A stretch of 64,000 bases of DNA from Actinomycetota bacterium (GTDB taxonomy: Bacteria; Actinomycetota; Actinomycetes; Mycobacteriales; HKI-0501): NCBI GenBank assembly GCA_030840805.1, contig JAVEDU010000075.1, positions 62,001 to 126,000 of the forward strand. The letters are read 5' to 3'. The notes beneath the pieces are model-generated. The model saw only the letters and a list, made by a program, of their open reading frames with translations. It was not told the origin of the DNA and made no database searches. A program made the position numbers and the translations under genes. This document shows positions 1 through 64,000 of the stretch, piece after piece. The first letter of the stretch is position 1, and each line of letters starts with the position of its first letter.

Positions 1-486
1 GACGGCCTTGTCGTGGCTGCACCGTCCGGCGCAGACCCACGACCGCGTGGCGTCGGCGAGGGTCTCCAGATAGGACAGCGAGTCGGCCGCCTGGACCTCG
101 TCGGCGCCGCGGAGGCCGCCCAGCTCGTGCAGCGCGACGAGGCGCCGCACCTCGTACTCCTCGACGCCCGACTCGCCCCGGGTCTGCAGCCACACGCCGA
201 CGGACTCCGCGGAACGCATCGAGTGCGGGAACAGGTAGTACGGGTCGTCCCAGGCGGTGTTCGCCATGTCGAGCGCCGGGCTGCCCGGGAACATGCGCTC
301 GATGTCGTGCACCATGGCCGCGAGCCGCATCTCCACGGTCGCGTCCGGCTCGAGGTACACGAGCCAGTCCCGGGCACGCAGCAGGTGCCAGGCCTGGGAG
401 TACGGGCGGATCCACTCTGCCGCGGCACGCTCGACGTGGGTGTCGAGCTCGATCCCGGGCGCGAGGAACGGCACCGTGGCGCTCAT
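1..486 (-). CDS. HD-domain phosphohydrolase, C-terminus cut by the window edge
   Basis: The reverse strand gives 162 residues beginning MSATVPFLAPGIE and runs off the left edge without a stop. The pattern fits an HD-domain metal-dependent phosphohydrolase. An early His in LDTHVERAA is followed by the HD pair in MVHDIERMF near residue 60, a further His in ALHELGG near residue 121, and an Asp in AADSLSYLE near residue 137. The ATG overlaps the stop of the CoxG-like gene in an ATGA, so this is the sixth gene of the coupled operon. The substrate cannot be told from sequence. The fold assignment rests on the spacing of the His and Asp residues seen by eye. Confidence 0.7.
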   Translation of the reverse strand, partial: MSATVPFLAPGIELDTHVERAAAEWIRPYSQAWHLLRARDWLVYLEPDATVEMRLAAMVHDIERMFPGSPALDMANTAWDDPYYLFPHSMRSAESVGVWLQTRGESGVEEYEVRRLVALHELGGLRGADEVQAADSLSYLETLADATRSWVCAGRCSHDKAV

Positions 487-1130
487 CGCCGGTCCCCGTG
501 GCCGCGCCGGGAACGGCTCAGCGCGACCAGGCTGAGCACCACCGACACCGCCGAGAGGCCGGCGGCGATCCGCGGCCAGGGGTCCGCGACGACCTCGTCC
601 CGGGGTTCCGGTGCGGAGGTGCCGACCGCCGCCGACCGGGCCGCGATGGGGCGGCCCGGCCCGGCCGGGGCGTCGCCGAGCTTCCCGCCGTTGAGCATCG
701 TGTCGAGGTTGCGCGCGAACTCGGCGGTGACCTTGCCGGCCTGCCGCGACACGACCTTCTGGCCGACGCTGCCGAGCGCACCCGCCAGCGTGACGTCGCC
801 CTCCACGCTGACGACCGTCTGCCCGTCCACCGGCACGAGCTGGACGGTCGTGCTGGCGCGGACGTTGCCGAGCGCTCCCCGGACCGTACGGCCGGTCGCG
901 GTGAAGCGGATCAGCTCGCCGGCCACGCGCTCGGTGATCTTGACCTTCGCGTCGAAGGTGGCCGACATCGGGCCGAGCCGCTGCGTGGCCCGGACGTGGA
1001 CGTTGTCCGCGTCGACCACGGTGACGTGCTCGACGCCGGGCAGGCATTCGGCGACCCGCTCGGGCTGCTCGAAGAAGGTCCACACGTCGTCCACCGGGCG
1101 GGCGACCTGGAACTCTTCACGAAGCTTCAT
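483..1130 (-). CDS. CoxG-like SRPBCC protein (CO dehydrogenase subunit G family)
   Basis: A 215-residue protein starting MKLREEFQVARPVDDVWTF. Residues 1-150 show the SRPBCC lipid/ligand-binding pattern of the CoxG family: the PVDDVWTFFEQPERVAECLP opening and the GALGSVGQKVVSRQAGKVTAEF closing helix. The last 25 residues form one hydrophobic segment (AAGLSAVSVVLSLVALS) followed by arginines, so the protein is probably tail-anchored in the membrane. CoxG proteins help recruit or mature molybdenum hydroxylases, and more recently studied relatives bind menaquinone. The gene lies directly after a CoxM-like FAD subunit and overlaps it by four bases. No molybdopterin subunit or 2Fe-2S subunit is in the window. 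Confidence 0.88.
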   Translation of the reverse strand: MKLREEFQVARPVDDVWTFFEQPERVAECLPGVEHVTVVDADNVHVRATQRLGPMSATFDAKVKITERVAGELIRFTATGRTVRGALGNVRASTTVQLVPVDGQTVVSVEGDVTLAGALGSVGQKVVSRQAGKVTAEFARNLDTMLNGGKLGDAPAGPGRPIAARSAAVGTSAPEPRDEVVADPWPRIAAGLSAVSVVLSLVALSRSRRGHGDRR

Positions 1131-2002
1131 GACTGTTCTCCTCGGAGCGGGGCATCGCGGAGCTCGGTGAGCACTCTCCGCGCGTAGACGGGAAGGAGAT
1201 GGCGCCGGTACTCGGCGGAGGCACGGATGTCCGACGGCGGGTCGGCCACGTCGACCGCCAGTTCGGCGGCCTCCCGGATCACCGCGTCGGACAGGTCCGA
1301 GCCGTTGAGCAGCTCGGCGGCGGCCTCCGCCAGCACCGGCGTGTCGGCGATCCCGCCGAGACCGACCCGCACGTCGCGCCACCGCCCGCCGGCGTCCCGG
1401 TCCCCCACCGCCAGCACGCTGAGCACGGCGAAGTCGTTGTGCCGCCGGGTCACCTCGGTGAACGCGAAATGCGCCGGTGCGGGCGGGAACACGACCTCGG
1501 TGAGCAGCTCCTCGAGCTCCAGCACGGTGGCGTACGAGCCCTCGTACAGCTCGGCCACCGGGATCGCGCGGGCGCCGGCCGGCCCGACGACACGCACGGT
1601 CGCACCGAGCACGAGACACGCCAGCGGGAACTCACCGGTCGGGTCGGCCTGTACCAGGCTCCCGCCGACCGTCCCGCGGTTGCGGACCTGCCGGTCGCCG
1701 ATGTGCCGCACCAGTTCCGCCAGCACCGGCAGGCGCTCCGCGACGAGCGGGAGCCGCTCGAGGGTGGTGTACCGGACGAGCGCACCGAGCACGGTGGACG
1801 TGCCCTCCGCGCGGACCTCGGACAGCTCCGGGATCCGATTGATGTCGACAAGGGCCAGCGGGCGCCAGAGCCGCATGTTCATCATCGGTACGAGGCTCTG
1901 CCCGCCCGCGAGGACCCGCGCGGCACCGCCGTAGTCGTCGAGGAAGGCGACCGCCTCGTCGACCGAGGTCGGCCGGTGGTACGTGAAGTGCGCGGCCTTC
2001 AT
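1127..2002 (-). CDS. FAD-binding subunit of a molybdenum hydroxylase (CoxM/XdhB-like)
   Basis: A 291-residue protein starting MKAAHFTYHRPTSVDEAV. It has the FAD-binding-5 signatures: AGGQSLVPMMNMRL near residues 36-50, DINRIPEL near 55, and RNRGTVGGSLVQADPTGE near 105-122. A CO_deh_flav_C-type C-terminal domain begins at about residue 175. In the xanthine dehydrogenase/CO dehydrogenase family this subunit passes electrons from the 2Fe-2S subunit to FAD. The start and stop both overlap neighbours in ATGA. The partner subunits are absent between 1 and 8058, so they may lie beyond the left edge, or the flavin subunit may have been recruited to another complex. Confidence 0.92.
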   Translation of the reverse strand: MKAAHFTYHRPTSVDEAVAFLDDYGGAARVLAGGQSLVPMMNMRLWRPLALVDINRIPELSEVRAEGTSTVLGALVRYTTLERLPLVAERLPVLAELVRHIGDRQVRNRGTVGGSLVQADPTGEFPLACLVLGATVRVVGPAGARAIPVAELYEGSYATVLELEELLTEVVFPPAPAHFAFTEVTRRHNDFAVLSVLAVGDRDAGGRWRDVRVGLGGIADTPVLAEAAAELLNGSDLSDAVIREAAELAVDVADPPSDIRASAEYRRHLLPVYARRVLTELRDAPLRGEQS

Positions 2003-3081
2003 CGAGAGGTGTCCCGGGCGCCGAGCGGCCCCGAGGCGAACCGCATCAGCACGTGCTCGACCGCCGACTTCTTGGCCAGGATCGGGCCCTCCGGCCGGCG
2101 CTGGCTCCACACCGTCTCGGGTCGCACCTGGAGGACGTGCACGCCGCCCGACTCGGCGACCGCCCACTCGATGTCCTGGGGGTCGCCGCGATGCCGCTCG
2201 ATCCGCTTGGCGAGCTGCGCCAGTTCGAGGATGTGGGCGTCGTCCAGGCACGGCGCGTCCCGCCGGTCCTCCTCCACCGGGAGCAGACCGACCGCGCGTG
2301 CCTCGGGATCGAAGCGGTACTGCACCTCCTGGCGGGTCAGCACGCGGCTGACGATCTCGAACGTGACCTTGTCGACGCAGTACCGCGTCGGGGTGATGTC
2401 GCCCTTGACGACGCCCTCACCGAGGCCCCAGCAGCCCTCGATCACGACCTTCGAGCGGTCCCCGGTCACCGGGTCCAGCGAGAACATGACGCCCGCCGAG
2501 CGTGCCTCGACCATCTGCTGTACGCCGACACAGATCCCGTGGTCCGCCGTCACGACGGACGCGTCGCCGTCGGGGCGGTAGGTGAGGACCGCGGTACCGA
2601 ACATGCCCGCCCAGCACCTCCGCACGTACTCGAGCACCTCGTCGGCCCCGCGCACCCACAGGTAGGTGTCGTACTGGCCGGCGAAGCTCGCGCCGGCGAG
2701 GTCCTCGGACTCACCGCTGGATCGCACGGCCACCGGCAGCGACTCCGTCCCGGTGCGCCGCTCGATCTCGGCGTACGCGGTACGGACCGCATCCTCGAGG
2801 TCCGCGGGGAACGGCGCCGCCTCGATCTCGGCGGTGAACTCGGCGCTCAACGCGCTGATCGTGGCGAGGTCGGCCGTCGCGGCCTGCGCCCGGACCTGCC
2901 GGGCCCGGTCCACCAGTCCCGCGGCGGCCAGGAAGTGCCGGTACGCGGTGGTGGTGATCCCGAAGCCGGGCGGTACGGCGAAGCCGGCCGCGGTCATCTC
3001 CGCGAGACTGCCGAACTTGCCGCCGAGGAGCGGGCTGCCCGGGGCGTCCGGCGCGTCGATCCAGAGGATGTGGGGGTTCAT
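1999..3081 (-). CDS. PEP-synthase-type ATP-binding protein (PPDK_N only)
   Basis: A 360-residue protein starting MNPHILWIDAPDAPGSPLLG. It contains the whole N-terminal ATP-grasp module of PEP synthase and pyruvate phosphate dikinase. Visible signatures are LGGKFGSLAEM, VPPGFGITTTAYRHFL, AVRSSGESEDLAGASFAG and DIEWAVAESGGVHVLQVRPE. It has no swivel or PEP-binding domain; the phosphohistidine domain is in the next upstream gene, which overlaps it by four bases. Such a split resembles phenylphosphate synthase, where separate ATP-binding and swivel subunits transfer phosphate to a small acceptor. I infer an ATP-dependent phosphorylation of an unidentified substrate rather than gluconeogenic PEP synthesis. 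Confidence 0.9.
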   Translation of the reverse strand: MNPHILWIDAPDAPGSPLLGGKFGSLAEMTAAGFAVPPGFGITTTAYRHFLAAAGLVDRARQVRAQAATADLATISALSAEFTAEIEAAPFPADLEDAVRTAYAEIERRTGTESLPVAVRSSGESEDLAGASFAGQYDTYLWVRGADEVLEYVRRCWAGMFGTAVLTYRPDGDASVVTADHGICVGVQQMVEARSAGVMFSLDPVTGDRSKVVIEGCWGLGEGVVKGDITPTRYCVDKVTFEIVSRVLTRQEVQYRFDPEARAVGLLPVEEDRRDAPCLDDAHILELAQLAKRIERHRGDPQDIEWAVAESGGVHVLQVRPETVWSQRRPEGPILAKKSAVEHVLMRFASGPLGARDTSR

Positions 3082-4925
3082 CGGACACCCTCCGCCGAAT
3101 CGCCTTCGGAGAGGATGCGCACGGTGCCCTTGTTCCCGTCGACCTCGACGAGCTGGCCGGTCTTGATGGTGACGGTGGCGAAGCCCGTGCCGACGACCGC
3201 AGGCAGGCCGTACTCCCGCGACACGATCGCGGTGTGCGCCATGATGCCGCCGACGTCGGACACCGCGGCACCGAGCCGGGAGAAGACCGGCGCCCAGCTC
3301 GGGGCGGTGATCCGGCAGATCAGGATGTCGCCGTCCTCGACCTCGTGGATCTGTTCCGGGTCGGTGATCACCCGGGCCCGGCCGACAGCCTTGCCCGGCG
3401 AGGCGGCCACTCCGCGCAGCTCGTTGCTGCCGGTGGAGCCGTCCACGCCCAGCCACTCCTGCACGCTCTCGGGCGTGATGCCCCAGAGCATGACGGTCAA
3501 CGGCTCGGTGATCTCCTCCGGCGGCACGCCGAGGGCCGGCGGCGGCGACCAGGTGGTGAGGCTGTCGCGGATGGCCCGGCGGCGGGCGATCTCCGGCCGC
3601 CAGTACGTCACGCCGCGCGCCTCGGTGCCCGTCGCCCAGCCGATGATGAGGTCGTACAGCGCGCCGTAGACCTCGTTGCGGTGCAGGTAGAAGAGGTCCT
3701 CGTGGTCGTCGAAGAAGCCGTGGGCGACGAACACCTCGCCGAGCTGACGCACCTTGGACCAGAAGAGCGAGTGGTGCCAGTGCTCGACGTAGAAGTTGTG
3801 GTTCTCGACGAACGGGAAGACCTCCCGCGCGATCGCGACCAGGCCGTCGAAGGACTCGCGATCGTCCTCGGTCGGGAGGTACGAGCGGTACTCGGCGGTG
3901 ACGCGGGTGCGCTCGGCCAGGATCGCCTCGAGCGGACGGTTGATGTCCTCGCCCCGCTGGAGGGCCTGGATGTAGCCACGCATCGCCGTGAACGGCAGCC
4001 GCAGATCGTCGATCCAGGCCCGGTCGGTGTGCGTGTAGCCGGCGCCGGTGGAGAACCAGAACCACGGGTCCTTCGCCGCCTCGAACGCGGCGAGCCACTG
4101 CTCCCCCGCGGCGTGCCCGGCGATCGCGTCGAGCGCGGCCTGCGGGACGTCGTGGGCCAGCACGACGTCGGCGAGCCCCGTCTCGACCGCGAGCCGCGCG
4201 AGCTTGCGCAGCTCGTCGTCCGGGCGGAACAGCAGGATGTCGATTCCCGACACCATGCTCGCGACGGTCTGGTCGGTCATCCCGGGGAAGGCCTTCTGGC
4301 AGTACTCCCGGAACGTCAGATAGGCGCCGTACCCGAGGTTGAGCATCTCGAAGTGGTACGAGCCCATCTCGAACAGGTTGTGGATCAGCTCGCCGTAGCT
4401 GGTGAGCAGGCGGTACGAGGAGTAGGTGCCGGTGTGCTCGAAGACGCTCCGCTCGGGCTCCATGTCGGGCAGCGGCGCAAAGTCGATCGCCTTCAGCCGC
4501 TCGATGCAGTCGTTCGCCTTCACGACCCACTGGTCGTAGATCTCGGCCCAGTTGCCGTAGTAGTGCCCCGCCCGCACGCCGAAGGCCTCGGCACGCCGGG
4601 CGATCTCCGCGGGATCGGTGACCGCGTTGGGGCTCACGTACAGGTAGCCGTTGATGATCCGGTGGTCGATGCCGAGCGCCGGCGGGACCGGCCACACCCG
4701 GGTCGACATCTGGCTCACCGCGACCCACCAGTTCTCGGTCATGATGGTGTCGAACGGATAGAGCGGCTCGGGATTGTGCATGCCGTCGAAGAACCAGAAC
4801 TTGCCGTCCTCGAACGTCCGCCGATCCTCGCTCAGCAGCGCGTAGTAGGGGTAGAGCGACTGCCACCCCTCGGCGCCTGCCGGCGTCTCGATGTCGAACG
4901 GGCTCGTAAACCTGTCGACGGTCAT
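3078..4925 (-). CDS. PEP-utilising phosphohistidine swivel protein
   Basis: A 615-residue protein starting MTVDRFTSPFDIETPAG. Residues 1-500 are a helical, aromatic-rich region seen in large PEP-utilising enzymes of the phenylphosphate synthase/rifampin phosphotransferase type; I cannot assign its acceptor substrate. The last 90 residues are the mobile swivel domain, with ASPGKAVGRARVI and the phosphohistidine site GGIMAHTAIVSREYGLPAV. The His, the following Thr and the RE-GLPAVVG tail are all present, so phosphotransfer should be possible. Its overlap with the ATP-grasp gene implies balanced production of the two parts. The swivel sits at the C-terminus of one ORF and the ATP module is a separate ORF, unlike one-piece PEP synthase. 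Confidence 0.88.
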   Translation of the reverse strand: MTVDRFTSPFDIETPAGAEGWQSLYPYYALLSEDRRTFEDGKFWFFDGMHNPEPLYPFDTIMTENWWVAVSQMSTRVWPVPPALGIDHRIINGYLYVSPNAVTDPAEIARRAEAFGVRAGHYYGNWAEIYDQWVVKANDCIERLKAIDFAPLPDMEPERSVFEHTGTYSSYRLLTSYGELIHNLFEMGSYHFEMLNLGYGAYLTFREYCQKAFPGMTDQTVASMVSGIDILLFRPDDELRKLARLAVETGLADVVLAHDVPQAALDAIAGHAAGEQWLAAFEAAKDPWFWFSTGAGYTHTDRAWIDDLRLPFTAMRGYIQALQRGEDINRPLEAILAERTRVTAEYRSYLPTEDDRESFDGLVAIAREVFPFVENHNFYVEHWHHSLFWSKVRQLGEVFVAHGFFDDHEDLFYLHRNEVYGALYDLIIGWATGTEARGVTYWRPEIARRRAIRDSLTTWSPPPALGVPPEEITEPLTVMLWGITPESVQEWLGVDGSTGSNELRGVAASPGKAVGRARVITDPEQIHEVEDGDILICRITAPSWAPVFSRLGAAVSDVGGIMAHTAIVSREYGLPAVVGTGFATVTIKTGQLVEVDGNKGTVRILSEGDSAEGVR

Positions 4926-5587
4926 GCCGACACCTCCGCGTGTGCTGTGGTCCGGGGGGAAAGGCCCCGCACGTAGGCGAGGACCTCGTCGACGTCGAGG
5001 ACGTCGGCGTACTTCTCGTTCAGGTCGAACAGGCTCGCCGCGTGCGGCTCCGCGGCGCGGTCGGCCACGCACTGCCGCGGCACCACCGTCGGAAAGCCGC
5101 TCTGCACCGCGTCCACCACGCTCGCGCGGACGCAGCCGCTCGTCGTGGCACCGGTGACGATCAGGGTGTCGACCCGCAGGCCCGCGAGGATCGCCGCGAG
5201 CGGCGTCCCGAAGAAGGCCGACGCGCCGGTCTTGACGAGCACCGTCTCGTCCTCACGCGGTGCGACCCGATCGTCCACCTCGACCAGTCGGGAGCCGGCC
5301 CGGAGGGCCGCGAGGCCCGCCGCCTTCTGCAGCCAGGCAATCGAGTCGAGCTGACCCCGGTCGTACGCGATCGTCGTGAACACGACCGGGAATCCCTTGG
5401 CCCGCACGGCCTCCAGCAGCGACCCAGTGGCCGCGAGCTCGGCGGACATGTCGGCTCCGGTCGGGTAGGCCGGGTCGGTGAACCCGTAGCTGAAGTCCAC
5501 GACGAGCAGGGCGGGATTGTCACCGCGCGTCACCGACCGGCCGAAACCGGCACGGCTGTAGACCGCGAGCGTTGCTGTGTCGACCAC
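4922..5587 (-). CDS. Isochorismatase-fold cysteine hydrolase (carbamoylsarcosine/maleamate amidase-like)
   Basis: A 221-residue hydrolase. The likely start is the GTG at 5585-5587, because an AGGAG lies five bases upstream (5593-5597). An upstream ATG at 5638 adds 17 unlikely residues. The isochorismatase fold is clear: Asp in LLVVDFSYGFTDP, Lys in VLVKTGASAFFGTPL and Cys in TGATTSGCVRASVVDA form the catalytic triad. The N-terminal GFGRSVTRGDNPAL pattern resembles N-carbamoylsarcosine amidohydrolase and maleamate amidohydrolase more than true isochorismatase. It is the first gene of the six-gene operon and is divergent from the Amt-like transporter. Release of ammonia from an amide or ureide is a reasonable inference; the substrate is unknown. 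Confidence 0.88.
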   Translation of the reverse strand: MVDTATLAVYSRAGFGRSVTRGDNPALLVVDFSYGFTDPAYPTGADMSAELAATGSLLEAVRAKGFPVVFTTIAYDRGQLDSIAWLQKAAGLAALRAGSRLVEVDDRVAPREDETVLVKTGASAFFGTPLAAILAGLRVDTLIVTGATTSGCVRASVVDAVQSGFPTVVPRQCVADRAAEPHAASLFDLNEKYADVLDVDEVLAYVRGLSPRTTAHAEVSA

Positions 5588-5815
5588 CGGCACTCCTGGA
5601 AATGGGAGATCACATGGGGTCTTGCCGCCATCTGGCATGCATGTATACCGTTCGCCGCCACCCGCTGTCCAGGGTTCCCGGCCGGTCGCGGTTCCGGTCG
5701 GGGAGCCACCAGGAAGGAGTCGGCACCTCCCGCCAAGGCGTCGCGAACCTCGGGGAGCCGCTCGGCCGCGTCCACTGTGGAGCGCTCAGTTGCGCCTGCT
5801 GTCGAAGGAGAGAGC
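5588..5815. promoter_or_regulatory. Divergent promoter region with GTATAC palindrome
   Basis: This 228-base gap separates the divergent catabolic operon and the Amt-like gene. At 5636-5650 the GC-rich background is broken by CATGCATGTATACCG, with a GTATAC palindrome at 5643-5648. Read on the minus strand it also supplies a TATACAT element, a plausible -10 about 55-60 bases upstream of the hydrolase start. FCD-type GntR regulators often bind short palindromes with a GTATAC-like core, and such a regulator is encoded at 7372-8058. The Amt-like gene has a GAAGGAGAGAGC ribosome site just before its ATG. Operator function is inferred. Confidence 0.4.
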
Positions 5816-7222
5816 ATGGAACCGTTTGCCGATCAGGTCTCCACCGAGGCCCTCGTGCTGGCATTCATCTACACCCTGGCCGCGACCGCGGTCATCCTGG
5901 TCGTACTGGGACTCGGCCTCATCGACATGGGACTGGTCCGCCGGCGCAACGTGCTCGACACCTGGGTCCAGAAGATCTCCGCTGCGATGATCGGCGGCAC
6001 CGCGACCCTGCTCGGCGGGTACGCCATCTGGCAGTGGCAGTTCAACCAGGCCTTCGGCGTCCCTTCGCCGTTCGTGCAGGCCGTCAAGGACTGGTGGATC
6101 TTCGGCCCCGCCGCCACCACACCCGCGGCCCACCTCGACCCGAAGCTCTTCCCCGAGGCCGACGTCCTGCAGGTCTTCCTGATCTTCTTCGTGACGTTCA
6201 CGATGGCGACGATGGCGCTGATCCACACCGGTGTGGTCGAGCGGATCAAGGCACGGCCGCTGTACGTCATGTCGCTGGTGATCGGGCTCGTCCTCTCGCC
6301 CCTGGTCGGCTACCTCTGCTGGGGCTCGCTCTCCCCGCTCACCAACCGGGGCGTGCACGACTTCGACGGCGTGTTCCCGTTGTACATCTTCGCCGGCACC
6401 TGGGTGCTCGTCCTCGCCTGGCGGGTCGGGCCCCGGCTCGGCGCCTTCACCCCGCATCCCAGCAGGATCCGGCCCGTGCCGCACCATCTCGGCCTCGTCG
6501 GGGCCGGGGTCCTGCTGATCGTGTTCACCGCGCCGTTCGTCGCGCTCGGCTCGGGCTTCATCATCCCGGGGCGGGGCTTCTTCGGGGTCTCGTTCACGAC
6601 GAGCGGCATCGGCCTCGTCGTGATGAACGTGTTCGCGTCGATCCTCGGCGGCGGCGTGATGGGCACGATCCTGGCGTACCGCCGGAAGGAGCCGCAGTGG
6701 GCCTTCCTCGGTCCGATCGCGGGCCTGGTCATCGGCGGGACGCTGTACGACGTCGGCACGCCGTGGCAGTGTCTCGGCGTCGGCCTGCTCGGGCCGCTCG
6801 TCGCGGTCGGTACGAACAAGGTCATGCGCCGGATCGGTATCGACGAGCCGAAGGTGCTGCCGCTCGCGTTCGGACCCGGCGTCACCGGCGCGATCCTCAC
6901 CGGCTTCATCGCGTGGGGCACCAAGACCGGTGGCTACCCGGGCCTGACCGGCGAGTACGGCTTCCAGCACGCGACGATCACGCCGTGGTGGCAGCTGATC
7001 GGCGTCCTCACCGACATGGCGGTCTCGGGCATCCCGTGCCTGATCCTCTGCCTGATCTTCGAGCGGTTCGGCGGCCTCCGGGTGAGCGAGGAGACCGAGC
7101 TCATCGGCCTCGACGCCGCGCACTGGGGCATCTCCAACTTCGACGACGATCTCGAGCCGCCGCTGGTCGGCGTGCCCGCGTCCCGCGCGGCGGCGCCGGA
7201 GGGGGCCGTGGCGACCGGCTGA
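5816..7222 (+). CDS. Amt-superfamily membrane protein lacking both pore histidines
   Basis: A 468-residue polytopic membrane protein with about eleven hydrophobic segments. Its relation to ammonium transporters is visible from MGLVRRRNVLDTWVQKI (the GL-R-KNVLS element), TGVVERIKARPL (the GALAERI element), LCWGSLSP (pore Trp), VHDFDGVFPLYIFAG (DFAGG element) and IGIDEPKVLPLAFGPGVTGA (DDP--HG element). The structural Asp is kept. The first pore histidine position is Tyr in FPLYIFAG and the second is Phe in LAFGPG. The protein is therefore probably not a standard ammonium conductor; another small amide or amine, or a sensor role, is possible. It is divergent from the hydrolase operon, so it probably imports or senses that pathway's compound. 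Confidence 0.82.
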   Translation: MEPFADQVSTEALVLAFIYTLAATAVILVVLGLGLIDMGLVRRRNVLDTWVQKISAAMIGGTATLLGGYAIWQWQFNQAFGVPSPFVQAVKDWWIFGPAATTPAAHLDPKLFPEADVLQVFLIFFVTFTMATMALIHTGVVERIKARPLYVMSLVIGLVLSPLVGYLCWGSLSPLTNRGVHDFDGVFPLYIFAGTWVLVLAWRVGPRLGAFTPHPSRIRPVPHHLGLVGAGVLLIVFTAPFVALGSGFIIPGRGFFGVSFTTSGIGLVVMNVFASILGGGVMGTILAYRRKEPQWAFLGPIAGLVIGGTLYDVGTPWQCLGVGLLGPLVAVGTNKVMRRIGIDEPKVLPLAFGPGVTGAILTGFIAWGTKTGGYPGLTGEYGFQHATITPWWQLIGVLTDMAVSGIPCLILCLIFERFGGLRVSEETELIGLDAAHWGISNFDDDLEPPLVGVPASRAAAPEGAVATG

Positions 7223-7224
7223 GC

Positions 7225-7270
7225 CGACCGTTCCGGAGGGCCGGCCCGCGCCGGCCCTCCGGAACGGTCG
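7225..7270 (+). terminator. Perfect 21-bp stem terminator after the Amt-like gene
   Basis: The arms at 7225-7245 and 7250-7270 are exact reverse complements of 21 bases, with a four-base CCGC loop. The hairpin begins two bases after the stop codon. There is no T tract, which is usual for actinobacterial terminators. It separates the transporter gene from the GntR gene. Confidence 0.85.
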
Positions 7271-7371
7271 CGAGTCTGCACGGGCGGGCGGACTCCGTAT
7301 CCTGTGTCCATCCTGTTTCACTGCCGGGGCACATTCGCCCCGTAACGACGAGGACGGAGCGCAACGACGCC

Positions 7372-8058
7372 ATGGAGCTGTCAGGGGCGGTGGACGGGCT
7401 GCCCATGGCGCAGCGCACCAGTGAGGGCGCGGCGCGGGTCCTGCGGGAGTCGATCCTGTCCGGGCTGCTCAAGCCCGGACAGCCGCTGCGCGAGCGCATC
7501 CTCGCCGACGAGCTGGGGATCAGCCGCACCCCGATCCGCGAGGCCCTCTTCATCCTCCAGGGTGAGGGCCTCGTCGACCTCATCCCCAACCGCGGTGCCA
7601 CCGTGCGGGCGATCACGGCCCGGGACATCGCGCAGATCTACTCGTTGCGCGCGGTCCTGGAGGCACACGCCGCCCGGGAGGCCGCCGAGAACCGGACCGA
7701 GCACCACCTCGAGCAGCTGGAGGACGCGTACGCACGGCTGCGGCGGCTCGGCTCGAAGGCCACCGCGGCCGAGCAGGCACACGGCGACTTCGTGTTCCAC
7801 AGCAAGATCAGCGCCGCCACCGGCAGCGATCTCCTGCAGACCATCACGCGGCAGGTACTCGCCGTCACGGCCAGCTACCGGGCCCACTACGCGTACCGCG
7901 CGCAGGAGGTCAAGGTCGCGAACCAGCAGCACCGCGGCATCGTGGACGCGCTGCGGGACCGGGACCCCGACCGCGCCGAGAAGCTGGTCGGCGAACACCT
8001 CACGTGGTCCAGCCGGCTTGCCCTCGACCACTTCGAGGCCGGCGCGCCCGGCGGCTGA
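7372..8058 (+). CDS. GntR-family regulator, FadR/FCD subfamily
   Basis: A 228-residue DNA-binding protein starting MELSGAVDGLPMAQR. Residues 15-80 are the GntR winged helix, with LRESILSGLLKPGQPLRE and the recognition-helix region ADELGISRTPIREALFIL. Residues 95-220 are an FCD effector domain, with IYSLRAVLEAHAAREAAE, a metal-type H-FHSKI region and a late QQHRGIVDALRDRDPDRAE helix. FCD regulators bind small carboxylates or related metabolites. The gene follows the Amt-like gene behind its own terminator, so it is likely expressed separately. The GTATAC palindrome in the 5588-5815 gap is the most obvious candidate target. Confidence 0.93.
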   Translation: MELSGAVDGLPMAQRTSEGAARVLRESILSGLLKPGQPLRERILADELGISRTPIREALFILQGEGLVDLIPNRGATVRAITARDIAQIYSLRAVLEAHAAREAAENRTEHHLEQLEDAYARLRRLGSKATAAEQAHGDFVFHSKISAATGSDLLQTITRQVLAVTASYRAHYAYRAQEVKVANQQHRGIVDALRDRDPDRAEKLVGEHLTWSSRLALDHFEAGAPGG

Positions 8059-8492
8059 CCGGTCCGGCGCGGGTGGTCAGCGGAGCCACGGCCGGGGTGT
8101 CGTACCGGGCTCCCCGTGGTGCCGCTCGCCCGGTCCGGAGCGTCCCCGACGGTGGACTCCCCGCCGGAGCCGCCCTGCAGGGCGGCCGGTGGTGGCCGTG
8201 CCGCGTCGGTCACACCGATCGGGCACCGCTCTCGAGGTACGGCACCCGTGTGCCGGGAACGGGGCCACTGTCTCCGATCCGACGATCTCGGCGGGCTCCG
8301 ACCGGTCCGTCACGCCGTAACCTGTCGAGATGTCGATCTCGCCCGGGACGGCGGAGAGCCCGGCCGAGGCCTCGGCGGAGCGGTACGCCGGGCCCGGCGG
8401 CCCCCGGCCGCGCAGGCCCCGGCGCCGATCCGGCGGCGGGTGCGCCCTCGGCCCGCGATCGACCTCGATGACTCCACCTGAGGAGGCACGCG
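8059..8492. other. Intergenic stretch without a convincing gene
   Basis: These 434 bases hold open frames on both strands, but they are arginine- and proline-rich and lack a good ribosome site. The frame ending in a TGA at 8479-8481 stops just before the AGGAGG that serves the next gene. I could not decide whether it encodes a short real protein; nothing in it is recognisable. Confidence 0.4.
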
Positions 8493-8636
8493 ATGGCCCA
8501 GCCCGACAACGAGCCCGACGACGAGCCCGACGAGGACGCCCCCGCGTTCCGGCCGGAGGACCTCGGCGAGGACCCCGACACCCCGTCCGCGACCCACGGC
8601 GACCCGCACGCCCGCCCGCCGCTGGACGAACCATGA
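8493..8636 (+). CDS. Small acidic protein coupled to the amidase gene
   Basis: A 47-residue ORF behind a perfect AGGAGG (8481-8486) with six-base spacing. The product is very acidic, with Asp and Glu making up about a third of the residues (NEPDDEPDEDAPAF near the start), and has no membrane segment. Its stop overlaps the ATG of the amidase gene in ATGA, so translation is probably coupled. It could be a small inhibitor or chaperone of the amidase, a surface-associated peptide, or only a leader ORF. No family was recognised. Confidence 0.6.
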   Translation: MAQPDNEPDDEPDEDAPAFRPEDLGEDPDTPSATHGDPHARPPLDEP

Positions 8637-9451
8637 CCACCTGGGCGAACCTCAGGCAGGTCCGTCCGAGGTCGTGGTCGAGGGGCCGCCCCGCGGGCAA
8701 GCCGCGGATCATCTTCATCCACTACACCGCCGGCCGAGAGGAACCCACGTCCGCCGAGGACGGGGCGGTGTACGACCGCCGTCGCACCGACGGCACGTCG
8801 GCGCACTACTACGTCGACTCCAACAGCGTCGTGCAGTGCGTGGACACCACGAACCGCGCGCACACCGCGCTCTACAACGCCAACCTCGTCGGGATCCACT
8901 ACGAGCTGTGCGGCACGCGACAGACCCGCGCACAGTGGCTCGACGCGGCCTCCAGGGCCACGATCCGCCGGGCCGCCAAGCAGATCGCCCGGGACATGCG
9001 GGACAACGAGATCCCGCTCAAGCGGCTCGTGAACCGGCAGGTACGCGCCGGCCGGGGGCTCGCCGGTCACGCGGACGCGACGTTCGGCTGGCCGGAAGAC
9101 CACGGCACGCACACCGACCCCGGGGCCGAGTTCCCGTGGGCCGTGCTGTTCGACGACATCGAGAAGGAGCTCAACGTGTCGGACCCGGGCGGCGGGGATC
9201 TCAGGAAGTACCCCAACTTCAAGGCCTGGTACGCCCCCTGGGGCGGCGACGTGCAGTCCCTCATCTACTGGTTCACCCAGACCCGGCCCCGCGAGCTCCG
9301 CGCCGAGGACGCGCAGAACCGGAAGGTCGGCAAGCTGCGGGGCGACATGGACGCCGCGTCCACCGACCTCCAGTCGCTGGACGCGCGGCTCACCGAACTG
9401 ACGGCCCGCGTCGACGCACTCAGCCCGCCCCCCGACCCGCCCCCGGGGTGA
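8633..9451 (+). CDS. N-acetylmuramoyl-L-alanine amidase (Amidase_2)
   Basis: A 272-residue peptidoglycan amidase starting MTTWANLRQVRPRSW. The Amidase_2 domain spans about residues 20-165. The zinc-ligand pattern is visible: His in IIFIHYTAG, His in GTSAHYYVDS and the late GLAGHADATFGWPEDHGTHT-DPG segment. The C-terminal 100 residues include an aromatic stretch, a short coiled coil (NRKVGKLRGDMDAASTDLQ) and a proline tail. There is no signal peptide, so it would need a holin or another route, as phage-type endolysins do, or act inside the cell. It is coupled to the acidic 47-residue ORF upstream. No other phage genes are nearby. Confidence 0.85.
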   Translation: MTTWANLRQVRPRSWSRGRPAGKPRIIFIHYTAGREEPTSAEDGAVYDRRRTDGTSAHYYVDSNSVVQCVDTTNRAHTALYNANLVGIHYELCGTRQTRAQWLDAASRATIRRAAKQIARDMRDNEIPLKRLVNRQVRAGRGLAGHADATFGWPEDHGTHTDPGAEFPWAVLFDDIEKELNVSDPGGGDLRKYPNFKAWYAPWGGDVQSLIYWFTQTRPRELRAEDAQNRKVGKLRGDMDAASTDLQSLDARLTELTARVDALSPPPDPPPG

Positions 9452-9514
9452 TCGCGAGGACGGAGCCAGGGTGGCGGCCGGGCGGATCCGCGCGTGCCGC
9501 AGGGGGATGATCCG

Positions 9515-10252
9515 ATGTCGCTGCCCGTCCCCGCGCTCCGCGACGACGTCTGCCAGGTCTGGTGGGCCGGGCGCGGCCTCTTCCGGCCCGGCCTCGTCGA
9601 CGTGCTCGACGCGGTCGAGCTCCGACGGCTCGCGGCGCTGGTACGCCCCGCGGACCGGGAGCGTTTCGTCCTCGGGTGTGCTCTGCTGCGCACCGTGCTC
9701 GGAGCCCACCTGTCGGTCCGTCCGCGGGACATACCGCTGGAGCGGTCCTGCCGGGACTGCGGACAGCCCCACGGCAAGGTCCGCACCGGCGTCGGCGATC
9801 CCCCGATACAGATGTCGCTGTCGCACTCCGGCGACCGCGTGGTGGCGGCGTTCCATCCTCGGGCGCAGGTCGGCGTGGACGTCGAGTACATCGACCCCCG
9901 CCTGGAGACGGCCTCGCTGGCCGCGCACACGCTCAGCGAGTCCGAGGCCGCGGCCTTCGCCCTGACCGAGCCGCAGGGCCGGGCCGTCGCCTTCACCACC
10001 TACTGGGTCCGCAAGGAGGCGGTCGTGAAGGCGACCGGTGCCGGCCTGCGCACCCCGCTCGCCGCGGTGGTGGTCTCGGCGCCCGGCGCTGTCCCGCGAC
10101 TCCTCGGCGCACCCGGTGGACTCGGCCCCGGCCGGGACCTGCAGCTCTACGACCTCGATCCGGGACCCGACCATGCGGCGGCCCTCGCGGTCCTCGGCGG
10201 GCGGCCGGTGGACGTACGCGAGCTCGACGCACGGGAGGTGCTGGCGGGCTGA
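9515..10252 (+). CDS. Sfp-type 4'-phosphopantetheinyl transferase
   Basis: A 245-residue protein starting MSLPVPALRDDVCQVWWAG. The ATG at 9515 is preferred over a GTG at 9494 because AGGGGG at 9501-9506 is well placed for it. PPTase signatures are clear: MSLSHSGDRVVAAF near residues 105-120, VGVDVEYIDP with the Mg-binding Asp near 125, and the WVRKEAVVKATGAGL helix near 170. The enzyme moves phosphopantetheine from CoA onto carrier-protein serines of polyketide, peptide or fatty-acid assembly lines. No carrier-protein gene is in the window, so it probably serves clusters elsewhere in the genome. Confidence 0.94.
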   Translation: MSLPVPALRDDVCQVWWAGRGLFRPGLVDVLDAVELRRLAALVRPADRERFVLGCALLRTVLGAHLSVRPRDIPLERSCRDCGQPHGKVRTGVGDPPIQMSLSHSGDRVVAAFHPRAQVGVDVEYIDPRLETASLAAHTLSESEAAAFALTEPQGRAVAFTTYWVRKEAVVKATGAGLRTPLAAVVVSAPGAVPRLLGAPGGLGPGRDLQLYDLDPGPDHAAALAVLGGRPVDVRELDAREVLAG

Positions 10253-10429
10253 CCGTTCCCGCGGAGGCGCACAGCCGACGAACCGTGGACAGCGGGGACC
10301 GGCCCTCCACGGGACCGGCCCGGTGGACGTCACCGGCGTCCGAGGAGACGCCGTGTCCTCTCGACAGCGGGTGGACGCGCCGGGTCCGAGAAGTGCCTCA
10401 ACACCTGCTGACTCACACTGACGTGCCTA

Positions 10430-10645
10430 CCCTTCTACTCATAAGTACGGAGCGAGCAGCCCGTCCGTCAGGGTCGCTAGCTCGCTTACACAGAGGGTCA
10501 GCGGCAAGGGTGATGGGGGGCCGAAGGCCCCCACAGTCCCACTGGCAAGGGCAGCGGCACGGCTCTGGGAGCGAAGCGGCTGTGGTCCCCTCCGGGGGCA
10601 CCTGGCGTAGACGCTTAGCGAGGCTTGTCCCCGATCGGGGGCACT
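10430..10645. other. Lower-GC, hairpin-rich non-coding stretch
   Basis: The bases between the PPTase stop (10252) and the ORF at 10670 hold no convincing gene. From about 10400 the base composition is noticeably more AT-rich. Several perfect inverted repeats follow: 10451-10457 with 10480-10486 (7 bp), 10516-10522 with 10526-10532 (GGGGGCC/GGCCCCC, 3-base loop) and CCCCGATCGGGG at 10629-10640. CTTACTGTAAG (10650-10660) is a further palindrome just before the next ORF. This could be a structured RNA, a regulatory region or the edge of a decayed mobile element. No RNA family was recognised and the strand is unknown. Confidence 0.35.
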
Positions 10646-10669
10646 TCGTCTTACTGTAAGTTGGCCGAC

Positions 10670-10867
10670 ATGGCTACAGAGGGGACTCCCCAGGAGCTCG
10701 GCGTGCGGTTCGCCGAACAGGTACTGGGCACCACTGTGCGCCAAGGTCCCCCGCCAGCCGACAGTCCGCTCGCCCGCGTGCAGGCGTACGTCGCGGAGCA
10801 CGGGGACGATGCCCTCACTCCCGAGCGGTTCGCGGCCCTGCGCGATGGGCTCCCAGTTCCCGACTGA
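10670..10867 (+). CDS. Small hypothetical protein of atypical base composition
   Basis: A 65-residue ORF starting MATEGTPQELGVRFAEQVLG. The first half is helical in appearance and the last 15 residues (LTPERFAALRDGLPVPD) form another short helix. No domain was recognised. Codon use is less GC-biased than in the neighbours (for example GCT, ACA, CAA, CCA). There is no ribosome site, but a TACTGT element at 10652-10657 inside the CTTACTGTAAG palindrome could drive a nearly leaderless transcript. It sits between the hairpin-rich stretch and the patatin remnant, consistent with acquired DNA. Whether it is expressed is uncertain. Confidence 0.45.
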   Translation: MATEGTPQELGVRFAEQVLGTTVRQGPPPADSPLARVQAYVAEHGDDALTPERFAALRDGLPVPD

Positions 10868-10949
10868 GTACGCCACTGATCTGCGCAACGGCCCGTGAGT
10901 GCTCGGGGAGCGCGGTGCATACCCCCCTCCTCAGCGACGTGGCAACCGT

Positions 10950-11115
10950 GGCGAGATTCTCGCGGCTCAGCTCCTGGCGCTGGACGGCGGAGGCATCCGC
11001 GGTGTCCTCGGCGTCGAGGTCCTCGGCCAGATCGAGCGCACGCCGCGCAGGGCACTGGACCGAGAAGGACTTCGACGACATCGCCGGCACCAGCACCGGC
11101 GCGATCATTGCCACG
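10950..11115 (+). pseudogene. Frameshifted, truncated patatin-like phospholipase remnant
   Basis: The sequence encodes LLALDGGGIRGVLGVEVL, the patatin oxyanion motif, in one frame at about 10965-11030. It continues in another frame with KDFDDIAGTSTGAIIAT, the patatin GTSTG nucleophile motif, at about 11063-11112. The two blocks are in the right order and roughly the right spacing for one patatin domain, so at least one frameshift separates them. No downstream patatin sequence follows: the homology stops where the truncated sigma gene on the opposite strand begins. No credible start codon is linked to the first block. This is a dead gene fragment left by a deletion or insertion event. Confidence 0.75.
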
Positions 11116-11377
11116 CACCGGCACTCGGATGGCCGGTCGATCGGCGCATCGTGCTGGCCAGCCATCCGCCGAGCTTCTCCGGTTCCCGGACCTTGCCGAT
11201 GCTCTCGACGAGCCGCATCCAGGTGTTCTGGGCGGCGTCGGAGGCCTGCTCCTGGCTCAGCCGGAAGTCACGGGCGATCGCCCGGAGCAGCCCGCCGTAC
11301 CGGATCACCAGGTCCTCCCAGGCCTGCTCGTCACCGACGATCGCCCGGCGCACCAGCGTCGTCGACGACTGCGTCAT
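11105..11377 (-). pseudogene. Truncated ECF-like sigma factor (region 2 only)
   Basis: The reading frame gives 90 residues starting MTQSSTTLVRRAIVGDEQAW (a GTG at 11378-11380 is also possible). Residues 8-75 match sigma-70 region 2: GDEQAWEDLVIRYGGLL, LSQEQASDAAQNTWMRLVE and EKLGGWLASTMRR. In the intact paralogue at 16629-17216 this point continues into RECLRVLQLG and then region 4. Here the frame instead gives a short unrelated tail (STGHPSAGAWQ) and stops inside the patatin remnant. Without region 4 it cannot bind a -35 element in the usual way. It may still be translated, because it overlaps the preceding 117-residue gene. Confidence 0.7.
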
Positions 11378-11730
11378 CACCGTCCCTGCCTCTCGCTCCG
11401 CGCCTGTGCGCGATCGGGGTGTGGTCGGATCGCGGCGAGCAGCACGGACATCCGCCGGATCTCCTGCCGGGCCGCCTCCACCTGGTCGAAGGCCTGCTGG
11501 GCCACGGCATAGACCTGACGTTCGGACTCGCGGGCCCGCGCCGCGTCGGCCTCGGCGGCACGCTGCTTCATCCGGGCGTCCGCGGCGACCGACCAGGCGG
11601 CCGCGCAGCGCCCACAGCCGCGCGCCGGGCGCGTGGTGGTGTCCCGGCCTCCGGTCGCCGTGACGGGTCCGCCGCCGCCGACTCCGGGGCGACGCGCGGG
11701 GTACTCCCGCGGCGGATCCCGGTGGCTCAT
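11377..11730 (-). CDS. Hypothetical CxxC and coiled-coil protein
   Basis: A 117-residue protein starting MSHRDPPREYPARRPGV. A disordered Gly/Arg-rich start is followed by one CGRC pair at residues 39-42 and a long Ala/Glu/Arg helix (ESERQVYAVAQQAFDQVEAA) at about residues 50-105, probably a coiled coil. No family was recognised. The start overlaps the stop of the 69-residue ORF, and its stop overlaps the start of the truncated sigma gene, so the three are one translational unit. A single Cys pair could bind metal on dimerisation or sense redox state; that is speculation. Confidence 0.6.
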   Translation of the reverse strand: MSHRDPPREYPARRPGVGGGGPVTATGGRDTTTRPARGCGRCAAAWSVAADARMKQRAAEADAARARESERQVYAVAQQAFDQVEAARQEIRRMSVLLAAIRPHPDRAQARSERQGR

Positions 11731-11936
11731 CGGACGGCCCTCGTCCGCTCGTCCTCTGCCGCTGCGCGGCGACGCTGTGCCGGAAGACCCACCGTCGCCG
11801 AGGGCAGGACCAGAAGGTGAGCGGCCGGGTCCAGGAGCAGCGAGGTCCGGGGCGGTCCGACGTGCCGGACGAGGTCGACGACCGCCAGCAGCCCCACCAC
11901 CCCGGTCAGCAGACCGGTCGAGCCGCCACTGCGCAC
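11727..11936 (-). CDS. Small hypothetical hydrophobic protein
   Basis: A 69-residue ORF starting at GTG 11934-11936, chosen because GGGGAGG lies six bases upstream. It contains a hydrophobic stretch (TGLLTGVVGLLAVVDLV) near residues 7-23 and a second one around LLLDPAAHLLVLPSATVG, then a charged tail. It may be membrane-associated. No family was recognised. Its stop overlaps the next start in ATGA. It lies downstream of the subtilase gene on the same strand, with a 322-base gap. Confidence 0.5.
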   Translation of the reverse strand: MRSGGSTGLLTGVVGLLAVVDLVRHVGPPRTSLLLDPAAHLLVLPSATVGLPAQRRRAAAEDERTRAVR

Positions 11937-12258
11937 GCGCGTCCTCCCCGAACGCCAGGCCGACAGCCCATCATCGCGGTCGGGTCGACATCTGCGACCC
12001 CGTCCCGGACGGGGATCACACCGCACCCGGCACGTCGAACGGGCAACGGTCGGCCGGAGCCAGGGGCACCCGGCGTGCCGCTCCGGGGCCCGGCCGGGCG
12101 GCCCGGTGTCCCGAGCCGGGGTGGCCGGTCGCACGGCGGTGCGGCCGGGAGGGCGCGGGGTGGCTCAGCTCGTCGCGGGAAGGCCGGCGGTCCGCGTCGC
12201 CGACGACCCCCGTGGGCAGCTCGGGACGACGGCGGGCGGCACTCCCCCGCACCCGGGC
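11937..12258. other. Gap between the subtilase and small genes, no gene seen
   Basis: These 322 bases are GC-rich. Open frames on both strands have no plausible start or family resemblance. A promoter for the small downstream genes could be here, but I cannot point to one. Confidence 0.4.
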
Positions 12259-13446
12259 TCACGCCAGCCACGGCACCGTTCCCCGCCACCAGCGGGTCGG
12301 GTGTTCGAGCATCCCCCGCAGCACCGTGGCGGCGTCGACCCGACCGGGCACGGTCCGCGCCGCGATGGCGCCACTGACCCGGGCCGCGGCGAAGGACGTG
12401 CCGCTCCAGGTCGCAAAGCCGTGGACGAACTCCCCGAGCTTCTGGCCGGTGTCGTCCAGCCTGACCTTCCCGGACAGGTAGGCGCTCCGCAGCCCGACCC
12501 CCGGCGCGACGACGTCGACCCACGGCAGCCGAAGAGGATCGGGGCTCCAGTCCGCGAGCTCACCGTCGGGCGTCAGCGCGCCGACCGCCAGCACCTCCTC
12601 GAACGCGGCCGGCCACATCGGACGCACGAGCGGCTCCGCGCCCGCCGTGCGGTGGTTGCCGGCGGCGGCGACCACGACGAGCTGTGGGTCCAGCCGGTCG
12701 AGGGCCGTGGCGAGGACGAGCGGTGGCCTGTTGTCGTCGGTCAGGCATCCGAAGCTCAGGTTGAGCAGGTCGACCCCCGACCGGCTGAACCGGACGAGCT
12801 CCTTGGCCACGTCCCAGCTGTCCGCGTGACCGTCGTCGTCGAGGACACGCCGCACCTCCACCGTCGCACCGGGCGCCTGCTGCAGCACGAGGCCGGTGAC
12901 GAACGTCGCGTGGCCGGCCGCGCGGTCCGGCGTGCCGCCGTCGTCGTGCCGGAGCGCCGACGGCGCGACCCGGTAGGCGCCGGCCAGCCATGGGTGTTCC
13001 CACAGGGCGGAGTCGGCCACCCCGACCCGGACCCGGGCGCCGGGGTCGGCCTCGCGGGGCGGCAGTCCCGCCGCGGGCGTGGGCGCAGCCTCGCCGCCGC
13101 CGCCGATGTTGTGTGCGGCGCCGACCCGTTCCAGCACCCGGTTCTTGCCCATCGTGGGCACCCAGCCGCCGTAGTCGGCCCCGAACGCCGCATACAGCCG
13201 GCGGAGCAGACGATCGAGCGGCACGCCCGCACCCTCGCTCGGGTTCGGCGTGTTCTGGACGGCCAACTCGACCTGGTCGCGGGGCAGGCCCAGCAGGGCG
13301 AGACCGAGGTCTTCGCTGCTGTCCTGCTCGGCGGCGGACACGCCGAGGCGCTGGAGCTCCCTCACCACATAGGGGGCATGGGGCATCGCCACGACGAGTT
13401 CGTGGGGCGCCGAAATCCGATCGTGCAGCGGGGCGGGGTCTGTCAT
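12259..13446 (-). CDS. Cytoplasmic S8 (subtilisin-like) serine peptidase
   Basis: A 395-residue peptidase starting MTDPAPLHDRISAPHELVV behind GAGGAG with six-base spacing. The S8 triad is intact: Asp145 in VGVADSALWEHPW, His179 in AAGHATFVTGLV and Ser351 in ATWSGTSFAAARVSGA, with oxyanion Asn264 in VVVAAAGNH. There is no signal peptide, so it should act in the cytoplasm. Residues 1-135 form an N-terminal region of unknown fold that could be a propeptide or a recognition domain. It is divergent, across 155 bases, from a TPR-CHAT protease, and an ECF-like sigma factor lies beyond that gene. I infer a regulated proteolysis module in which this enzyme is a partner, an activator or an effector. 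Confidence 0.92.
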   Translation of the reverse strand: MTDPAPLHDRISAPHELVVAMPHAPYVVRELQRLGVSAAEQDSSEDLGLALLGLPRDQVELAVQNTPNPSEGAGVPLDRLLRRLYAAFGADYGGWVPTMGKNRVLERVGAAHNIGGGGEAAPTPAAGLPPREADPGARVRVGVADSALWEHPWLAGAYRVAPSALRHDDGGTPDRAAGHATFVTGLVLQQAPGATVEVRRVLDDDGHADSWDVAKELVRFSRSGVDLLNLSFGCLTDDNRPPLVLATALDRLDPQLVVVAAAGNHRTAGAEPLVRPMWPAAFEEVLAVGALTPDGELADWSPDPLRLPWVDVVAPGVGLRSAYLSGKVRLDDTGQKLGEFVHGFATWSGTSFAAARVSGAIAARTVPGRVDAATVLRGMLEHPTRWWRGTVPWLA

Positions 13447-13601
13447 GGTGAACTCCTCGGGACGCCGGGCTCCGTGCCGCCTACCCGTGCAGGACGGCGA
13501 CTGCGGGTCGTACGGAAGAGGGCCCGCGCGGCCGCGTTGATACAAGACCAGAACACTCGCGGCGATCCGGGGGGTCAACACGTCCCACGACGGAGGCAGC
13601 G

Positions 13602-16352
13602 GTGACTGAACCCGGCGACACGGTCCTCGCCGAGCGGGCCCTCGAACTCGTCGATGTCGACCCGCGACGCGCCTGGAGGCAGGCATCCGGCGTGCTGGAC
13701 CGGGCCCGGAAGTCCCGCGACCACGCGGTCGCCGCGGTCGCCGGCCGGGCGGCCGGGTTGGCAGCCCTCCATCTGACGGACCTCGACACCGCGGTCACCT
13801 ACCTGCGCCAGGCCGTCGACGATGCCCGGCACGCCGGCTCCGGCGCGCTCACGGGCGAGGTCCGGATGAGCCTCGCCTTCGTCCTCAACCGCCGGGGTGA
13901 CACCGGCCGCGCCCTGCGCACGATCGACGCGGCCCTGCACGACCTCAAGGGCGTGCAGCGCGCCCGCGCACTGGCGCAACGCGGGGCCATCCGCCAGCAG
14001 CTGGGAAGCCTGGACGAGGCCCTGGCCGACTATCGGCTGGCCTTGCCGCAGTTGCGGAGGGCCGGTGACTGGAGATGGGTCGCGCGCCTCCACTCCAACC
14101 GCGGCGTCCTGCACATCTACCGGTCGCAGCTCACGCCGGCGGCGGCCGAGCTCGCGGCGGCGGAGCGGGTGTGCCGGGAACACGAGCTCGGCCTGCAGCT
14201 CGCGTTCGTCTACGACAACCTCGGTTTCCTGCACGTGCGTCGCGGTGACGTACCGACCGCGCTGGCCGCGATGGACGAGGCGGAGCGACGCCACACCGCC
14301 CTGGGCGCACAGGCCGGCACCGTTCTCCTCGACCGCAGCGAACTGCTGCTGTCGGTGCACCTCGTCGCCGAGGGTCGCGAGGCCGCCGCGCGGGCGGTGG
14401 AGGAGTTCACGCGTCTCCGCCGCCGGATCTCGCTGCCCCAGGCGCAGTTGCTCCTCGCCGACGCGGCGCTGCTCGACGGCGACGTCGCGGCCGCCCGGGC
14501 GGCCGCCGACGCCGCGGTGCACGCCCTGCGCGCACAGCACCGGGGCGAGTGGCTCGCTCTCGCCCGCTACACGGCCCTGCGCTGCCGTGTCGCGGAGCCC
14601 GCGGGCCCTCCCGTCGGTCCCGCGGAGCTGGGTCGCGCCGCGGAGTCGCTCGCCGCGGCGGGATGGGCCGTCCCCGCCCTCGACGCGAGGCTGCGCGCCG
14701 CGCAGGTGTGTCTGGACCGGGGCCGTCCGGCCGAGGCTGCGGACCTGCTGCGCCAGGCCGGCACGGCCCGGCTCCGCGGCCCGGCCGAGCTCCGGGCGAG
14801 GGCCTGGCACGCCGAGGCGCTGCTGCGACTCGCGGAGGGGCACCGCAGGTCCGCGTCGGTGGCTGTCGCGACCGGCATGCGGATACTCGAGGAATACCAG
14901 GCGAACGCGGGGGCGTCGGACGTCCGCAGCCACGTACCGGGGCACCGCGGCGATCTCGCCCGGCTGGGGCTCCGGCTCGCCCTCGAGAGCGGGCGCCCCC
15001 GCCGGGTGCTCGCCTGGGCCGAACGGGGACGGGCCACCGCCCTGCTCATGCGTCCCGCCCGGCCACCCGACGACCCCGTTCTCGCACAGCTCCTCGCCGA
15101 GCTGCGCGCCACGGTCGCGGCCGTCGACGAGGCCCGCTGGGGCGGACGACCGCCCGACGGACCCGTCCGCCACCAGGCGGCGCTGGAGAACGCGGTGCGC
15201 GACCGCGTCCGCGCCACCGGCGGCCCGGCCTCCGCGTCCGCCGTCCGCCGACCGCCCGTGGAGCAGCTCGGCGCGGCGCTGGGCGACGCGGCCCTGGTGG
15301 AGTACGTGGAGTCCGGCGGAGTGCTGTCGGCGGTGACGGTCGTGGATTCCCGGGCACGGTGGACACGACTGGGCTCCTACCTCCAGGTGTCGGCCCTGGC
15401 CGACCATCTGCGGTTCGCACTGCGCCGGATGTGCCGCGGCGGCGACGCGGCGGCGGCCGCCCTCCGGGTTGTCATCGGGGTGAGCGAACGCCTGGACACG
15501 ATCCTGCTGGGCGGCCTGCGCCGGGCGATCGGCGAACGGCCGCTCGCCCTCGTCCCGACCGGCTGCCTGCAGTCGCTGGTCTGGTCCCGACTGCCCTCGT
15601 GCAAGGGCCGCCCGGTGACCGTGGCCCCCTCCGCCGCGCTGTGGCTTCGCGCGGCCGGCGCGCCACGCCGGGGCGGGGGCGTCGTGGCGGTGGCCGGGCC
15701 GGCGCTACCGGCAGCGCCCGGCGAGGCCGCCGCGGTGGCCGGGCTGTACGACGACGGGCAGCTCCTGACCGGTGCCGCGGCCTCGGTGGCCGCCGTCCGG
15801 GACGCCCTGGGCACGAGCGCGATCGCCCACATCGCGGCGCACGGCCATCTCCGCACCGACAACCCGCTGTTCTCCTCGCTGCGCCTCGCCGACGGACCGC
15901 TCACGGTGTACGACCTCGAGGCGCTGGGGCAGACCCCGCGTCTCGTCGTGCTGGCAGCCTGCGACGGGGGCTCCTCGGCCGTCTATGCGGGAGACGAGCT
16001 GGTGGGGCTCGCCGCCGGGTTCCTCACCATGGGCACCACCGCGCTCGTCGCGCCGCTCGGACCGGTCTCCGACGACTCCACCGCCGAGCTGATGCTCGCC
16101 CTCCACCGCGGGGTGCGGAGCGGCGCGACGCCGGCGGCAGCGCTGGCTCGCGTGCAGGCGGAGGCGGCGGACGCCTCCCCCCTCGCCTGTGCGGCGGCGG
16201 CGAGCCTGGTGTGTTTCGGCGCGGGAGACGTCACGGCCAGGGTCGACCCGCCGCCCCCGGAACGGCGGATGCTCCGGGCGGCCGTACCCGCGGCGAACTG
16301 CCCGCGCCGTCGTCGCGGCGACCCGGCGTTCGCCGCCGCGGGATCGCGCTGA
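13602..16352 (+). CDS. TPR-CHAT caspase-like protease
   Basis: A 916-residue protein starting at GTG 13602-13604 behind GGAGG. Residues about 1-530 are TPR-like helical repeats (for example LGSLDEALADYRLALPQL and RRGDVPTALAAMDEAE). Residues about 600-890 are a CHAT domain. The catalytic dyad is present: His747 in AHIAAHGHLRTDNPLFSSL and Cys787 in LVVLAACDGGSS, followed by the GLAAGFLTMGTTALVAPL strand. CHAT proteases are caspase relatives, usually activated through their TPR or partner domains. The nearby subtilase, intact sigma factor and 151-residue protein suggest a proteolysis-to-transcription circuit. The last 35 residues are a basic, disordered tail. Confidence 0.93.
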   Translation: MTEPGDTVLAERALELVDVDPRRAWRQASGVLDRARKSRDHAVAAVAGRAAGLAALHLTDLDTAVTYLRQAVDDARHAGSGALTGEVRMSLAFVLNRRGDTGRALRTIDAALHDLKGVQRARALAQRGAIRQQLGSLDEALADYRLALPQLRRAGDWRWVARLHSNRGVLHIYRSQLTPAAAELAAAERVCREHELGLQLAFVYDNLGFLHVRRGDVPTALAAMDEAERRHTALGAQAGTVLLDRSELLLSVHLVAEGREAAARAVEEFTRLRRRISLPQAQLLLADAALLDGDVAAARAAADAAVHALRAQHRGEWLALARYTALRCRVAEPAGPPVGPAELGRAAESLAAAGWAVPALDARLRAAQVCLDRGRPAEAADLLRQAGTARLRGPAELRARAWHAEALLRLAEGHRRSASVAVATGMRILEEYQANAGASDVRSHVPGHRGDLARLGLRLALESGRPRRVLAWAERGRATALLMRPARPPDDPVLAQLLAELRATVAAVDEARWGGRPPDGPVRHQAALENAVRDRVRATGGPASASAVRRPPVEQLGAALGDAALVEYVESGGVLSAVTVVDSRARWTRLGSYLQVSALADHLRFALRRMCRGGDAAAAALRVVIGVSERLDTILLGGLRRAIGERPLALVPTGCLQSLVWSRLPSCKGRPVTVAPSAALWLRAAGAPRRGGGVVAVAGPALPAAPGEAAAVAGLYDDGQLLTGAAASVAAVRDALGTSAIAHIAAHGHLRTDNPLFSSLRLADGPLTVYDLEALGQTPRLVVLAACDGGSSAVYAGDELVGLAAGFLTMGTTALVAPLGPVSDDSTAELMLALHRGVRSGATPAAALARVQAEAADASPLACAAAASLVCFGAGDVTARVDPPPPERRMLRAAVPAANCPRRRRGDPAFAAAGSR

Positions 16353-16628
16353 ACCTCGGTGCCGCGCGCCCCTGCCGGCGGTCCCGGCCGGAGAGGAGAG
16401 TGGGCGGATCGACGTATCACGGCTCGCCCCGCGTCCTCCTGCCCGGTGAGAGCGGGAGAGGAGCACGCGATGCGCGCCGATGCCTCCACACGACCCCGGG
16501 CGGGGCGCGGGCGGGGCGGGGGCATCGGGTTCCGACCGGACGGCCGGCGGCCCGGGTCCGCCAGGGGGTATGGCCAGAGTCGCCGACCCACCCGATCATG
16601 GGTGGCAAGACCCCGTGAGGGGGTGGCC

Positions 16629-17216
16629 ATGGGCAGCGACGCTCCGGTCGCGGTCCTCGTCGCTCGTGCCCGTGCGGGCGAACAGACCGCCTGGGATGCG
16701 CTGATCGATCGGTACGGGCCCACCGTCCTCGCGGTGTGCCGTCGCTACCGGATGTCGGAGGCCGACGCCGCCGATGTCCGGCAGACCGTGTGGCTGACCC
16801 TGCTCGAGAAGCTGCCACAACTGCGGGAACCCGAGGCGCTGCCCGGCTGGCTGGTCACGACCACCCGCCGGGAATGCCTGCGGGTCCTGCAGCTCGGGCG
16901 TCGCGGCATCTCGCTGTCCGACCGGGACGTGCCGGACCTGTCCGAGGACGCCGATGTCGACCGGGAGTTGCTCCGGGCGGAGCGCCATGCGGCACTGCGA
17001 GCTGCCTTCGCCGAGCTCCCCTCGCGGTGCCGGCAACTGCTGCGGATGGTGATGAGCAGCCCGCCGATGCCGTACGAGGAGATCAGCCGGACACTGGGCA
17101 TACCGGTGGGGAGCATCGGGCCCACGCGTGCGCGCTGCCTGAGCAAGCTCCGCGAGTTCCCCATCCTGGCCACGCTGGTCGTGGACGACGCCGACGTCCA
17201 GGACGGACGCGGGTGA
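16629..17216 (+). CDS. ECF-like sigma-70 family sigma factor
   Basis: A 195-residue sigma factor starting MGSDAPVAVLVARARAGEQ. GAGGGGG sits just upstream of the ATG, and a GTG six bases earlier is an alternative. Region 2 spans about residues 8-85 (AWDALIDRYGPTVLAVCRRY, VRQTVWLTLLEKLPQLREPE, GWLVTTTRRECLRVLQ). Region 4 spans about 120-175 (ELPSRCRQLLRMVMS, YEEISRTLGIPVGSIGPTRARCLSKLR). It is 276 bases downstream of the CHAT gene and 15 bases upstream of a small gene that may encode its regulator. It is the complete version of the truncated sigma at 11105-11377. It probably directs transcription of a local or stress regulon. Confidence 0.93.
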   Translation: MGSDAPVAVLVARARAGEQTAWDALIDRYGPTVLAVCRRYRMSEADAADVRQTVWLTLLEKLPQLREPEALPGWLVTTTRRECLRVLQLGRRGISLSDRDVPDLSEDADVDRELLRAERHAALRAAFAELPSRCRQLLRMVMSSPPMPYEEISRTLGIPVGSIGPTRARCLSKLREFPILATLVVDDADVQDGRG

Positions 17217-17231
17217 GAGGGCGGTGGCGTG

Positions 17232-17687
17232 ATGTCAGATCACGAGCGGGATAGCGACGACGAGCTGCTGGCCGAGCTCCGGGAGGCGCTCGTCGCGCCC
17301 ACGCCCGGTGCGGAGACCCTGCAGATCGAGAAGTCCCTCTTCACGTGGCGGTCCATCGATTCGGAGCTGGCCACGCTCACCCACGACTCCACCGTCGCCG
17401 AGCCGGCAGCGACCATGCGAAGCGAGACCGCGACGCTGCGGACGATGACGTTCGAGGCGCCGAGCTTCACCGTCGAGCTGGGGATCACACCGGTCGGCCT
17501 GGTCGGTCAGCTGGTGCCGCCGAGCCGCGGCAGCGCCTGGCTGCGGACGGCCGACGGGACGACGGACCCCGTGCAGATCGACGACCTCGGCTGCTTCACG
17601 ATCGAGCCCCGCCCGCACGTGCCGTTCAGCCTGGCCTGCAGCACCGCCGCGGGCCTGCGCGTCCTGACGGACTGGGTCTCGCCGTAG
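17232..17687 (+). CDS. Small partner protein of the sigma factor, possible anti-sigma or protease substrate
   Basis: A 151-residue soluble protein starting MSDHERDSDDELLAELREAL. Residues 1-75 are acidic and helical (ELLAELREALVAPTPGAETL, then an IEKSLFTWRSIDSELATL element). Residues 76-151 look like a beta-sandwich (MTFEAPSFTVELGITPVGLV, RGSAWLRTADGTTDPVQIDD, CFTIEPRPHVPFSLACSTA), reminiscent of carboxypeptidase-regulatory-like folds. There is no membrane segment or zinc-binding anti-sigma motif. The gene is 15 bases after the sigma stop. A protein cotranscribed with a sigma factor and close to two proteases could be an inhibitor removed by cleavage; that role is inference. Confidence 0.8.
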   Translation: MSDHERDSDDELLAELREALVAPTPGAETLQIEKSLFTWRSIDSELATLTHDSTVAEPAATMRSETATLRTMTFEAPSFTVELGITPVGLVGQLVPPSRGSAWLRTADGTTDPVQIDDLGCFTIEPRPHVPFSLACSTAAGLRVLTDWVSP

Positions 17688-18030
17688 CCCGGTAGCGACC
17701 GCGCCGGGCCGAACCCGCGCCGAGGACCGGCGGGTCCGCCGGTGCCGCGCCGTGTCGTCACGTCCCGGGTGTGCCGGCCACGGTCGACCGCAGGGGTCCG
17801 GAAGCTCCCCGATCGAGGTATCAGCGCGGCGGTCTGCCGCTCTTCTCCATACCTGTCGGTTGCCGTCCCCGAGGAGCCTCCCGATGCGTTCCGAGACCGA
17901 AACCCATTCCATCCACAGTGGACACGGCCAGACCGGGGCCCGCCGGCGCGCGGAACCGTGGAAGGGCCCGAGCTACCGGGGATCGCCGTGACCTGGGAGG
18001 TCCCCGCAGGACAGTCCGCCGGGGCGACCC

Positions 18031-18430
18031 GGCCACCGGTCTCGCTGTCCCGCACCAGCACGGCCGCCATCGGGCACAGCTCGGCGGCGGCCAGCACGTG
18101 CTCGTCCCCCGGCGGGACGTCGGTCACCACCGGGACCGACCGGTCGTCGACCCGCCGGAAGTGCCCCGGCGCGGTGGTGAGGCACATCCCCGCCCCGACG
18201 CACGCGGGTGACACCGCGAGCAGCGGCACCACGCGGGGCAGCTCCTCCACCGCGGTCGGCACGAGGGCGGCGTCCGTGGGCGGCCGCGCGGACAGGTCCC
18301 GGCGGGACCGCAGCAGGTAGCGGACGCCGGGGATCATGCTCAAGGAGGTCTCGTGTCCGGCCATGAGGATTCCCATGCCGGTCCGGGCGAGCTCCCGATC
18401 GGCCAACCGCACCGGGCGCCGGATACCGGG
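18031..18430 (-). pseudogene. Collapsed cytochrome P450 - ferredoxin remnant
   Basis: On the minus strand one frame encodes a P450 I-helix segment (LADRELARTGMGILMAGHETS), a middle segment and the K-helix start (ALVPTAVEELPRVVPL). It then switches directly into a 3Fe-4S ferredoxin (SPACVGAGMCLTTAPGHF, later AAAELCPMAAV). All the P450 C-terminus, including the haem-binding Cys loop, is missing, and no P450 N-terminus is present upstream. The ferredoxin frame has no nearby stop and runs on into unrelated sequence. This looks like an ancestral P450-ferredoxin gene pair reduced by an internal deletion. The rest of the 17688-18533 gap holds no gene that I can see. Confidence 0.75.
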
Positions 18431-18533
18431 ACCCGCCCGTCCCGCCGGGTGTTGGATGCGCGTCACTTCGCTGGGGCGGCGCCGTACCGCCTGCTACACC
18501 CGGGAGCCACAGGGTGTGCGAGGGGAGCTCGGC

Positions 18534-20942
18534 ATGAGGACGTCCCGCCAGGAGCCCGACGCCTGCGCCGACGAGCACGTGGACACGGTCGTGGTGGGAT
18601 CGGGGTTCGGCGGCTCCGTCGCGGCCTACCGGTTCGCCGAGGCCGGCCGCTCGGTGGTCGTGCTGGAGCGGGGCAAGGAGTACCCGCCCGGCAGCTTCCC
18701 GCGCAACCCCGCGGCGGTGGCCCGGGCATTCTGGGATCCGAGCCTGGGGCTGCACGGGATGTACGACGTGTGGCGGTTCAGGGGCCTCGACGCGGTCGTG
18801 TCGAGCGCGGTCGGCGGCGGCTCACTCATCTACGCCAACGTGCTGCTGCGCAAGGACGAGCGGTGGTTCGTCCACGAGGACCCGCTCCCGCGGGGCGGTT
18901 ACGAGACGTGGCCCCTCTCACGCGCCGACCTGGATCCGCACTACGACGCGGTGGAGACGATGCTGGGAGCGCAGCGGTACCCGTTCGGCGAGACGGGGTA
19001 CGCCGCCACGGCCAAGACGGCCGCCCTGGGCGAGGCCGCGCGGCGGCTCGGGCTGCGGGCGGAGCTGCCGCCCCTCGCGGTCAGCTTTGCCCCGCGACCG
19101 GGCGAGACCCCGGTGGTCGGTGCGCCGATCCCCGAGCCCGGGTACGGCAACCTCTACGGCCTTCCCCGCCGGACCTGCACGCTGCGCGGCGAGTGCGATC
19201 TCGGCTGCAACGAGGGCGCCAAGAACACCCTCGACCACACCTACCTCTCGGCGGCCGCCCACCACGGCGCCCGGATCCACCCGAGACACGAGGTGCGCGG
19301 GTTCGCTCCCCGGCCCGGCGGCGGGTACCTGGTCCACTATGTCGTCCACGACGGGACCGACGAGGGCCACCGCACCGACACCCGCCGGAAGGCCCTCCGC
19401 ACGATCGGCTGCGATCGGCTCGTCCTCGCGGCGGGCGCACTCGGGACCACCTTCCTGCTGCTCCGTTCCCGCTCGGCCTTCCCGGCGCTCAGCCAGACGC
19501 TGGGCACGCGGTTCTGCGGCAACGGTGACCTGCTCGGCGCCCTCCTGGGGGCCCGCGACCCCGACGGTCGCCACCGGGCCGTCGAGGCCAGCCACGGACC
19601 GGTGATCACGACGGCGGTCCGGATCCCCGACCGCCACGACGGCGCGGGGATCGAGGGCCGCGGGTACTACATCGAGGACGCGGGCTATCCGGCGTTCGTC
19701 GACTGGCTCATCGAGGGCGCGAGGGTGCCCGGGATCCTCCGCCGGGCGCTGCGCTACGCCGTCGGCGTGGCCGGTCGCGGGTTCTTCACGCCGCCGAAGT
19801 CGGCGATCTCCGCGGAGCTGGCCCGGTTGTTCGGCGGGGCCGAGCTGTCGGACGGCGCGCTGCCGCTGCTCGGGATGGGCCGCGACGTCCCCGACGGCGT
19901 GCTGCGGCTGCGCGGGGGGCAGCTGGCGGCCGACTGGACCACCGAGACCTCCGAGGAGTACTTCACGGCCGTCCGCACCACGATGGCGGACATCGCCGCC
20001 GCCCTCCACGCGCGCTTCACGCCCAACCCGCTGTCCCGCTTCGACAAGGTCATCACCGTCCACCCACTCGGCGGTGCGCCGATGGGGCGCAGTGCCGCCG
20101 AGGGCGTCTGCGACTCCTACGGCGAGGTCTTCGGGTACCCGGGCCTCCATGTCGCCGACGGTGCCGCGATGCCGGGTCCGGTGGGGGCGAACCCGGCGCT
20201 GACGATCGCCGCGTTCGCCGACCGGCTCGCCCGGCACGCGTTGGAGGCGGCGCCGGCCGCCCGGCGCACCGCGGCCGCCCCCACCCAGCGCCGCGGCGAC
20301 CTCCCGCCGCCCCCGCCGGCCGGCACCGGGACGAGCGTCGCCTTCACCGAGGAGATGAAGGGCTTCGTCACGCCGGGGGATCTGGACCCCGGCGAGGGGG
20401 CGCGCCTCGGCCGCGCGGACGGCCGGCGGCTGATGTTCCGTCTCACGATCACCGCGGACGACGTGGACCGGTTCGTGACCGATCCGTCCCACCCGGCCCG
20501 CGCCGAGGGCTGGGTGGACAGCGACCTCCTCGGCGGCCGGTTGGAGGTGGTCGACGGATCGTTCAACCTGTTCGTCCGGGACGGCGGGCCCCGACGGCGA
20601 CGGATGCTGTACCGGCTGCACCTCGTGTCCGCAGGGGGCAACCCGCTGACGCTCGTCGGGCACAAGGAGGTCGCCGACGACCCCGGCCAGGACGTGTGGC
20701 GGGACACCTCCACGCTCTTCACGCGCATCCTGGCCGGCCACGTCGAGGCACCCGACGCCGAGGCGGCGCCGGTCGTCGCCACCGGTGTGCTGACCATCCA
20801 CATCCCCGACTTCCTCCGTCAGCTCACCACCTTCCGGGCCCACGGACCGCAGCCGGTGCACGCCTTGGAGTCGTTCGGGCGGCTCTTCCTCGGTGAGCTG
20901 TGGACCGTGTACGGCCAGCACCTGACGGCGGGCACCCGGTGA
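18534..20942 (+). CDS. GMC-type (cholesterol-oxidase-like) FAD oxidoreductase with C-terminal extension
   Basis: An 802-residue protein starting MRTSRQEPDACADEHVDTV. Residues 20-580 are a GMC/cholesterol-oxidase-like flavoenzyme: DTVVVGSGFGGSVAAYRFAE (dinucleotide fold), SSAVGGGSLIYANVLL, a CDLGCNEGAKNTLD segment, VHPLGGAPMG (active-site His) and HVADGAAMPGPVGANPALT (active-site Asn). Residues 600-802 are an extra domain of beta-rich appearance (MFRLTITADDVDRFV, LYRLHLVSAGGNPLTLVGHK, LTIHIPDFLRQLTTF) that I cannot name. The stop overlaps the GTG of a metallophosphoesterase gene. Oxidation of a sterol-like or other lipid alcohol is likely; the substrate is unknown. Confidence 0.9.
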   Translation: MRTSRQEPDACADEHVDTVVVGSGFGGSVAAYRFAEAGRSVVVLERGKEYPPGSFPRNPAAVARAFWDPSLGLHGMYDVWRFRGLDAVVSSAVGGGSLIYANVLLRKDERWFVHEDPLPRGGYETWPLSRADLDPHYDAVETMLGAQRYPFGETGYAATAKTAALGEAARRLGLRAELPPLAVSFAPRPGETPVVGAPIPEPGYGNLYGLPRRTCTLRGECDLGCNEGAKNTLDHTYLSAAAHHGARIHPRHEVRGFAPRPGGGYLVHYVVHDGTDEGHRTDTRRKALRTIGCDRLVLAAGALGTTFLLLRSRSAFPALSQTLGTRFCGNGDLLGALLGARDPDGRHRAVEASHGPVITTAVRIPDRHDGAGIEGRGYYIEDAGYPAFVDWLIEGARVPGILRRALRYAVGVAGRGFFTPPKSAISAELARLFGGAELSDGALPLLGMGRDVPDGVLRLRGGQLAADWTTETSEEYFTAVRTTMADIAAALHARFTPNPLSRFDKVITVHPLGGAPMGRSAAEGVCDSYGEVFGYPGLHVADGAAMPGPVGANPALTIAAFADRLARHALEAAPAARRTAAAPTQRRGDLPPPPPAGTGTSVAFTEEMKGFVTPGDLDPGEGARLGRADGRRLMFRLTITADDVDRFVTDPSHPARAEGWVDSDLLGGRLEVVDGSFNLFVRDGGPRRRRMLYRLHLVSAGGNPLTLVGHKEVADDPGQDVWRDTSTLFTRILAGHVEAPDAEAAPVVATGVLTIHIPDFLRQLTTFRAHGPQPVHALESFGRLFLGELWTVYGQHLTAGTR

Positions 20943-22585
20943 CCCGGCCGGCGGGCACCACCACCGGCCAGCTCGGCTTCACGCCTCAGCAGGCCACCCG
21001 CTGGCTGAACCCCCGGCAGCTCTTCCGCACGGCGGTCGCGGTCCTCCTCGCCGACATCTTCGGGGCGTACGCCGACAAGCGGGAGCTCCAGCAGTGCGGC
21101 GTCTTCACCCAGGCCGTCTTCGGGCACGGCGGCGACGAGCTGTGGCTGGACTACGTCAGCGACCTCGGCGACGGGTTCGACGCCACCTACTCGGTGGCCT
21201 CGCTCGTCGCTCAGGACGAGCTGACCGTCGACGGCGCGACCCCGGCACTCCCCCGTGGCGACGTGCTCGTCCTGGGCGGCGACGAGGTCTATCCCGTGGC
21301 CGACGCGTTCGCGTACGAGGCGCGGACCACCCGGGTCTACGCGGCGGCGTTGCCGGAGACGCCGGGTCCGCGACCGGTGCTGTACGCGCTACCCGGCAAC
21401 CACGACTGGTACGACGGCCTCACCGCGTTCCTGCGGGTCTTCGCGCAGGGGGAGGCCATCGGTGGCTGGGACACGGCGCAGCGGCGGTCCTACTTCGGGC
21501 TGCGCCTGCCGAGACGATGGTGGCTGCTGGCCGTGGACATCCAGCTCGACACCTACATCGACGGGCCGCAGCTGGCGTACTTCCGCGGCGTCGCCGGGGA
21601 GATCCGGCCCGGTGACGGCGTCATCCTGTGCACGGCGAAGCCGTCCTGGTACCCCCGCGCGCACGGCGACGGGAACTCCCTCGCCCGGCTGGAGTACTTC
21701 GCCCGGAAGGTCCTCGCCGGTACGGGTGCCCACCTGCGGCTGGTGCTGACCGGAGACTCGCACCACTACGCCCGGTACACCGCGGAGGGCAGCGGGCAGA
21801 CGCTGCTCACCAGCGGGCTCGGCGGGGCGTACACCTCGGCGACCCACCATCTCGACGAGAGCCTGACGCTGTCGCCGCGACTCGACCGTCCCGGCGACAG
21901 GGGCACGGAACCGGTCACCTACCGCCTCGCGCCGAAGACGTGGCCGCCGCGCGAGCGGTCGCGCCGGATGGCGCTGGACGTGGTCGTGCTGCCGTTCCGC
22001 AATCGCGGGTTCTGGGCACTCCTGGGCGCCGTACAGGCGGTGTTCATGACCGCCCTCCTCACCTCCGGTCTGTTGTGGACGGCATCCGTCGCGCTCGTCA
22101 TGGTCCTGGCCGCGGTGGGCTTCGCGGCCCCCACCCGCGGGGGCATCCTCCCGAGGCTCCGGCTCGGGGTGCCGCACGGTCTGGCACACCCGCTGCTCGG
22201 CGGTGCGGCGGGCGCCGCCTGTGCCGCGGCCGGCCCGGGGTGGCCGGTGGGGATCGCGGTCGCCGTGGCCACGCCGGTCGTGGGGCTCCTGTCCGCCGAG
22301 GTGGTCGCGGCCTACCTCTGGTTCGCGAGCCGACGACGGGCGCACGTCAACGAGCTGTTCGCGGCCCAGTCGAGGGAGGACTACAAGGGCTTCGTGCGGA
22401 TGCACATCGGTCCGGAGGGAGTGCGGGTGTACCCGATCGGGCTGCGCCGCGTGGCCGACCGCTGGTCGGCGCGGCCGGACGGGGCGCCGGGGGACCCGTG
22501 GCTGGAGCCGGCCGAGCCGCTCCGGCCGGAGCTCATCGAGGAGCCGTTCCTGGTGACCCGGGAGCCCGCTCCGCCTCCGCCCTAG
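20939..22585 (+). CDS. Membrane-associated metallophosphoesterase
   Basis: A 548-residue protein starting at GTG 20939-20941, overlapping the GMC stop in GTGA. Metallophosphoesterase motifs are LVLGGDEVYP, ALPGNHDWYDG and LTGDSHHYARY, within about residues 60-290. From about 360 to 465 there are several hydrophobic segments (FWALLGAVQAVFMTALLTSG, ASVALVMVLAAVGFAA, then two more), so the enzyme domain is tied to the membrane. The C-terminal 80 residues are again soluble. The coupled start suggests that it works with the GMC enzyme, perhaps on a phospholipid or polyprenyl phosphate. Confidence 0.85.
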   Translation: MTRPAGTTTGQLGFTPQQATRWLNPRQLFRTAVAVLLADIFGAYADKRELQQCGVFTQAVFGHGGDELWLDYVSDLGDGFDATYSVASLVAQDELTVDGATPALPRGDVLVLGGDEVYPVADAFAYEARTTRVYAAALPETPGPRPVLYALPGNHDWYDGLTAFLRVFAQGEAIGGWDTAQRRSYFGLRLPRRWWLLAVDIQLDTYIDGPQLAYFRGVAGEIRPGDGVILCTAKPSWYPRAHGDGNSLARLEYFARKVLAGTGAHLRLVLTGDSHHYARYTAEGSGQTLLTSGLGGAYTSATHHLDESLTLSPRLDRPGDRGTEPVTYRLAPKTWPPRERSRRMALDVVVLPFRNRGFWALLGAVQAVFMTALLTSGLLWTASVALVMVLAAVGFAAPTRGGILPRLRLGVPHGLAHPLLGGAAGAACAAAGPGWPVGIAVAVATPVVGLLSAEVVAAYLWFASRRRAHVNELFAAQSREDYKGFVRMHIGPEGVRVYPIGLRRVADRWSARPDGAPGDPWLEPAEPLRPELIEEPFLVTREPAPPPP

Positions 22586-24153
22586 CCGGCGGCCTCCGCT
22601 CGGGGGGTGCGGGGCAGCGAGGCGAGGGCGCCGTGCGCGGCCCGCACGCCCGCCTCGGGCACGGCCGCGGCGACATGTCCGTCCGGCCGGATCAGGACGA
22701 GGGCGTCCCCGCGCACCCCGTAGCTGCGATGGACCGCGCCCTCGAGGTCCGCGAGGGCTCCGGCACCGGCGCCCGGCAGCCTGCCCAGCAGCTGGGCCGA
22801 CACGCCCCTCGCCGATGCCAGCGCGAGGACCGGCCCAGTGCGGTCGGGCTCCGTCGCGAAGACCAGCAGGGTGTGCCCGCCGTGCCGGAACAGCTCGTGG
22901 ACGCGGACGCAGTTCCCGGATGCCGCGACGAGGGCGCCGTCCGGGGCACGGCGTCCCGGCCGCACGAGCCCCGCCGCCCGCGGCCGGGCGACGATCGCGC
23001 TCCGCGGATACGCCACGTCGAGCTGGGTGGCGCGGGCGGCGAGCCGCCGCACCAGACCGGTACGCGCCAGGGCCCGGATGGCGAACACCCGCGCCCGGTC
23101 CGCGCCGGGGGCGCGGACCAGACCGAGACGCGAGACGACATCGGTGCCCCGGACCACGGCGCGCGCCACCGGCAGGCGCTCGGCCTCGTAGGTATCCAGC
23201 AGTGCGTCCGCCGCCGCTCCCCCGGCCACGAGATCGAGCTTCCAGCCGAGATTGACGGCGTCCTGGATGCCGGTGTTCATTCCCTGCCCCCCGACCGGGC
23301 TGTGCAGATGAGCCGCGTCGCCGGCGATGAGCACCCGGCCGCGCCGGTAGGCCGTCGCCACCCGGTTGGTGATCCGGTACGGGCTGACCCAGTCCACCGT
23401 CCGGACCCGGACGGCGGAGACACCACGGCGGTCCAGCCCCCGCTGCAACCACTCGACGCCGGGATCGCCCGTCAGGGGTCCCGGCATGTCGACGGTGAGC
23501 CGGCACGTACCGCCGGGAAGGGCGACGAACACCACGACCCCGTGCGGTGAGAGGAAGAAGTGGCCCTGGTCCGCCGGTAGCTCGGTGTCGGCGCGGACCT
23601 CGGCCAGCACGAAGGTCTGCGGGTAGCGGTCGCCGGCGAAGCCGATCCCCGCCTCGTGCCGGACGACGCTGTGCGCGCCGTCGCAGCCGACCAGCCACCG
23701 GCTGTGGAGCTCCTCGGTGCCCGCGGAACCCTCGACCGTGGCGACCACCCCGTCCCGGTGCTGGCGCACCGACACCACCCGTCGTCCCCGCTCCGGATGT
23801 CCCCCCAGCTCGGCCAGCCGGGCCAGCAGCAACCGCTCGGTCTCCCGCTGCGGGAGCACCAGCGGGAACGGGAACCGGGTGGCGACGCCCGGATCGGGCC
23901 GCAGCCGGGTCAGCAGCTCACCGCCGGCGTAGCAGCACACCGCGTCGATCGGGCGCCCCCGCCGCACCGCGCCGTCCGCGACCTGGATCAGGTCCAGGAC
24001 CTCGAGCGTCCGCGGCGAGACCACGGTCGCCTTCGACGTCTCGGACGGTTCCGGGGCGGACTCCACCAGCCGACACGACCGGCCGCGCCGCGACAGCTCG
24101 CACGCGAGCGTCAGCCCGGTCGGTCCGGCACCCACGATCACCACGTCGTCCAC
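22582..24153 (-). CDS. FAD-dependent aromatic-type monooxygenase
   Basis: A 523-residue class A flavoprotein monooxygenase starting MDDVVIVGAGPTGLTLACEL. It has the dinucleotide GAGPTG motif, the middle WLVGCDGAHSVVRHEAGI (DG motif) and the GRVLIAGDAAHLHSPVGGQG (GD motif) with the following MNTGIQDAVNLGWKL helix. The C-terminal 140 residues are a thioredoxin-like domain, as in phenol hydroxylase and polyketide hydroxylases. It is convergent with the phosphoesterase gene and divergent from the alpha/beta hydrolase gene, interrupting an otherwise same-strand cluster. Its substrate is unknown; it may belong to the same lipid or aromatic pathway or be an insertion into it. Confidence 0.92.
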   Translation of the reverse strand: MDDVVIVGAGPTGLTLACELSRRGRSCRLVESAPEPSETSKATVVSPRTLEVLDLIQVADGAVRRGRPIDAVCCYAGGELLTRLRPDPGVATRFPFPLVLPQRETERLLLARLAELGGHPERGRRVVSVRQHRDGVVATVEGSAGTEELHSRWLVGCDGAHSVVRHEAGIGFAGDRYPQTFVLAEVRADTELPADQGHFFLSPHGVVVFVALPGGTCRLTVDMPGPLTGDPGVEWLQRGLDRRGVSAVRVRTVDWVSPYRITNRVATAYRRGRVLIAGDAAHLHSPVGGQGMNTGIQDAVNLGWKLDLVAGGAAADALLDTYEAERLPVARAVVRGTDVVSRLGLVRAPGADRARVFAIRALARTGLVRRLAARATQLDVAYPRSAIVARPRAAGLVRPGRRAPDGALVAASGNCVRVHELFRHGGHTLLVFATEPDRTGPVLALASARGVSAQLLGRLPGAGAGALADLEGAVHRSYGVRGDALVLIRPDGHVAAAVPEAGVRAAHGALASLPRTPRAEAAG

Positions 24154-24333
24154 GGCTGCTCCTCCGGCCCATCCGGCCGGCCACCCAGGCTCCTCGGCCG
24201 TCCGCGGCGGGACAAGGACACGCCCGCCTTCCGTCGGCTATCCGCCTCACCTCTTGTGTCGCCGCACGTCGTACGCCCCACTCGTACCCATGATCGCCGC
24301 CGTGCCGCTCCTGCTCCGGTCCTGGGGGGAACC

Positions 24334-25383
24334 ATGTCCAGCGTCGTGACCACCGACCGTGTCGTGCCGTTCGATGCCGACGACGGGATGCCGCTCAACC
24401 TCGTCCACGTCCGGGGCGAACACGCCCCGACCCGCTGTCCGGTCCTGCTCGTGCACGGGGCCGGCGTGCGCGGCAACATCTTCCGTGCGCCCGTCCACAC
24501 CACCGTGGTCGACGCCCTGGTCGACGCGGGGTACGACGTCTGGCTGGAGAACTGGCGGGCCAGCATCGACGTTCCGCCGAACGACTGGACGCTGGACCAG
24601 GCGGCGCTGTACGACCATCCGGCCGCCGTGCGGACGGTGCTGGCCGAGACCGGCGCCGACCGGATCAAGGCGGTCATCCACTGCCAGGGGTCGACCTCGT
24701 TCATGATGTCGGCCTGCGCGGGTCTGGTGCCCCAGGTGGAGACGATCGTCGCCAACGCGGTCACCCTGCACCCCGTCGTACCGCGCTGGTCCCGGGCGAA
24801 GCTGCGGTACGCGGTCCCGCTGGTGAACCGGTTCGTGCACGCCCTGGACCCGGCGTGGGGCGACCGTCCGCCGGCGGAGCTCCTGCCGCGGCTGCTGACG
24901 ACCCTCGTGAAGTCGGTGCACCGCGAGTGCGACAACGGTGTCTGCAAGATGGTCAGCTTCACCTACGGGAGCGGGTCTCCCGCGTTGTGGCGGCACGAGA
25001 ACGTGGACGCCGCGACCCACGACACCTTCATCCCGGCGGAGTTCGGGCGGGTTCCGCTGACCTTCTTCCGGCAGATGGCACGGTGTGTGGCGCGCGGCCA
25101 TCTGGTGTCGTACGAGGACCTGCCGGGGCTGCCCCGCGACTACACCGCGCAGGAGCCGCAGACCGACGCGCGGTTCGCCTTCGTCGCCGGAGAGCGGAAC
25201 CTCTGCTTCCTGCCGGCGAGCCAGATCCGGACGTTCGAGTTCCTGTCGCGGTTCCGGCCGGGTCACCACGCGCTGCACGTGCTCCCCGGGTACAGCCATC
25301 TCGACGTCTTCCTGGGCCGACACGCCGGGCGTGACGTCTTTCCGTTGATCCTCCGCGAACTCGACCATCGCGTGCGCACCTGA
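24334..25383 (+). CDS. Alpha/beta hydrolase with Cys at the nucleophile position
   Basis: A 349-residue alpha/beta hydrolase starting MSSVVTTDRVVPFDADDGM. The oxyanion segment VLLVHGAGVRGNIFRAP lies near residues 37-53. The nucleophile elbow reads AVIHCQGSTSFMMSA, so residue 117 in the Ser position is Cys. The acid is not certain, and a late His is in GYSHLDVFLG. Hydrolases of this type accompany, or are fused to, large cholesterol-oxidase-like GMC enzymes, which fits the GMC gene at 18534. The start has GGGGGGAACC upstream. A Cys nucleophile suggests an acyl-transfer or lactone-type reaction, or loss of ordinary esterase activity. Confidence 0.85.
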   Translation: MSSVVTTDRVVPFDADDGMPLNLVHVRGEHAPTRCPVLLVHGAGVRGNIFRAPVHTTVVDALVDAGYDVWLENWRASIDVPPNDWTLDQAALYDHPAAVRTVLAETGADRIKAVIHCQGSTSFMMSACAGLVPQVETIVANAVTLHPVVPRWSRAKLRYAVPLVNRFVHALDPAWGDRPPAELLPRLLTTLVKSVHRECDNGVCKMVSFTYGSGSPALWRHENVDAATHDTFIPAEFGRVPLTFFRQMARCVARGHLVSYEDLPGLPRDYTAQEPQTDARFAFVAGERNLCFLPASQIRTFEFLSRFRPGHHALHVLPGYSHLDVFLGRHAGRDVFPLILRELDHRVRT

Positions 25384-25417
25384 CCGTCTGGTCGGCGACA
25401 CCAGTCAGGAGGAAACC

Positions 25418-26302
25418 ATGTTCACCTCGCGCAGGGCGCGCCGGATCGCCGGACGTTACGCCAACGTGGACGGCATCCCGTTCCGGATGCCGGTCGGCAC
25501 CGACGGCAGCCCGGCCCTCCTGGCGGCGTTCGGCATCGATGCCGAACGCGCGCGAGCGGTCCTGCCCACCGGCGAGCTCGAGCCGCTGCGCCTCGGCGGC
25601 CGCGGCCTCCTGGTCATCGCCGTCGTCCACTACCTCGACACGACGATCGGCCGGTACGTCGAGTTCTGCCTCGGCATCGCGTGCACCCGGCGGGGCGGGC
25701 CGCCGCTGTCCGGCCTCGGCGTGTACATCTACGACCTCCCGGTGAGCACCGAGATCTCGGTCAAGGGCGGGCTGGGCATCTGGGGAATGCCCAAGCGCCG
25801 GGCGAGCCTGGACTTCCTCGTCGGGGAGTCGACGGTGAGCAGCCAGTACGACCTGGACGGGGAGCTGGTCGCGCGGGTGGACATCCCGCGGCCCGCGCGG
25901 ACGATCCTGCCGATGCGGGTCAGCGGCGTCGGCTACGGCGACTTCCGCGGTCAGCTGACCAAGTCCCACATCCACCTGCGCGGTCGTGCCGGCGTCACGC
26001 CGGGCGGGACCGGTGCACGGCTCCTCCTGGGCGACCACGCCCGGGCCAGGCCGCTCACGCTCCTCGACATCGACCCCAGCCCCAGGTTCACGGCCTTCCT
26101 GCCCGCGATGGCAGGGGTGCTCGACGACCACGTCGAGACGTGGTTCCTGACCGCGGAGGAGCCGCCGCCCCCGCCGCCGGTGGGCCTGCGTGACGTGGTC
26201 GGCCTCGGACTCGGCCAGGAGTGGCTCGAACCGCCCGACCGTGACCGCAGCGACCGCCTGATCGAACAGCTCAGCCCCCGTCAAGGACCAAGGAGCCGGT
26301 GA
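25418..26302 (+). CDS. Acetoacetate decarboxylase-like (ADC fold) protein
   Basis: A 294-residue protein starting MFTSRRARRIAGRYANVDG behind AGGAGG. The ADC fold is suggested by YLDTTIGRYVEFCLGIACT, an EISVKGGLGIWGMPKRRASL segment with conserved-looking Lys residues, and the later ILPMRVSGVGYGDFRG. Family members are either decarboxylases with a Schiff-base Lys or related lyases and hydratases. The proline tract EEPPPPPPVG near residue 250 links to a short C-terminal helix. The stop overlaps the GTG of the patatin-like gene, so the two are coupled. The substrate is unknown. Confidence 0.85.
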   Translation: MFTSRRARRIAGRYANVDGIPFRMPVGTDGSPALLAAFGIDAERARAVLPTGELEPLRLGGRGLLVIAVVHYLDTTIGRYVEFCLGIACTRRGGPPLSGLGVYIYDLPVSTEISVKGGLGIWGMPKRRASLDFLVGESTVSSQYDLDGELVARVDIPRPARTILPMRVSGVGYGDFRGQLTKSHIHLRGRAGVTPGGTGARLLLGDHARARPLTLLDIDPSPRFTAFLPAMAGVLDDHVETWFLTAEEPPPPPPVGLRDVVGLGLGQEWLEPPDRDRSDRLIEQLSPRQGPRSR

Positions 26303-27261
26303 TTCCCGTGAAGCGATCTCTGGTACTGGCAGGAGGCGGAGCCAAGATCGGCTGGGCCTCGGGTGCCCTGCAGGTGCTGATGGAGGACGGCGGACTGACG
26401 TTCGACCACATCGACGCGACCAGTGGCTCCGTCTTCAACCTCGGGATGCTGCTGTCCGGTCGCTCGCCGGCCCAGATCGCGGCCGCGTGGGCCGATCTCT
26501 CCCCGTGGGAGTTCGTGTCGTTCCATCCGCTGCGGCGGTACGTCACGTTCTGGCGGCTTCCCTCGCTGCTGACGCAGGACGCGGCGGTGAGACGGATCCT
26601 GCCGAAGTGGGGGATCGACGTGGCCAAGATCCGCGGCTGCACGCACGTCAACGGCCATCCGGTGACGGCGACGTTCAACGTGCTGGACTTCGGGGCCAAG
26701 CGGATCAAGACGATCCCGCACACCGAGATGGACCTCGAGTATCTCCTCGCGGTGGACGCGGTGCCCGGCGTGGTGCCGCCGATCGCGAAGGACGGCACGC
26801 TCTACACCGACGCGATGCTCCTCAAGGACGCCAACCTCGGCGAGGCCGTACGGCAGGGCGCCGACGAGATCTGGGTGATCTGGACGGTCGAGGACCGGGC
26901 CGTGTGGCGGGGCGGATTCTGGAACCACTTCGGCCACATCTTCGAGACCTGCGCCGTCGGCAACCTCAAGCGGGAACTGGACGCCATCGAGGACGTCAAC
27001 CGGCGGGTCGCCGACGGCACGGCCGAACCGGGACGTCGGCACGTCACGGTGCGGCTGCTCAGCCCCGAGCGCCCGGTGCCGGTGGACTACCTGTTCTTCC
27101 GGAACAAGAAGCAGATGGCACCGACCATCGAGGCGGGGCGCGCCGACGCGCGGAGGTACCTTGCCCGGATCGGTCACCTCCCCGGTGGCGGTGCGCACGA
27201 CCGCGCTGCCGGGAACGGTGCGGCGGGCGAGGCCCCCCGTTCCGCGGTCTGGGGGCGGTGA
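26299..27261 (+). CDS. Patatin-like protein with an altered nucleophile motif
   Basis: A 320-residue protein starting at GTG 26299-26301 (GTGA overlap with the ADC-like stop); GTG 26308 is an alternative. The patatin opening is KRSLVLAGGGAKIGWASGAL. The nucleophile elbow reads IDATSGSVFNLGML, so Ser42 is kept but both flanking glycines of G-x-S-x-G are Ala and Ser. The expected catalytic Asp may be the one in LYTDAMLLKDANL. Patatins hydrolyse acyl chains from lipids. Here it would supply free fatty acid to the adjacent alpha-dioxygenase-like protein, if active. The stop overlaps a GTG of that next gene. Confidence 0.88.
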   Translation: MIPVKRSLVLAGGGAKIGWASGALQVLMEDGGLTFDHIDATSGSVFNLGMLLSGRSPAQIAAAWADLSPWEFVSFHPLRRYVTFWRLPSLLTQDAAVRRILPKWGIDVAKIRGCTHVNGHPVTATFNVLDFGAKRIKTIPHTEMDLEYLLAVDAVPGVVPPIAKDGTLYTDAMLLKDANLGEAVRQGADEIWVIWTVEDRAVWRGGFWNHFGHIFETCAVGNLKRELDAIEDVNRRVADGTAEPGRRHVTVRLLSPERPVPVDYLFFRNKKQMAPTIEAGRADARRYLARIGHLPGGGAHDRAAGNGAAGEAPRSAVWGR

Positions 27262-27266
27262 CCGCC

Positions 27267-29594
27267 ATGGGCCGGCACATCTCCCGCGGTACGTACGCCC
27301 GGTACGCCCTCGGCGGGGTGCGCCTGGCGATGGGGTCGACCGCGCTGCTGGCACCGCGGGTGATGGTGCGCAGCCTCGGGGTACGCCCGGAGGACCAGCC
27401 GGCGGCCTGCTACGCCCTGCGGCTCTTCGGCGTCCGTACCGTGGTGCTGGCCGGTGAACTGCTCGTGGCCGGGAAGGCACAGCGGGCCCATGCCGTCCGG
27501 CTGGCCCCGTGGATCCACGCCTCGGACACGGTGGCGGCCCTCGCGGCGGCCCGTCGGGGTGAGCTGCCGCGCCGGGCGGCGCTCACCGCCGCGTCCGTCT
27601 CCGGCCTCAACACCGCGTTCGCGGTCGTGGCGCTGCTCGACTCCTCCGCGGGCCCACCGGGAGCCGGCGCCCGTCCCGCCGCGGACGGGCCGGGGCACCC
27701 GGCCTGGCGACGGGCGGTGCTGCACGGTGTCCACGCCGCACCGTGGGTGTGCGTGCTGCTGCGCGGGACGGAGCGGCCGGCCGCCGGTGCCGCCTCCCGG
27801 CGGACCGTCTTCTGGCGGCGATACGACCGGGCGGCGGAGTACGTGGACCGCCGGATCGGCTGGGACCGGCTGCCCGTGCCGCTGGGCCTCGCCGTACTCA
27901 CCGGGGTCCGCGACATCCTCCGCCGGGAGAACCTGTACGACTCGGGCACGATCCCGAGCCTCGCTCCGCCACGGGCCCCCTCGCCGGCGGACCGGACCGT
28001 CCGCTCCCCCGACGGTTCCCACAACGACCTCGAACATCCCACGATGGGGATGGCCGGTACCCGGTTCGGGCGCAACGTCCCGCTCTCCGCGGCCCGGCCG
28101 GAGTCGCCGGCCGAGGTGCTGACGCCGAATCCGCGGGTCGTGAGCCGGAGCCTGATGACCCGGCACCACTTCCAGCCCGCGTCGACGCTGAACGTCCTGG
28201 CCGCGTCGTGGCTGCAGTTCATGATCCGCGACTGGTTCAGCCACGGCCAGGGACCGGCCGAGAACCCGTGGCACCTCCCGCTCGCGGCGGACGACGACTG
28301 GCCCGAGCCGCCGCTGGAGGTCCCCCGGCTCCCGGCGGACCCCACCCGCCCGGCCGGCCTCGACGACCGGCCGCCGACCGCGGTGAACACCAACTCGCAC
28401 TGGTGGGACGCGTCGTCGATCTACGGGAACAGCGTCGAGGAGCAGCGCGCGGTGCGCTGCGGCACGGACGGCAAGCTGCACGTGCTGACCACCGGGGTCC
28501 GGCCCGTGGTGAAGGCCGACGGTCGCGACCCGGTCCACGAGCCGGGATTCTGGCTGGGTCTCGCGATGATGCACGACCTCTTCACCCGCGAGCACAACGC
28601 GATCTGCGACCGCCTCAGGGACGCAGACCCGCGGCGGAGCGACGAGGAGCTGTTCCAACGGGCGCGCCTGATCAACGCGGCACTGCTCGCGAAGATCCAC
28701 ACGGTGGAGTGGACACCGGCCGTCATCAGCCACCCGACGACCGTGGTCGGGCTGCGGGCGAACTGGTGGGGCCTGGAGGGCGAGCGCCTGCAGAAGATGT
28801 TCGGCCGCCTCAGCGGCAGCGAGGCCCTCAGCGGTATCCCGGGGTCGGAGACCGACCATTTCGGTGTGCCGTTCTCGATCACCGAGGAGTTCGCGGGCGT
28901 CTACCGGATGCACCCGCTGATCCCGGACGACTTCGACCTGCGGGCGGCGGCGGACGACGCGTCGCTGCGCTCGTGCACGCTGCGGGACCTCGCCGGCCCC
29001 GGCGCGCTCGAGGTGCTCGCGGCGGTGGACATGCCGGACCTGTTCTACTCGTTCGGGACCGAGCATCCGGGCGCGATCGTGCTGGACAACTTCCCGCGCT
29101 TCCTCCAGGAGTTCCGGCGGCCCGACGGCAAGCTCGCGGATCTGGCCGCGACGGACATCCTGCGCTCCCGGGAACTGGGGGTCCCCCGCTACAACCGGTT
29201 CCGGCGCCTGCTGCACCTGGCGCCCGCCCCGACCTTCGAGTCCCTCACCGACGATCCCGACCTCGTGGCGCGGCTGCGGGACGTCTACGAGGGCGACATC
29301 GAGAAGGTCGATCTCACCGTCGGCATGTTCGCGGAGAAGCGGCCGGACGGGTTCGCCTTCAGCGACACCGCCTTCCGCATCTTCATCCTGATGGCGTCCC
29401 GTCGGCTGAACAGCGACCGGTTCTTCACCCGGGACTACACCCCCGAGATCTACACCCCGGAGGGGCTGGCCTGGATCGGTGACAACACGATGATCTCCGT
29501 GCTGCTGCGGCACCACCCGTCGCTCCGGCCGGCCCTGCGGGGTGCCGGGAACGCCTTCGCACCCTGGCGCCGATCGGGTCCGCGAGGCGGGTGA
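27267..29594 (+). CDS. Alpha-dioxygenase/cyclooxygenase-like haem protein with N-terminal membrane region
   Basis: A 775-residue protein from ATG 27267; a GTG at 27258, overlapping the previous stop, is equally possible. Residues 1-150 contain hydrophobic helices (RYALGGVRLAMGSTALLA, LTAASVSGLNTAFAVVALL). Residues about 240-760 are an animal-haem-peroxidase/alpha-DOX domain: HNDLEHPTMGMAGTRFGRNV, FTREHNAICDRLR and FAGVYRMHPLIPDDFD. The last block carries the catalytic Tyr546 and proximal haem His549. The distal haem His position, expected in an F-x-x-HDW motif, is Arg321 (LQFMIRDWFSHG). Spacing from 321 to 546 is close to that of plant alpha-dioxygenase. A fatty-acid oxygenase role is likely if the Arg is tolerated. 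Confidence 0.88.
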   Translation: MGRHISRGTYARYALGGVRLAMGSTALLAPRVMVRSLGVRPEDQPAACYALRLFGVRTVVLAGELLVAGKAQRAHAVRLAPWIHASDTVAALAAARRGELPRRAALTAASVSGLNTAFAVVALLDSSAGPPGAGARPAADGPGHPAWRRAVLHGVHAAPWVCVLLRGTERPAAGAASRRTVFWRRYDRAAEYVDRRIGWDRLPVPLGLAVLTGVRDILRRENLYDSGTIPSLAPPRAPSPADRTVRSPDGSHNDLEHPTMGMAGTRFGRNVPLSAARPESPAEVLTPNPRVVSRSLMTRHHFQPASTLNVLAASWLQFMIRDWFSHGQGPAENPWHLPLAADDDWPEPPLEVPRLPADPTRPAGLDDRPPTAVNTNSHWWDASSIYGNSVEEQRAVRCGTDGKLHVLTTGVRPVVKADGRDPVHEPGFWLGLAMMHDLFTREHNAICDRLRDADPRRSDEELFQRARLINAALLAKIHTVEWTPAVISHPTTVVGLRANWWGLEGERLQKMFGRLSGSEALSGIPGSETDHFGVPFSITEEFAGVYRMHPLIPDDFDLRAAADDASLRSCTLRDLAGPGALEVLAAVDMPDLFYSFGTEHPGAIVLDNFPRFLQEFRRPDGKLADLAATDILRSRELGVPRYNRFRRLLHLAPAPTFESLTDDPDLVARLRDVYEGDIEKVDLTVGMFAEKRPDGFAFSDTAFRIFILMASRRLNSDRFFTRDYTPEIYTPEGLAWIGDNTMISVLLRHHPSLRPALRGAGNAFAPWRRSGPRGG

Positions 29595-29657
29595 GGCCGC
29601 GGCCCGACGCCGGGAGGGCGTCGTGCCGCGGCCGTCGCGCCCCCGGAGCGAGGTCGG

Positions 29658-29999
29658 TCAGTGGTTCCGGGTCGGATCGGGACGGCCGCCGGTCGAGGTC
29701 GCCGGCCCCGCCGGCAGACCACGCGGAGGCAGCGTGCGGGTCACGAGTCCGCTCTCGGGACACCGGCGAGGGGCCGACGTCCAGCCGGGGAACCCCCCGC
29801 GCCGGGTGGGCGGCGGGGTGACGGACGGGCCCTTCCACGGCGCCTCGGTGCGCCGGGCCGTGGTGGGCGCGATCGCGTCACCGGCTCGCAGCACCGTCAG
29901 GACGGCGGTGGGGACCTGGTCGTGGATCTCACAGGCGAGCTCGATGTCCTCGCCCCGGTAGAGGCAGCGGCCGTCGGCGGTGTCGACTTCGTACGGCAT
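29658..29999 (-). CDS. Hypothetical protein with an ordered N-terminus and disordered tail
   Basis: A 113-residue ORF starting MPYEVDTADGRCLYRGED, behind a strong AGGAGG five bases before the ATG. Residues 1-50 look folded (IELACEIHDQVPTAVLTVLR). The rest is Pro/Arg/Gly-rich and disordered. No family was recognised. The good ribosome site and the change of character after residue 50 suggest a real start; the long tail may not all be needed. Two AACCCTTAG repeats lie upstream at 30111-30119 and 30132-30140. Confidence 0.6.
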   Translation of the reverse strand: MPYEVDTADGRCLYRGEDIELACEIHDQVPTAVLTVLRAGDAIAPTTARRTEAPWKGPSVTPPPTRRGGFPGWTSAPRRCPESGLVTRTLPPRGLPAGPATSTGGRPDPTRNH

Positions 30000-30172
30000 G
30001 GGATCCTCCTGCTGGTAGGGCTCCGGTCTTCCCGCTGTGGTGCTGCCGCCGAGCGTGCGCCCAAGGGGCGGGCGCCCGCGTCGGGCAGAGACACCGTGAT
30101 GCGGGACGAGAACCCTTAGCCCGGCGGCGGAAACCCTTAGTGCGGCTCGCCGGGGGCCACCCGGCCGGGACG

Positions 30173-30223
30173 CCGTCAGCCGGATACCGGGCTCGCGGGA
30201 CGACTCCGGTATCCGGCTGACGG
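30173..30223 (-). terminator. Perfect 18-bp stem terminator after the LodA-like gene
   Basis: The arms at 30173-30190 and 30206-30223 are exact reverse complements, with a 15-base loop. The hairpin starts 13 bases beyond the stop codon of the minus-strand oxidase gene. The context suggests termination of that transcript; it could also act on the opposite strand. Confidence 0.75.
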
Positions 30224-30236
30224 TGGGTCGGCCGGC

Positions 30237-33200
30237 TCAGTGCACCGCGGCCTGGCCCAGCAGGGTGCCCTTCCGGGGGTGACCGTCGAAGGCCTCGGCG
30301 GGAGAGGACAGGAGCAGGTGCCGGACGTGGCGCCGGACATCGGGCGCCGAGGCCGGCGCGACGCCCCGGCCCCAGGGCTTGGCCGCGACGGCCGTCCGAT
30401 CGGCCGGGGGGCGGGCGACCGCGGCCTGCTCCCCCTGCGCCACGGGGATGTCTCGGATCCAGTCCTCCCACATCCGTCTCTCCGCGGCCGTGAACACCCT
30501 GTACATGCGCCCTCCGAAGTCGAAGGCCCCGAGGAACGGGCTCCGCTCGGGCCTGCCCGGAACGACGAGGCCGCGGTCGACGAGTTCGGTGAGCAACTGC
30601 TCCGGGTCGTCGAAGAGGTTGTTGTTCATGCCGGAGCCGGGCGCGAGCTGCCCGTGGTTGAGGCTCCCGTACCGCCCCTTCTGCGTGATCATCTGGAGCA
30701 CCCTGCGCCGGGCGTGGTCCCCCGACCTCAGCTTCTCCTTCAGGTCGTCGCCCAGTGTGCCGGTCGTCCGGAAGGCGACGTAGCCGTCCCAGATCCGCCG
30801 CCATTGCGCCTGTCGCTCGTCGTCGTCGCGGAACGTGGCCAGGTACCGCTTCACCGCGCGTTTGGCCAGTGCGCCGTGGCCCGCCTCCGCGTTGTCGATG
30901 GCGAGGTGGAGCGTGTAGTAGCCGGGGTCGATCTTGTGGCGCCGGAGCAGGCTCGCGGTCGTCGCCAGCTCGACGGACTCCCACTCCAGGTACAGCGTCA
31001 TCCCCAGGATCTCCGGAAAGAAGTCCTCGGTGAACTGGGAGACCACCAGCTCCAGGAGCGGCACCGTGAACGCCGATTCCAGGAAGGACTCGTCCGCGGC
31101 GTACTCGGCGCTGGCGATGGGCGGGGTGCGGACACCGACGCTCCCGAGGACCGCCGAGTAGATGTTGGCGTGGTTCTGCGCCGGATCACCACCGCCCACC
31201 TCGTCTATCCAGATCTGGGCGAGGTAACCGGTCAGGTCGTCGATCGGCCCGACGGTGGCCACGTTCCGCAGCCACAGACCGTCTGTCTGGTTCACCGGCG
31301 CGAACTGGCGCAGCCGTTCGACGACGTCGTCGCGGCTCTGGCAGGTCTGGTCCTCGTCCGGGTCGTACGCCGCCGCCACGTCGACCAGGTCGTCGTAGAT
31401 GCTGTCGAGCCGGGTATCGAACCTCAGCTCCTCGTAGGCGAAGGGGCGCAGCTCCGAGTCCAGGTCGGCGGCGCCCTGCGCGTCGTGGGCGGTCGCGAGG
31501 AACTGCTTCGCCAGGTCCCAGGCGACCGGGAGGAAGTCGGGGAACCGGCGGAGGTTCAGCATGATGTGGAAGTAGTCCCGGTCCCGGAGCCCGGTGTACC
31601 GGCCCCGCGCGGTCTCCACCCACACCTCGCTGCCGTCGGCCGCCTTCCGGGGCACGACGAACCCGAGCGTCGACCACTTCCGGACCATGTCGCGGTGCCG
31701 GAGGTCGGCCCTGGCCGCGGTCCCGAGTGCCGTCGAGATCTGGTCCCCGATGCCCCGGTCCCAGCGCTTCCGCGGGAACGCGGTCGCGCTGACACTCCGC
31801 GCGGCCCGTCCGTCGGCGGAGAGCCGGTCGGTCGTGACGGCGGTGAACTCGTCCTCGGCGATGACGTCGTCGGGGCGCTGTGCCGGCCACCAGAAATGCC
31901 GGCAGTCGGCGAAGTCGGCCTGCCAGGGCACGGCCATCGGCGCGGTCAGGCTGCCCGGGGCCAGGCCGGGGCGGAGCCGGAACGGCGTCGCCGGGTCCCA
32001 CTGTCCGCGCCAGCGCGTGCTCAGCTCGATGCCCGGGAAGAACGGTCCGCCGACACAGGCCTCGAGGGCGGCCCGGTCGAGCTCGCCCGGGGTGGGCCGT
32101 GGTTCCCCGTCGACCGCCGGGTTCCGGACCGCACCGGCGTCTCCGCCGAAGTTGCCCTCCGCCCACCTCTTCAGGCGGGCGTACTGCAACGGGGTGACCG
32201 TCAGCCAGGTCGTCGGTTCGCCGGGGGTGGCACGTCCCTCGTCACCGGAGAGCTGCGGCATGTAGTGGGCGGTCGCCTGGGTCCGCGCGGTCTCGGGATC
32301 GGCGAGCGGCGTTCGGACCCGGCCGAAGACCGCGCCGCGGGCCGCTGCGGCCGCTCCGTCGGCCGGGCTGCTCAGCAGGGCGTAGTTGTCGGGCTCGAAG
32401 AAGTCGCCCCGTCGCTCGACCGTGTCGTTCCTCGCGGCCCGGGTGGCGCGGTGGCCTCGCTGCGCGGTCGCGTTGACCCACTGGTACCGGGCCGCTCGTT
32501 CGAGTACGGGGCGGATGTCGCGCTCGAAGGAGACCGGATCGGGCGTGGGCAGCACGTCCCCGTCAACGGCCTCTTTCCGGAACGGCTCGTACTCGAACAC
32601 GTCGTAGAGCGTGACGAGGTTCGTGATCGACGGCGCGAAGTCCGGCGGGGCGACGACGACCCACGACGGGTGGCGCACCGGGATCTCCTCGCCGGTGTTC
32701 CTGAGCGTCACGCGGGCGTCGACCGGCCCGTCCGAGGTGTCGTCGTGCCAGCCGTCGTTGTCGGCGAAGTGCGACAGTGGCCTGTTCCGCGGCGAGCCGG
32801 AGGTGCCGTGGCCGCCGAGGACCAGGAGCCGGCCGGCCGCGTCGGTGCGCAGCTCACCGAGGTCCACCTCGTGGCCGAGGAAGGTCCCGGAGGCGAAGCC
32901 GTACGGCGTGCCCCAGACCCCGCGCCCGCGCACCCGGCGCTCGCCGGGATCGATCACCAGCGTCGCCCGCCGGGTCCCGGTCACCCGGGCGTTGCGCAGC
33001 TGTCCCGGCCGGTCGGGGTGGAACCTCGGCGCGGCGCCCTTCCCGTTCGCCAGGTGCACGGACCACTCGATCTCCGCGTCGGCGTCCGTCAGCTCCTGGA
33101 CGACGTTCCCGGCGGCGTCGAACCCGAACACCCGGAACCTCGCCGCCTGCCGTTTGACCCGCCCCCGCTCGTCCTTGTACCCCCCGGCGGGCAGACCGGC

Positions 33201-33302
33201 CCGGCCGGGGCGTTCCGGCCCCACGAAGTACTCGTCGGGGCTGTCGCCGACCCGCGCGATACCTATCCCCGGGTGGATTCCGCAGTAGACGATGTCGGTC
33301 AT
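30237..33302 (-). CDS. LodA-type CTQ oxidase fused to a haem-oxygenase-like diiron domain
   Basis: A 1021-residue fusion starting MTDIVYCGIHPGIGIARVGD. Residues 1-565 resemble LodA/GoxA amino-acid oxidases, whose cysteine-tryptophylquinone cofactor is built from one Cys and one Trp. The candidates are Cys416 in ALEACVGGPFFPGIE and Trp471 or Trp472 in CRHFWWPAQRPDD. Residues about 640-960 resemble the iron-containing, haem-oxygenase-like (HDO) family: FFPEILGMTLYLEWESVE and HLAIDNAEAGHGALAK supply Glu, Asp and His candidates for metal binding. GAGGTG lies upstream of the ATG. A LodB-like flavoprotein is encoded divergently, as expected for cofactor maturation. The diiron part could act on the oxidase product or help process a substrate. 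Confidence 0.85.
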   Translation of the reverse strand: MTDIVYCGIHPGIGIARVGDSPDEYFVGPERPGRAGLPAGGYKDERGRVKRQAARFRVFGFDAAGNVVQELTDADAEIEWSVHLANGKGAAPRFHPDRPGQLRNARVTGTRRATLVIDPGERRVRGRGVWGTPYGFASGTFLGHEVDLGELRTDAAGRLLVLGGHGTSGSPRNRPLSHFADNDGWHDDTSDGPVDARVTLRNTGEEIPVRHPSWVVVAPPDFAPSITNLVTLYDVFEYEPFRKEAVDGDVLPTPDPVSFERDIRPVLERAARYQWVNATAQRGHRATRAARNDTVERRGDFFEPDNYALLSSPADGAAAAARGAVFGRVRTPLADPETARTQATAHYMPQLSGDEGRATPGEPTTWLTVTPLQYARLKRWAEGNFGGDAGAVRNPAVDGEPRPTPGELDRAALEACVGGPFFPGIELSTRWRGQWDPATPFRLRPGLAPGSLTAPMAVPWQADFADCRHFWWPAQRPDDVIAEDEFTAVTTDRLSADGRAARSVSATAFPRKRWDRGIGDQISTALGTAARADLRHRDMVRKWSTLGFVVPRKAADGSEVWVETARGRYTGLRDRDYFHIMLNLRRFPDFLPVAWDLAKQFLATAHDAQGAADLDSELRPFAYEELRFDTRLDSIYDDLVDVAAAYDPDEDQTCQSRDDVVERLRQFAPVNQTDGLWLRNVATVGPIDDLTGYLAQIWIDEVGGGDPAQNHANIYSAVLGSVGVRTPPIASAEYAADESFLESAFTVPLLELVVSQFTEDFFPEILGMTLYLEWESVELATTASLLRRHKIDPGYYTLHLAIDNAEAGHGALAKRAVKRYLATFRDDDERQAQWRRIWDGYVAFRTTGTLGDDLKEKLRSGDHARRRVLQMITQKGRYGSLNHGQLAPGSGMNNNLFDDPEQLLTELVDRGLVVPGRPERSPFLGAFDFGGRMYRVFTAAERRMWEDWIRDIPVAQGEQAAVARPPADRTAVAAKPWGRGVAPASAPDVRRHVRHLLLSSPAEAFDGHPRKGTLLGQAAVH

Positions 33303-33409
33303 CGGTACTTCACCTCGTGACGTGTGGTGGCTGTCCAGTGTGGTGTCGGGCAACCGTGACGACAACGGGCCGGTGGGGCCACAACTGTCGGGAATCCGGG
33401 GGGACACGC

Positions 33410-34495
33410 ATGCGGGTGATCGTCCTCGGCGCCGGACCGGCCGGCGCGAGCGCGGCCGTCGCCCTGGCGGACAAGGGAGTCGACACGCTGCTGGTCGACC
33501 CCCGGCCGCACACCGGATGGCAGCTCGGCGAGGGGCTTCCGGCCGCCGCCGGAGAACACCTGCGCTCCCTCGGGGTGTGGGAGGCGTTCCGGGGCGCCGG
33601 TCACCTGCCGTGCACCCAGTTCGTGTCGTGCTGGGGTTCCGCGGAACCCGCGTACCGATCGGCCATCGTCGACGCTCACGGCCCGTCCTGGCAGGTGGAG
33701 CGTCGACGGTTCGACGAGATGCTGGTGACCGCCGCCCGGACGGCGGGGGCCGACGGGCCCGTGCCCTGGCGGCTGACCGGAATCCGGCGCGGCCCCCCAC
33801 GGTGGCTGCTGCGGTGTGTCGACGACGGCACCGTGCGGGTGGTGCCGGCCGACTTCGTGATCGACGGCACCGGTCGCCGGAGTTGCTTCGCGCGCCTGCT
33901 CGGGCTGCCACGCCGGGTGGACAGCAGCGTGGTGTGCGCCGCGGGCCTGCTCGACGATCCCGACCCGGACGACGGTTCCTCCCTCGTCGAGACGGTCGAG
34001 GACGGCTGGTGGTACGCCTCGCGGGTGCCCGGTGGCCGGTTGGTGGTGGCCAAGTTCACCGACGCCGCGATCTCGGGCCGGCAGGGTCTGCGGAGGGTGT
34101 CCGAGTGGTCGCGCCAACTGGGAAGGACCCGGCTCACCAGGGCCCGCGCGGGCTGGCCGGGCCTACGGCTGCGTGCCCCGCTCCGCATCGCGGCGGCCGG
34201 CAGCTCCGCGCTGGACTCCCCCGCCGCGGCCGGCTGGCTCGCGGTGGGTGACGCCGCGTGTGCGCACGACCCGCTCTCGTCCCGCGGCCTGCACGATGCC
34301 CTGGCGACCGGGATCGCCGGGGCGGACGCCGTCGCGCTGAGCCTCGACGGTGCGGTGGAGGCCGCCGCCCGGTACGCCGACACCGTGTCGGCGGGGTACC
34401 GGCGGTACCTGCGGGAGCTGGCCTGGTTCTACGCGGAGGAGAGACGGTTCCCGGCGGCACAGTTCTGGCGGAGCAGGGCCTCGGCGGACGGCTAG
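33410..34495 (+). CDS. LodB-like FAD-dependent oxidoreductase
   Basis: A 361-residue flavoprotein starting MRVIVLGAGPAGASAAVAL. It has the dinucleotide GAGPAG motif, a PRPHTGWQLGEGLPAAAGEH segment, a DFVIDGTGRRSCFARLLG DG-type motif and WLAVGDAACAHDPLSSRG, the FAD-binding GD motif. It belongs to the tryptophan-halogenase-like group that includes LodB, the protein needed to form the quinone cofactor of LodA. Its position, divergent and 107 bases from the LodA-like gene, supports that role. It ends convergently with the large LuxR-type regulator, their stop codons overlapping. Confidence 0.87.
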   Translation: MRVIVLGAGPAGASAAVALADKGVDTLLVDPRPHTGWQLGEGLPAAAGEHLRSLGVWEAFRGAGHLPCTQFVSCWGSAEPAYRSAIVDAHGPSWQVERRRFDEMLVTAARTAGADGPVPWRLTGIRRGPPRWLLRCVDDGTVRVVPADFVIDGTGRRSCFARLLGLPRRVDSSVVCAAGLLDDPDPDDGSSLVETVEDGWWYASRVPGGRLVVAKFTDAAISGRQGLRRVSEWSRQLGRTRLTRARAGWPGLRLRAPLRIAAAGSSALDSPAAAGWLAVGDAACAHDPLSSRGLHDALATGIAGADAVALSLDGAVEAAARYADTVSAGYRRYLRELAWFYAEERRFPAAQFWRSRASADG

Positions 34496-37494
34496 CGCCG
34501 AGGCCCGGTCCGGTCCTCGGGGACCGGCTCCCCGAGGCCCAGCCGGTGCGCGACGGCGGCCGCCTCGCCGCGGTTCTTCGCGTCGAGCTTGGTGAGGATG
34601 TTCGACACGTGCACGCTCGCCGTGCTCTCGCTGATGTAGAGCGTCCGGGCGATCTCGCGGTTCCGGCGACCCACCTTGAGCAGCCCGAGGACCTGGAGCT
34701 CCCGGTCGGTGAGCGCGAAGGGGTTGTACGGCACCGGCGCCGGTACGGCGTCGGGCACGCCCAGGTCGATGCGGGCGCGGAGGGCCAGCGCCACGATCTC
34801 CGCGCCGAGGGCCCGGGCGTCGAGGTCCCGCGTCACGGCGGCCGCCCGGCGCAGCACCTCGGCGGCCCGGACGTCCCGGGCGGTGACCAGCGCCTCCGCC
34901 TCGCGCCACCGCGCGTACGCCGCCGGGTACGGCCGCGCGAGACGCTCCCATCCGTCGGCGATGTCGGCCCACGCGCCGGACCGCGCGCCACCCGTGAACC
35001 GCGCGAACTCGGCCTCCGCCGTCGCGGCCTCCACGGCCGCCTCGGGGAAGGACACCTGGCGCGTGCCCATCCGCCGCCAGAGCGACCGTGCCCGCGCGCG
35101 CAACGCCGCGGCGTACGGCCCGCTGTCGTCGCCGGCCTCCGGTGCTCCCCGGGCGCTCCGCCGCTCCGCCTCGTCCGCCTCGACGCGCAATCCGAGGGCG
35201 CAGAGGGCCACCGCCTGCTGGTCGTCTCCCCGCGCGGCGACGATCTCCAGGCCCCGCCGAACCTCGGCGCGAGCGCTGCGGTGCTCGCCGAGCCACAGGT
35301 CCCGCGTCGCGGCGGCGCCGTGGGCGAGGCCGTGGTTCAGCGGATCGTCGTCTCCTTCGAGCATCTCCCGTGCCTGCTTGAGCCGCTGCTCGGCCTGTTC
35401 GGTGTCACCTCGGGCGGTGGCCAGCTCCGCGGACACCACGGCCGTCATGATCCCGCGGGCGGCACCGTGGCTGGCGTACAGGCGGCTCGCGATCTCCTCG
35501 GCCTCCCGCCATCGGCCGAGGCGGAAGAGCACCAGCACGATCGAGTCCAGCATGTCGATCATCGGCGTGAAGAAGACGCCCGCGTCGGCGCTCCAGCGCA
35601 GCGCCTCCTCCACCGTCGTCAGGCACTCGGCCGACCTGCCGACGAAGTCCAGCGCGAGGCTGAGGTGGTTGTAGGTGACGCTGACACCCTCCAGATCCCC
35701 CTCCGCCGCGGCGACGCGCAGCGCGTCCCGCATCCGCGCGATGCCGAGCTCGGGCTCGCCGTGCATCGCGAGATGCCATCCGGAGGTGCGCAGGCCCAGC
35801 ACCTCCTCCCGGCGGCAGCCGGCATCGCGCGCCAGGGCGAGGGTCTCGTCCCAGAACGGCGCCGAGTCGGCGTACCGGCCGCGGATCGACAACGCCTGTG
35901 CCAGCGATGCCGTGACCCGGGCGCGTTCCGCGATCGCGTCGCTCCCGGCGAGCAGCCGGTACGCCTCCGTGAGCGCGTCGAGGGCGCGGGCACCGTTCGC
36001 CCGGGAGAGATAGGAGCCCAGCGCCTCGTGCATGAGCGCGCGCCGGACGACGTCCTCGGAGGGCGACGCGACGAGCGCCTGCTCGACGAGCTCGACGGCC
36101 TCGTCGTCGTGATCGGCGTAGTGGGCGCACTTCGCCGCGGCGGCCAGGAGATCCGGCCGCTCGATCCCGGCCGTGCCGGGGTCGGGAACCTCGTCCCAGA
36201 GCGTGAGCGCGCGCCGGAAGTACTGGTAGCCCTCGCTGTACCCGTGGACCTCCGCGGCGGCCCGGCCCGCTGCCACCACCGCGGAGAGGGCCTTCGACGG
36301 ATCACCGGCGGCCTGCGCATGGTGCGCGATCACCGCGGTCGTCGTCGACCGCGGGCCCTCCCGCAGATGCGGTTGGTCCGAGAGGGCGGTCGCGACGAGA
36401 CCGTGCAGGGTCGCGCGTTCCCCGGGCAGGAGGTCCGAGTAGGCGGCCTCCTGGGTGAGAGCGTGCCGGAACCGGTAACCACCATCGGTGTCCGCGACGA
36501 GGAGGTGGCCGGCCACGAGCTCCCGGAGCGCGGTGAGCAGCGCCCCGTCCGGGAGGTCGGACACGGCCGCCAGCAGCGGGTGGCTCACCCGTCGCCCCAC
36601 CACGGCCGCGCGGCGCACGAGGTCCTGGGCGTCGCGGGAGAGACCCGCGATCCGGAGGAGCACCACGTCCCGGACCTGCGCCGGAACGGGACCCTGCGGG
36701 TCGATCCCCTGAGCGCTGAGCAGCTCCTCGGCGAAGAAGGCGTTGCCGCCGGACAGGTCGGCGATGCGCTCCACCGCTCCGGGCCAGAGCGGGGCGCCGG
36801 CCAGTTGCTCGAGCAGTTCGGTGAGGTCCGGCCGGTCGAAGGGCTGGAGCGAGATCCGGGTCATGAAGGTGCTGCGGAAGAGCTCGAGCAGCGCCGACGG
36901 CAGCGGGCCGTGGCTCGGCTCGTCGTCCCGGTAGGTCACCACCAGCAGGACACGTTCGGTCCGCAGCGCCACGGTCAGAAAGCCGAGGAGGTCGAGCGTC
37001 GACTGCTCGGCCCAGTGGATGTCCTCGATGACGAACACCAGAGGCGCGTCCAGTGCCAGCTTGGCGAGCAGCGCGAGGAACCTCTCGAAGAGCTGACCCT
37101 GCCGGATCCCCGACACCCGCCCGGCCGGCGTCGGGGACACGATGTCCTCGTCCTCGACGTGGAGGAGCCGATCGAGCTCCGCGTAGCCCGCGCCGAACAG
37201 CTCGTCGAGCGAACCCGCGTCCCGGTCCTGCAGAAGCCTGCGCAGCGCATCGAGAATCGGTCCGTAGGGAAGGCCCCCGGTACCCACCCGGACACAGGAT
37301 CCGAACAGGACCTGGCCGTCGCCCGCAAGAATCGGCTCGAGGCACTCGGAGATCAACCGGCTCTTGCCGACCCCTGCCTCTCCGGAGATCACGATCCCCG
37401 CGGCCTGACCGAGGCAGACCTCACTCCACGTCTCGCTGAGCTCGGCGAGCTCCGCGCGACGACCGACAAAGCGTGCGTGTCGCCTCCGCCTCAC
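34492..37494 (-). CDS. Large AAA-ATPase LuxR-family regulator (LAL type)
   Basis: A 1000-residue regulator starting at GTG 37492-37494. The N-terminal AAA module has Walker A VISGEAGVGKSRLI near residues 35-48 and Walker B VFVIEDIHWAEQS near 153-165. Residues about 350-900 are TPR-like helical repeats. The C-terminus is a LuxR helix-turn-helix: LTDRELQVLGLLKVGRRNRE and IARTLYISESTASVHVSNIL, ending near residue 985. Such proteins are ATP-dependent activators of sugar or secondary-metabolite genes. It faces the LodA/LodB pair and could regulate it, but the target is not visible. No better start further upstream was apparent. Confidence 0.93.
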   Translation of the reverse strand: MRRRRHARFVGRRAELAELSETWSEVCLGQAAGIVISGEAGVGKSRLISECLEPILAGDGQVLFGSCVRVGTGGLPYGPILDALRRLLQDRDAGSLDELFGAGYAELDRLLHVEDEDIVSPTPAGRVSGIRQGQLFERFLALLAKLALDAPLVFVIEDIHWAEQSTLDLLGFLTVALRTERVLLVVTYRDDEPSHGPLPSALLELFRSTFMTRISLQPFDRPDLTELLEQLAGAPLWPGAVERIADLSGGNAFFAEELLSAQGIDPQGPVPAQVRDVVLLRIAGLSRDAQDLVRRAAVVGRRVSHPLLAAVSDLPDGALLTALRELVAGHLLVADTDGGYRFRHALTQEAAYSDLLPGERATLHGLVATALSDQPHLREGPRSTTTAVIAHHAQAAGDPSKALSAVVAAGRAAAEVHGYSEGYQYFRRALTLWDEVPDPGTAGIERPDLLAAAAKCAHYADHDDEAVELVEQALVASPSEDVVRRALMHEALGSYLSRANGARALDALTEAYRLLAGSDAIAERARVTASLAQALSIRGRYADSAPFWDETLALARDAGCRREEVLGLRTSGWHLAMHGEPELGIARMRDALRVAAAEGDLEGVSVTYNHLSLALDFVGRSAECLTTVEEALRWSADAGVFFTPMIDMLDSIVLVLFRLGRWREAEEIASRLYASHGAARGIMTAVVSAELATARGDTEQAEQRLKQAREMLEGDDDPLNHGLAHGAAATRDLWLGEHRSARAEVRRGLEIVAARGDDQQAVALCALGLRVEADEAERRSARGAPEAGDDSGPYAAALRARARSLWRRMGTRQVSFPEAAVEAATAEAEFARFTGGARSGAWADIADGWERLARPYPAAYARWREAEALVTARDVRAAEVLRRAAAVTRDLDARALGAEIVALALRARIDLGVPDAVPAPVPYNPFALTDRELQVLGLLKVGRRNREIARTLYISESTASVHVSNILTKLDAKNRGEAAAVAHRLGLGEPVPEDRTGPRR

Positions 37495-38142
37495 CCGGTC
37501 GAGTATGGCGACTGGTGACCGCGCCCGTCATCACAATGCCGCCGGAGGTGACCGACGAGGCGGCGCGATGCGGCACGGCCCGGCGCGGCCCGAGGTCGGG
37601 GATACGACAGCTCGCCGCCCGAACGGGTGCTGCCGGCCGGGCCGCCACGGTGTCACCGGTGCCCCAGGACCGACGAGACGACATCGGCCGACCGTCCAGC
37701 CGCCGTACCGGCGGCCCCCGTTCCCGCGGTGCCGCCGGTCGCGGCCCCGGTGGGCCTCGCCCGGCCGGGCGACGTCACCGTCGAGCACATCTCCACACCG
37801 TTCGGGCGCGATCGCGTGGCTCCTCGGGGACGGGGCCACCTACACGACGGGCGGCGACCTCCGGGTCGCCGGCGGCCGGTAGCGCGACGCACGGGCCGTC
37901 TCACCCCGTACCGCGGCGACCCGCCGGACATCACGTCGGTACGGGCCCGGGCGAGGGCTTCCCGCCCCCGGCGGGTCACCCGCCGGGCGCAACGCCAGCC
38001 CGTGAGCTCGACACCCGTCGCGCGACGGGTGTCGGATAGGCGTCGCGGTCGCCGATGTCGCAAGGTCGTCAGACCGGGTCGTACCGGCCGCCGGCCCGCC
38101 TAGCGTCCTCCGTGCCCTCGACAGCTCACCACGGAGGTCATG
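37495..38142. other. Long intergenic region with no gene seen
   Basis: This 648-base gap has no convincing gene. Open frames on both strands are arginine- or proline-rich and have no ribosome site. Its one clear feature is a perfect palindrome at 38009-38034. It must contain the promoter of the large regulator (minus) and of the secreted protein gene (plus), but I could not place them. Confidence 0.45.
38009..38034. repeat. Perfect 26-bp palindrome
   Basis: CGACACCCGTCGC and GCGACGGGTGTCG are exact reverse complements with no loop. It lies 109 bases before the secreted-protein start. A zero-loop palindrome suits a dimeric repressor better than a terminator. No regulator for it can be named. 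Confidence 0.55.
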
Positions 38143-38664
38143 ATGAGACCCACCAGGTACGTGTTCGTCTCGGCACTCGCCGCCCTCGTGCTCGGCGGGA
38201 CGTCGGTCCCGTCCGGCGCGGCCGTCTCGCCGGCGCCGCAGGCCCGTCCCGCACCACCTTCGCACGGCGTGGCCCCGGCCTCGCCGCCCGCCACGTCCGA
38301 TTCGTCGCACGGACAGCGCAGGGCCACGGCGACGGACACGATCGTCTGCACACCGAACGTTCAGAACCCGCACAACTCGAGCCACGTCAACGGCACCGTC
38401 AACGTCGTCGTGACCCTGAGTTGCACCGCGCCCGTCTCGCAGATCAACATTCGGGCGGCGCTGTACCGGAACGGCGCGCTGGTGAGCGACTCGGGTCAGC
38501 GGACGGTCAACGGCAGCAGCTTCGCCCAGAACAACGCCGCCGAACCGTGCCACAACGCCACCTACCAGGGCTGGATGTCCTACGGAGTGGCCTTCCCGCC
38601 CGGCTACGTGCCGCCGACCGGCTCCGGTTCCGGATACGGGTCGGCGGTGACCATCACCTGTTGA
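38143..38664 (+). CDS. Small secreted protein
   Basis: A 173-residue protein starting MRPTRYVFVSALAALVLGG. The ATG at 38143 is better spaced from GGAGG (38133-38137) than the overlapping ATG at 38140. A signal peptide covers about residues 1-28 (ending VPSGAA). A Pro/Ser/Ala linker follows, then a domain from residue 65 with four Cys (IVCTPNVQNPHNSSH, VTLSCTAPVSQINIRAALY, AEPCHNATYQGW, C-terminal TITC) that could form two disulfides. The repeated Asn-rich polar pattern suggests a beta-sandwich secreted domain. No function recognised. A terminator follows. Confidence 0.8.
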   Translation: MRPTRYVFVSALAALVLGGTSVPSGAAVSPAPQARPAPPSHGVAPASPPATSDSSHGQRRATATDTIVCTPNVQNPHNSSHVNGTVNVVVTLSCTAPVSQINIRAALYRNGALVSDSGQRTVNGSSFAQNNAAEPCHNATYQGWMSYGVAFPPGYVPPTGSGSGYGSAVTITC

Positions 38665-38670
38665 GCCCTC

Positions 38671-38700
38671 GGCCTCGCCGCACCGCGGTGCGGCGAGGCC
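38671..38700 (+). terminator. Perfect 30-bp palindromic terminator
   Basis: GGCCTCGCCGCACCG and CGGTGCGGCGAGGCC are exact reverse complements, starting six bases after the secreted-protein stop. It forms a strong hairpin between that gene and the gene at 38721. Confidence 0.75.
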
Positions 38701-38720
38701 ATCCTCCCGGGAGTGCGGAC

Positions 38721-39494
38721 ATGGAGCGCGATCACGCGGTCGGGCTGCTGCGGCAGCGCCTGTGCGAGCTCGACACCGGCCGGCTCCCGGTCGTCCCCTC
38801 GCTCTCCGATCCCCGCCTCGTCCACGTCGTCACGGTGCTGCAGACCGCGACGAACACGAGCATGACCCCCGCCGGTGGCCGTCCCGCCGTGTTGGCGCCC
38901 GCGGCGGCCGATGCGCTCACCCGGGGCTCCCGGCTCGTCGCCGCGCTCGCCGCGGACCATCCACCCCTCGTCGCCGGACCGTGGGACCGGGCCCGGCAGC
39001 ACTGGGTCGGCACGGCACGGCACCACGACCCCGACCGGGCCCGGTTCGATCCGGCGCGGGCCGCCACCTCCGGCCCGAAGCCGTTCGGGCTCGGGCTCCA
39101 CACCTCGACGGCGACGCGGCAGGGCCCGAGCATGTGGCGGACGTATCTCGACCTCTACCACGGGTCGGACCTGTACCCGCTGCCGTGGTCGACCTGGGAG
39201 CTCCGGCCCGACGACGGCGACGTGTCCGTCCTGCACATCACCGGTGCGGGTGACTGGGCCGCCTTCGTCGACCGGTACGCGCCGACGGCCGGACCCGCGA
39301 TGTCGCCGGACTGGTCGGCGGTCTCCCGTGACGTCGACGCCGTGCACGTGACGCTCCCGGCGATCGTGGCGGCGCAGGGGTTCGGGCTCCGCACCGCCCG
39401 CGGGATCACCGCACCGGCGTTCTGGGACGTCGAGTCCACCCTGTGGCTGCGGTGGCGCTTCGCGTCGGCGCGGCTGCTGGAGACCACCCGCTGA
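38721..39494 (+). CDS. Hypothetical soluble protein
   Basis: A 257-residue protein starting MERDHAVGLLRQRLCELDT. No membrane segment or signal peptide. Aromatic-rich stretches (MWRTYLDLYHGSDLYPLPWS, AFWDVESTLWLRWRFAS) suggest a compact globular fold. The regular coding signal and GGGAG-like site support a real gene. No family was recognised. It stands alone between a terminator and the acyl-CoA dehydrogenase gene, so it may be transcribed with the latter. Confidence 0.75.
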   Translation: MERDHAVGLLRQRLCELDTGRLPVVPSLSDPRLVHVVTVLQTATNTSMTPAGGRPAVLAPAAADALTRGSRLVAALAADHPPLVAGPWDRARQHWVGTARHHDPDRARFDPARAATSGPKPFGLGLHTSTATRQGPSMWRTYLDLYHGSDLYPLPWSTWELRPDDGDVSVLHITGAGDWAAFVDRYAPTAGPAMSPDWSAVSRDVDAVHVTLPAIVAAQGFGLRTARGITAPAFWDVESTLWLRWRFASARLLETTR

Positions 39495-39586
39495 CCGGTC
39501 CGCACCGCCCTCGTCGCGATCCGCGGTGCGGCCGTCTGCGACCATCGGGTCCCCGGGCCGTCGGGCCCGGCCTCCGAGAGGACACC

Positions 39587-41365
39587 GTGACCGCTCCCCT
39601 GCTGTCCCGCCGCGACCTCGAGTTCCTGCTGTACGAGTGGCTCGACGCCGAGACCCTCACCGAGCGGGACCGGTACGCGGAACACTCGCGGGAGACCTTC
39701 GACGCGATGCTGGGCCTGTCCGAGCAGATCGCGACCCGCCACTTCCGCCCGCACAACAAGAAGAACGACGCGCAGGAGCCGACGTTCGACGGGGAGCGAG
39801 CCCAGGTCATCCCAGAGGTCAAGGCGGCGCTGGACGTCTTCGCCCGCGCCGGCCTGATCGGCTCCACGATGGACGCCGAGGTGGGCGGGCTGCAGCTGCC
39901 GTCGGTGGTGTCGGGGGCCTGCTTCGCCTGGTTCCAGGCCGCGAACGTGGGCACGGCGGCGTACCCGTTCCTCACGATCGGCAACGCCAACCTGCTCCGG
40001 GCGCACGGCTCGCCGGAGCTCGTGGACACGTTCGTGCGGCCGATGGTCGAGGGGCGCTTCTTCGGCACGATGTGCCTGTCCGAGGCGCAGGCCGGCAGCT
40101 CGCTGTCCGACCTCACGACGCGCGCGGAGCCGCAGGACGACGGGACGTACCGCGTCTTCGGCAACAAGATGTGGATCTCCGGCGGGGACCACGACCTGGC
40201 CGAGAACATCGTCCACCTCGTCCTGGCCAAGATCCCCGGCGGACCGCCCGGGGTGAAGGGCATCTCGCTGTTCGTCGTGCCGAAGGTGCTGGTCGACGGC
40301 GGTGCGCGCAACGACGTCGTGCTCGCGGGCCTCAACCACAAGATGGGCTACCGCGGCACCACGAACGCGCTGCTGAACTTCGGCGAGGGCCGGTACCGCC
40401 CCGGCGGCGCGCCGGGCGCGGTCGGCTATCTGGTGGGCGAGCCACACCGGGGCCTGTCCTACATGTTCCACATGATGAACGAGGCGCGCGTCGGTGTCGG
40501 CCTCGGCGCGACCGCGCTCGGCTACACGGGATACCTCCAGTCGCTCGACTACGCCCGGAGCCGGCCGCAGGGACGCCCGTTGGCCGGCAAGGACCCCTCG
40601 GCGCCGCAGGTGCCGCTCGTGGCGCACCCGGACGTGCGCCGGATGCTCCTCGCGCAGAAGTCCTACGTGGAGGGCGCGCTCGCGCTGAACCTGTACTGCG
40701 GGAGGCTGCTCGACGAGCAGGCGACCGCACCGGAGCCCGCGGCGCGCGAGCGCGCCCGCGTGCTGCTGGACGTCCTCACGCCGATCGCGAAGTCGTGGCC
40801 GGCGCAGTGGTGCCTGGAGGCCAACAGCCTCGCGATCCAGGTCCACGGCGGGTACGGGTACACCCGCGAGTACGACGTCGAGCAGCTGTACCGCGACAAC
40901 CGGCTGAACATGATCCACGAGGGTACCCACGGCATCCAGGCCCTCGACCTGCTGGGCCGCAAGGTCGTGATGGGCGGCGGTGCCGGGCTCCAGGCCCTGG
41001 TCGCGGCGATCACCGCCACCCTCGACCGGGCCCTCGGGGGCGCGCACGAGGACTTCGCCGCCGGGCTGCGGTCGACCGTGGAGCGGATCGTCGCCGTGAC
41101 CGCGCGCCTATGGGGCACCGGGGACGTGGACCTCGCCCTGGCGAACGCGACGGTGTACCTCGAGGCGGTGGGTCACGCCGTCGTCGCGTGGATGTGGCTC
41201 GAGCAGCTGCTGGCGGCCGACGGGCGGGACGGCGACTTCTACGAGGGCAAGCGGCAGGCGGCGCGGTACTTCTTCCGCTGGGAGCTGCCGAAGACCGGCC
41301 CGCAGCTGGATCTCCTGGAGAGCATCGACCGGACGACGCTCGACATGTGCGACGCCTGGTTCTGA
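39587..41365 (+). CDS. Acyl-CoA dehydrogenase, long FadE5-like type
   Basis: A 592-residue acyl-CoA dehydrogenase from GTG 39587-39589 behind GAGAGGA. The middle domain shows FFGTMCLSEAQAGSSLSDLT and FGNKMWISGGDHDLAENI (FAD- and substrate-binding segments), then the FHMMNEARVGVGLGATAL helix. The putative catalytic base Glu is in MIHEGTHGIQALDLLG. The length and the C-terminal domain after residue 460 match FadE5-like enzymes (about 600 residues) rather than short 380-residue ones. It should catalyse the first step of beta-oxidation of a broad range of acyl-CoAs. Confidence 0.94.
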   Translation: MTAPLLSRRDLEFLLYEWLDAETLTERDRYAEHSRETFDAMLGLSEQIATRHFRPHNKKNDAQEPTFDGERAQVIPEVKAALDVFARAGLIGSTMDAEVGGLQLPSVVSGACFAWFQAANVGTAAYPFLTIGNANLLRAHGSPELVDTFVRPMVEGRFFGTMCLSEAQAGSSLSDLTTRAEPQDDGTYRVFGNKMWISGGDHDLAENIVHLVLAKIPGGPPGVKGISLFVVPKVLVDGGARNDVVLAGLNHKMGYRGTTNALLNFGEGRYRPGGAPGAVGYLVGEPHRGLSYMFHMMNEARVGVGLGATALGYTGYLQSLDYARSRPQGRPLAGKDPSAPQVPLVAHPDVRRMLLAQKSYVEGALALNLYCGRLLDEQATAPEPAARERARVLLDVLTPIAKSWPAQWCLEANSLAIQVHGGYGYTREYDVEQLYRDNRLNMIHEGTHGIQALDLLGRKVVMGGGAGLQALVAAITATLDRALGGAHEDFAAGLRSTVERIVAVTARLWGTGDVDLALANATVYLEAVGHAVVAWMWLEQLLAADGRDGDFYEGKRQAARYFFRWELPKTGPQLDLLESIDRTTLDMCDAWF

Positions 41366-41419
41366 CCGCTCGGCCGGGGCAGCGCCGGTCCGTCCCGCCC
41401 GCCCCGGTCCCGATCCGCG

Positions 41420-42334
41420 TCAGTCCGCCGTGGCACCGTGCGGCCCGTCGCCCGGCGGCTGCGCCGGGTGCGGGACCGGGCACCCCGGTGCGAACGTGCC
41501 GAGCCGCGTCACCTCGTAGCCGTCCGGATAGCTGCGGATCTGCGGCAGGTCCCGGGAGCGGAACGGCGCCTTCCTCGGCGGCAGCCACCGCACCACGCGG
41601 CCACGCAGCCGTACCGCGCCGTGCACGAGGACGCGCTCCAGCCGAGAGGGCCGGCGGTAGCCGAAGGCGTCGAGCAGGGGGTCGTCCATGAGCGCCAGCG
41701 CGCACCGCCGCGAGACGGCCTCGGGCGCACGGCGGTGCGGCGGGAACGTGGCCATCAGCCGGAGCGTGGCGTCCGACACCGCGCGGGCTCCCGCGTCGAA
41801 CGCGAAGTGGTCCCGCTCGTAGCGGTCCAGGACCGCGGTGAACTCCTGGTGGGTCGCCGGGATGTCCCGGATGCCCATGTGCCGGCCGAGCTCGCGGTAG
41901 TAGTTGGCGCTGGCCACGCGCTCACCCTCGGTGAGGCGGCGCCAGCCGAACTCGTCGAGCCACCGGATCGGCATGACGACGAAGGTGGCGAGCACATAGC
42001 GCATGTCGTCGTTGGAGATGTCGTACCTGCCGTGCATCTGGTTCATCCGGCGCAGCGCCGCGCGGCCGGTGTCGTGGGCGAGCCCGTGCTCGAGGATGGC
42101 GTCGAGGAGCAGGGCCGTGTCGTCGTAGCGCTGCTGCGCCCGCTCGGTGAGCTCACCGGTGTCGAACAGCAGCCGCCCGATGCTCGGGACCGCGTAGGTC
42201 CGGTAGAGCGCGAACGACAGCGACTGGGTCATGTCCCAGGGGAACTCGTGGGACACCAGGATCCGGTAGATCTCGTGGTGATCCCGCTCGGGAGACAGCC
42301 GCGCCGTCCGCTCCGCCCAGTGGTACCGGTCCAT
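41420..42334 (-). CDS. MpaB/Lcp-family (DUF2236) oxygenase
   Basis: A 304-residue protein starting MDRYHWAERTARLSPERDH. The DUF2236 pattern is visible: SLSFALYRTYAVPSIGRLL, AALRRMNQMHGRYDISNDDM, YVLATFVVMPIRWLDEFG and TEGERVASANYYRELGRHM. Family members include MpaB oxygenase and latex-clearing protein, which hold haem b; His residues of the RMNQMHGRYDIS segment are candidates for ligands. It is convergent with the acyl-CoA dehydrogenase gene. Substrate not known. Confidence 0.87.
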   Translation of the reverse strand: MDRYHWAERTARLSPERDHHEIYRILVSHEFPWDMTQSLSFALYRTYAVPSIGRLLFDTGELTERAQQRYDDTALLLDAILEHGLAHDTGRAALRRMNQMHGRYDISNDDMRYVLATFVVMPIRWLDEFGWRRLTEGERVASANYYRELGRHMGIRDIPATHQEFTAVLDRYERDHFAFDAGARAVSDATLRLMATFPPHRRAPEAVSRRCALALMDDPLLDAFGYRRPSRLERVLVHGAVRLRGRVVRWLPPRKAPFRSRDLPQIRSYPDGYEVTRLGTFAPGCPVPHPAQPPGDGPHGATAD

Positions 42335-42714
42335 GCCGCACCTCGTCCTCGGGCCCGTATCCCGCCGGTGACGACCACGATACGCAGCACGGGGTACGCG
42401 ACGGTCGCCGTTGCCGAGACCGAACCACCCGACCTCGGTCCGGCACCGAAGTCCTCCGGACAGGTGGTCGCGAGGTCACCGGCGGTACGGGTGGGGCTCT
42501 GGACGGTGGTGCGCACTGCCGCGCCTCCGGGTGGGCGATCGTGCGGGCAGCGCGCGACGGTGAGTCCGCCCGGGCCACGCCCGTTTTGACTCACCGGCGG
42601 GTGACGCGGATGCTGGGTGAGCCGGAACGACGCCTCGACGGGGCGGCCGATCCCGGCGAGTTGCCGGTATCCACTCTGTTTGGGCCGGGTGCGCAATCTT
42701 TGGGAAGCGGCAAA
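42335..42714. other. Intergenic region, no gene seen
   Basis: This 380-base gap holds only arginine- and proline-rich shadow frames. The last 60 bases before the small RGCVC-type gene are more AT-rich (CACTCTGTTTGGG and CAATCTTTGGGAAG), a plausible promoter and leader for that gene. Confidence 0.4.
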
Positions 42715-42888
42715 ATGCCCATCACCGAGACGCCCGCCACCGCCACCGACCGGAACGCCGCGGTCGAGGGGACCTGCCAGGCCTGCGCGCATCCGTGGGA
42801 GTCACACGACGTGATCAGCACGCGGTACTGCCAGGCGACCATCGCCGGGGCCCTGACCCGCGGCTGCGTCTGCCCGGCCCGGGACTGA
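42715..42888 (+). CDS. RGCVC-type small cysteine-rich protein
   Basis: A 57-residue protein starting MPITETPATATDRNAAVEG. Its Cys/His pattern, TCQACAHPWESHD then RYCQAT and a C-terminal RGCVCPARD, fits a short zinc-ribbon-like actinobacterial family named after the RGCVC motif. It probably binds one zinc. The role of the family is not known to me. It stands alone on the plus strand. Confidence 0.8.
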   Translation: MPITETPATATDRNAAVEGTCQACAHPWESHDVISTRYCQATIAGALTRGCVCPARD

Positions 42889-43033
42889 CCGGACAGCCTG
42901 ATGGCTCCGGCGTCGGCCGGAGCGAAACGTGGAACGGGTGGTACCCGCTCCGGTGTTCCGACCGAGCAGGGACGCGACCCGCGGCCGCGGACCGGGCGCG
43001 AGGACACGCGTCCGTCTCTACGTGCGCCCGCGG

Positions 43034-43267
43034 TCACCCGTTGGCGGCGATCGCGGCAATGGGCGGCAGCACCGCGGCGACGACGAGGGCGGCCACCCGC
43101 ACCGGCGTCGGGGCGGGCACGAAGAACCCGAAGCTCACGAGCGCCAGACACGGGAGCATGATCGCGAAGTAGCGCCTGCGCCTCCTGTCGATGTCCGCGT
43201 TCCGCCGCTCCCGCTCGGTGGGGGTCACGATGTCGTAGGCAGCGTTCCGCGGGCGTGGCCATCGCAT
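43034..43267 (-). CDS. DUF3099-type small membrane protein
   Basis: A 77-residue protein starting MRWPRPRNAAYDIVTPTE. A basic stretch (ERERRNADIDRRRRRYFAI) precedes two hydrophobic helices (IMLPCLALVSFGFFVPA and VRVAALVVAAVLPPIAAIA), the layout of actinobacterial DUF3099 proteins. It should be a two-span membrane protein with a basic cytoplasmic face. Function unknown. Confidence 0.85.
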   Translation of the reverse strand: MRWPRPRNAAYDIVTPTERERRNADIDRRRRRYFAIMLPCLALVSFGFFVPAPTPVRVAALVVAAVLPPIAAIAANG

Positions 43268-43299
43268 GCCGCCAGTCTGCCGCCGCGGTCCCGGCGCTG

Positions 43300-43554
43300 T
43301 CAGGTCCTCGCGCGAGGGACTTCGCCTCGCCGGGCCGGCTCCCGGTCCCGGCGCTCTCGACGCCCCGGCCGGTCGGGTCGCGCGGGCCCGGACGGGGACG
43401 GCGAGCCGGGGGCACGGGGCAACTTCGGCCCGTCGGCGACCTGGAGGCCCGGCGCGATCGCGTCCTTCACCGCGTCCCGGCCGTCCGGGGAGGAGTTGAG
43501 CTCCACCGTGATGATGTGGGTGCCGGACAGCATCCTCGCGACGGCGCCGCGCAT
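43300..43554 (-). CDS. Possible small hypothetical protein
   Basis: An 84-residue ORF starting MRGAVARMLSGTHIITVEL. Residues 1-40 look folded (ITVELNSSPDGRDAVKDAI), the rest is Arg/Pro-rich and disordered. The ribosome site is weak. It fills an otherwise empty 324-base gap between the DUF3099 gene and the glucoamylase gene on the same strand. It may be real, but a chance ORF cannot be excluded. Confidence 0.35.
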   Translation of the reverse strand: MRGAVARMLSGTHIITVELNSSPDGRDAVKDAIAPGLQVADGPKLPRAPGSPSPSGPARPDRPGRRERRDREPARRGEVPRART

Positions 43555-43591
43555 GGTGGTGCCGCCGGCCCTAGCCTCGCGGAGATCCGCC

Positions 43592-45952
43592 CTATCGACG
43601 CCGTGACGGTCCCGCCGGGCCGACGTACCGGTCGCGCACGATCGCCGGCTGTTCCAGCACCCGGCCGGCGCCGAGGTCGAGCAGCAGCCGGACCACCTGC
43701 GCCTGGGCCCAGGTCAACGGCGCGGCCGAGCCCGCCGGGCCGCCCGGCCGGAAGCCGATCGACGCCGTCGTCGGGTCGGTCCCGTACGGGTCGGGCGGTA
43801 CGGCCGCGTTCTCCCAGTTCTGCTCGGGCAGGAGGCCCACGCCCGAGCCGTACGCGTACATCGCCCGGAGCAGCGCCACGGCGGTCTCGCCGTGACCGAG
43901 CTGGAGCTCCTGCTCGGCGCGTTCCCCGGCCAGCACGGCCCACAGGTGCCCGGACCCGTGGCCCACCTGGTCGCCGGTGCCGCCCGGCCACGGCTTGCCC
44001 TCCGGCGCGCAGCCGGTCGGGTCCGGCACGTGGCAGTCGCCGTACCCGTCCTCGGTGCCCGGCCCGCCGGTGCCGTACCGGTAGAAGCCGGGTCCGCGCG
44101 GCGTCGAGCGCCGGATCGTGGCGTCCACCACCCGCAGGGACGCCACGACGTCGGGATCGTCCGCGGACAGGATGCCGAGCCGGGTCAGCTCCTGGAAGCC
44201 GCCGTCCGTCACGGCACGCTGGTCGGCGGTGGGCCCGCCGTTGCCGAGGTCGTAGGTGATGGCGGCGTTCGGATCACCGGTCTTCGAGAGCCGCAGGAAG
44301 TACCGGCCGGGCGTGTACGGACCGGACGTGGTGACCGTCCAGGCCTTGACCGCGCGCCGGTAGGCGTCCGCCGTGGCACGGTACGTGCCCGCGCGGGCGG
44401 CGTCGCCGTGCCGGGCCGCGATCTCCCCGGCGGCGACCAGGCCGGCGATCTCGGCGGCGATCGTGGACGGCGAGTACCCCGGCTGCTCCTCCCACCGCTC
44501 GACCCCGAATGCGGGCCCGTGCGCCACCAGGAAGTCCGCGGCCGGCCGGAGATGGTCCCGGTACAGCGCCGCGTCGCCGCCGAGCCCCGCCTGCCAGGCC
44601 ATCAGCAGCGGGTACGCGGTCTCGTCGAGCTGGTCGCCGCCGGTGTCGGGCGCGGCCCGGCCGTTGGGGAGGCTGTTGCGCGGCATCCGGCCGTCCGGCA
44701 GTTGCTGGCGCTCGAACAGGAACCGGGTCGCGGCCCGGGCCGTCGGCAGGTCCCCGGCGACGAGCAGCGCGGTGAACGCCTCGTACAGGTCGCGGGCGAA
44801 GACCTCGCGGTAGGACCCGAAGTACGGGGCGCGGCCGTTCTGGGCGAGCCCGGCGGGCACGGCCTGGCCCCACGGTGAGCCGAGCCCCGCGGCGATCGCG
44901 CCGGGGAACGTCTTGTCCTCGCTCGCCTTCACCACGTTGATCCCGAGCCGGTACGCCGCCCCGAGCCGGGCCAGCTCGCCGCGGCCGACCCCGGGCAGCG
45001 ACGCCGGTGGCGGCCGCAGGGCGGCGTCGTAGCGGTCCCAGCCCCGCACGTACTCCGCCTGCAGCGCGTCCGGACCGCGGCGCAGGGTGGCCCCGGCGGT
45101 GCGCACGGCGGCGGCGCGCGTCCGGCCGAACCCCAGCGCCAGCACGGCGTCACCGCGGCTCGTGTCGAGCAGCGCCGTCTGCGTGACGTTGCCGTTCGGC
45201 GCGTCGCGGCGCACCGCCGTGAGCGCGCGGTACCGGTCGAGCTGCACCAGGCCGTCGCTCGGGTCGCCCGCGTAGCCGCTCGTCGCCCGGGGGAACGGCC
45301 GGTCCGCCCGGAGCGCCAGGTACGTCGGGACGGCGTAGTCCCGGTTCGCCGCCGCGGTGACGGTGTTCGTGTCCCAGCTGACCAGCGCGCCGGCGGCCAG
45401 GGTCGCCTGGTCGGCACCGGCGTTGCCACCGGCCGCGGGGTCGCCGCCACCACCGTTCCCGCCGACCGTCGGGTCGATGCGCACGTACAGGGCCAGGTCC
45501 CGCGCCGAGCCGCGCAGCGCCCGCAGCCGGGTGCGGATCACCACGCTGTCCCTGGCCGGGTCCGTGAGGTACGTCGTGACCAGGCGGTACCGGCCGCTGC
45601 GGGCGGTGCTGGTGACCGTGCACACCATGCCGGTGCGGTCGGCGACAGCCCGATAGGTCGTGTCGCGGCTCTGCAGATCGGTGAACGTACGGCCGTCGGT
45701 CACCACGAACTGGAGCGTCTGGACGTTGGTGGTGTCGACGGTCGGCTCGTACACGTCCGAGAGGACCCCGTCGGCCACCGTGTACCAGACCTTCGACGTG
45801 GTGTTCCGCGCCGTTCCGACGCAGTCCTTGCGGGCCAGGTCGAAGTGGCTCATCGCACCGGTCACCGCCGGCGCGGCCACCGCCGGGGGCGCGGCCGGGA
45901 GGAGGAGCGCGAGGACGGTCGCGGTGACGGTGAGGCGGGAACGAGGACTCAT
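43592..45952 (-). CDS. Secreted GH15 glucoamylase/glucodextranase-like enzyme
   Basis: A 786-residue protein starting MSPRSRLTVTATVLALLLPA with a signal peptide to about residue 28 (AVAAPAV). Residues about 30-300 are the N-terminal beta-sandwich of bacterial GH15 enzymes (MSHFDLARKDCVGTARNTTS, VLSDVYEPTVDTTNVQTL). Residues 330-770 are the helical barrel. The likely general acid Glu is in VERWEEQPGYSPSTIAAEI, and the likely general base is in GVGLLPEQNWENA. It should release glucose or a related sugar from alpha-glucans outside the cell. It is divergent from an esterase gene. Confidence 0.92.
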   Translation of the reverse strand: MSPRSRLTVTATVLALLLPAAPPAVAAPAVTGAMSHFDLARKDCVGTARNTTSKVWYTVADGVLSDVYEPTVDTTNVQTLQFVVTDGRTFTDLQSRDTTYRAVADRTGMVCTVTSTARSGRYRLVTTYLTDPARDSVVIRTRLRALRGSARDLALYVRIDPTVGGNGGGGDPAAGGNAGADQATLAAGALVSWDTNTVTAAANRDYAVPTYLALRADRPFPRATSGYAGDPSDGLVQLDRYRALTAVRRDAPNGNVTQTALLDTSRGDAVLALGFGRTRAAAVRTAGATLRRGPDALQAEYVRGWDRYDAALRPPPASLPGVGRGELARLGAAYRLGINVVKASEDKTFPGAIAAGLGSPWGQAVPAGLAQNGRAPYFGSYREVFARDLYEAFTALLVAGDLPTARAATRFLFERQQLPDGRMPRNSLPNGRAAPDTGGDQLDETAYPLLMAWQAGLGGDAALYRDHLRPAADFLVAHGPAFGVERWEEQPGYSPSTIAAEIAGLVAAGEIAARHGDAARAGTYRATADAYRRAVKAWTVTTSGPYTPGRYFLRLSKTGDPNAAITYDLGNGGPTADQRAVTDGGFQELTRLGILSADDPDVVASLRVVDATIRRSTPRGPGFYRYGTGGPGTEDGYGDCHVPDPTGCAPEGKPWPGGTGDQVGHGSGHLWAVLAGERAEQELQLGHGETAVALLRAMYAYGSGVGLLPEQNWENAAVPPDPYGTDPTTASIGFRPGGPAGSAAPLTWAQAQVVRLLLDLGAGRVLEQPAIVRDRYVGPAGPSRRR

Positions 45953-46058
45953 CGCCACCTCCACGATCCGGGGGAGCTGCGCGGGTTCGATGATCCACGG
46001 GTCGGGCGCCGCCCGCCAGGGCTCGACCCGCCTCCGGTCCGGTGGTTGACTGCCGCCC

Positions 46059-47087
46059 ATGTTGCCCTGGGGTACCGAGCTGGCGGGCCGGCTGGACCGT
46101 GAGCTGATCGAGTCCGAGCTCCTGCGGGACAACCCGCTCGGCGACCCGCACGTGCGGCCGCTGTGGGTGTACGTCCCGCCCGGTTACGACGAGGACGCGA
46201 CCGCGCGTCACCCCACCGTGTACGTGATCCAGGGGTACACCGGCCAGGTCACGATGTGGGCGAACCGCACCGCGTACCGGCAGCCCTTCGTCGAGACGGC
46301 CGACCGGCTGTTCGCCTCCGGGGAGGCGCCCGGCTGCGTCGTCGTCTACGTCGACGCCTGGACGGCGTACGGCGGGTCGCAGTTCGTGGACTCCCCCGGT
46401 ACCGGGCGCTACCACTCCTACCTGTGCGACGAGGTCGTGCCGTGGGTCGACGCCCGGTACCGCACGATCCCGCACCGGGACTCGCGGGCGATCTCGGGGA
46501 AGTCCTCCGGTGGCTTCGGCGCCATGATCACGCCGATGCTGCGGCCGGACCTGTTCGGCGCGCTCGCGACGCATGCCGGCGACTCGCTGTACGAGCTCTC
46601 CTACGTCCCCGAGTTCGGGAAGGCCGCGCGGCACCTCCGCGGGTACGACCACGACATCGCGACGTGGTGGGACGAATTCCGGTCGCGCACCGCCTTCACC
46701 GCGGAGGCCGACCAGACGCTGCTGATGGTCCTCGGGTGCTCGGCCTGCTTCTCCGCCCGCGACGACGGCACGCCCGAGCTGCCGTTCGACCCGCGCACCG
46801 CCGCCCTGCGGCCCGAGGTATGGCAGCGCTGGCTCGACTGGGACCCGGTCCGGATGGTGGAGCGGTACGCGGAGGAGGTGCGGTCGCTGCGGGCGGTGTG
46901 GATCGACGCTGGCACCCGGGACGAGTGGTTCCTCGACCTGGGCGCCGAGGCGTTCCGGGCCGAGGTGGCCCGCGCCGGCCTGCCCGACGACCGGGTCCGG
47001 TTCGAGCTGTTCGACGCGGGCCACGGCGCGATCGACTACCGGTACCCCCTCGCACTGTCCTGGCTGGCCCATCGGCTGGCACGCTGA
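46059..47087 (+). CDS. Esterase, alpha/beta hydrolase fold (EstA/enterochelin-esterase-like)
   Basis: A 342-residue cytoplasmic esterase starting MLPWGTELAGRLDRELIES. The fold is shown by VRPLWVYVPPGYDED, VYVIQGYTGQVTMW, and the nucleophile elbow AISGKSSGGFGAMITPML with Ser in GKSSGG. The candidate His is in FDAGHGAIDYRYPLALSWL and the Asp in WIDAGTRDEWFLDLG. No signal peptide. Similar proteins act as esterases of acylated sugars or siderophores. It stands next to the secreted glucoamylase gene. Confidence 0.88.
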   Translation: MLPWGTELAGRLDRELIESELLRDNPLGDPHVRPLWVYVPPGYDEDATARHPTVYVIQGYTGQVTMWANRTAYRQPFVETADRLFASGEAPGCVVVYVDAWTAYGGSQFVDSPGTGRYHSYLCDEVVPWVDARYRTIPHRDSRAISGKSSGGFGAMITPMLRPDLFGALATHAGDSLYELSYVPEFGKAARHLRGYDHDIATWWDEFRSRTAFTAEADQTLLMVLGCSACFSARDDGTPELPFDPRTAALRPEVWQRWLDWDPVRMVERYAEEVRSLRAVWIDAGTRDEWFLDLGAEAFRAEVARAGLPDDRVRFELFDAGHGAIDYRYPLALSWLAHRLAR

Positions 47088-47145
47088 GCCCGGACCGGTC
47101 CTACGATCGGGGACGGGCACGGACCGATCCGGCCGGAGGAGACCG

Positions 47146-48015
47146 ATGATTCCCCAGCTCGGCACCTACGGGGTCTGGCGCCGTGACGTCGACCTCTCCC
47201 CCGACCTCGCGGCCGGGCTGGAGGCGCTCGGCTACGGGACCGTCTGGGTCGGCGGCTCGCCGAGCGGCGACCTGTCGGTGCCCGATGCCCTGCTGGCCGC
47301 CACCGGGCGCCTCGCCGTCGCGACCGGCATCGTCAACATTTGGCAGGACGACCCGGCCGCGGTGGCCACGTCGTACCACCGGCTCGAGGGCCGGTACCCC
47401 GGCCGGTTCCTGCTCGGCATCGGCGCCGGGCACCGGGAGGCCAACAAGGGGTACGGCACCCCGTACGAGGCGCTGCAGCGCTACCTGGACGTGCTCGACG
47501 GGGCCGAGGTGCCGGTCGAGCGGCGGGTGCTCGCCGCGCTCGGGCCCCGGGTCCTCCGGCTCGCCGCGGACCGGGCGGCCGGCGCGCACCCGTACTTCAC
47601 CACGCCCGACCACACCCGGCAGGCACGGGCGATCCTCGGGCCGGACCGGGTGCTCGCACCGGAGCAGAAGGCCGTGTTCGGCTCCGATCCGGACGCCGCG
47701 CGCGAGGTGGCCCGGCAGGCGCTCGCGATGTACCTGCGACTCGCGAACTACGTGAACAACTGGCGCCGGCTCGGCTTCACCGACGAGGACTTCGCGAACG
47801 GGGGCAGCCCGCGGCTGCTCGATGCCCTGGTCGCGCACGGTGACCCCGCCACGGTCGCCGCCCGTATCCGTGAGCATCGTGCCGCCGGGGCCGATCACGT
47901 GGCCGTACAGCTGCTCGTGCCGCCCGGGACCGACCCTCTCGACGGCTACGGCGAGCTGGCCCGCGCGCTGACCGCCGCCGGACAGGAACCGGGCGGACCC
48001 GGCCGGCCGCGGTAG
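47146..48015 (+). CDS. LLM-class F420-dependent oxidoreductase
   Basis: A 289-residue protein starting MIPQLGTYGVWRRDVDLS behind GGAGGAGACCG. It has the luciferase-like fold: LGYGTVWVGGSPSGDL, ATGIVNIWQDDPAAVATSYH, GRFLLGIGAGHREANKGYG and GDPATVAARIREHRAAGADH. Actinobacterial members of this group use F420 rather than FMN. The substrate is unknown. It is 58 bases downstream of the esterase and probably co-transcribed. Confidence 0.9.
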   Translation: MIPQLGTYGVWRRDVDLSPDLAAGLEALGYGTVWVGGSPSGDLSVPDALLAATGRLAVATGIVNIWQDDPAAVATSYHRLEGRYPGRFLLGIGAGHREANKGYGTPYEALQRYLDVLDGAEVPVERRVLAALGPRVLRLAADRAAGAHPYFTTPDHTRQARAILGPDRVLAPEQKAVFGSDPDAAREVARQALAMYLRLANYVNNWRRLGFTDEDFANGGSPRLLDALVAHGDPATVAARIREHRAAGADHVAVQLLVPPGTDPLDGYGELARALTAAGQEPGGPGRPR

Positions 48016-48136
48016 TACGGCCGACCGGGTTGCCGGTGCGCGCGGGCCGGAGCGTGCGGACGCGCCCGACGTCCTGCCGCGGGTGGCCGGGTGCGAGTGC
48101 GGCCCCCGCGGGCACCACCCCACCGGCGCGCCGGCG

Positions 48137-49162
48137 TCAGCTGCTCCGCAGCCGTTCGGCCGCCGCCTCCGGGGTGATGTCCCGCTGTGGCTGAGCCAGC
48201 AGCTCGTACCCGACCATGAACTTGCGCACCGTCGCCGAGCGCAGGAGCGGCGGGTAGAAGTGCGCGTGCAGATGGAGCTCCGGATACGCCTCGCCGTCCG
48301 TGGGCGCCTGGTGCACGCCCATCGAGTACGGGAACGTGACACCGAACAGCCGGTCGTAGCGGCGCGCCAGCCGCCCGAGGAGGTCCGCGAGGCCGTCCCG
48401 TTCCGGGTCGGCCAGCTCGGGCAGCGCGCCCCGGTGGGACCGTGGCAGGACCAGGGTCTCGAACGGCCAGACGGCCCAGAACGGCACCAGCGCCACGAAG
48501 TGCTCGTTCGCATCGACGATCCGCGCGCCGTCGGCCAGCTCCTGGGCCAGGTACTCGCAGAGCAGGCAGCCGCCGCCCGCCGCGTGGTCGCGCTGCCGCC
48601 GCAGTTCCTCGGCCGGTTCGTGGGGCACGTGTTCGTTCGCCCAGATCTGCCCGTGCGGGTGCGGGTTGCTGGCGCCCATCATCGCGCCGCGGTTCTCGAA
48701 GATCTGGACGTGGCGTACCCACGGCACGCCGCCCAGCTCCGCGTACTGCTCGACCCAGGTGTCGACCACCCGCCGGATGTCGTCGTGCGCCATGGCGCCG
48801 AGCGTGAGGTCGTGGCGCGGCGAGAAGCAGACCACCCGGCAGATCCCGCGCTCGGTCTCCGCGACCAGGAGCCCGTCGCGGTCGACCCGCCGCGGCGGGG
48901 TGTCCGGCAGCAGCGCGGGGTAGTCGTTGTCGAACACGTACGTCGAGGAGTACCGCGGGGTGACGGCGCCGCCCGCCCGGGTGTTGCCGGGGCACAGGTA
49001 GCACGCGGGGTCGTAGGCGGGGCGCTCCGCCGGAGCCGTCTCCTCGACCTGGCCCTGCCAGGGGCGGGCGGTGCGGTGCGGTGACACCAGCACCCACTCA
49101 CCGGTGAGGCGGTTCAGCCGGCGGTGCGGCACGGCGTCCAGCGGGGTGTCAGCCACGGTCAC
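48137..49162 (-). CDS. galT: Galactose-1-phosphate uridylyltransferase
   Basis: A 341-residue GalT from GTG 49160-49162 (a GTG six bases on is also possible). The nucleophile motif is intact in [15 protein letters not shown]. Zinc ligands include [15 protein letters not shown] (C-x-x-C) and a His segment [18 protein letters not shown]. GalT moves UMP between UDP-glucose and galactose-1-phosphate in the Leloir pathway. No galK or galE is adjacent. It is convergent with the LLM oxidoreductase gene. Confidence 0.95.
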
Positions 49163-49249
49163 GACCGTAGAGGACGTGACGACCGACGTATCCGAGGGCG
49201 TGCTCGCCCCTCTGTGGGGTGATCATCCGACGCGCCAGGAGGAGCGGCC

Positions 49250-49756
49250 ATGACCCCGACATCCGTCCCCGGTGGCACCCGGCTGGCCGTCCGCCTGCAC
49301 TGGCAGCTCCGCGCCGTGGCGGGACTCGGTGCGTCGGCCGCCCTGGCCTACGCCGCCGCCCTGGGGTGGCAGCCGCACGCGAGCGGGGTGGCCACGGCCG
49401 CGGCGTTCGCCGTCGGCTTCCTGTTCGCCACGTTCGCGCTGTCGGGGACCGTCCCGGCGAACATCAAGGTCGGCGATGTCGAGATCAAGCTCGACCAGGC
49501 GCGGGCGGACGGGGAGCAGACCGGGCATGTCGCCGGGTTCACCGCGGGCGCGGCGATCAGCAGGCAGGTCGCCGCCGGCGACCTCCCGGTGGACCGGATC
49601 GAGGCCGCCCTCCGCAGCGCGCTGACGGGTCCCGGCCCGCTGAAGATCGACGGCATCCAGCTCCCGGTCGCCCAGCTCTCCCCCGCCGAAGCGGAGGACG
49701 CGGTCCTGTGGGTCCGGGAGGCGCTGAGCACGGTGGCCAAGCACAGCGCTCGATGA
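49250..49756 (+). CDS. Small membrane-anchored protein
   Basis: A 168-residue protein starting MTPTSVPGGTRLAVRLHW behind AGGAGG. Two hydrophobic helices, about residues 22-42 (LRAVAGLGASAALAYAAALG) and 45-66 (GVATAAAFAVGFLFATFAL), are followed by a soluble C-terminal region of 100 residues with an IKVGDVEIKLDQARADGEQ helix. No family recognised. Possibly an antiparallel two-span anchor for a cytoplasmic domain. Confidence 0.75.
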   Translation: MTPTSVPGGTRLAVRLHWQLRAVAGLGASAALAYAAALGWQPHASGVATAAAFAVGFLFATFALSGTVPANIKVGDVEIKLDQARADGEQTGHVAGFTAGAAISRQVAAGDLPVDRIEAALRSALTGPGPLKIDGIQLPVAQLSPAEAEDAVLWVREALSTVAKHSAR

Positions 49757-49761
49757 CCTCG

Positions 49762-50937
49762 TCAGCCCTCCTCCGGGTACCGGCCGCCCGGCGGGACCGA
49801 CGATCCCGGTGCGACCCGGCCGCGCCGCCCCAGCAGGGCCGTCGCCCCGGGGCCGCCGATCCGCGCGCCGGCACCGATCTCGACGGCGTCGTCCAGGATC
49901 GCCCGCTCCACCACCGCACCGGAGCGCACCACCGCCCCGGGGAGCAGCACGGAGTCGCGGACCTCCGCGCCCGCCTCGACGACGGTGCCGGCCGCGAGCA
50001 CCGACCGCTCGACCGTGCCGGCGACGTGGGCGCCCGAGGCGAGCAGGCTGCGCCGTATCCGGGCACCGTCGGCGATCCGGGCGGCACCCTGCCGGCGCGC
50101 GTGGGTGCGCAGCGGCCACGACTCCTCGTCCGGCACGAACGGAGGTTCGTCCGCCAGCAGGTCCATATGGGCGGCCCAGTACGACTCGACGGTGCCCAGG
50201 TCCCGCCAGTACCCCCGGAACCGGTGCTCCCGGGCCCGGCCCCCGTCGACCAGCCGCGGCAGCAGCGCGTCACCGAGGTCGGCGAGGCCGTCCTCGCCCG
50301 CATCGGCCGCCAGCTCGTCGAGGAGGCCGACCAGCGCGTCGGTGTCGAACACGAACACCTCGGTGGTGACGAGGTTTCCGCGCGGCTCGCCGGGCTTGTA
50401 CGCGTACCCGGTGACGCGGCCCTCGTCGTCGACCTGCACGACCCCGTACCGAGCCGCGTCGCCCGGGTCCACCTCGGTGGTCACCATCGTCAGTGCCGCG
50501 CCGCTCGCCCGGTGCTCCAGGACGAGGGCCTCGTAGTCCAGCCGGTACACCGCGTCGGCGCTGACGACCACGACGACCTCCGGATCGAACTGGCGCAGCA
50601 GGTCGCTCTGCCGCCACAGCGCGTCGGCGGTACCGGTATGCCAGCCCTCCTTGTCGGTGCCCTGCGACGGGTGGAGCAGCAGCAGGCCGCCGGTCGTCCG
50701 GTCGAGGTCCCAGGGCCGCCCGTTGGCCAGATGGTCGTCGAGCGACACCGGGTGGAACTGCTGCACCACCCAGACATCGGAGAGACCCGAGTGCAGCGCG
50801 TTGCTCAGCGGCACGTCGATCAGGCGGTACGACCCCCCGTACGGCACCGCCGGCTTCGCCCGGTCCGCGGTCAGCAGCTCCAGGCGGCCACCGGCCCCAC
50901 CCGCGAGAACGAGGACAACGGTGCGTACCGGGGCCAT
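49762..50937 (-). CDS. glgC: Glucose-1-phosphate adenylyltransferase (GlgC-like)
   Basis: A 391-residue nucleotidyltransferase starting MAPVRTVVLVLAGGAGGRL behind GGGAGGAAGCGC. The catalytic domain shows LTADRAKPAVPYGGSYRLID, EGWHTGTADALWRQSDLLR and VSADAVYRLDY. The last 120 residues are a left-handed beta-helix (RIRRSLLASGAHVAGTVERS onward). The enzyme makes ADP-glucose for glycogen or trehalose metabolism. The stop is five bases from that of the small membrane protein on the other strand. The GGAGG of the nucleotide loop is a slight variant of GG-G-RL. Confidence 0.9.
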   Translation of the reverse strand: MAPVRTVVLVLAGGAGGRLELLTADRAKPAVPYGGSYRLIDVPLSNALHSGLSDVWVVQQFHPVSLDDHLANGRPWDLDRTTGGLLLLHPSQGTDKEGWHTGTADALWRQSDLLRQFDPEVVVVVSADAVYRLDYEALVLEHRASGAALTMVTTEVDPGDAARYGVVQVDDEGRVTGYAYKPGEPRGNLVTTEVFVFDTDALVGLLDELAADAGEDGLADLGDALLPRLVDGGRAREHRFRGYWRDLGTVESYWAAHMDLLADEPPFVPDEESWPLRTHARRQGAARIADGARIRRSLLASGAHVAGTVERSVLAAGTVVEAGAEVRDSVLLPGAVVRSGAVVERAILDDAVEIGAGARIGGPGATALLGRRGRVAPGSSVPPGGRYPEEG

Positions 50938-51183
50938 GCGCTTCCTCCCTGTGGACCGACGGTCGCCCCGAGTCTCCCCAGCGGCGCTCCGGTCCGCACC
51001 TCGGCCGGGCCGGGCGCGCGGTGCCGCGCCGGCCCGTTCCGGGCCCACCGAGGCGGCTCCTACCTGGCAGGGTCCTCTCCGGGTAAGTGTGTGCACCGGC
51101 AACGAGTTCGCCGCGCCGGTCACCCCGCCGCACGATCCGCCTCCGGCGCGGGCCCCAGCGCCGACCTCGAGAAGGGAACCACC

Positions 51184-51600
51184 GTGGACCTCATCGTCCT
51201 CATCGGACGCCTCCTGTTCTCCGCCATCTTCATCTCGTCGGGGATCGCCCACTTCCGGAACGCCGGGATGATGGGCGGTTATGCGCAGTCGAAGGGTGTG
51301 CCCGCGGCCAAGCCGGCGGTCCTCGGCTCGGGCGCGCTGATCCTCGCCGGCGGGTTGTCCGTGCTGCTCGGCGTGTGGGCGGACCTCGGTGCGCTGCTCG
51401 TCCTGATCTTCCTGGTGCCGACCGCGCTCCTGATGCACGACTTCTGGAAGCAGTCCGACCCGATGGCGAAGCAGGGCGAGCGGTCGCAGTTCTTCAAGAA
51501 CGTCGCCCTCGCCGGCGCGGCGCTGATGCTGTTCGCGTTCTTCGCGCACACCCCGGACCTGGGCCTCACCCTCACCGGTCCGCTGTTCCACCTCGGCTGA
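51184..51600 (+). CDS. DoxX-family membrane protein
   Basis: A 138-residue membrane protein from GTG 51184-51186. It has four hydrophobic helices. The DoxX pattern is visible in LIGRLLFSAIFISSGIAHFR, PAVLGSGALILAGGLSVLLG and VPTALLMHDFWKQSDPM. DoxX relatives take part in thiosulfate or quinone oxidation and in redox-stress complexes; the actual partner here is not visible. It is isolated, with a 246-base gap upstream. Confidence 0.88.
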   Translation: MDLIVLIGRLLFSAIFISSGIAHFRNAGMMGGYAQSKGVPAAKPAVLGSGALILAGGLSVLLGVWADLGALLVLIFLVPTALLMHDFWKQSDPMAKQGERSQFFKNVALAGAALMLFAFFAHTPDLGLTLTGPLFHLG

Positions 51601-51650
51601 CGCCGGCGTGGTGCCGGCCGGCTCCGGGCGGCCGGCACCGCGCCGCGTCG

Positions 51651-54509
51651 CTACTCCGCGGTGGTGGGCGCCGGGTCGACCGCCGGGCACCGCTGACCCG
51701 GGATCGTGGGCCGGCGCTGCCACTCCGCCGACGGCGCGGGCCGCCCGAGCAGGTACCCCTGGACGAGGTGGCAGCCGGCGTTGCGCACCATGTCCAGCTG
51801 CTCGGTGGTCTCCACGCCCTCGGCGACCACCTCGACCCCCAGCTCTGCCCCGAGCGCCACCACGCCGCGGAGCAGGGCTGCCGACGCGTGGTCGGCGGGG
51901 AGCTTCGCGATGAAGCTCCGGTCCACCTTGATCCGGTCGACCGGAAGCCGCTGCAGCCAGCTCAGGGTCGAGAACCCGGTGCCGAAGTCGTCGAGCGCCA
52001 CCCGCACCCCGATGTGCCGGATCGCGGCGAGCGTGTCGACCACGCCCGGGAGGTCCACCAGGGACCGGCTCTCCACCACCTCCAGCTGGAGGCGTTCCGG
52101 CGCGAGACCGCTGTCGACCAGGGCCATGCGCACGGCCTCGAAGAGACCGGGGTCGCCGAGGGTGCGGCCGGAGAGGTTGACCGCGACGTGCGGGGCGGGC
52201 CCACCCGGCAGGCTCGGCCACAGCGCGGCCTGCCGGCACGCCGACCGCAGGACCCAGCGGTCCAGCTCCACGATGAGCCCGTTCTCCTCGGCGAGCGGGA
52301 CAAAGCCGGCCGGCGCGAGCAACCCCAGCCGCGGGTGCTCCCAGCGCACCAGCGCCTCGGCGCCGACCGACCATTCGCCGACGAGGTCGACGACCGGCTG
52401 GAACGCCAGCCTGAGCTGGCCGGCCTCGATCGCCGGGCCGAGCTCCTCCTCGAGCGAGGGTGCCCTCGCGGCGCCGGCCGCCACTCCCCCGCCGGTGTGC
52501 ACGATCTGGTTGCGGCCCCGGTGCTTCGCCTCGTACATCGCGGCATCGGCGGCCTTGAGCAGCCGGTCGCCGCGGCCGTCCGGACCGAGATGGACCGCGA
52601 CGCCGACACTCGTGGTGATCCGGAGCTGGCGGCCCTCGATCCGGAACGGCTCGTCGAAGCAGGCCACCACCCGCTGTGCCACCACGTCGGCACCGTCGCC
52701 GTCCGCGAGGCCCGGCAGCAGCAGCGCGAACTCGTCACCGGACAGCCGGGCGACGGTGTCCCCGGGACGCAGGTCACCGCGGAGCCTCGCGGCGACCTGG
52801 CGGAGCAGCTCGTCACCGGCGGCATGGCCGAGCAGGTCGTTGACGTTCTTGAACCGGTCGAGATCGCAGAACAGCACGCCGACTCCCGACGACCCGCCGT
52901 TGCACCGGAGCGCGTGCTCCAGCCGGTCGGCGAACAGCACCCGGTTCGGGAGCGACGTCAGGGCGTCGTGCACGGACTGGTGACGTACCGCCTCGACCAG
53001 CCGGGACTTCTGCAACGCGACCGCGGCCTGGTCGCCGACGGCCCGCAGGCGGTCCACCACCTCGGTCAGCCGGGCCGCCGGCACAGGGCCGGCACCCCAG
53101 GAGGCGTTCACGATCCCGAGGAGAGCGCCGTCGGCGAGCAGCGGCACGACCAGCACTCCGCCCAGGTCCAGCGCGTCCAGCAGCTTCCGGAGCTCCGGGG
53201 TCACCGTCCGGGCGTCGACTGTCAGCGGCTCGTGCCGCGCGAGCACCTGCATCAGCTCGGGTACCTCCGCGGGACGCAGCGCGGACTGCGTCAGGGCCGC
53301 GCGCTCGGCCGGACCGAAGCCGGTCGTCGCCACCGCCCGCAACTGACCGGCGTCGGCGTCCCAGAGCAGCACCGAGGCCTGCGCGCAGCCGGTGATCCGG
53401 GGCACCGCGCCGACCATGATCTCGGCGACCCGGGTGGTCCCCTCGGCACCGGCGAACTCGTGCGACAGCGCGAGCAACACCCGGCTGTCCTCCAGGGCCA
53501 TGTGGAGGTCGAGCACCGCGGCGGCGTGCGCGGCATAGGCCGCCAGGAACCGGCCCTCGGCCGCCATGCCCCGGTGGCCGGGCGCGTAGAGCGCGGCCAG
53601 CCGACCGTGGTGTCGGCGGTGCGAGACCACGTCCACCACGACGGCCTCGGGGCCCAGGTCCACGCCGCCGAGGAGGTCACGCGCCAGCGCCGCGGCACGC
53701 TGTGCGTCGAGGCCGGCGCTGTGGACCAGCGGCTCGCCGCCCCACGGCGGGTCGACGGCGAGCAGGTAGCCCTGGGCGAGCACCGCGGCCGCGGCCCGCT
53801 CCGGGATCCGGGCCAGCACCACCTCGAGGTCGTCGCTGTCGGCCAGGTCGGCGGCGGCCGACTGGAGCGACTGGAGCTGGCCACGGAGCGCGGCGTTCTC
53901 GGCGTCGACCGCCCCGCGGAGCCAGCGCCGCCGCCACGGCAGCCGGGACCACCGCGACCAGGTGACGTGGAACAGGCACGCCGGTGCGCCGAGTGACTGG
54001 CACTCGTCGTGCACCACCTCGGCGTGCGGCAGGCCGAAGATCTCGGGCACGAGTGCGAGCAGCCCCTCGGTGTAGGCACAGTCCAACCTGGACGGGGTGT
54101 ATCCGGGCTTGAGGACGTATCGCATCGCCGCGTGGGTGGACCCGGACTCGAGGACCTCGATCACCGCGGCGGCGCTGAACTTCGGGACCGTCCGCGGGAT
54201 CTGCCGGTACACCTGCCGGGGCGAACCGAGCGCGCGCAGCAGCAGCACCAGGGAGGGGTTGACGCTGTGCCGCAGGGCGGCCGCGCCGATCTGGTACGTG
54301 GCGTCGGCGCCCAGCACGGTCGTCACCGCCGCGAACAGCCGCATCTTGTCGTCGTAGCTGATCCAGGTGTTCTCGTCCTCGAGCTCGGCGAGCGACGGCG
54401 CGATCTCGGCCAGCCCGAGCACCTCGGCCACGGCCTTGTCCCCACCCCGCTCGCGGACGTGGTGTACCACCAGCCGGGTGGTGACGCCGGACGTCTCGCG
54501 CTGCGCCAT
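51651..54509 (-). CDS. GGDEF-EAL c-di-GMP protein with an N-terminal sensor and GAF domain
   Basis: A 952-residue protein starting [18 protein letters not shown]. Residues 1-200 are a sensor domain of the kind placed before cyclases ([19 protein letters not shown] and [17 protein letters not shown]). Around 210-500 is a GAF-like region with probably two GAF domains. The GGDEF domain (about 510-670) has [15 protein letters not shown] and an RPGD inhibitory site five residues before it. EAL (about 690-930) has [45 protein letters not shown] and [10 protein letters not shown]. It may both make and degrade c-di-GMP; SGDEF is a common active variant. Confidence 0.93.
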
Positions 54510-54704
54510 CGGTCTCCCCCCGGGCCACGCGTCGGTGAATGTCGTGGTCGTGTCGGCGCGGGCCGCGGGTCACTTGAGGCGCCGAACGGACGCTCCCCCC
54601 GCCGCCGGCGGTCTTCTGCGGCCTTTGGCCCGGAAGGTCCCACCCGGATTGGTCAACAGGGGCGCCCGGGGGGACGATGGCCGCAGTCTCGGCGCGGAGG
54701 TGCC

Positions 54705-55463
54705 ATGGTGGACGCCCGGCCCACGACCGTCGGCCTGCCCGCCGCCGTGCGCGGAGGTCTGTTCGACCTGGACGGTGTGCTGACCGGGACGGCGTCGGTG
54801 CACGACGCGGCGTGGAAGGAGATGTTCGACGCCGATCTCCGGGCCCGCGCGGAGCGGACCGGCGAGGTGGTCCGGACCTTCGACCCCGTCGAGGACTATG
54901 CGACCTATGTGGACGGTAAGCCTCGGGCCGACGGCGTCCGCTCGTTCCTCGCCTCCCGCGGCATCACGCTCCCCGAGGGCAGCCCGGACGACCCGCCGAC
55001 GGCCGAGACCGTCCACGGCCTCGGCAACCGCAAGAACGCGCTCGTGCTGGAACGGATCCGGGAGCAGGGCGTCGAGGTGTACGAGGGCTCGGTGCGGTAC
55101 GTCGAGGCGTGCCGGGCGGCCGGGCTGCGGACGGCCGTCGTGTCGGCCAGCGCCAACGCCCGCGACGTGCTGGCCTCCGCGGGGATCGCGGCCCTTTTCG
55201 ACGCGGTCGTGGACGGCCGGGTGGTGCAGCAACGGGGCCTGCGCGGCAAGCCGGCACCGGACCCGTTCCTCGCCGGTGGCCGTGCCCTCGGGATCGAACC
55301 GGCGGCGGGTGCCGTCTTCGAGGACGCGGTGGCCGGCGTCGAGGCGGGCCGGGCGGGCGGCTTCGCCTACGTCGTGGGGGTGGACCGGGTGGGGCACGCG
55401 GACGCGTTGCGTGCGCACGGTGCGGACATCGTCGTCACCGACCTCGCGGCACTGCTGCCGTGA
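54705..55463 (+). CDS. HAD-family beta-phosphoglucomutase
   Basis: A 252-residue phosphomutase starting [20 protein letters not shown]. The HAD catalytic motif is [20 protein letters not shown]. Motif II is [18 protein letters not shown] and motif [20 protein letters not shown]. It should convert beta-glucose-1-phosphate into glucose-6-phosphate. The stop overlaps the GTG of the GH65 phosphorylase gene in GTGA, the classic pair for phosphorolytic disaccharide use. Confidence 0.92.
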
Positions 55464-57820
55464 CGGCGAACGGCGTGTTCGCCGTCGACCCGTGGGAGCT
55501 GCGCGAGACGCGCCTCGACCTCGACGGCCTCGCCCGCAGCGAGTCGCTGTTCGCGCTGTCCAACGGCCACATCGGACTGCGCGGCAACCTCGACGAGGGC
55601 GAGCCGCACGGCCTGCCCGGCACCTACCTCAACGGCGTGTACGAGCGACGCCCGCTGCCCTACGCGGAGGCCGGGTACGGCTATCCGGAGTCCGGCCAGA
55701 GCGTCATCAACGTGACCAACGGCAAGATCCTGCGGCTGTTGGTGGACGACGAGCCGTTCGACATCCGGTACGGCACCCTGCATTTTCACGAGCGCGTGCT
55801 GGACTTCCGCGCCGGCACCCTGCGCCGCACGGTGGAATGGACCTCTCCGGCGGGACAACGGGTCCGGATCGTGACGCAGCGCCTCGTCTCGTTCACCCAG
55901 CGGGCCGTCGTCGGCATCTGCCTGGAGGTCGAACCGCTCGGCGGCGAGGTGCGGATCGTGGTGCAGTCCGAGCTGGTCGCCAACGAGGACCTGCCCGCTC
56001 CCGTCGCCGATCCGCGGGCGGCCGCGGCTCTGCGGAACCCGCTGGTGGCCGAGTGGAGCGAGGCCGACGGACTGCGGGGCACCCTCGTGCACCGGACCCG
56101 CCACAGTGGACTCCGCGTGGCCGCGGCGATGGACCACGTGGTCGACGCCCCCGCCGAGGTCGCCACGTCGGCCGAGGCGTCGGACGACTGGGCCCGCGCG
56201 GACGTCACCACGGTGCTCCGGCCCGGCGAGCGCCTGCGGCTGGTGAAGTTCGTGTCCTACGGCTGGTCCCAGCAGCGTTCGCTGCCCGCCGTGCGCGACC
56301 AGGTCGCCGCGGCGCTCACCGCGGCGCGGCACACCGGCTGGGACGAGCTGCTGGTCGAGCAGCGGAGGTACCTCGAGGACTTCTGGGACCGTGCGGACGT
56401 GCAGCTCGACGGTGACGCCGAGCTGCAGCAGGCCGTCCGGTTCGCGCTGTTCCACGTGCTCCAGGCCGGGGCGCGGGCGGAGGGCCGGCCGATCCCGGCC
56501 AAGGGGCTGACCGGCCCGGGATACGACGGCCACTGCTTCTGGGACACCGAGACGTTCGTGCTGCCCGTGCTCACCCACACCCTGCCCCGCGCGGCCGCCG
56601 ACGTCCTCCGCTGGCGGCACGCCACCCTTCCGCTCGCGCGGGACCGGGCCGGGCAGCTGCGGCTCCGCGGTGCCGCGTTCCCGTGGCGGACCATCAACGG
56701 CGAGGAGTGCTCGGGATACTGGCCGGCCGGGACCGCCGCGTTCCACGTCAACGCCGACATCGCCGACGCGGTGCTGCGGTACCTCGACGCGACCGGAGAC
56801 CGGGAGTTCGAGCGCGAGGTGGGGCTGGAGCTGCTGGTGGAGACCGCGCGGCTGTGGCGTTCGATCGGCCACCACGACCTGGACGGCCACTTCCGGATCG
56901 ACGGGGTGACCGGGCCGGATGAGTACAGCGCGCTGGCCGACAACAACGTCTACACGAACCTGATGGCCCAGCGGAATCTGCTCGGTGCCGCGGACGCCGC
57001 GGCGCGCGACCCCGCGCGGGCCGGCGAGCTCGGGGTGGACGCCGAGGAGACGGCGGCGTGGCGGCATGCCGCCGTCGCGATGATGATCCCGTACGACGAG
57101 GCGCTCGGGGTCCACCCGCAGGCGGAGGGATTCACCCGGCACCAGGGGTGGGACTTCGCGCACACACGGCCGGAGGAGTACCCCCTGCTGCTGCACTTCC
57201 CCTACTTCGACCTGTACCGCAAGCAGGTCGTCAAGCAGGCCGACCTGGTCCTGGCGCTGCAGCTGTGCGGGGACTTCGCCGACCCCGACCAGAAGCGGCG
57301 CGACTTCGAGTACTACGAGCGGATCACGGTGCGGGACTCGTCGCTGTCCGCGTGCACCCAGGCCGTCGTCGCGGCCGAGGTGGGGCATCTCGGGCTCGCG
57401 TACGACTACGCCGCCGAGGCCGCCCTGCTGGACCTGCGCGACCTCACCGGGAACACCCGGGACGGGCTGCACATCGCCTCGCTCGCCGGGACGTGGATCT
57501 CGCTCGTCCTCGGGCTGGGCGGGATGCGCGACCACGGGACGCTCAGCTTCTGCCCGCGGCTGCCCGAGGGGATCGACCGGCTGGCGTTCCGGATCGTGCG
57601 CGGCGACGCCCGGCTGCGGGTCGAGGTGCTGCGCACGGGCGCGACCTACGAGCTGGTCGCCGGCAGCACGCCCCTGACGCTGCGTCACCACGACGAGGAG
57701 GTCAAGCTCGACGTCGGCGCTTCCCGGACACTCCCTCTCAGGCCCACGCCCCGGCTGCCGAGGCCGGCCCAGCCCCCGGGGCGGGCACCCGCACGGCGGT
57801 CGGGGCTTCCCGGCCGCTGA
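55460..57820 (+). CDS. GH65 disaccharide phosphorylase (trehalose/maltose/kojibiose type)
   Basis: A 786-residue enzyme from GTG 55460-55462. GH65 signatures include [18 protein letters not shown] near residue 35, [40 protein letters not shown] and the catalytic acid Glu in [19 protein letters not shown]. The [14 protein letters not shown] segment fits the phosphate-binding region. It splits a disaccharide with phosphate to give beta-glucose-1-phosphate, which the coupled phosphomutase uses. Its exact disaccharide cannot be read from sequence. A Pro/Arg-rich 30-residue tail follows the last folded residue. Confidence 0.93.
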
Positions 57821-57946
57821 CGGGTCCGCCGTCGCCCGTTCGCGCCGGTTCTGTACGGGTTCGGTGCCGCCCGGCATGCCGCCGACCGTTCCGGCTGCTT
57901 TCATGACCGGGGAGACCGATGACGCTCCGGTGGGACGGAGACCCTC

Positions 57947-59518
57947 ATGCGCCGTCTCGTGTCCATGCTCGCACCGGCGATCGCGCTGCTCGCGGCGCTC
58001 GTCGGTCCGGTCCCCTCCGCCCGCGCCCCCGCGGCCGCCGCCGCCGTGATCGAGCCGCGACCGGTCGACATCCCGGTGCGCGACGGCGTGACCCTCAAGG
58101 GCACCGCACTGGAACCGGCCGACGCCGGCCCGCACCCCGCCGTGGTGCTGATCAGCCCCTGGGGCACTCCGGACACGATCTACCTGGCACAGTCGGCGGT
58201 GCTGGCGCGCCGGGGGTACGTCGTCCTCTCCTACACGACCCGCGGGTTCGGCGCCTCCGGCGGGACCGTGTCGCTCGCCGGGCCCACGGACCTCGCCGAC
58301 GTGTCCGACGTCCTCGACTGGATGGTCGCCCACACGGGCGCGGACCCGCAGCGCATCGGCGTGGGCGGTGTCTCGTACGGCGCGGGCATCAGCCTCCTCG
58401 CCGCGGGCCACGATCCGCGCATCAAGGCGGTCATCGCGATGAGCGGCTGGACCGACCTGACCGAGACGTTCTACCGCGGGCAGACGCGTGCGTTCCAGGT
58501 CCTCGGCTCGGTGCGGTTCTTCGTCGAGGCCACCGGCCGGCCGTCACCGGACCTGGTGGAGATCCTCACGGACTTCTTCGCGGACCGGGACCGCCGCCGG
58601 ATCCTGGAGTGGACCCGGGTCCGGAGCGCGGTGGCGTACCTGGATCGCATCAACGCCCATCGGCCCGCGATCTTCCTGGCCCAGGCCTACGGCGACACGT
58701 TCTTCCCGCCGAACCAGATCGTGGACTTCTTCGACGGTCTGACCGGGCCGAAGCGGCTCGAACTCTCCCCGGGCGACCACGGCACCCCGGAGTCCAGCGG
58801 GTTGCTCGGCATGCCCAACCCCCTGTGGACCGACGCCGGGAACTGGCTCGACCAGTACGTCGCCGGCCTGCCCACCGGCGTCGAAGGGGAGAACCCGGTG
58901 CTGCTGCGGGGGCTGCCGTCCGACCCGGTGGAGACCTACCCGGACTGGGCCCACGTGAGCACCCACTCGGACCGGTACGCCCTCGGCCGGGTCCGCACCC
59001 GCGACGGCACCGGGGACCTCGCGCTCCGGGCACCGCGGGCGGGCTGGCGTCGCACCATCGAGACCGGGGTGCCGACCACGGCCGACGCGGGATTCGTGGT
59101 CCTGACAAACTCGTCCGCGGCCCTCACCGGCATCCCGGTGCTGCTCTGGCTCCCGACGGTGGACCGTCGGTACGCGGGCGTGTGGACGTCCACGCCGCTG
59201 GATCGGGCGGCGGCGATGCGCGGCATCGCACACCTGCGGCTCGAGACGCGGCGGCAGCGCGCCGGCACGGTGATCGCGTACCTGTACGACGTGAACTCGC
59301 TGGGCATCGGCCGCCTGATCGCGCACCAGCCCCGGACGTGGCGACGCGGCGCCAGGACGCTGGACCTCGCGTTCCCGCCGGTGTCGTACGACCTCCCCGA
59401 GGGAAGCCGGCTGGCCCTCGTCGTGGACACCGTCGATCCCCTGTACGGCGACCAGGGTCCGCGGGAAGGGCGCCTGCAGTTCACCGCACCGTCGTGGCTG
59501 GACATCCCGGTTCGTTAG
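57947..59518 (+). CDS. Secreted CocE/NonD-type alpha/beta hydrolase
   Basis: A 523-residue protein starting MRRLVSMLAPAIALLAALVG with a signal peptide to about residue 33. The N-terminal hydrolase domain has VLSYTTRGFGASGGTVSLA and the nucleophile elbow RIGVGGVSYGAGISLLAAGH (Ser in GGVSYG). The catalytic His is probably in ELSPGDHGTPESSG. Residues 330-523 are a beta-rich C-terminal domain (AFPPVSYDLPEGSRLALVVD), as in X-Pro dipeptidyl-peptidase/CocE hydrolases. It acts outside the cell on an ester or peptide; the substrate is unknown. Confidence 0.9.
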   Translation: MRRLVSMLAPAIALLAALVGPVPSARAPAAAAAVIEPRPVDIPVRDGVTLKGTALEPADAGPHPAVVLISPWGTPDTIYLAQSAVLARRGYVVLSYTTRGFGASGGTVSLAGPTDLADVSDVLDWMVAHTGADPQRIGVGGVSYGAGISLLAAGHDPRIKAVIAMSGWTDLTETFYRGQTRAFQVLGSVRFFVEATGRPSPDLVEILTDFFADRDRRRILEWTRVRSAVAYLDRINAHRPAIFLAQAYGDTFFPPNQIVDFFDGLTGPKRLELSPGDHGTPESSGLLGMPNPLWTDAGNWLDQYVAGLPTGVEGENPVLLRGLPSDPVETYPDWAHVSTHSDRYALGRVRTRDGTGDLALRAPRAGWRRTIETGVPTTADAGFVVLTNSSAALTGIPVLLWLPTVDRRYAGVWTSTPLDRAAAMRGIAHLRLETRRQRAGTVIAYLYDVNSLGIGRLIAHQPRTWRRGARTLDLAFPPVSYDLPEGSRLALVVDTVDPLYGDQGPREGRLQFTAPSWLDIPVR

Positions 59519-59546
59519 GACATACGTTCGAATCGCGGTGTACCCT
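59516..59546 (+). promoter_or_regulatory. LexA-like box and -10 of the AlkB-type gene
   Basis: TAGGACATACGTTCGA at 59516-59531 has the 6-4-6 layout of the actinobacterial SOS box TCGAAC-N4-GTTCGA. The right half is perfect and the left half matches four of six bases. A TACCCT -10 element follows at 59541-59546, seven bases before the ATG, so the transcript is probably leaderless. It overlaps the stop of the upstream hydrolase. DNA-damage control of the AlkB-type gene is likely. Confidence 0.6.
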
Positions 59547-59553
59547 CGGCCGC

Positions 59554-60180
59554 ATGACCGCGGTGCTGCAGACCTCACTGTTCGACCAGACGGAGACGGT
59601 TGCCCTCACGTCCCTCGGTCCGATCGAGCGGACGACCCTCACCCGGGGCGCGTGGATCGACGTCCTCCCCGGCTGGCTGACGGGCGCGGATGCGCTCTTC
59701 GACCGGCTGGCCACCGACGTGCCGTGGCAGGCGGAGCGTCGGCCCATGTACGACCGGGTCGTGGACGTACCGCGGCTGCTCAGCTTCTACGGCGAACGCG
59801 ACACCCTTCCCGACCCGGTGCTGGACGAGGCGCGGACCGTGCTCAGCGACCACTACGCCGCCGAGCTGGGCGAGTGGTTCCGCACCGCGGGACTCTGTTA
59901 CTACCGCGACGGGCGGGACAGCGTGGCGTGGCACGGGGACAGGATCGGCCGGGGCAACCGCGAGGACACCATGGTCGCGATCGTCTCGATCGGCACCCCG
60001 CGCACGCTGCTGCTGCGGCCGCGCGGCGGCGGGGAGAGCCTGCGGTACAGCCTGGGCCACGGCGACCTGGTCGTGATGGGTGGCTCGTGTCAGCGCACCT
60101 GGGAGCACGCCGTCCCCAAGACGGCCAAGCCGGTCGGGCCGCGGATCAGCATCCAGTTCCGCCCCCGCGGGGTGCGCTGA
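59554..60180 (+). CDS. AlkB-type 2-oxoglutarate/Fe(II) dioxygenase
   Basis: A 208-residue dioxygenase starting MTAVLQTSLFDQTETVAL. The iron-binding motif is present: His and Asp in SVAWHGDRIGRGN and a second His in TWEHAVPKTAK. The 2-oxoglutarate Arg is in VGPRISIQFRPRG. AlkB proteins oxidatively remove alkyl groups from DNA or RNA bases. The LexA-like box just upstream fits DNA-repair control. The gene starts shortly after its -10 and is probably translated from a leaderless mRNA. Confidence 0.9.
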   Translation: MTAVLQTSLFDQTETVALTSLGPIERTTLTRGAWIDVLPGWLTGADALFDRLATDVPWQAERRPMYDRVVDVPRLLSFYGERDTLPDPVLDEARTVLSDHYAAELGEWFRTAGLCYYRDGRDSVAWHGDRIGRGNREDTMVAIVSIGTPRTLLLRPRGGGESLRYSLGHGDLVVMGGSCQRTWEHAVPKTAKPVGPRISIQFRPRGVR

Positions 60181-60294
60181 CCGCGGTCCCCGGCCCGGTT
60201 CACCGCACCCCCGTTCGCCGCCCCGACCTCTCGCCGGGCCGACCGGGCACGAGGTCGGGGCTTGCGGCGGACCCACGGCCACCGGCCAGGACGG

Positions 60295-60522
60295 TCAGGC
60301 CGCCCGGGTCGCCCCCGGTCGGGTGTCGTGCCACCACACGTACAGGCAGGACGGGCACTGCAGATGCACCGTGCTCGCGCTGTTGCCGAGCAGGTACTGC
60401 CAGTGCCGGCCGCAGGTCCGCCCGGCGCGACAGTCCGGGCAGTCCCGGCCGTGGTCGCAGCACGGGCACGGCAGCCACGCGCGACGGCCGGGATCGGCGG
60501 AGGGGTCGAGGGGCATGGTCAT
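60295..60522 (-). CDS. Small multi-cysteine zinc-ribbon protein
   Basis: A 75-residue protein starting MTMPLDPSADPGRRAWLPC. It has nine Cys in an order resembling zinc ribbons: PCPCCDHGRDCPDCRAG, RTCGRHWQYLLG and LQCPSCLYVWWHD. The start has GGAGAGGTG upstream. It is 4 bases after the stop of the DUF6400-like gene on the same strand. No function recognised. Confidence 0.7.
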   Translation of the reverse strand: MTMPLDPSADPGRRAWLPCPCCDHGRDCPDCRAGRTCGRHWQYLLGNSASTVHLQCPSCLYVWWHDTRPGATRAA

Positions 60523-60526
60523 GGGA

Positions 60527-60730
60527 TCACCTCTCCGCGAGGACGCCTTCGCGCACCAGCAGGTCGTAGACGGTCCGCTGCGCACGGTCCAGCCCGGAGT
60601 ACAGGAGCCCGTACGCGGCCTCCTCCTCCGCCAGTACCGCGGCCGGGTCCCAGTCGGGACCGAGGGCACGGAGCACCTCGGCCCGTCGGCGCGTCTCGTG
60701 CGCGCCGAGGTCGATCTCGAACACCTGCAT
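60527..60730 (-). CDS. DUF6400-like small protein
   Basis: A 67-residue helical protein starting MQVFEIDLGAHETRRRAEV. The ALGPDWDPAAVLAEEEAAYG and LLYSGLDRAQRTVYDLLVRE segments match a small actinobacterial family I recall as DUF6400. GAGAGGACCC precedes the ATG. It is followed at once by the zinc-ribbon gene, so the two are probably one transcript. Confidence 0.75.
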   Translation of the reverse strand: MQVFEIDLGAHETRRRAEVLRALGPDWDPAAVLAEEEAAYGLLYSGLDRAQRTVYDLLVREGVLAER

Positions 60731-60859
60731 CTCGGGTCCTCTCCCACGATCGGTCACACCCGTACAGAGGGCTCCCCGCCGCTCCCGATACGTCCGACTT
60801 CTTCCTCCCAGGGCGTAGCGTTCCCCAGGTAACGGGCTCCGGTCGGAGGTGCCGTACGG

Positions 60860-62218
60860 GTGGACCACATCGCGGGTGATCTCGCCGCACCGGTCGCCGG
60901 TGAGCCGTCCCCGGACGGCGCGGACCAGATCAGGCGGGCAGCGCTCGACGTCGTCGGTGCCGTGGTCATGGCCGCGGACCCGGGCGGCGCGGTGCGCTAC
61001 TTCAACCGGGCCGCCCAGGAGCTCACCGGTTTCGACGAGGCCGACGCGCTGGGCCGGTCCGTCTGGGACTTCCTCATTCCGCCGGAGCAGGCCCCGGGCG
61101 CGCGCGCCGCGTTCGCGGAGGTGCTCGCCGGGGGGTCACCGCACCGCTACGAGAACGACTGGCTCACCCGGGACGGCGACCGGCGCCACATCAGCTTCGT
61201 GAACACGTTCCTGCGCGACGAGGACGGGCGCGTCCGGCTGGTGATCGGCACCGGGGTGGACGTCACCGCGGAGCGCGAGACCCAGGACCTGCTGGAGGCG
61301 ATCGTCAACGCCACGACCGAGCAGTCCGTGATCGCCACCGACCTGGACGGGCTCATCACGGTGTTCAACACGGGTGCCGAACGGATGCTCGGGCTCCCCG
61401 CGCGGGAGACCGTCGGCCGCAACGTCGCCGAACTGCTGCACGATCCCGGGGAGCTGCGCCGCCGCGCGGCCGCCCGCCCGATGCGCGACGGGTTCGCGGT
61501 GCTGCTCTCGGTCGTGTCGGACCGGGGGCCGGACGCCGGCGACTGGCTGTACCGCCGGCGGGACGGCTCCCGGCTGACGGTTGCCCTGTCCGTGACCCCG
61601 CTGCGGCTCCGCGACGGTCCGTCCCGGGGTTACCTCTTCGTCGGCGTCGACGTGACCGCCCAGCGCCGGCGGGAACGCGCCCGGGACGAGGCCGCCGAGG
61701 AGGCGGCGCATCGCGCGGCCCACGACCCGCTGACCGGGCTGCCGAACCGCGCCGTCCTGCTCGACCGGTTGCACCGCGCGATCGCGGCGTGCCGGCGTCA
61801 CCACCGGCTCACGGGCCTGCTGTACCTCGACGTCGACGGCCTCAAGACGGTCAACGACCGGCACGGGCACGCGGCCGGCGACGCCCTGTTGATCGCGGTC
61901 GCGCACCGGCTGACCGAGTCGCTGCGAGAGGGCGACCTCTGCGCGCGGCTCGGCGGCGACGAGTTCGCGGTCCTCGCCGAGGACCTGCACGACGGAGCGG
62001 AGCTGGACCGCGTCGTCGAACGCGTGCAGGGGCTGTTGACCGGATCCCCCGTCGAGCTGCCCTCGGGCGCCACGGCGTCCACCGCGGCCAGCATCGGATC
62101 CACCGTCATCACCGGCGCGGACGCGGACGCGCAGGACGTGCTGGCCCGCGCGGACGCGGCCATGTATCGCGCCAAGGCCGACCGCCGGGCCGCCCCGGAG
62201 AACAACATCCGGCCCTGA
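60860..62218 (+). CDS. PAS-PAS-GGDEF diguanylate cyclase
   Basis: A 452-residue protein from GTG 60860-60862 behind GGAGG. Residues 25-135 are a PAS domain (YFNRAAQELTGFDEADALG), 145-270 a second PAS (TVFNTGAERMLGLPARETVG) and 285-445 a GGDEF domain. The active site CARLGGDEFAVLAEDL is intact, with an REGD inhibitory site five residues before it, so it should make c-di-GMP. It has no membrane segment, so the PAS domains probably sense a cytoplasmic ligand or redox cue. Confidence 0.93.
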   Translation: MDHIAGDLAAPVAGEPSPDGADQIRRAALDVVGAVVMAADPGGAVRYFNRAAQELTGFDEADALGRSVWDFLIPPEQAPGARAAFAEVLAGGSPHRYENDWLTRDGDRRHISFVNTFLRDEDGRVRLVIGTGVDVTAERETQDLLEAIVNATTEQSVIATDLDGLITVFNTGAERMLGLPARETVGRNVAELLHDPGELRRRAAARPMRDGFAVLLSVVSDRGPDAGDWLYRRRDGSRLTVALSVTPLRLRDGPSRGYLFVGVDVTAQRRRERARDEAAEEAAHRAAHDPLTGLPNRAVLLDRLHRAIAACRRHHRLTGLLYLDVDGLKTVNDRHGHAAGDALLIAVAHRLTESLREGDLCARLGGDEFAVLAEDLHDGAELDRVVERVQGLLTGSPVELPSGATASTAASIGSTVITGADADAQDVLARADAAMYRAKADRRAAPENNIRP

Positions 62219-62293
62219 CGCCGCGGGACGCCCGACCGTCGGCGGGCACGGAAGCGTGCCGAGCATGTCTACTGTGGAGCAGAGGAGGTCTAC

Positions 62294-62578
62294 ATGACGG
62301 TGGTCGGAACGGTCCTCGGGGCCCTGCTCGGTCTCGCCCAGCTGGTGCTGGTCGCCCGGGTGGTGGTCGACTGGGCGGCCCTGCTCGCCGGTCCGCCCGC
62401 CTACGGCGGCATCCGGGCCCGCATCGCCGCGGGCCTCTACGCGGTGACCGAACCCGTGCTGGCGCCGGTCCGCCGGCTGTTGCCCCCGCTGCGGATGGGC
62501 GGAGTCGGGATCGACCTGTCGTTCATCCTCGTCTTCATCGCGATCAGCGTCCTCCGGTCGGTCGTGGGCAGGCTCTGA
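62294..62578 (+). CDS. YggT-family membrane protein
   Basis: A 94-residue protein starting MTVVGTVLGALLGLAQLVLV behind GAGGTC. Two hydrophobic helices flank the conserved YAVTEPVLAPVRRLLPPLRM segment, and the C-terminus is GVGIDLSFILVFIAISVLR. YggT proteins are small membrane proteins with a link to cell division and osmotic stress. Here it stands just before an HrpB gene. Confidence 0.9.
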   Translation: MTVVGTVLGALLGLAQLVLVARVVVDWAALLAGPPAYGGIRARIAAGLYAVTEPVLAPVRRLLPPLRMGGVGIDLSFILVFIAISVLRSVVGRL

Positions 62579-62600
62579 CCGGCGCCGGTACCGAACGCCC

Positions 62601-62665
62601 GCCGCCGACCGCGACCCCACCGCGAGGGGCCCGCGCCGGCCGCCGGCCGCCGCCGACCGCGACCC
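62601..62665. repeat. Direct repeat of 17 bases before hrpB
   Basis: GCCGCCGACCGCGACCC occurs at 62601-62617 and again at 62649-62665. The copies lie in the gap between the YggT and HrpB genes. They may be a binding site or a simple GC-rich duplication. Confidence 0.5.
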
Positions 62666-62693
62666 GCCCGCGCGGTGCGGGAGACTGGGCGCC

Positions 62694-64000
62694 ATGCTGC
62701 CGCCCGCCGGGACCCCCGGCACCGACCTGCCCGTCCGGGCGGTCCTCGGCGAGCTCGGCGACGCGCTGCGGTCCGCCGGGGCCGCGGTCCTGGTGGCGCC
62801 ACCCGGCACAGGCAAGACGACCCTGGTTCCCCTCGCCCTGGCGGACCTGGTCCCGGGCCGGATCGTGGTGGCGGAGCCCCGGCGCGTCGCCGCCCGCGCG
62901 GCGGCGCGCCGGATGGCCGCGCTGCTCGGTGAGGCGGTCGGCGGCACCGTCGGATACTCGGTCCGCGGCGACACCCGGGTGAGCCCGGGCACCCGGGTCG
63001 AGGTGGTCACCACCGGCGTCCTCGTCCAGCGGCTCCAGCGCGATCCCGAGCTGCCGGGCACCGGCGCGGTGGTGCTGGACGAGGTGCACGAGCGCCATCT
63101 GGACACCGACCTCGCGCTCGCGTTCGGTGCCGATGTCCGCGCCGCGCTGCGCCCGGACCTGCTGCTGCTCGCCACGTCCGCCACCGCGCAGGCCGGCCGG
63201 GTGGCCGCCGCGCTCGGCGACGCCCCCGTGGTGGCGGCCACGTCCGCGCTGCACGACGTGGAGGTGATGTGGTGCCCGCCGGCGACGCCGGTGACCCCGC
63301 CGCACGGCCTGCGGGTCGACCCGCGGCTGCTCGACCACGTCGCCGCGGTCGTCCGCCGGGCACTCGCGGAGACCACGGGTGACGTCCTCGTGTTCCTGCC
63401 CGGAGCGGGCGAGATCGAGGGCGTGGCCCGGCGACTCGGTGCGCTGGGCGGGGTCGCGGTGCTCCCGCTGCACGGCCGGCTCACCGCGGTACGGCAGGAC
63501 GCGGTGCTGTCCGCGGCGCCGGGTCGCCGGGTCGTGCTCGCCACCGCGGTCGCGGAGAGCAGCCTCACCGTCCCGGGAGTGCGGGTGGTCGTGGACGCCG
63601 GGCTGGCCCGCGTACCGCGCACCGACCTCGCGCGCGGGCTCGGCTCGCTCGTCACCGTGCGCGCGTCGCAGTCGGCCGCGACGCAGCGGGCCGGCCGGGC
63701 CGGCCGGGAAGCACCGGGCCGGGTGTACCGCTGCTGGTCCGAGGCCGAGCAGGCCCGGCTGCCCGCGCATCCGGAGCCGGAGGTGGCCACGGCCGACCTG
63801 ACCGCGTTCGCGCTGCAACTGGCCTGCTGGGGCACGCCCGGCGGCGCGGGGCTCGCGTTGCTGGACGCGCCCCCGGCGGCGGCGCTGGAGGTCGCCGGCA
63901 CGACGCTCCGCGGACTCGGCGCGGTGGACGCGACGGGACGGGTGACGGCGCGGGGCCGCGCGCTGACGGCGGTCGGGGCACATCCGCGGCTCGCCCGCGC
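62694..64000 (+). CDS. hrpB: ATP-dependent helicase HrpB, C-terminus cut by the window edge
   Basis: Over 435 residues starting MLPPAGTPGTDLPVRAVLG, running off the right edge without a stop. The DEAH-box core is clear: Walker A VAPPGTGKTTLVPLALAD, VAEPRRVAARAAARRMA, VVLDEVHERHLDTDLALA (DEVH), LLATSATAQAG and QRAGRAGREAPGRVYRCW. HrpB proteins are DEAH-box RNA helicases with an HrpB C-terminal domain, which is not in the window. It may be transcribed with YggT. Confidence 0.93.
   Translation, partial: MLPPAGTPGTDLPVRAVLGELGDALRSAGAAVLVAPPGTGKTTLVPLALADLVPGRIVVAEPRRVAARAAARRMAALLGEAVGGTVGYSVRGDTRVSPGTRVEVVTTGVLVQRLQRDPELPGTGAVVLDEVHERHLDTDLALAFGADVRAALRPDLLLLATSATAQAGRVAAALGDAPVVAATSALHDVEVMWCPPATPVTPPHGLRVDPRLLDHVAAVVRRALAETTGDVLVFLPGAGEIEGVARRLGALGGVAVLPLHGRLTAVRQDAVLSAAPGRRVVLATAVAESSLTVPGVRVVVDAGLARVPRTDLARGLGSLVTVRASQSAATQRAGRAGREAPGRVYRCWSEAEQARLPAHPEPEVATADLTAFALQLACWGTPGGAGLALLDAPPAAALEVAGTTLRGLGAVDATGRVTARGRALTAVGAHPRLAR

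Follow-up and report, generated by a model that had tools for sequence, protein, structure and literature searches.

A predicted quinone oxidase of the LodA/GoxA family joined to a haem-oxygenase-like diiron domain in an actinobacterial genome

The fusion gene and its surroundings

The window analyzed here, a stretch of 64,000 nucleotides from the genome of an Actinomycetota bacterium (Mycobacteriales), contains a gene in which a LodA-type quinone (CTQ) oxidase is joined to a haem-oxygenase-like diiron (HDO) domain, with a LodB-like partner and a regulator next to it. The features of this locus, with the basis for each, are as follows.

30240-33302, minus strand: fused LodA-HDO protein of 1021 aa (single open frame; five further fusions homologous to it)
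31611-33302, minus strand: CTQ oxidase part (LodA_N and LodA_C), residues 1 to ~564 (Pfam; Foldseek)
31887-31916, minus strand: CTQ site DFADCRHFWW, residues 463-472 (alignment to LodA and GoxA structures)
30423-31601, minus strand: haem-oxygenase-like diiron (HDO) part, residues ~568-960 (Pfam; Foldseek match to SznF)
30876-30908, minus strand: HDO helix-3 signature H799-x3-D803-x5-H809 (HLAIDNAEAGH) (alignment to SznF H311/D315/H318)
30240-30281, minus strand: C-terminal tail HPRKGTLLGQAAVH (comparison with other fusions and one standalone HDO)
33410-34495, plus strand: LodB/GoxB-type FAD maturase, 361 aa (GoxB/LodB models)
34492-37494, minus strand: LuxR/LAL-type regulator with AAA, TPR and GerE domains (Pfam; Actinoplanes loci)

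The fusion gene begins with an ATG at 33302, which is preceded by the ribosome-binding-like stretch GAGGTGAAG, and continues for 1021 codons without interruption to a stop codon at 30237-30239. The single protein of 1021 residues given in a preliminary description of this DNA is therefore borne out by one open frame, and so is its domain order, LodA-type followed by HDO-type. LodA_N (residues 10-217, E 1.3e-72), LodA_C (residues 351-478, E 4.7e-25) and Haem_oxygenas_2 (PF14518, "iron-containing redox enzyme", residues 664-832, E 1.1e-19) were all found over the curated Pfam cut-offs. The structure model of the full-length protein has medium confidence (mean pLDDT 66.9), with a low-confidence CTQ loop, and a model of the HDO part alone was too poor for use (mean pLDDT 51). 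The best Foldseek matches of the oxidase part are LodA (2ymw/3weu) and GoxA (6byw), with E values down to 2.8e-18.

The LodB partner that had been proposed is indeed present as a flavoprotein gene, which matches the NCBIfam models GoxB (E 3.1e-74) and LodB (E 1.2e-56). This gene diverges from lodA-HDO, with 107 bp between the two start codons, and is convergent with the gene of the LuxR/LAL-type regulator, which adjoins lodB in Actinoplanes as well (63% identity).

Elsewhere in the window, a run of genes at 18336-29594 encodes a GMC oxidoreductase, a phosphoesterase, an FAD monooxygenase, an α/β hydrolase, an acetoacetate-decarboxylase-like protein, a patatin and, adjoining the fusion gene, a bacterial animal-type haem peroxidase (PF03098, E 1.9e-102). 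At the lodA loci of Actinoplanes, the genes at 22582-29594 found no match, and the peroxidase/acetoacetate-decarboxylase/patatin cluster (24-29.6 kb) was rejected as a part of the system because it does not recur there. At 12262-17213, a subtilase-fold peptidase gene (minus strand) lies head to head with a gene for a TPR-CHAT protease-like protein (plus strand), followed by a sigma-70-type factor; these genes gave weak PADLOC matches (subtilase, BovA) and possibly form a stress or defence module. The genome also encodes two further PF14518 proteins outside the window, at C42:56079-56606 (L102) and C14:19875-20450 (L103), with E values of 3.9e-52 and 8e-24.

Cofactor sites of the two parts

Alignment to the LodA structures pairs Cys467 of the fusion with LodA Cys516 and Trp472 with LodA Trp581, whereas Cys416, the CTQ cysteine of the preliminary description, aligns with LodA position 442 and was ruled out by the alignment to the LodA and GoxA structures. 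From the tryptophans proposed together with it (Trp471/472), Trp472 stands as the partner of Cys467. A profile alignment to GoxA mutant structures equates Asp463 with GoxA Asp678; the corresponding residue of LodA is Asp512. With Cys467 replacing Cys416, none of the cofactor residues is missing from the fusion. Of 47 LodA-family proteins, 46 retain these three CTQ residues (Asp, Cys and Trp), the remaining row being apparently misaligned, and the quinone is predicted to form in the fusion protein.

The fusion shares with LodA and GoxA the LodA_N/LodA_C architecture, the CTQ Asp, Cys and Trp and a nearby LodB/GoxB-type flavoprotein, that is, the features of LodA/GoxA-family membership that can be read from sequence. 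In contrast to these enzymes, it has an extra HDO domain and a Cys-to-Trp offset of 5; the offset is 15 in the GoxA-type rows and, from 516 to 581, 65 in LodA. Of the 47 LodA-family rows, 11 have this short loop, fused and unfused proteins among them. The pocket position occupied by His583 in GoxA and Cys448 in LodA aligns with Phe422 in the fusion, and the Tyr766-His767 segment of GoxA is not conserved, so substrate binding is unlikely to proceed as in GoxA or LodA. The scores against the NCBIfam equivalog models (332 bits for GoxA with a cut-off of 750; 183 bits for LodA with a cut-off of 600) are likewise too low. We therefore rejected both a glycine oxidase (GoxA sensu stricto), on the score, Phe422 and the lost Tyr-His segment, and a lysine 6-oxidase (LodA sensu stricto), on the score and Phe422. 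Judging from the sequence, the substrate appears to be neither obviously glycine nor lysine.

The compact CTQ motif of the fusion (Asp463, Cys467, Trp471-Trp472) resembles that of QhpC, the gamma subunit of QHNDH (Asp33, Cys37, Trp42-Trp43), and QHNDH, whose system includes QhpG and QhpE, also has a flavoprotein partner, as the fusion has LodB (PMC7876137). However, QhpC is a small thioether-crosslinked dehydrogenase subunit, whose overall sequence is unrelated to the fusion (PMC7876137).

The HDO part showed a weak profile match to SznF (E 0.0035) and a fold match in Foldseek (E 4.2e-5), the latter obtained with the model of mean pLDDT 66.9. Together with the PF14518 match over the cut-off, this medium-confidence fold match supports the helical bundle of the HDO superfamily. 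Fusion residues E701, H711, E773, H799, D803 and H809 align with SznF E215, H225, E281, H311, D315 and H318, which we take to be the metal-ligand residues of SznF (names checked against the chain numbering, offset 17). By sequence position alone, the three His and three carboxylate ligands of the HDO superfamily on core helices 1-3 are all in place, and 26 of 27 relatives keep the six positions, together with D674 and E764. The motif DNAEAGHG, noted previously in the C-terminal part, was found at residues 803-810. In contrast to SznF (H-x3-D-x2-H), the fusion has H-x3-D-x5-H, lacks a cupin domain and is joined to LodA. This helix-3 spacing, three residues longer before the last His, is a feature of the whole branch including DtpC, an HDO protein from Acinetobacter baumannii. 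The domain is predicted to bind two metals. From its sequence, the whole protein is a putative oxidase of amines or amino acids that depends on CTQ, belongs to the LodA/GoxA family and has a metal-competent HDO domain covalently attached.

Related fusions and standalone HDO genes

Five further fusions in one frame were identified: three from Actinoplanes, one from a Paraburkholderia caribensis plasmid and one (L058) from the same order as the window, which was among the order relatives collected with a LodA_N family search. The Actinoplanes proteins (973-986 aa) are 57-58% identical to the window protein in tblastn, and the plasmid protein 42%. No frame change separates the two domains in any of them, and a comparison of two Actinoplanes copies gave dN/dS values of 0.29 for the LodA part and 0.26 for the HDO part, which indicates that both halves are under purifying selection between these two species. 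Since five other genomes or plasmids carry the fusion in one frame, it is not an artefact, and with selection on both halves a frame or sequencing error was ruled out. The fusion is rare: among 396 genomes sampled evenly across the phylum, where few candidates were scored per genome and some fusions may have been missed, a full-length match was found only in the genome of the window itself.

The LodA-HDO fusion as a kind is not new. A survey in 2015 catalogued five LodA-pfam14518 proteins and 21 LodA proteins with a catalase-fold domain (Campillo-Brocal et al. 2015, Table 3; PMC4417212). The former include A3CQDRAFT_07977 from Actinoplanes globisporus (985 aa), for which lodA and lodB are listed as inverted (PMC4417212). 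The fusions described here likewise have both domains in one protein and, in Actinoplanes, 973-986 aa with lodA and lodB in opposite orientation; the paper places pfam14518 N-terminally, whereas it is C-terminal in every fusion that we read (PMC4417212). That listing gave the extra domain without an analysis of function or residues (PMC4417212), and in the literature that our search covered there was no later work on a LodA-pfam14518 fusion. The short CTQ loop, a conserved C-terminal tail and the subtilase-type peptidase neighbours of the relatives are apparently undescribed.

The tail has the form HPxGxxxGxGxxH, or one close to it, and ends in His in fusions of both LodA subgroups and in the standalone HDO of a Mycobacterium (L002-L004, L006, L058, L059). 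Compared with HPRKGTLLGQAAVH in the window protein, it reads HPRGTLLGHGSAH in Actinoplanes, HPTGRILGMGAVH in the L058 fusion, YPRARLRGNGVAH in Paraburkholderia and HPHGRIHGSGSVH in the Mycobacterium protein.

The gene order regulator - lodB - S8 peptidase - lodA-HDO is conserved in Actinoplanes, with lodB inverted in L002-L004. A peptidase gene lies directly upstream of lodA-HDO both there (S8; L002 and L003, ~8300-9990) and in Paraburkholderia (S53; L059:10176-11900), which parallels the subtilisin-like protease QhpE of the QHNDH operon (PMC7876137). An S8 peptidase was also seen near a LodA gene in Rhizobium (L100). The S8 peptidase of the window (12262-13686) gave no tblastn match to the Actinoplanes neighbour and was rejected as its counterpart; a search of the whole genome, run without a positive control, likewise returned no match to that neighbour.

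In Mycobacterium sp. OTB74 (L006) and in an Acidimicrobiaceae MAG (L005), sister HDO genes occur unfused, and they start at the point at which the fused domain starts. No LodA_N was detectable in either genome, the MAG being possibly incomplete, which suggests that this HDO lineage needs no LodA product. The HDO tree groups the fused domains with these two sisters in a single clade (100/98) that is distinct from the DtpC clade and the tandem HDOs. The LodA tree, which has several long branches, does not unite the fused proteins in a single clade (three changes), and the HDO domain is attached to at least two LodA subgroups, the short-loop type and the type of L058, with a Cys-Trp offset of 19. 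The LodA tree suggests that LodA and HDO may have been fused repeatedly. Other actinobacterial LodA proteins (L054-L057, L037, L038) have long C-terminal extensions unrelated to HDO, and extension of the LodA module seems to be frequent.

Possible roles of the HDO domain

CTQ oxidases of this family release a carbonyl compound, ammonia and hydrogen peroxide. In the mechanism that we slightly favour, with low confidence (a probability of roughly 0.35), the HDO domain would handle the peroxide of the oxidase, which would make peroxide the link between the two halves of the fusion. The adjacent LodB-like flavoprotein would mature the quinone of the fused oxidase, whose products from R-NH2, O2 and water would be a carbonyl, ammonia and hydrogen peroxide. 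The tethered diiron domain would then consume this peroxide or use it to oxidise a second molecule, and the enzyme would carry its own peroxide-handling module, much like LodA with a fused catalase-fold domain.

We favour this reading because LodA-catalase fusions are known, DtpC limits peroxide, and peroxidase and ferritin-like genes occur near lodA (a Dyp-type peroxidase in Mycetohabitans, a ferritin-like gene in Hymenobacter and the animal-type haem peroxidase gene beside the fusion in the window). DtpC limits hydrogen peroxide in dried Acinetobacter cells, is encoded in an operon with the catalase gene katE and needs E143, H153 and H232, but gives no protection against an acute peroxide challenge (PMC13232832). 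By position, these three residues were found at the same places in locus L064. DtpC shares with the fusion PF14518, the E-x9-H and HxxxDNxxxGH signatures and a similar region after the core (PMC13232832). Unlike the fused domain, it is a standalone protein from a katE operon; it is also a distant relative (~25-30% identity over 300 residues) in a separate, strongly supported clade, which argues against the peroxide reading. DtpC-like standalone HDOs were also observed in about 10 of 300 Burkholderiales genomes (L085-L094). In these ten neighbourhoods no KatE-type catalase lies within ~5 kb of the DtpC-like gene, so the association of such HDOs with catalase is not a general one.

The preliminary description pointed instead to sequential catalysis, with an amino acid or amine oxidised and then passed to an iron oxygenase. 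In such a two-step biosynthetic enzyme, the CTQ oxidase would make an imine or aldehyde that the HDO domain oxygenates or cleaves, or the order would be the reverse. Wherever the reaction of an HDO is known, it forms or cleaves bonds in small molecules, which counts against the peroxide reading, and the characterised HDOs act mostly on amino or fatty acids (PMC13108848). This agrees with a sequential scheme, as do two active sites that look complete and a pocket that differs from those of GoxA and LodA, with a substrate neither obviously glycine nor lysine. The earlier statement that HDO proteins cleave amino-acid-like substrates holds for other HDO branches, whereas among proteins with the same ligand signature the nearest one studied by experiment is DtpC, which is connected with the limitation of peroxide (PMC13232832). 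Moreover, the sister HDOs occur in genomes without detectable LodA_N, so a general task fits them better than the use of a LodA-specific product. The trees point the same way, since the fused oxidases are not one clade and the HDO domains form one with their standalone sisters, a point weakened by the long branches. Apart from lodB and the regulator, the conserved neighbourhood of the fusion includes no dedicated biosynthetic genes. A sequential reaction is not supported by anything beyond the proximity of the two domains, and we regard it as rather unlikely.

The same standalone sisters would suit an HDO domain with a small-molecule substrate of its own, fused to the oxidase for co-expression or co-localisation and exchanging neither substrate nor peroxide with it. 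The tandem HDO relatives in unrelated clusters and the varied C-terminal extensions of LodA proteins elsewhere agree with such independence, and these unrelated extensions also make the fusion alone weak evidence for a shared reaction. However, HDO domains of one clade on at least two LodA subgroups suggest a useful link, and the constraint on both halves is similar, so independent modules seem to us unlikely. Oxidative chemistry is needed for CTQ to mature, and fungi (PMC4417212) as well as Hymenobacter have a ferritin-like gene accompanying lodA; the HDO domain might then be a metal-binding or structural appendage that turns over nothing itself (an iron store, a dimerisation element or a helper in CTQ formation). 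We regard this as improbable, given that LodA and GoxA mature with LodB or GoxB without an HDO domain and that standalone HDOs from genomes without LodA retain every ligand residue.

On the peroxide reading or the sequential one, the fusion could be the first enzyme to combine, in one chain, a protein-derived quinone and a diiron site that cooperate. Peroxide or product from the quinone site would drive the diiron site, the short-loop CTQ would be a distinct form, and the His tail at the C-terminus would act in maturation or docking; we consider this whole picture doubtful. If the two sites do not cooperate, the HDO domain would be one more of the varied appendages found on LodA oxidases. If they do, the protein would represent a single-chain pairing of a quinone oxidase with a diiron centre, and with it the dealings of DtpC-like HDOs with peroxide could be addressed directly.
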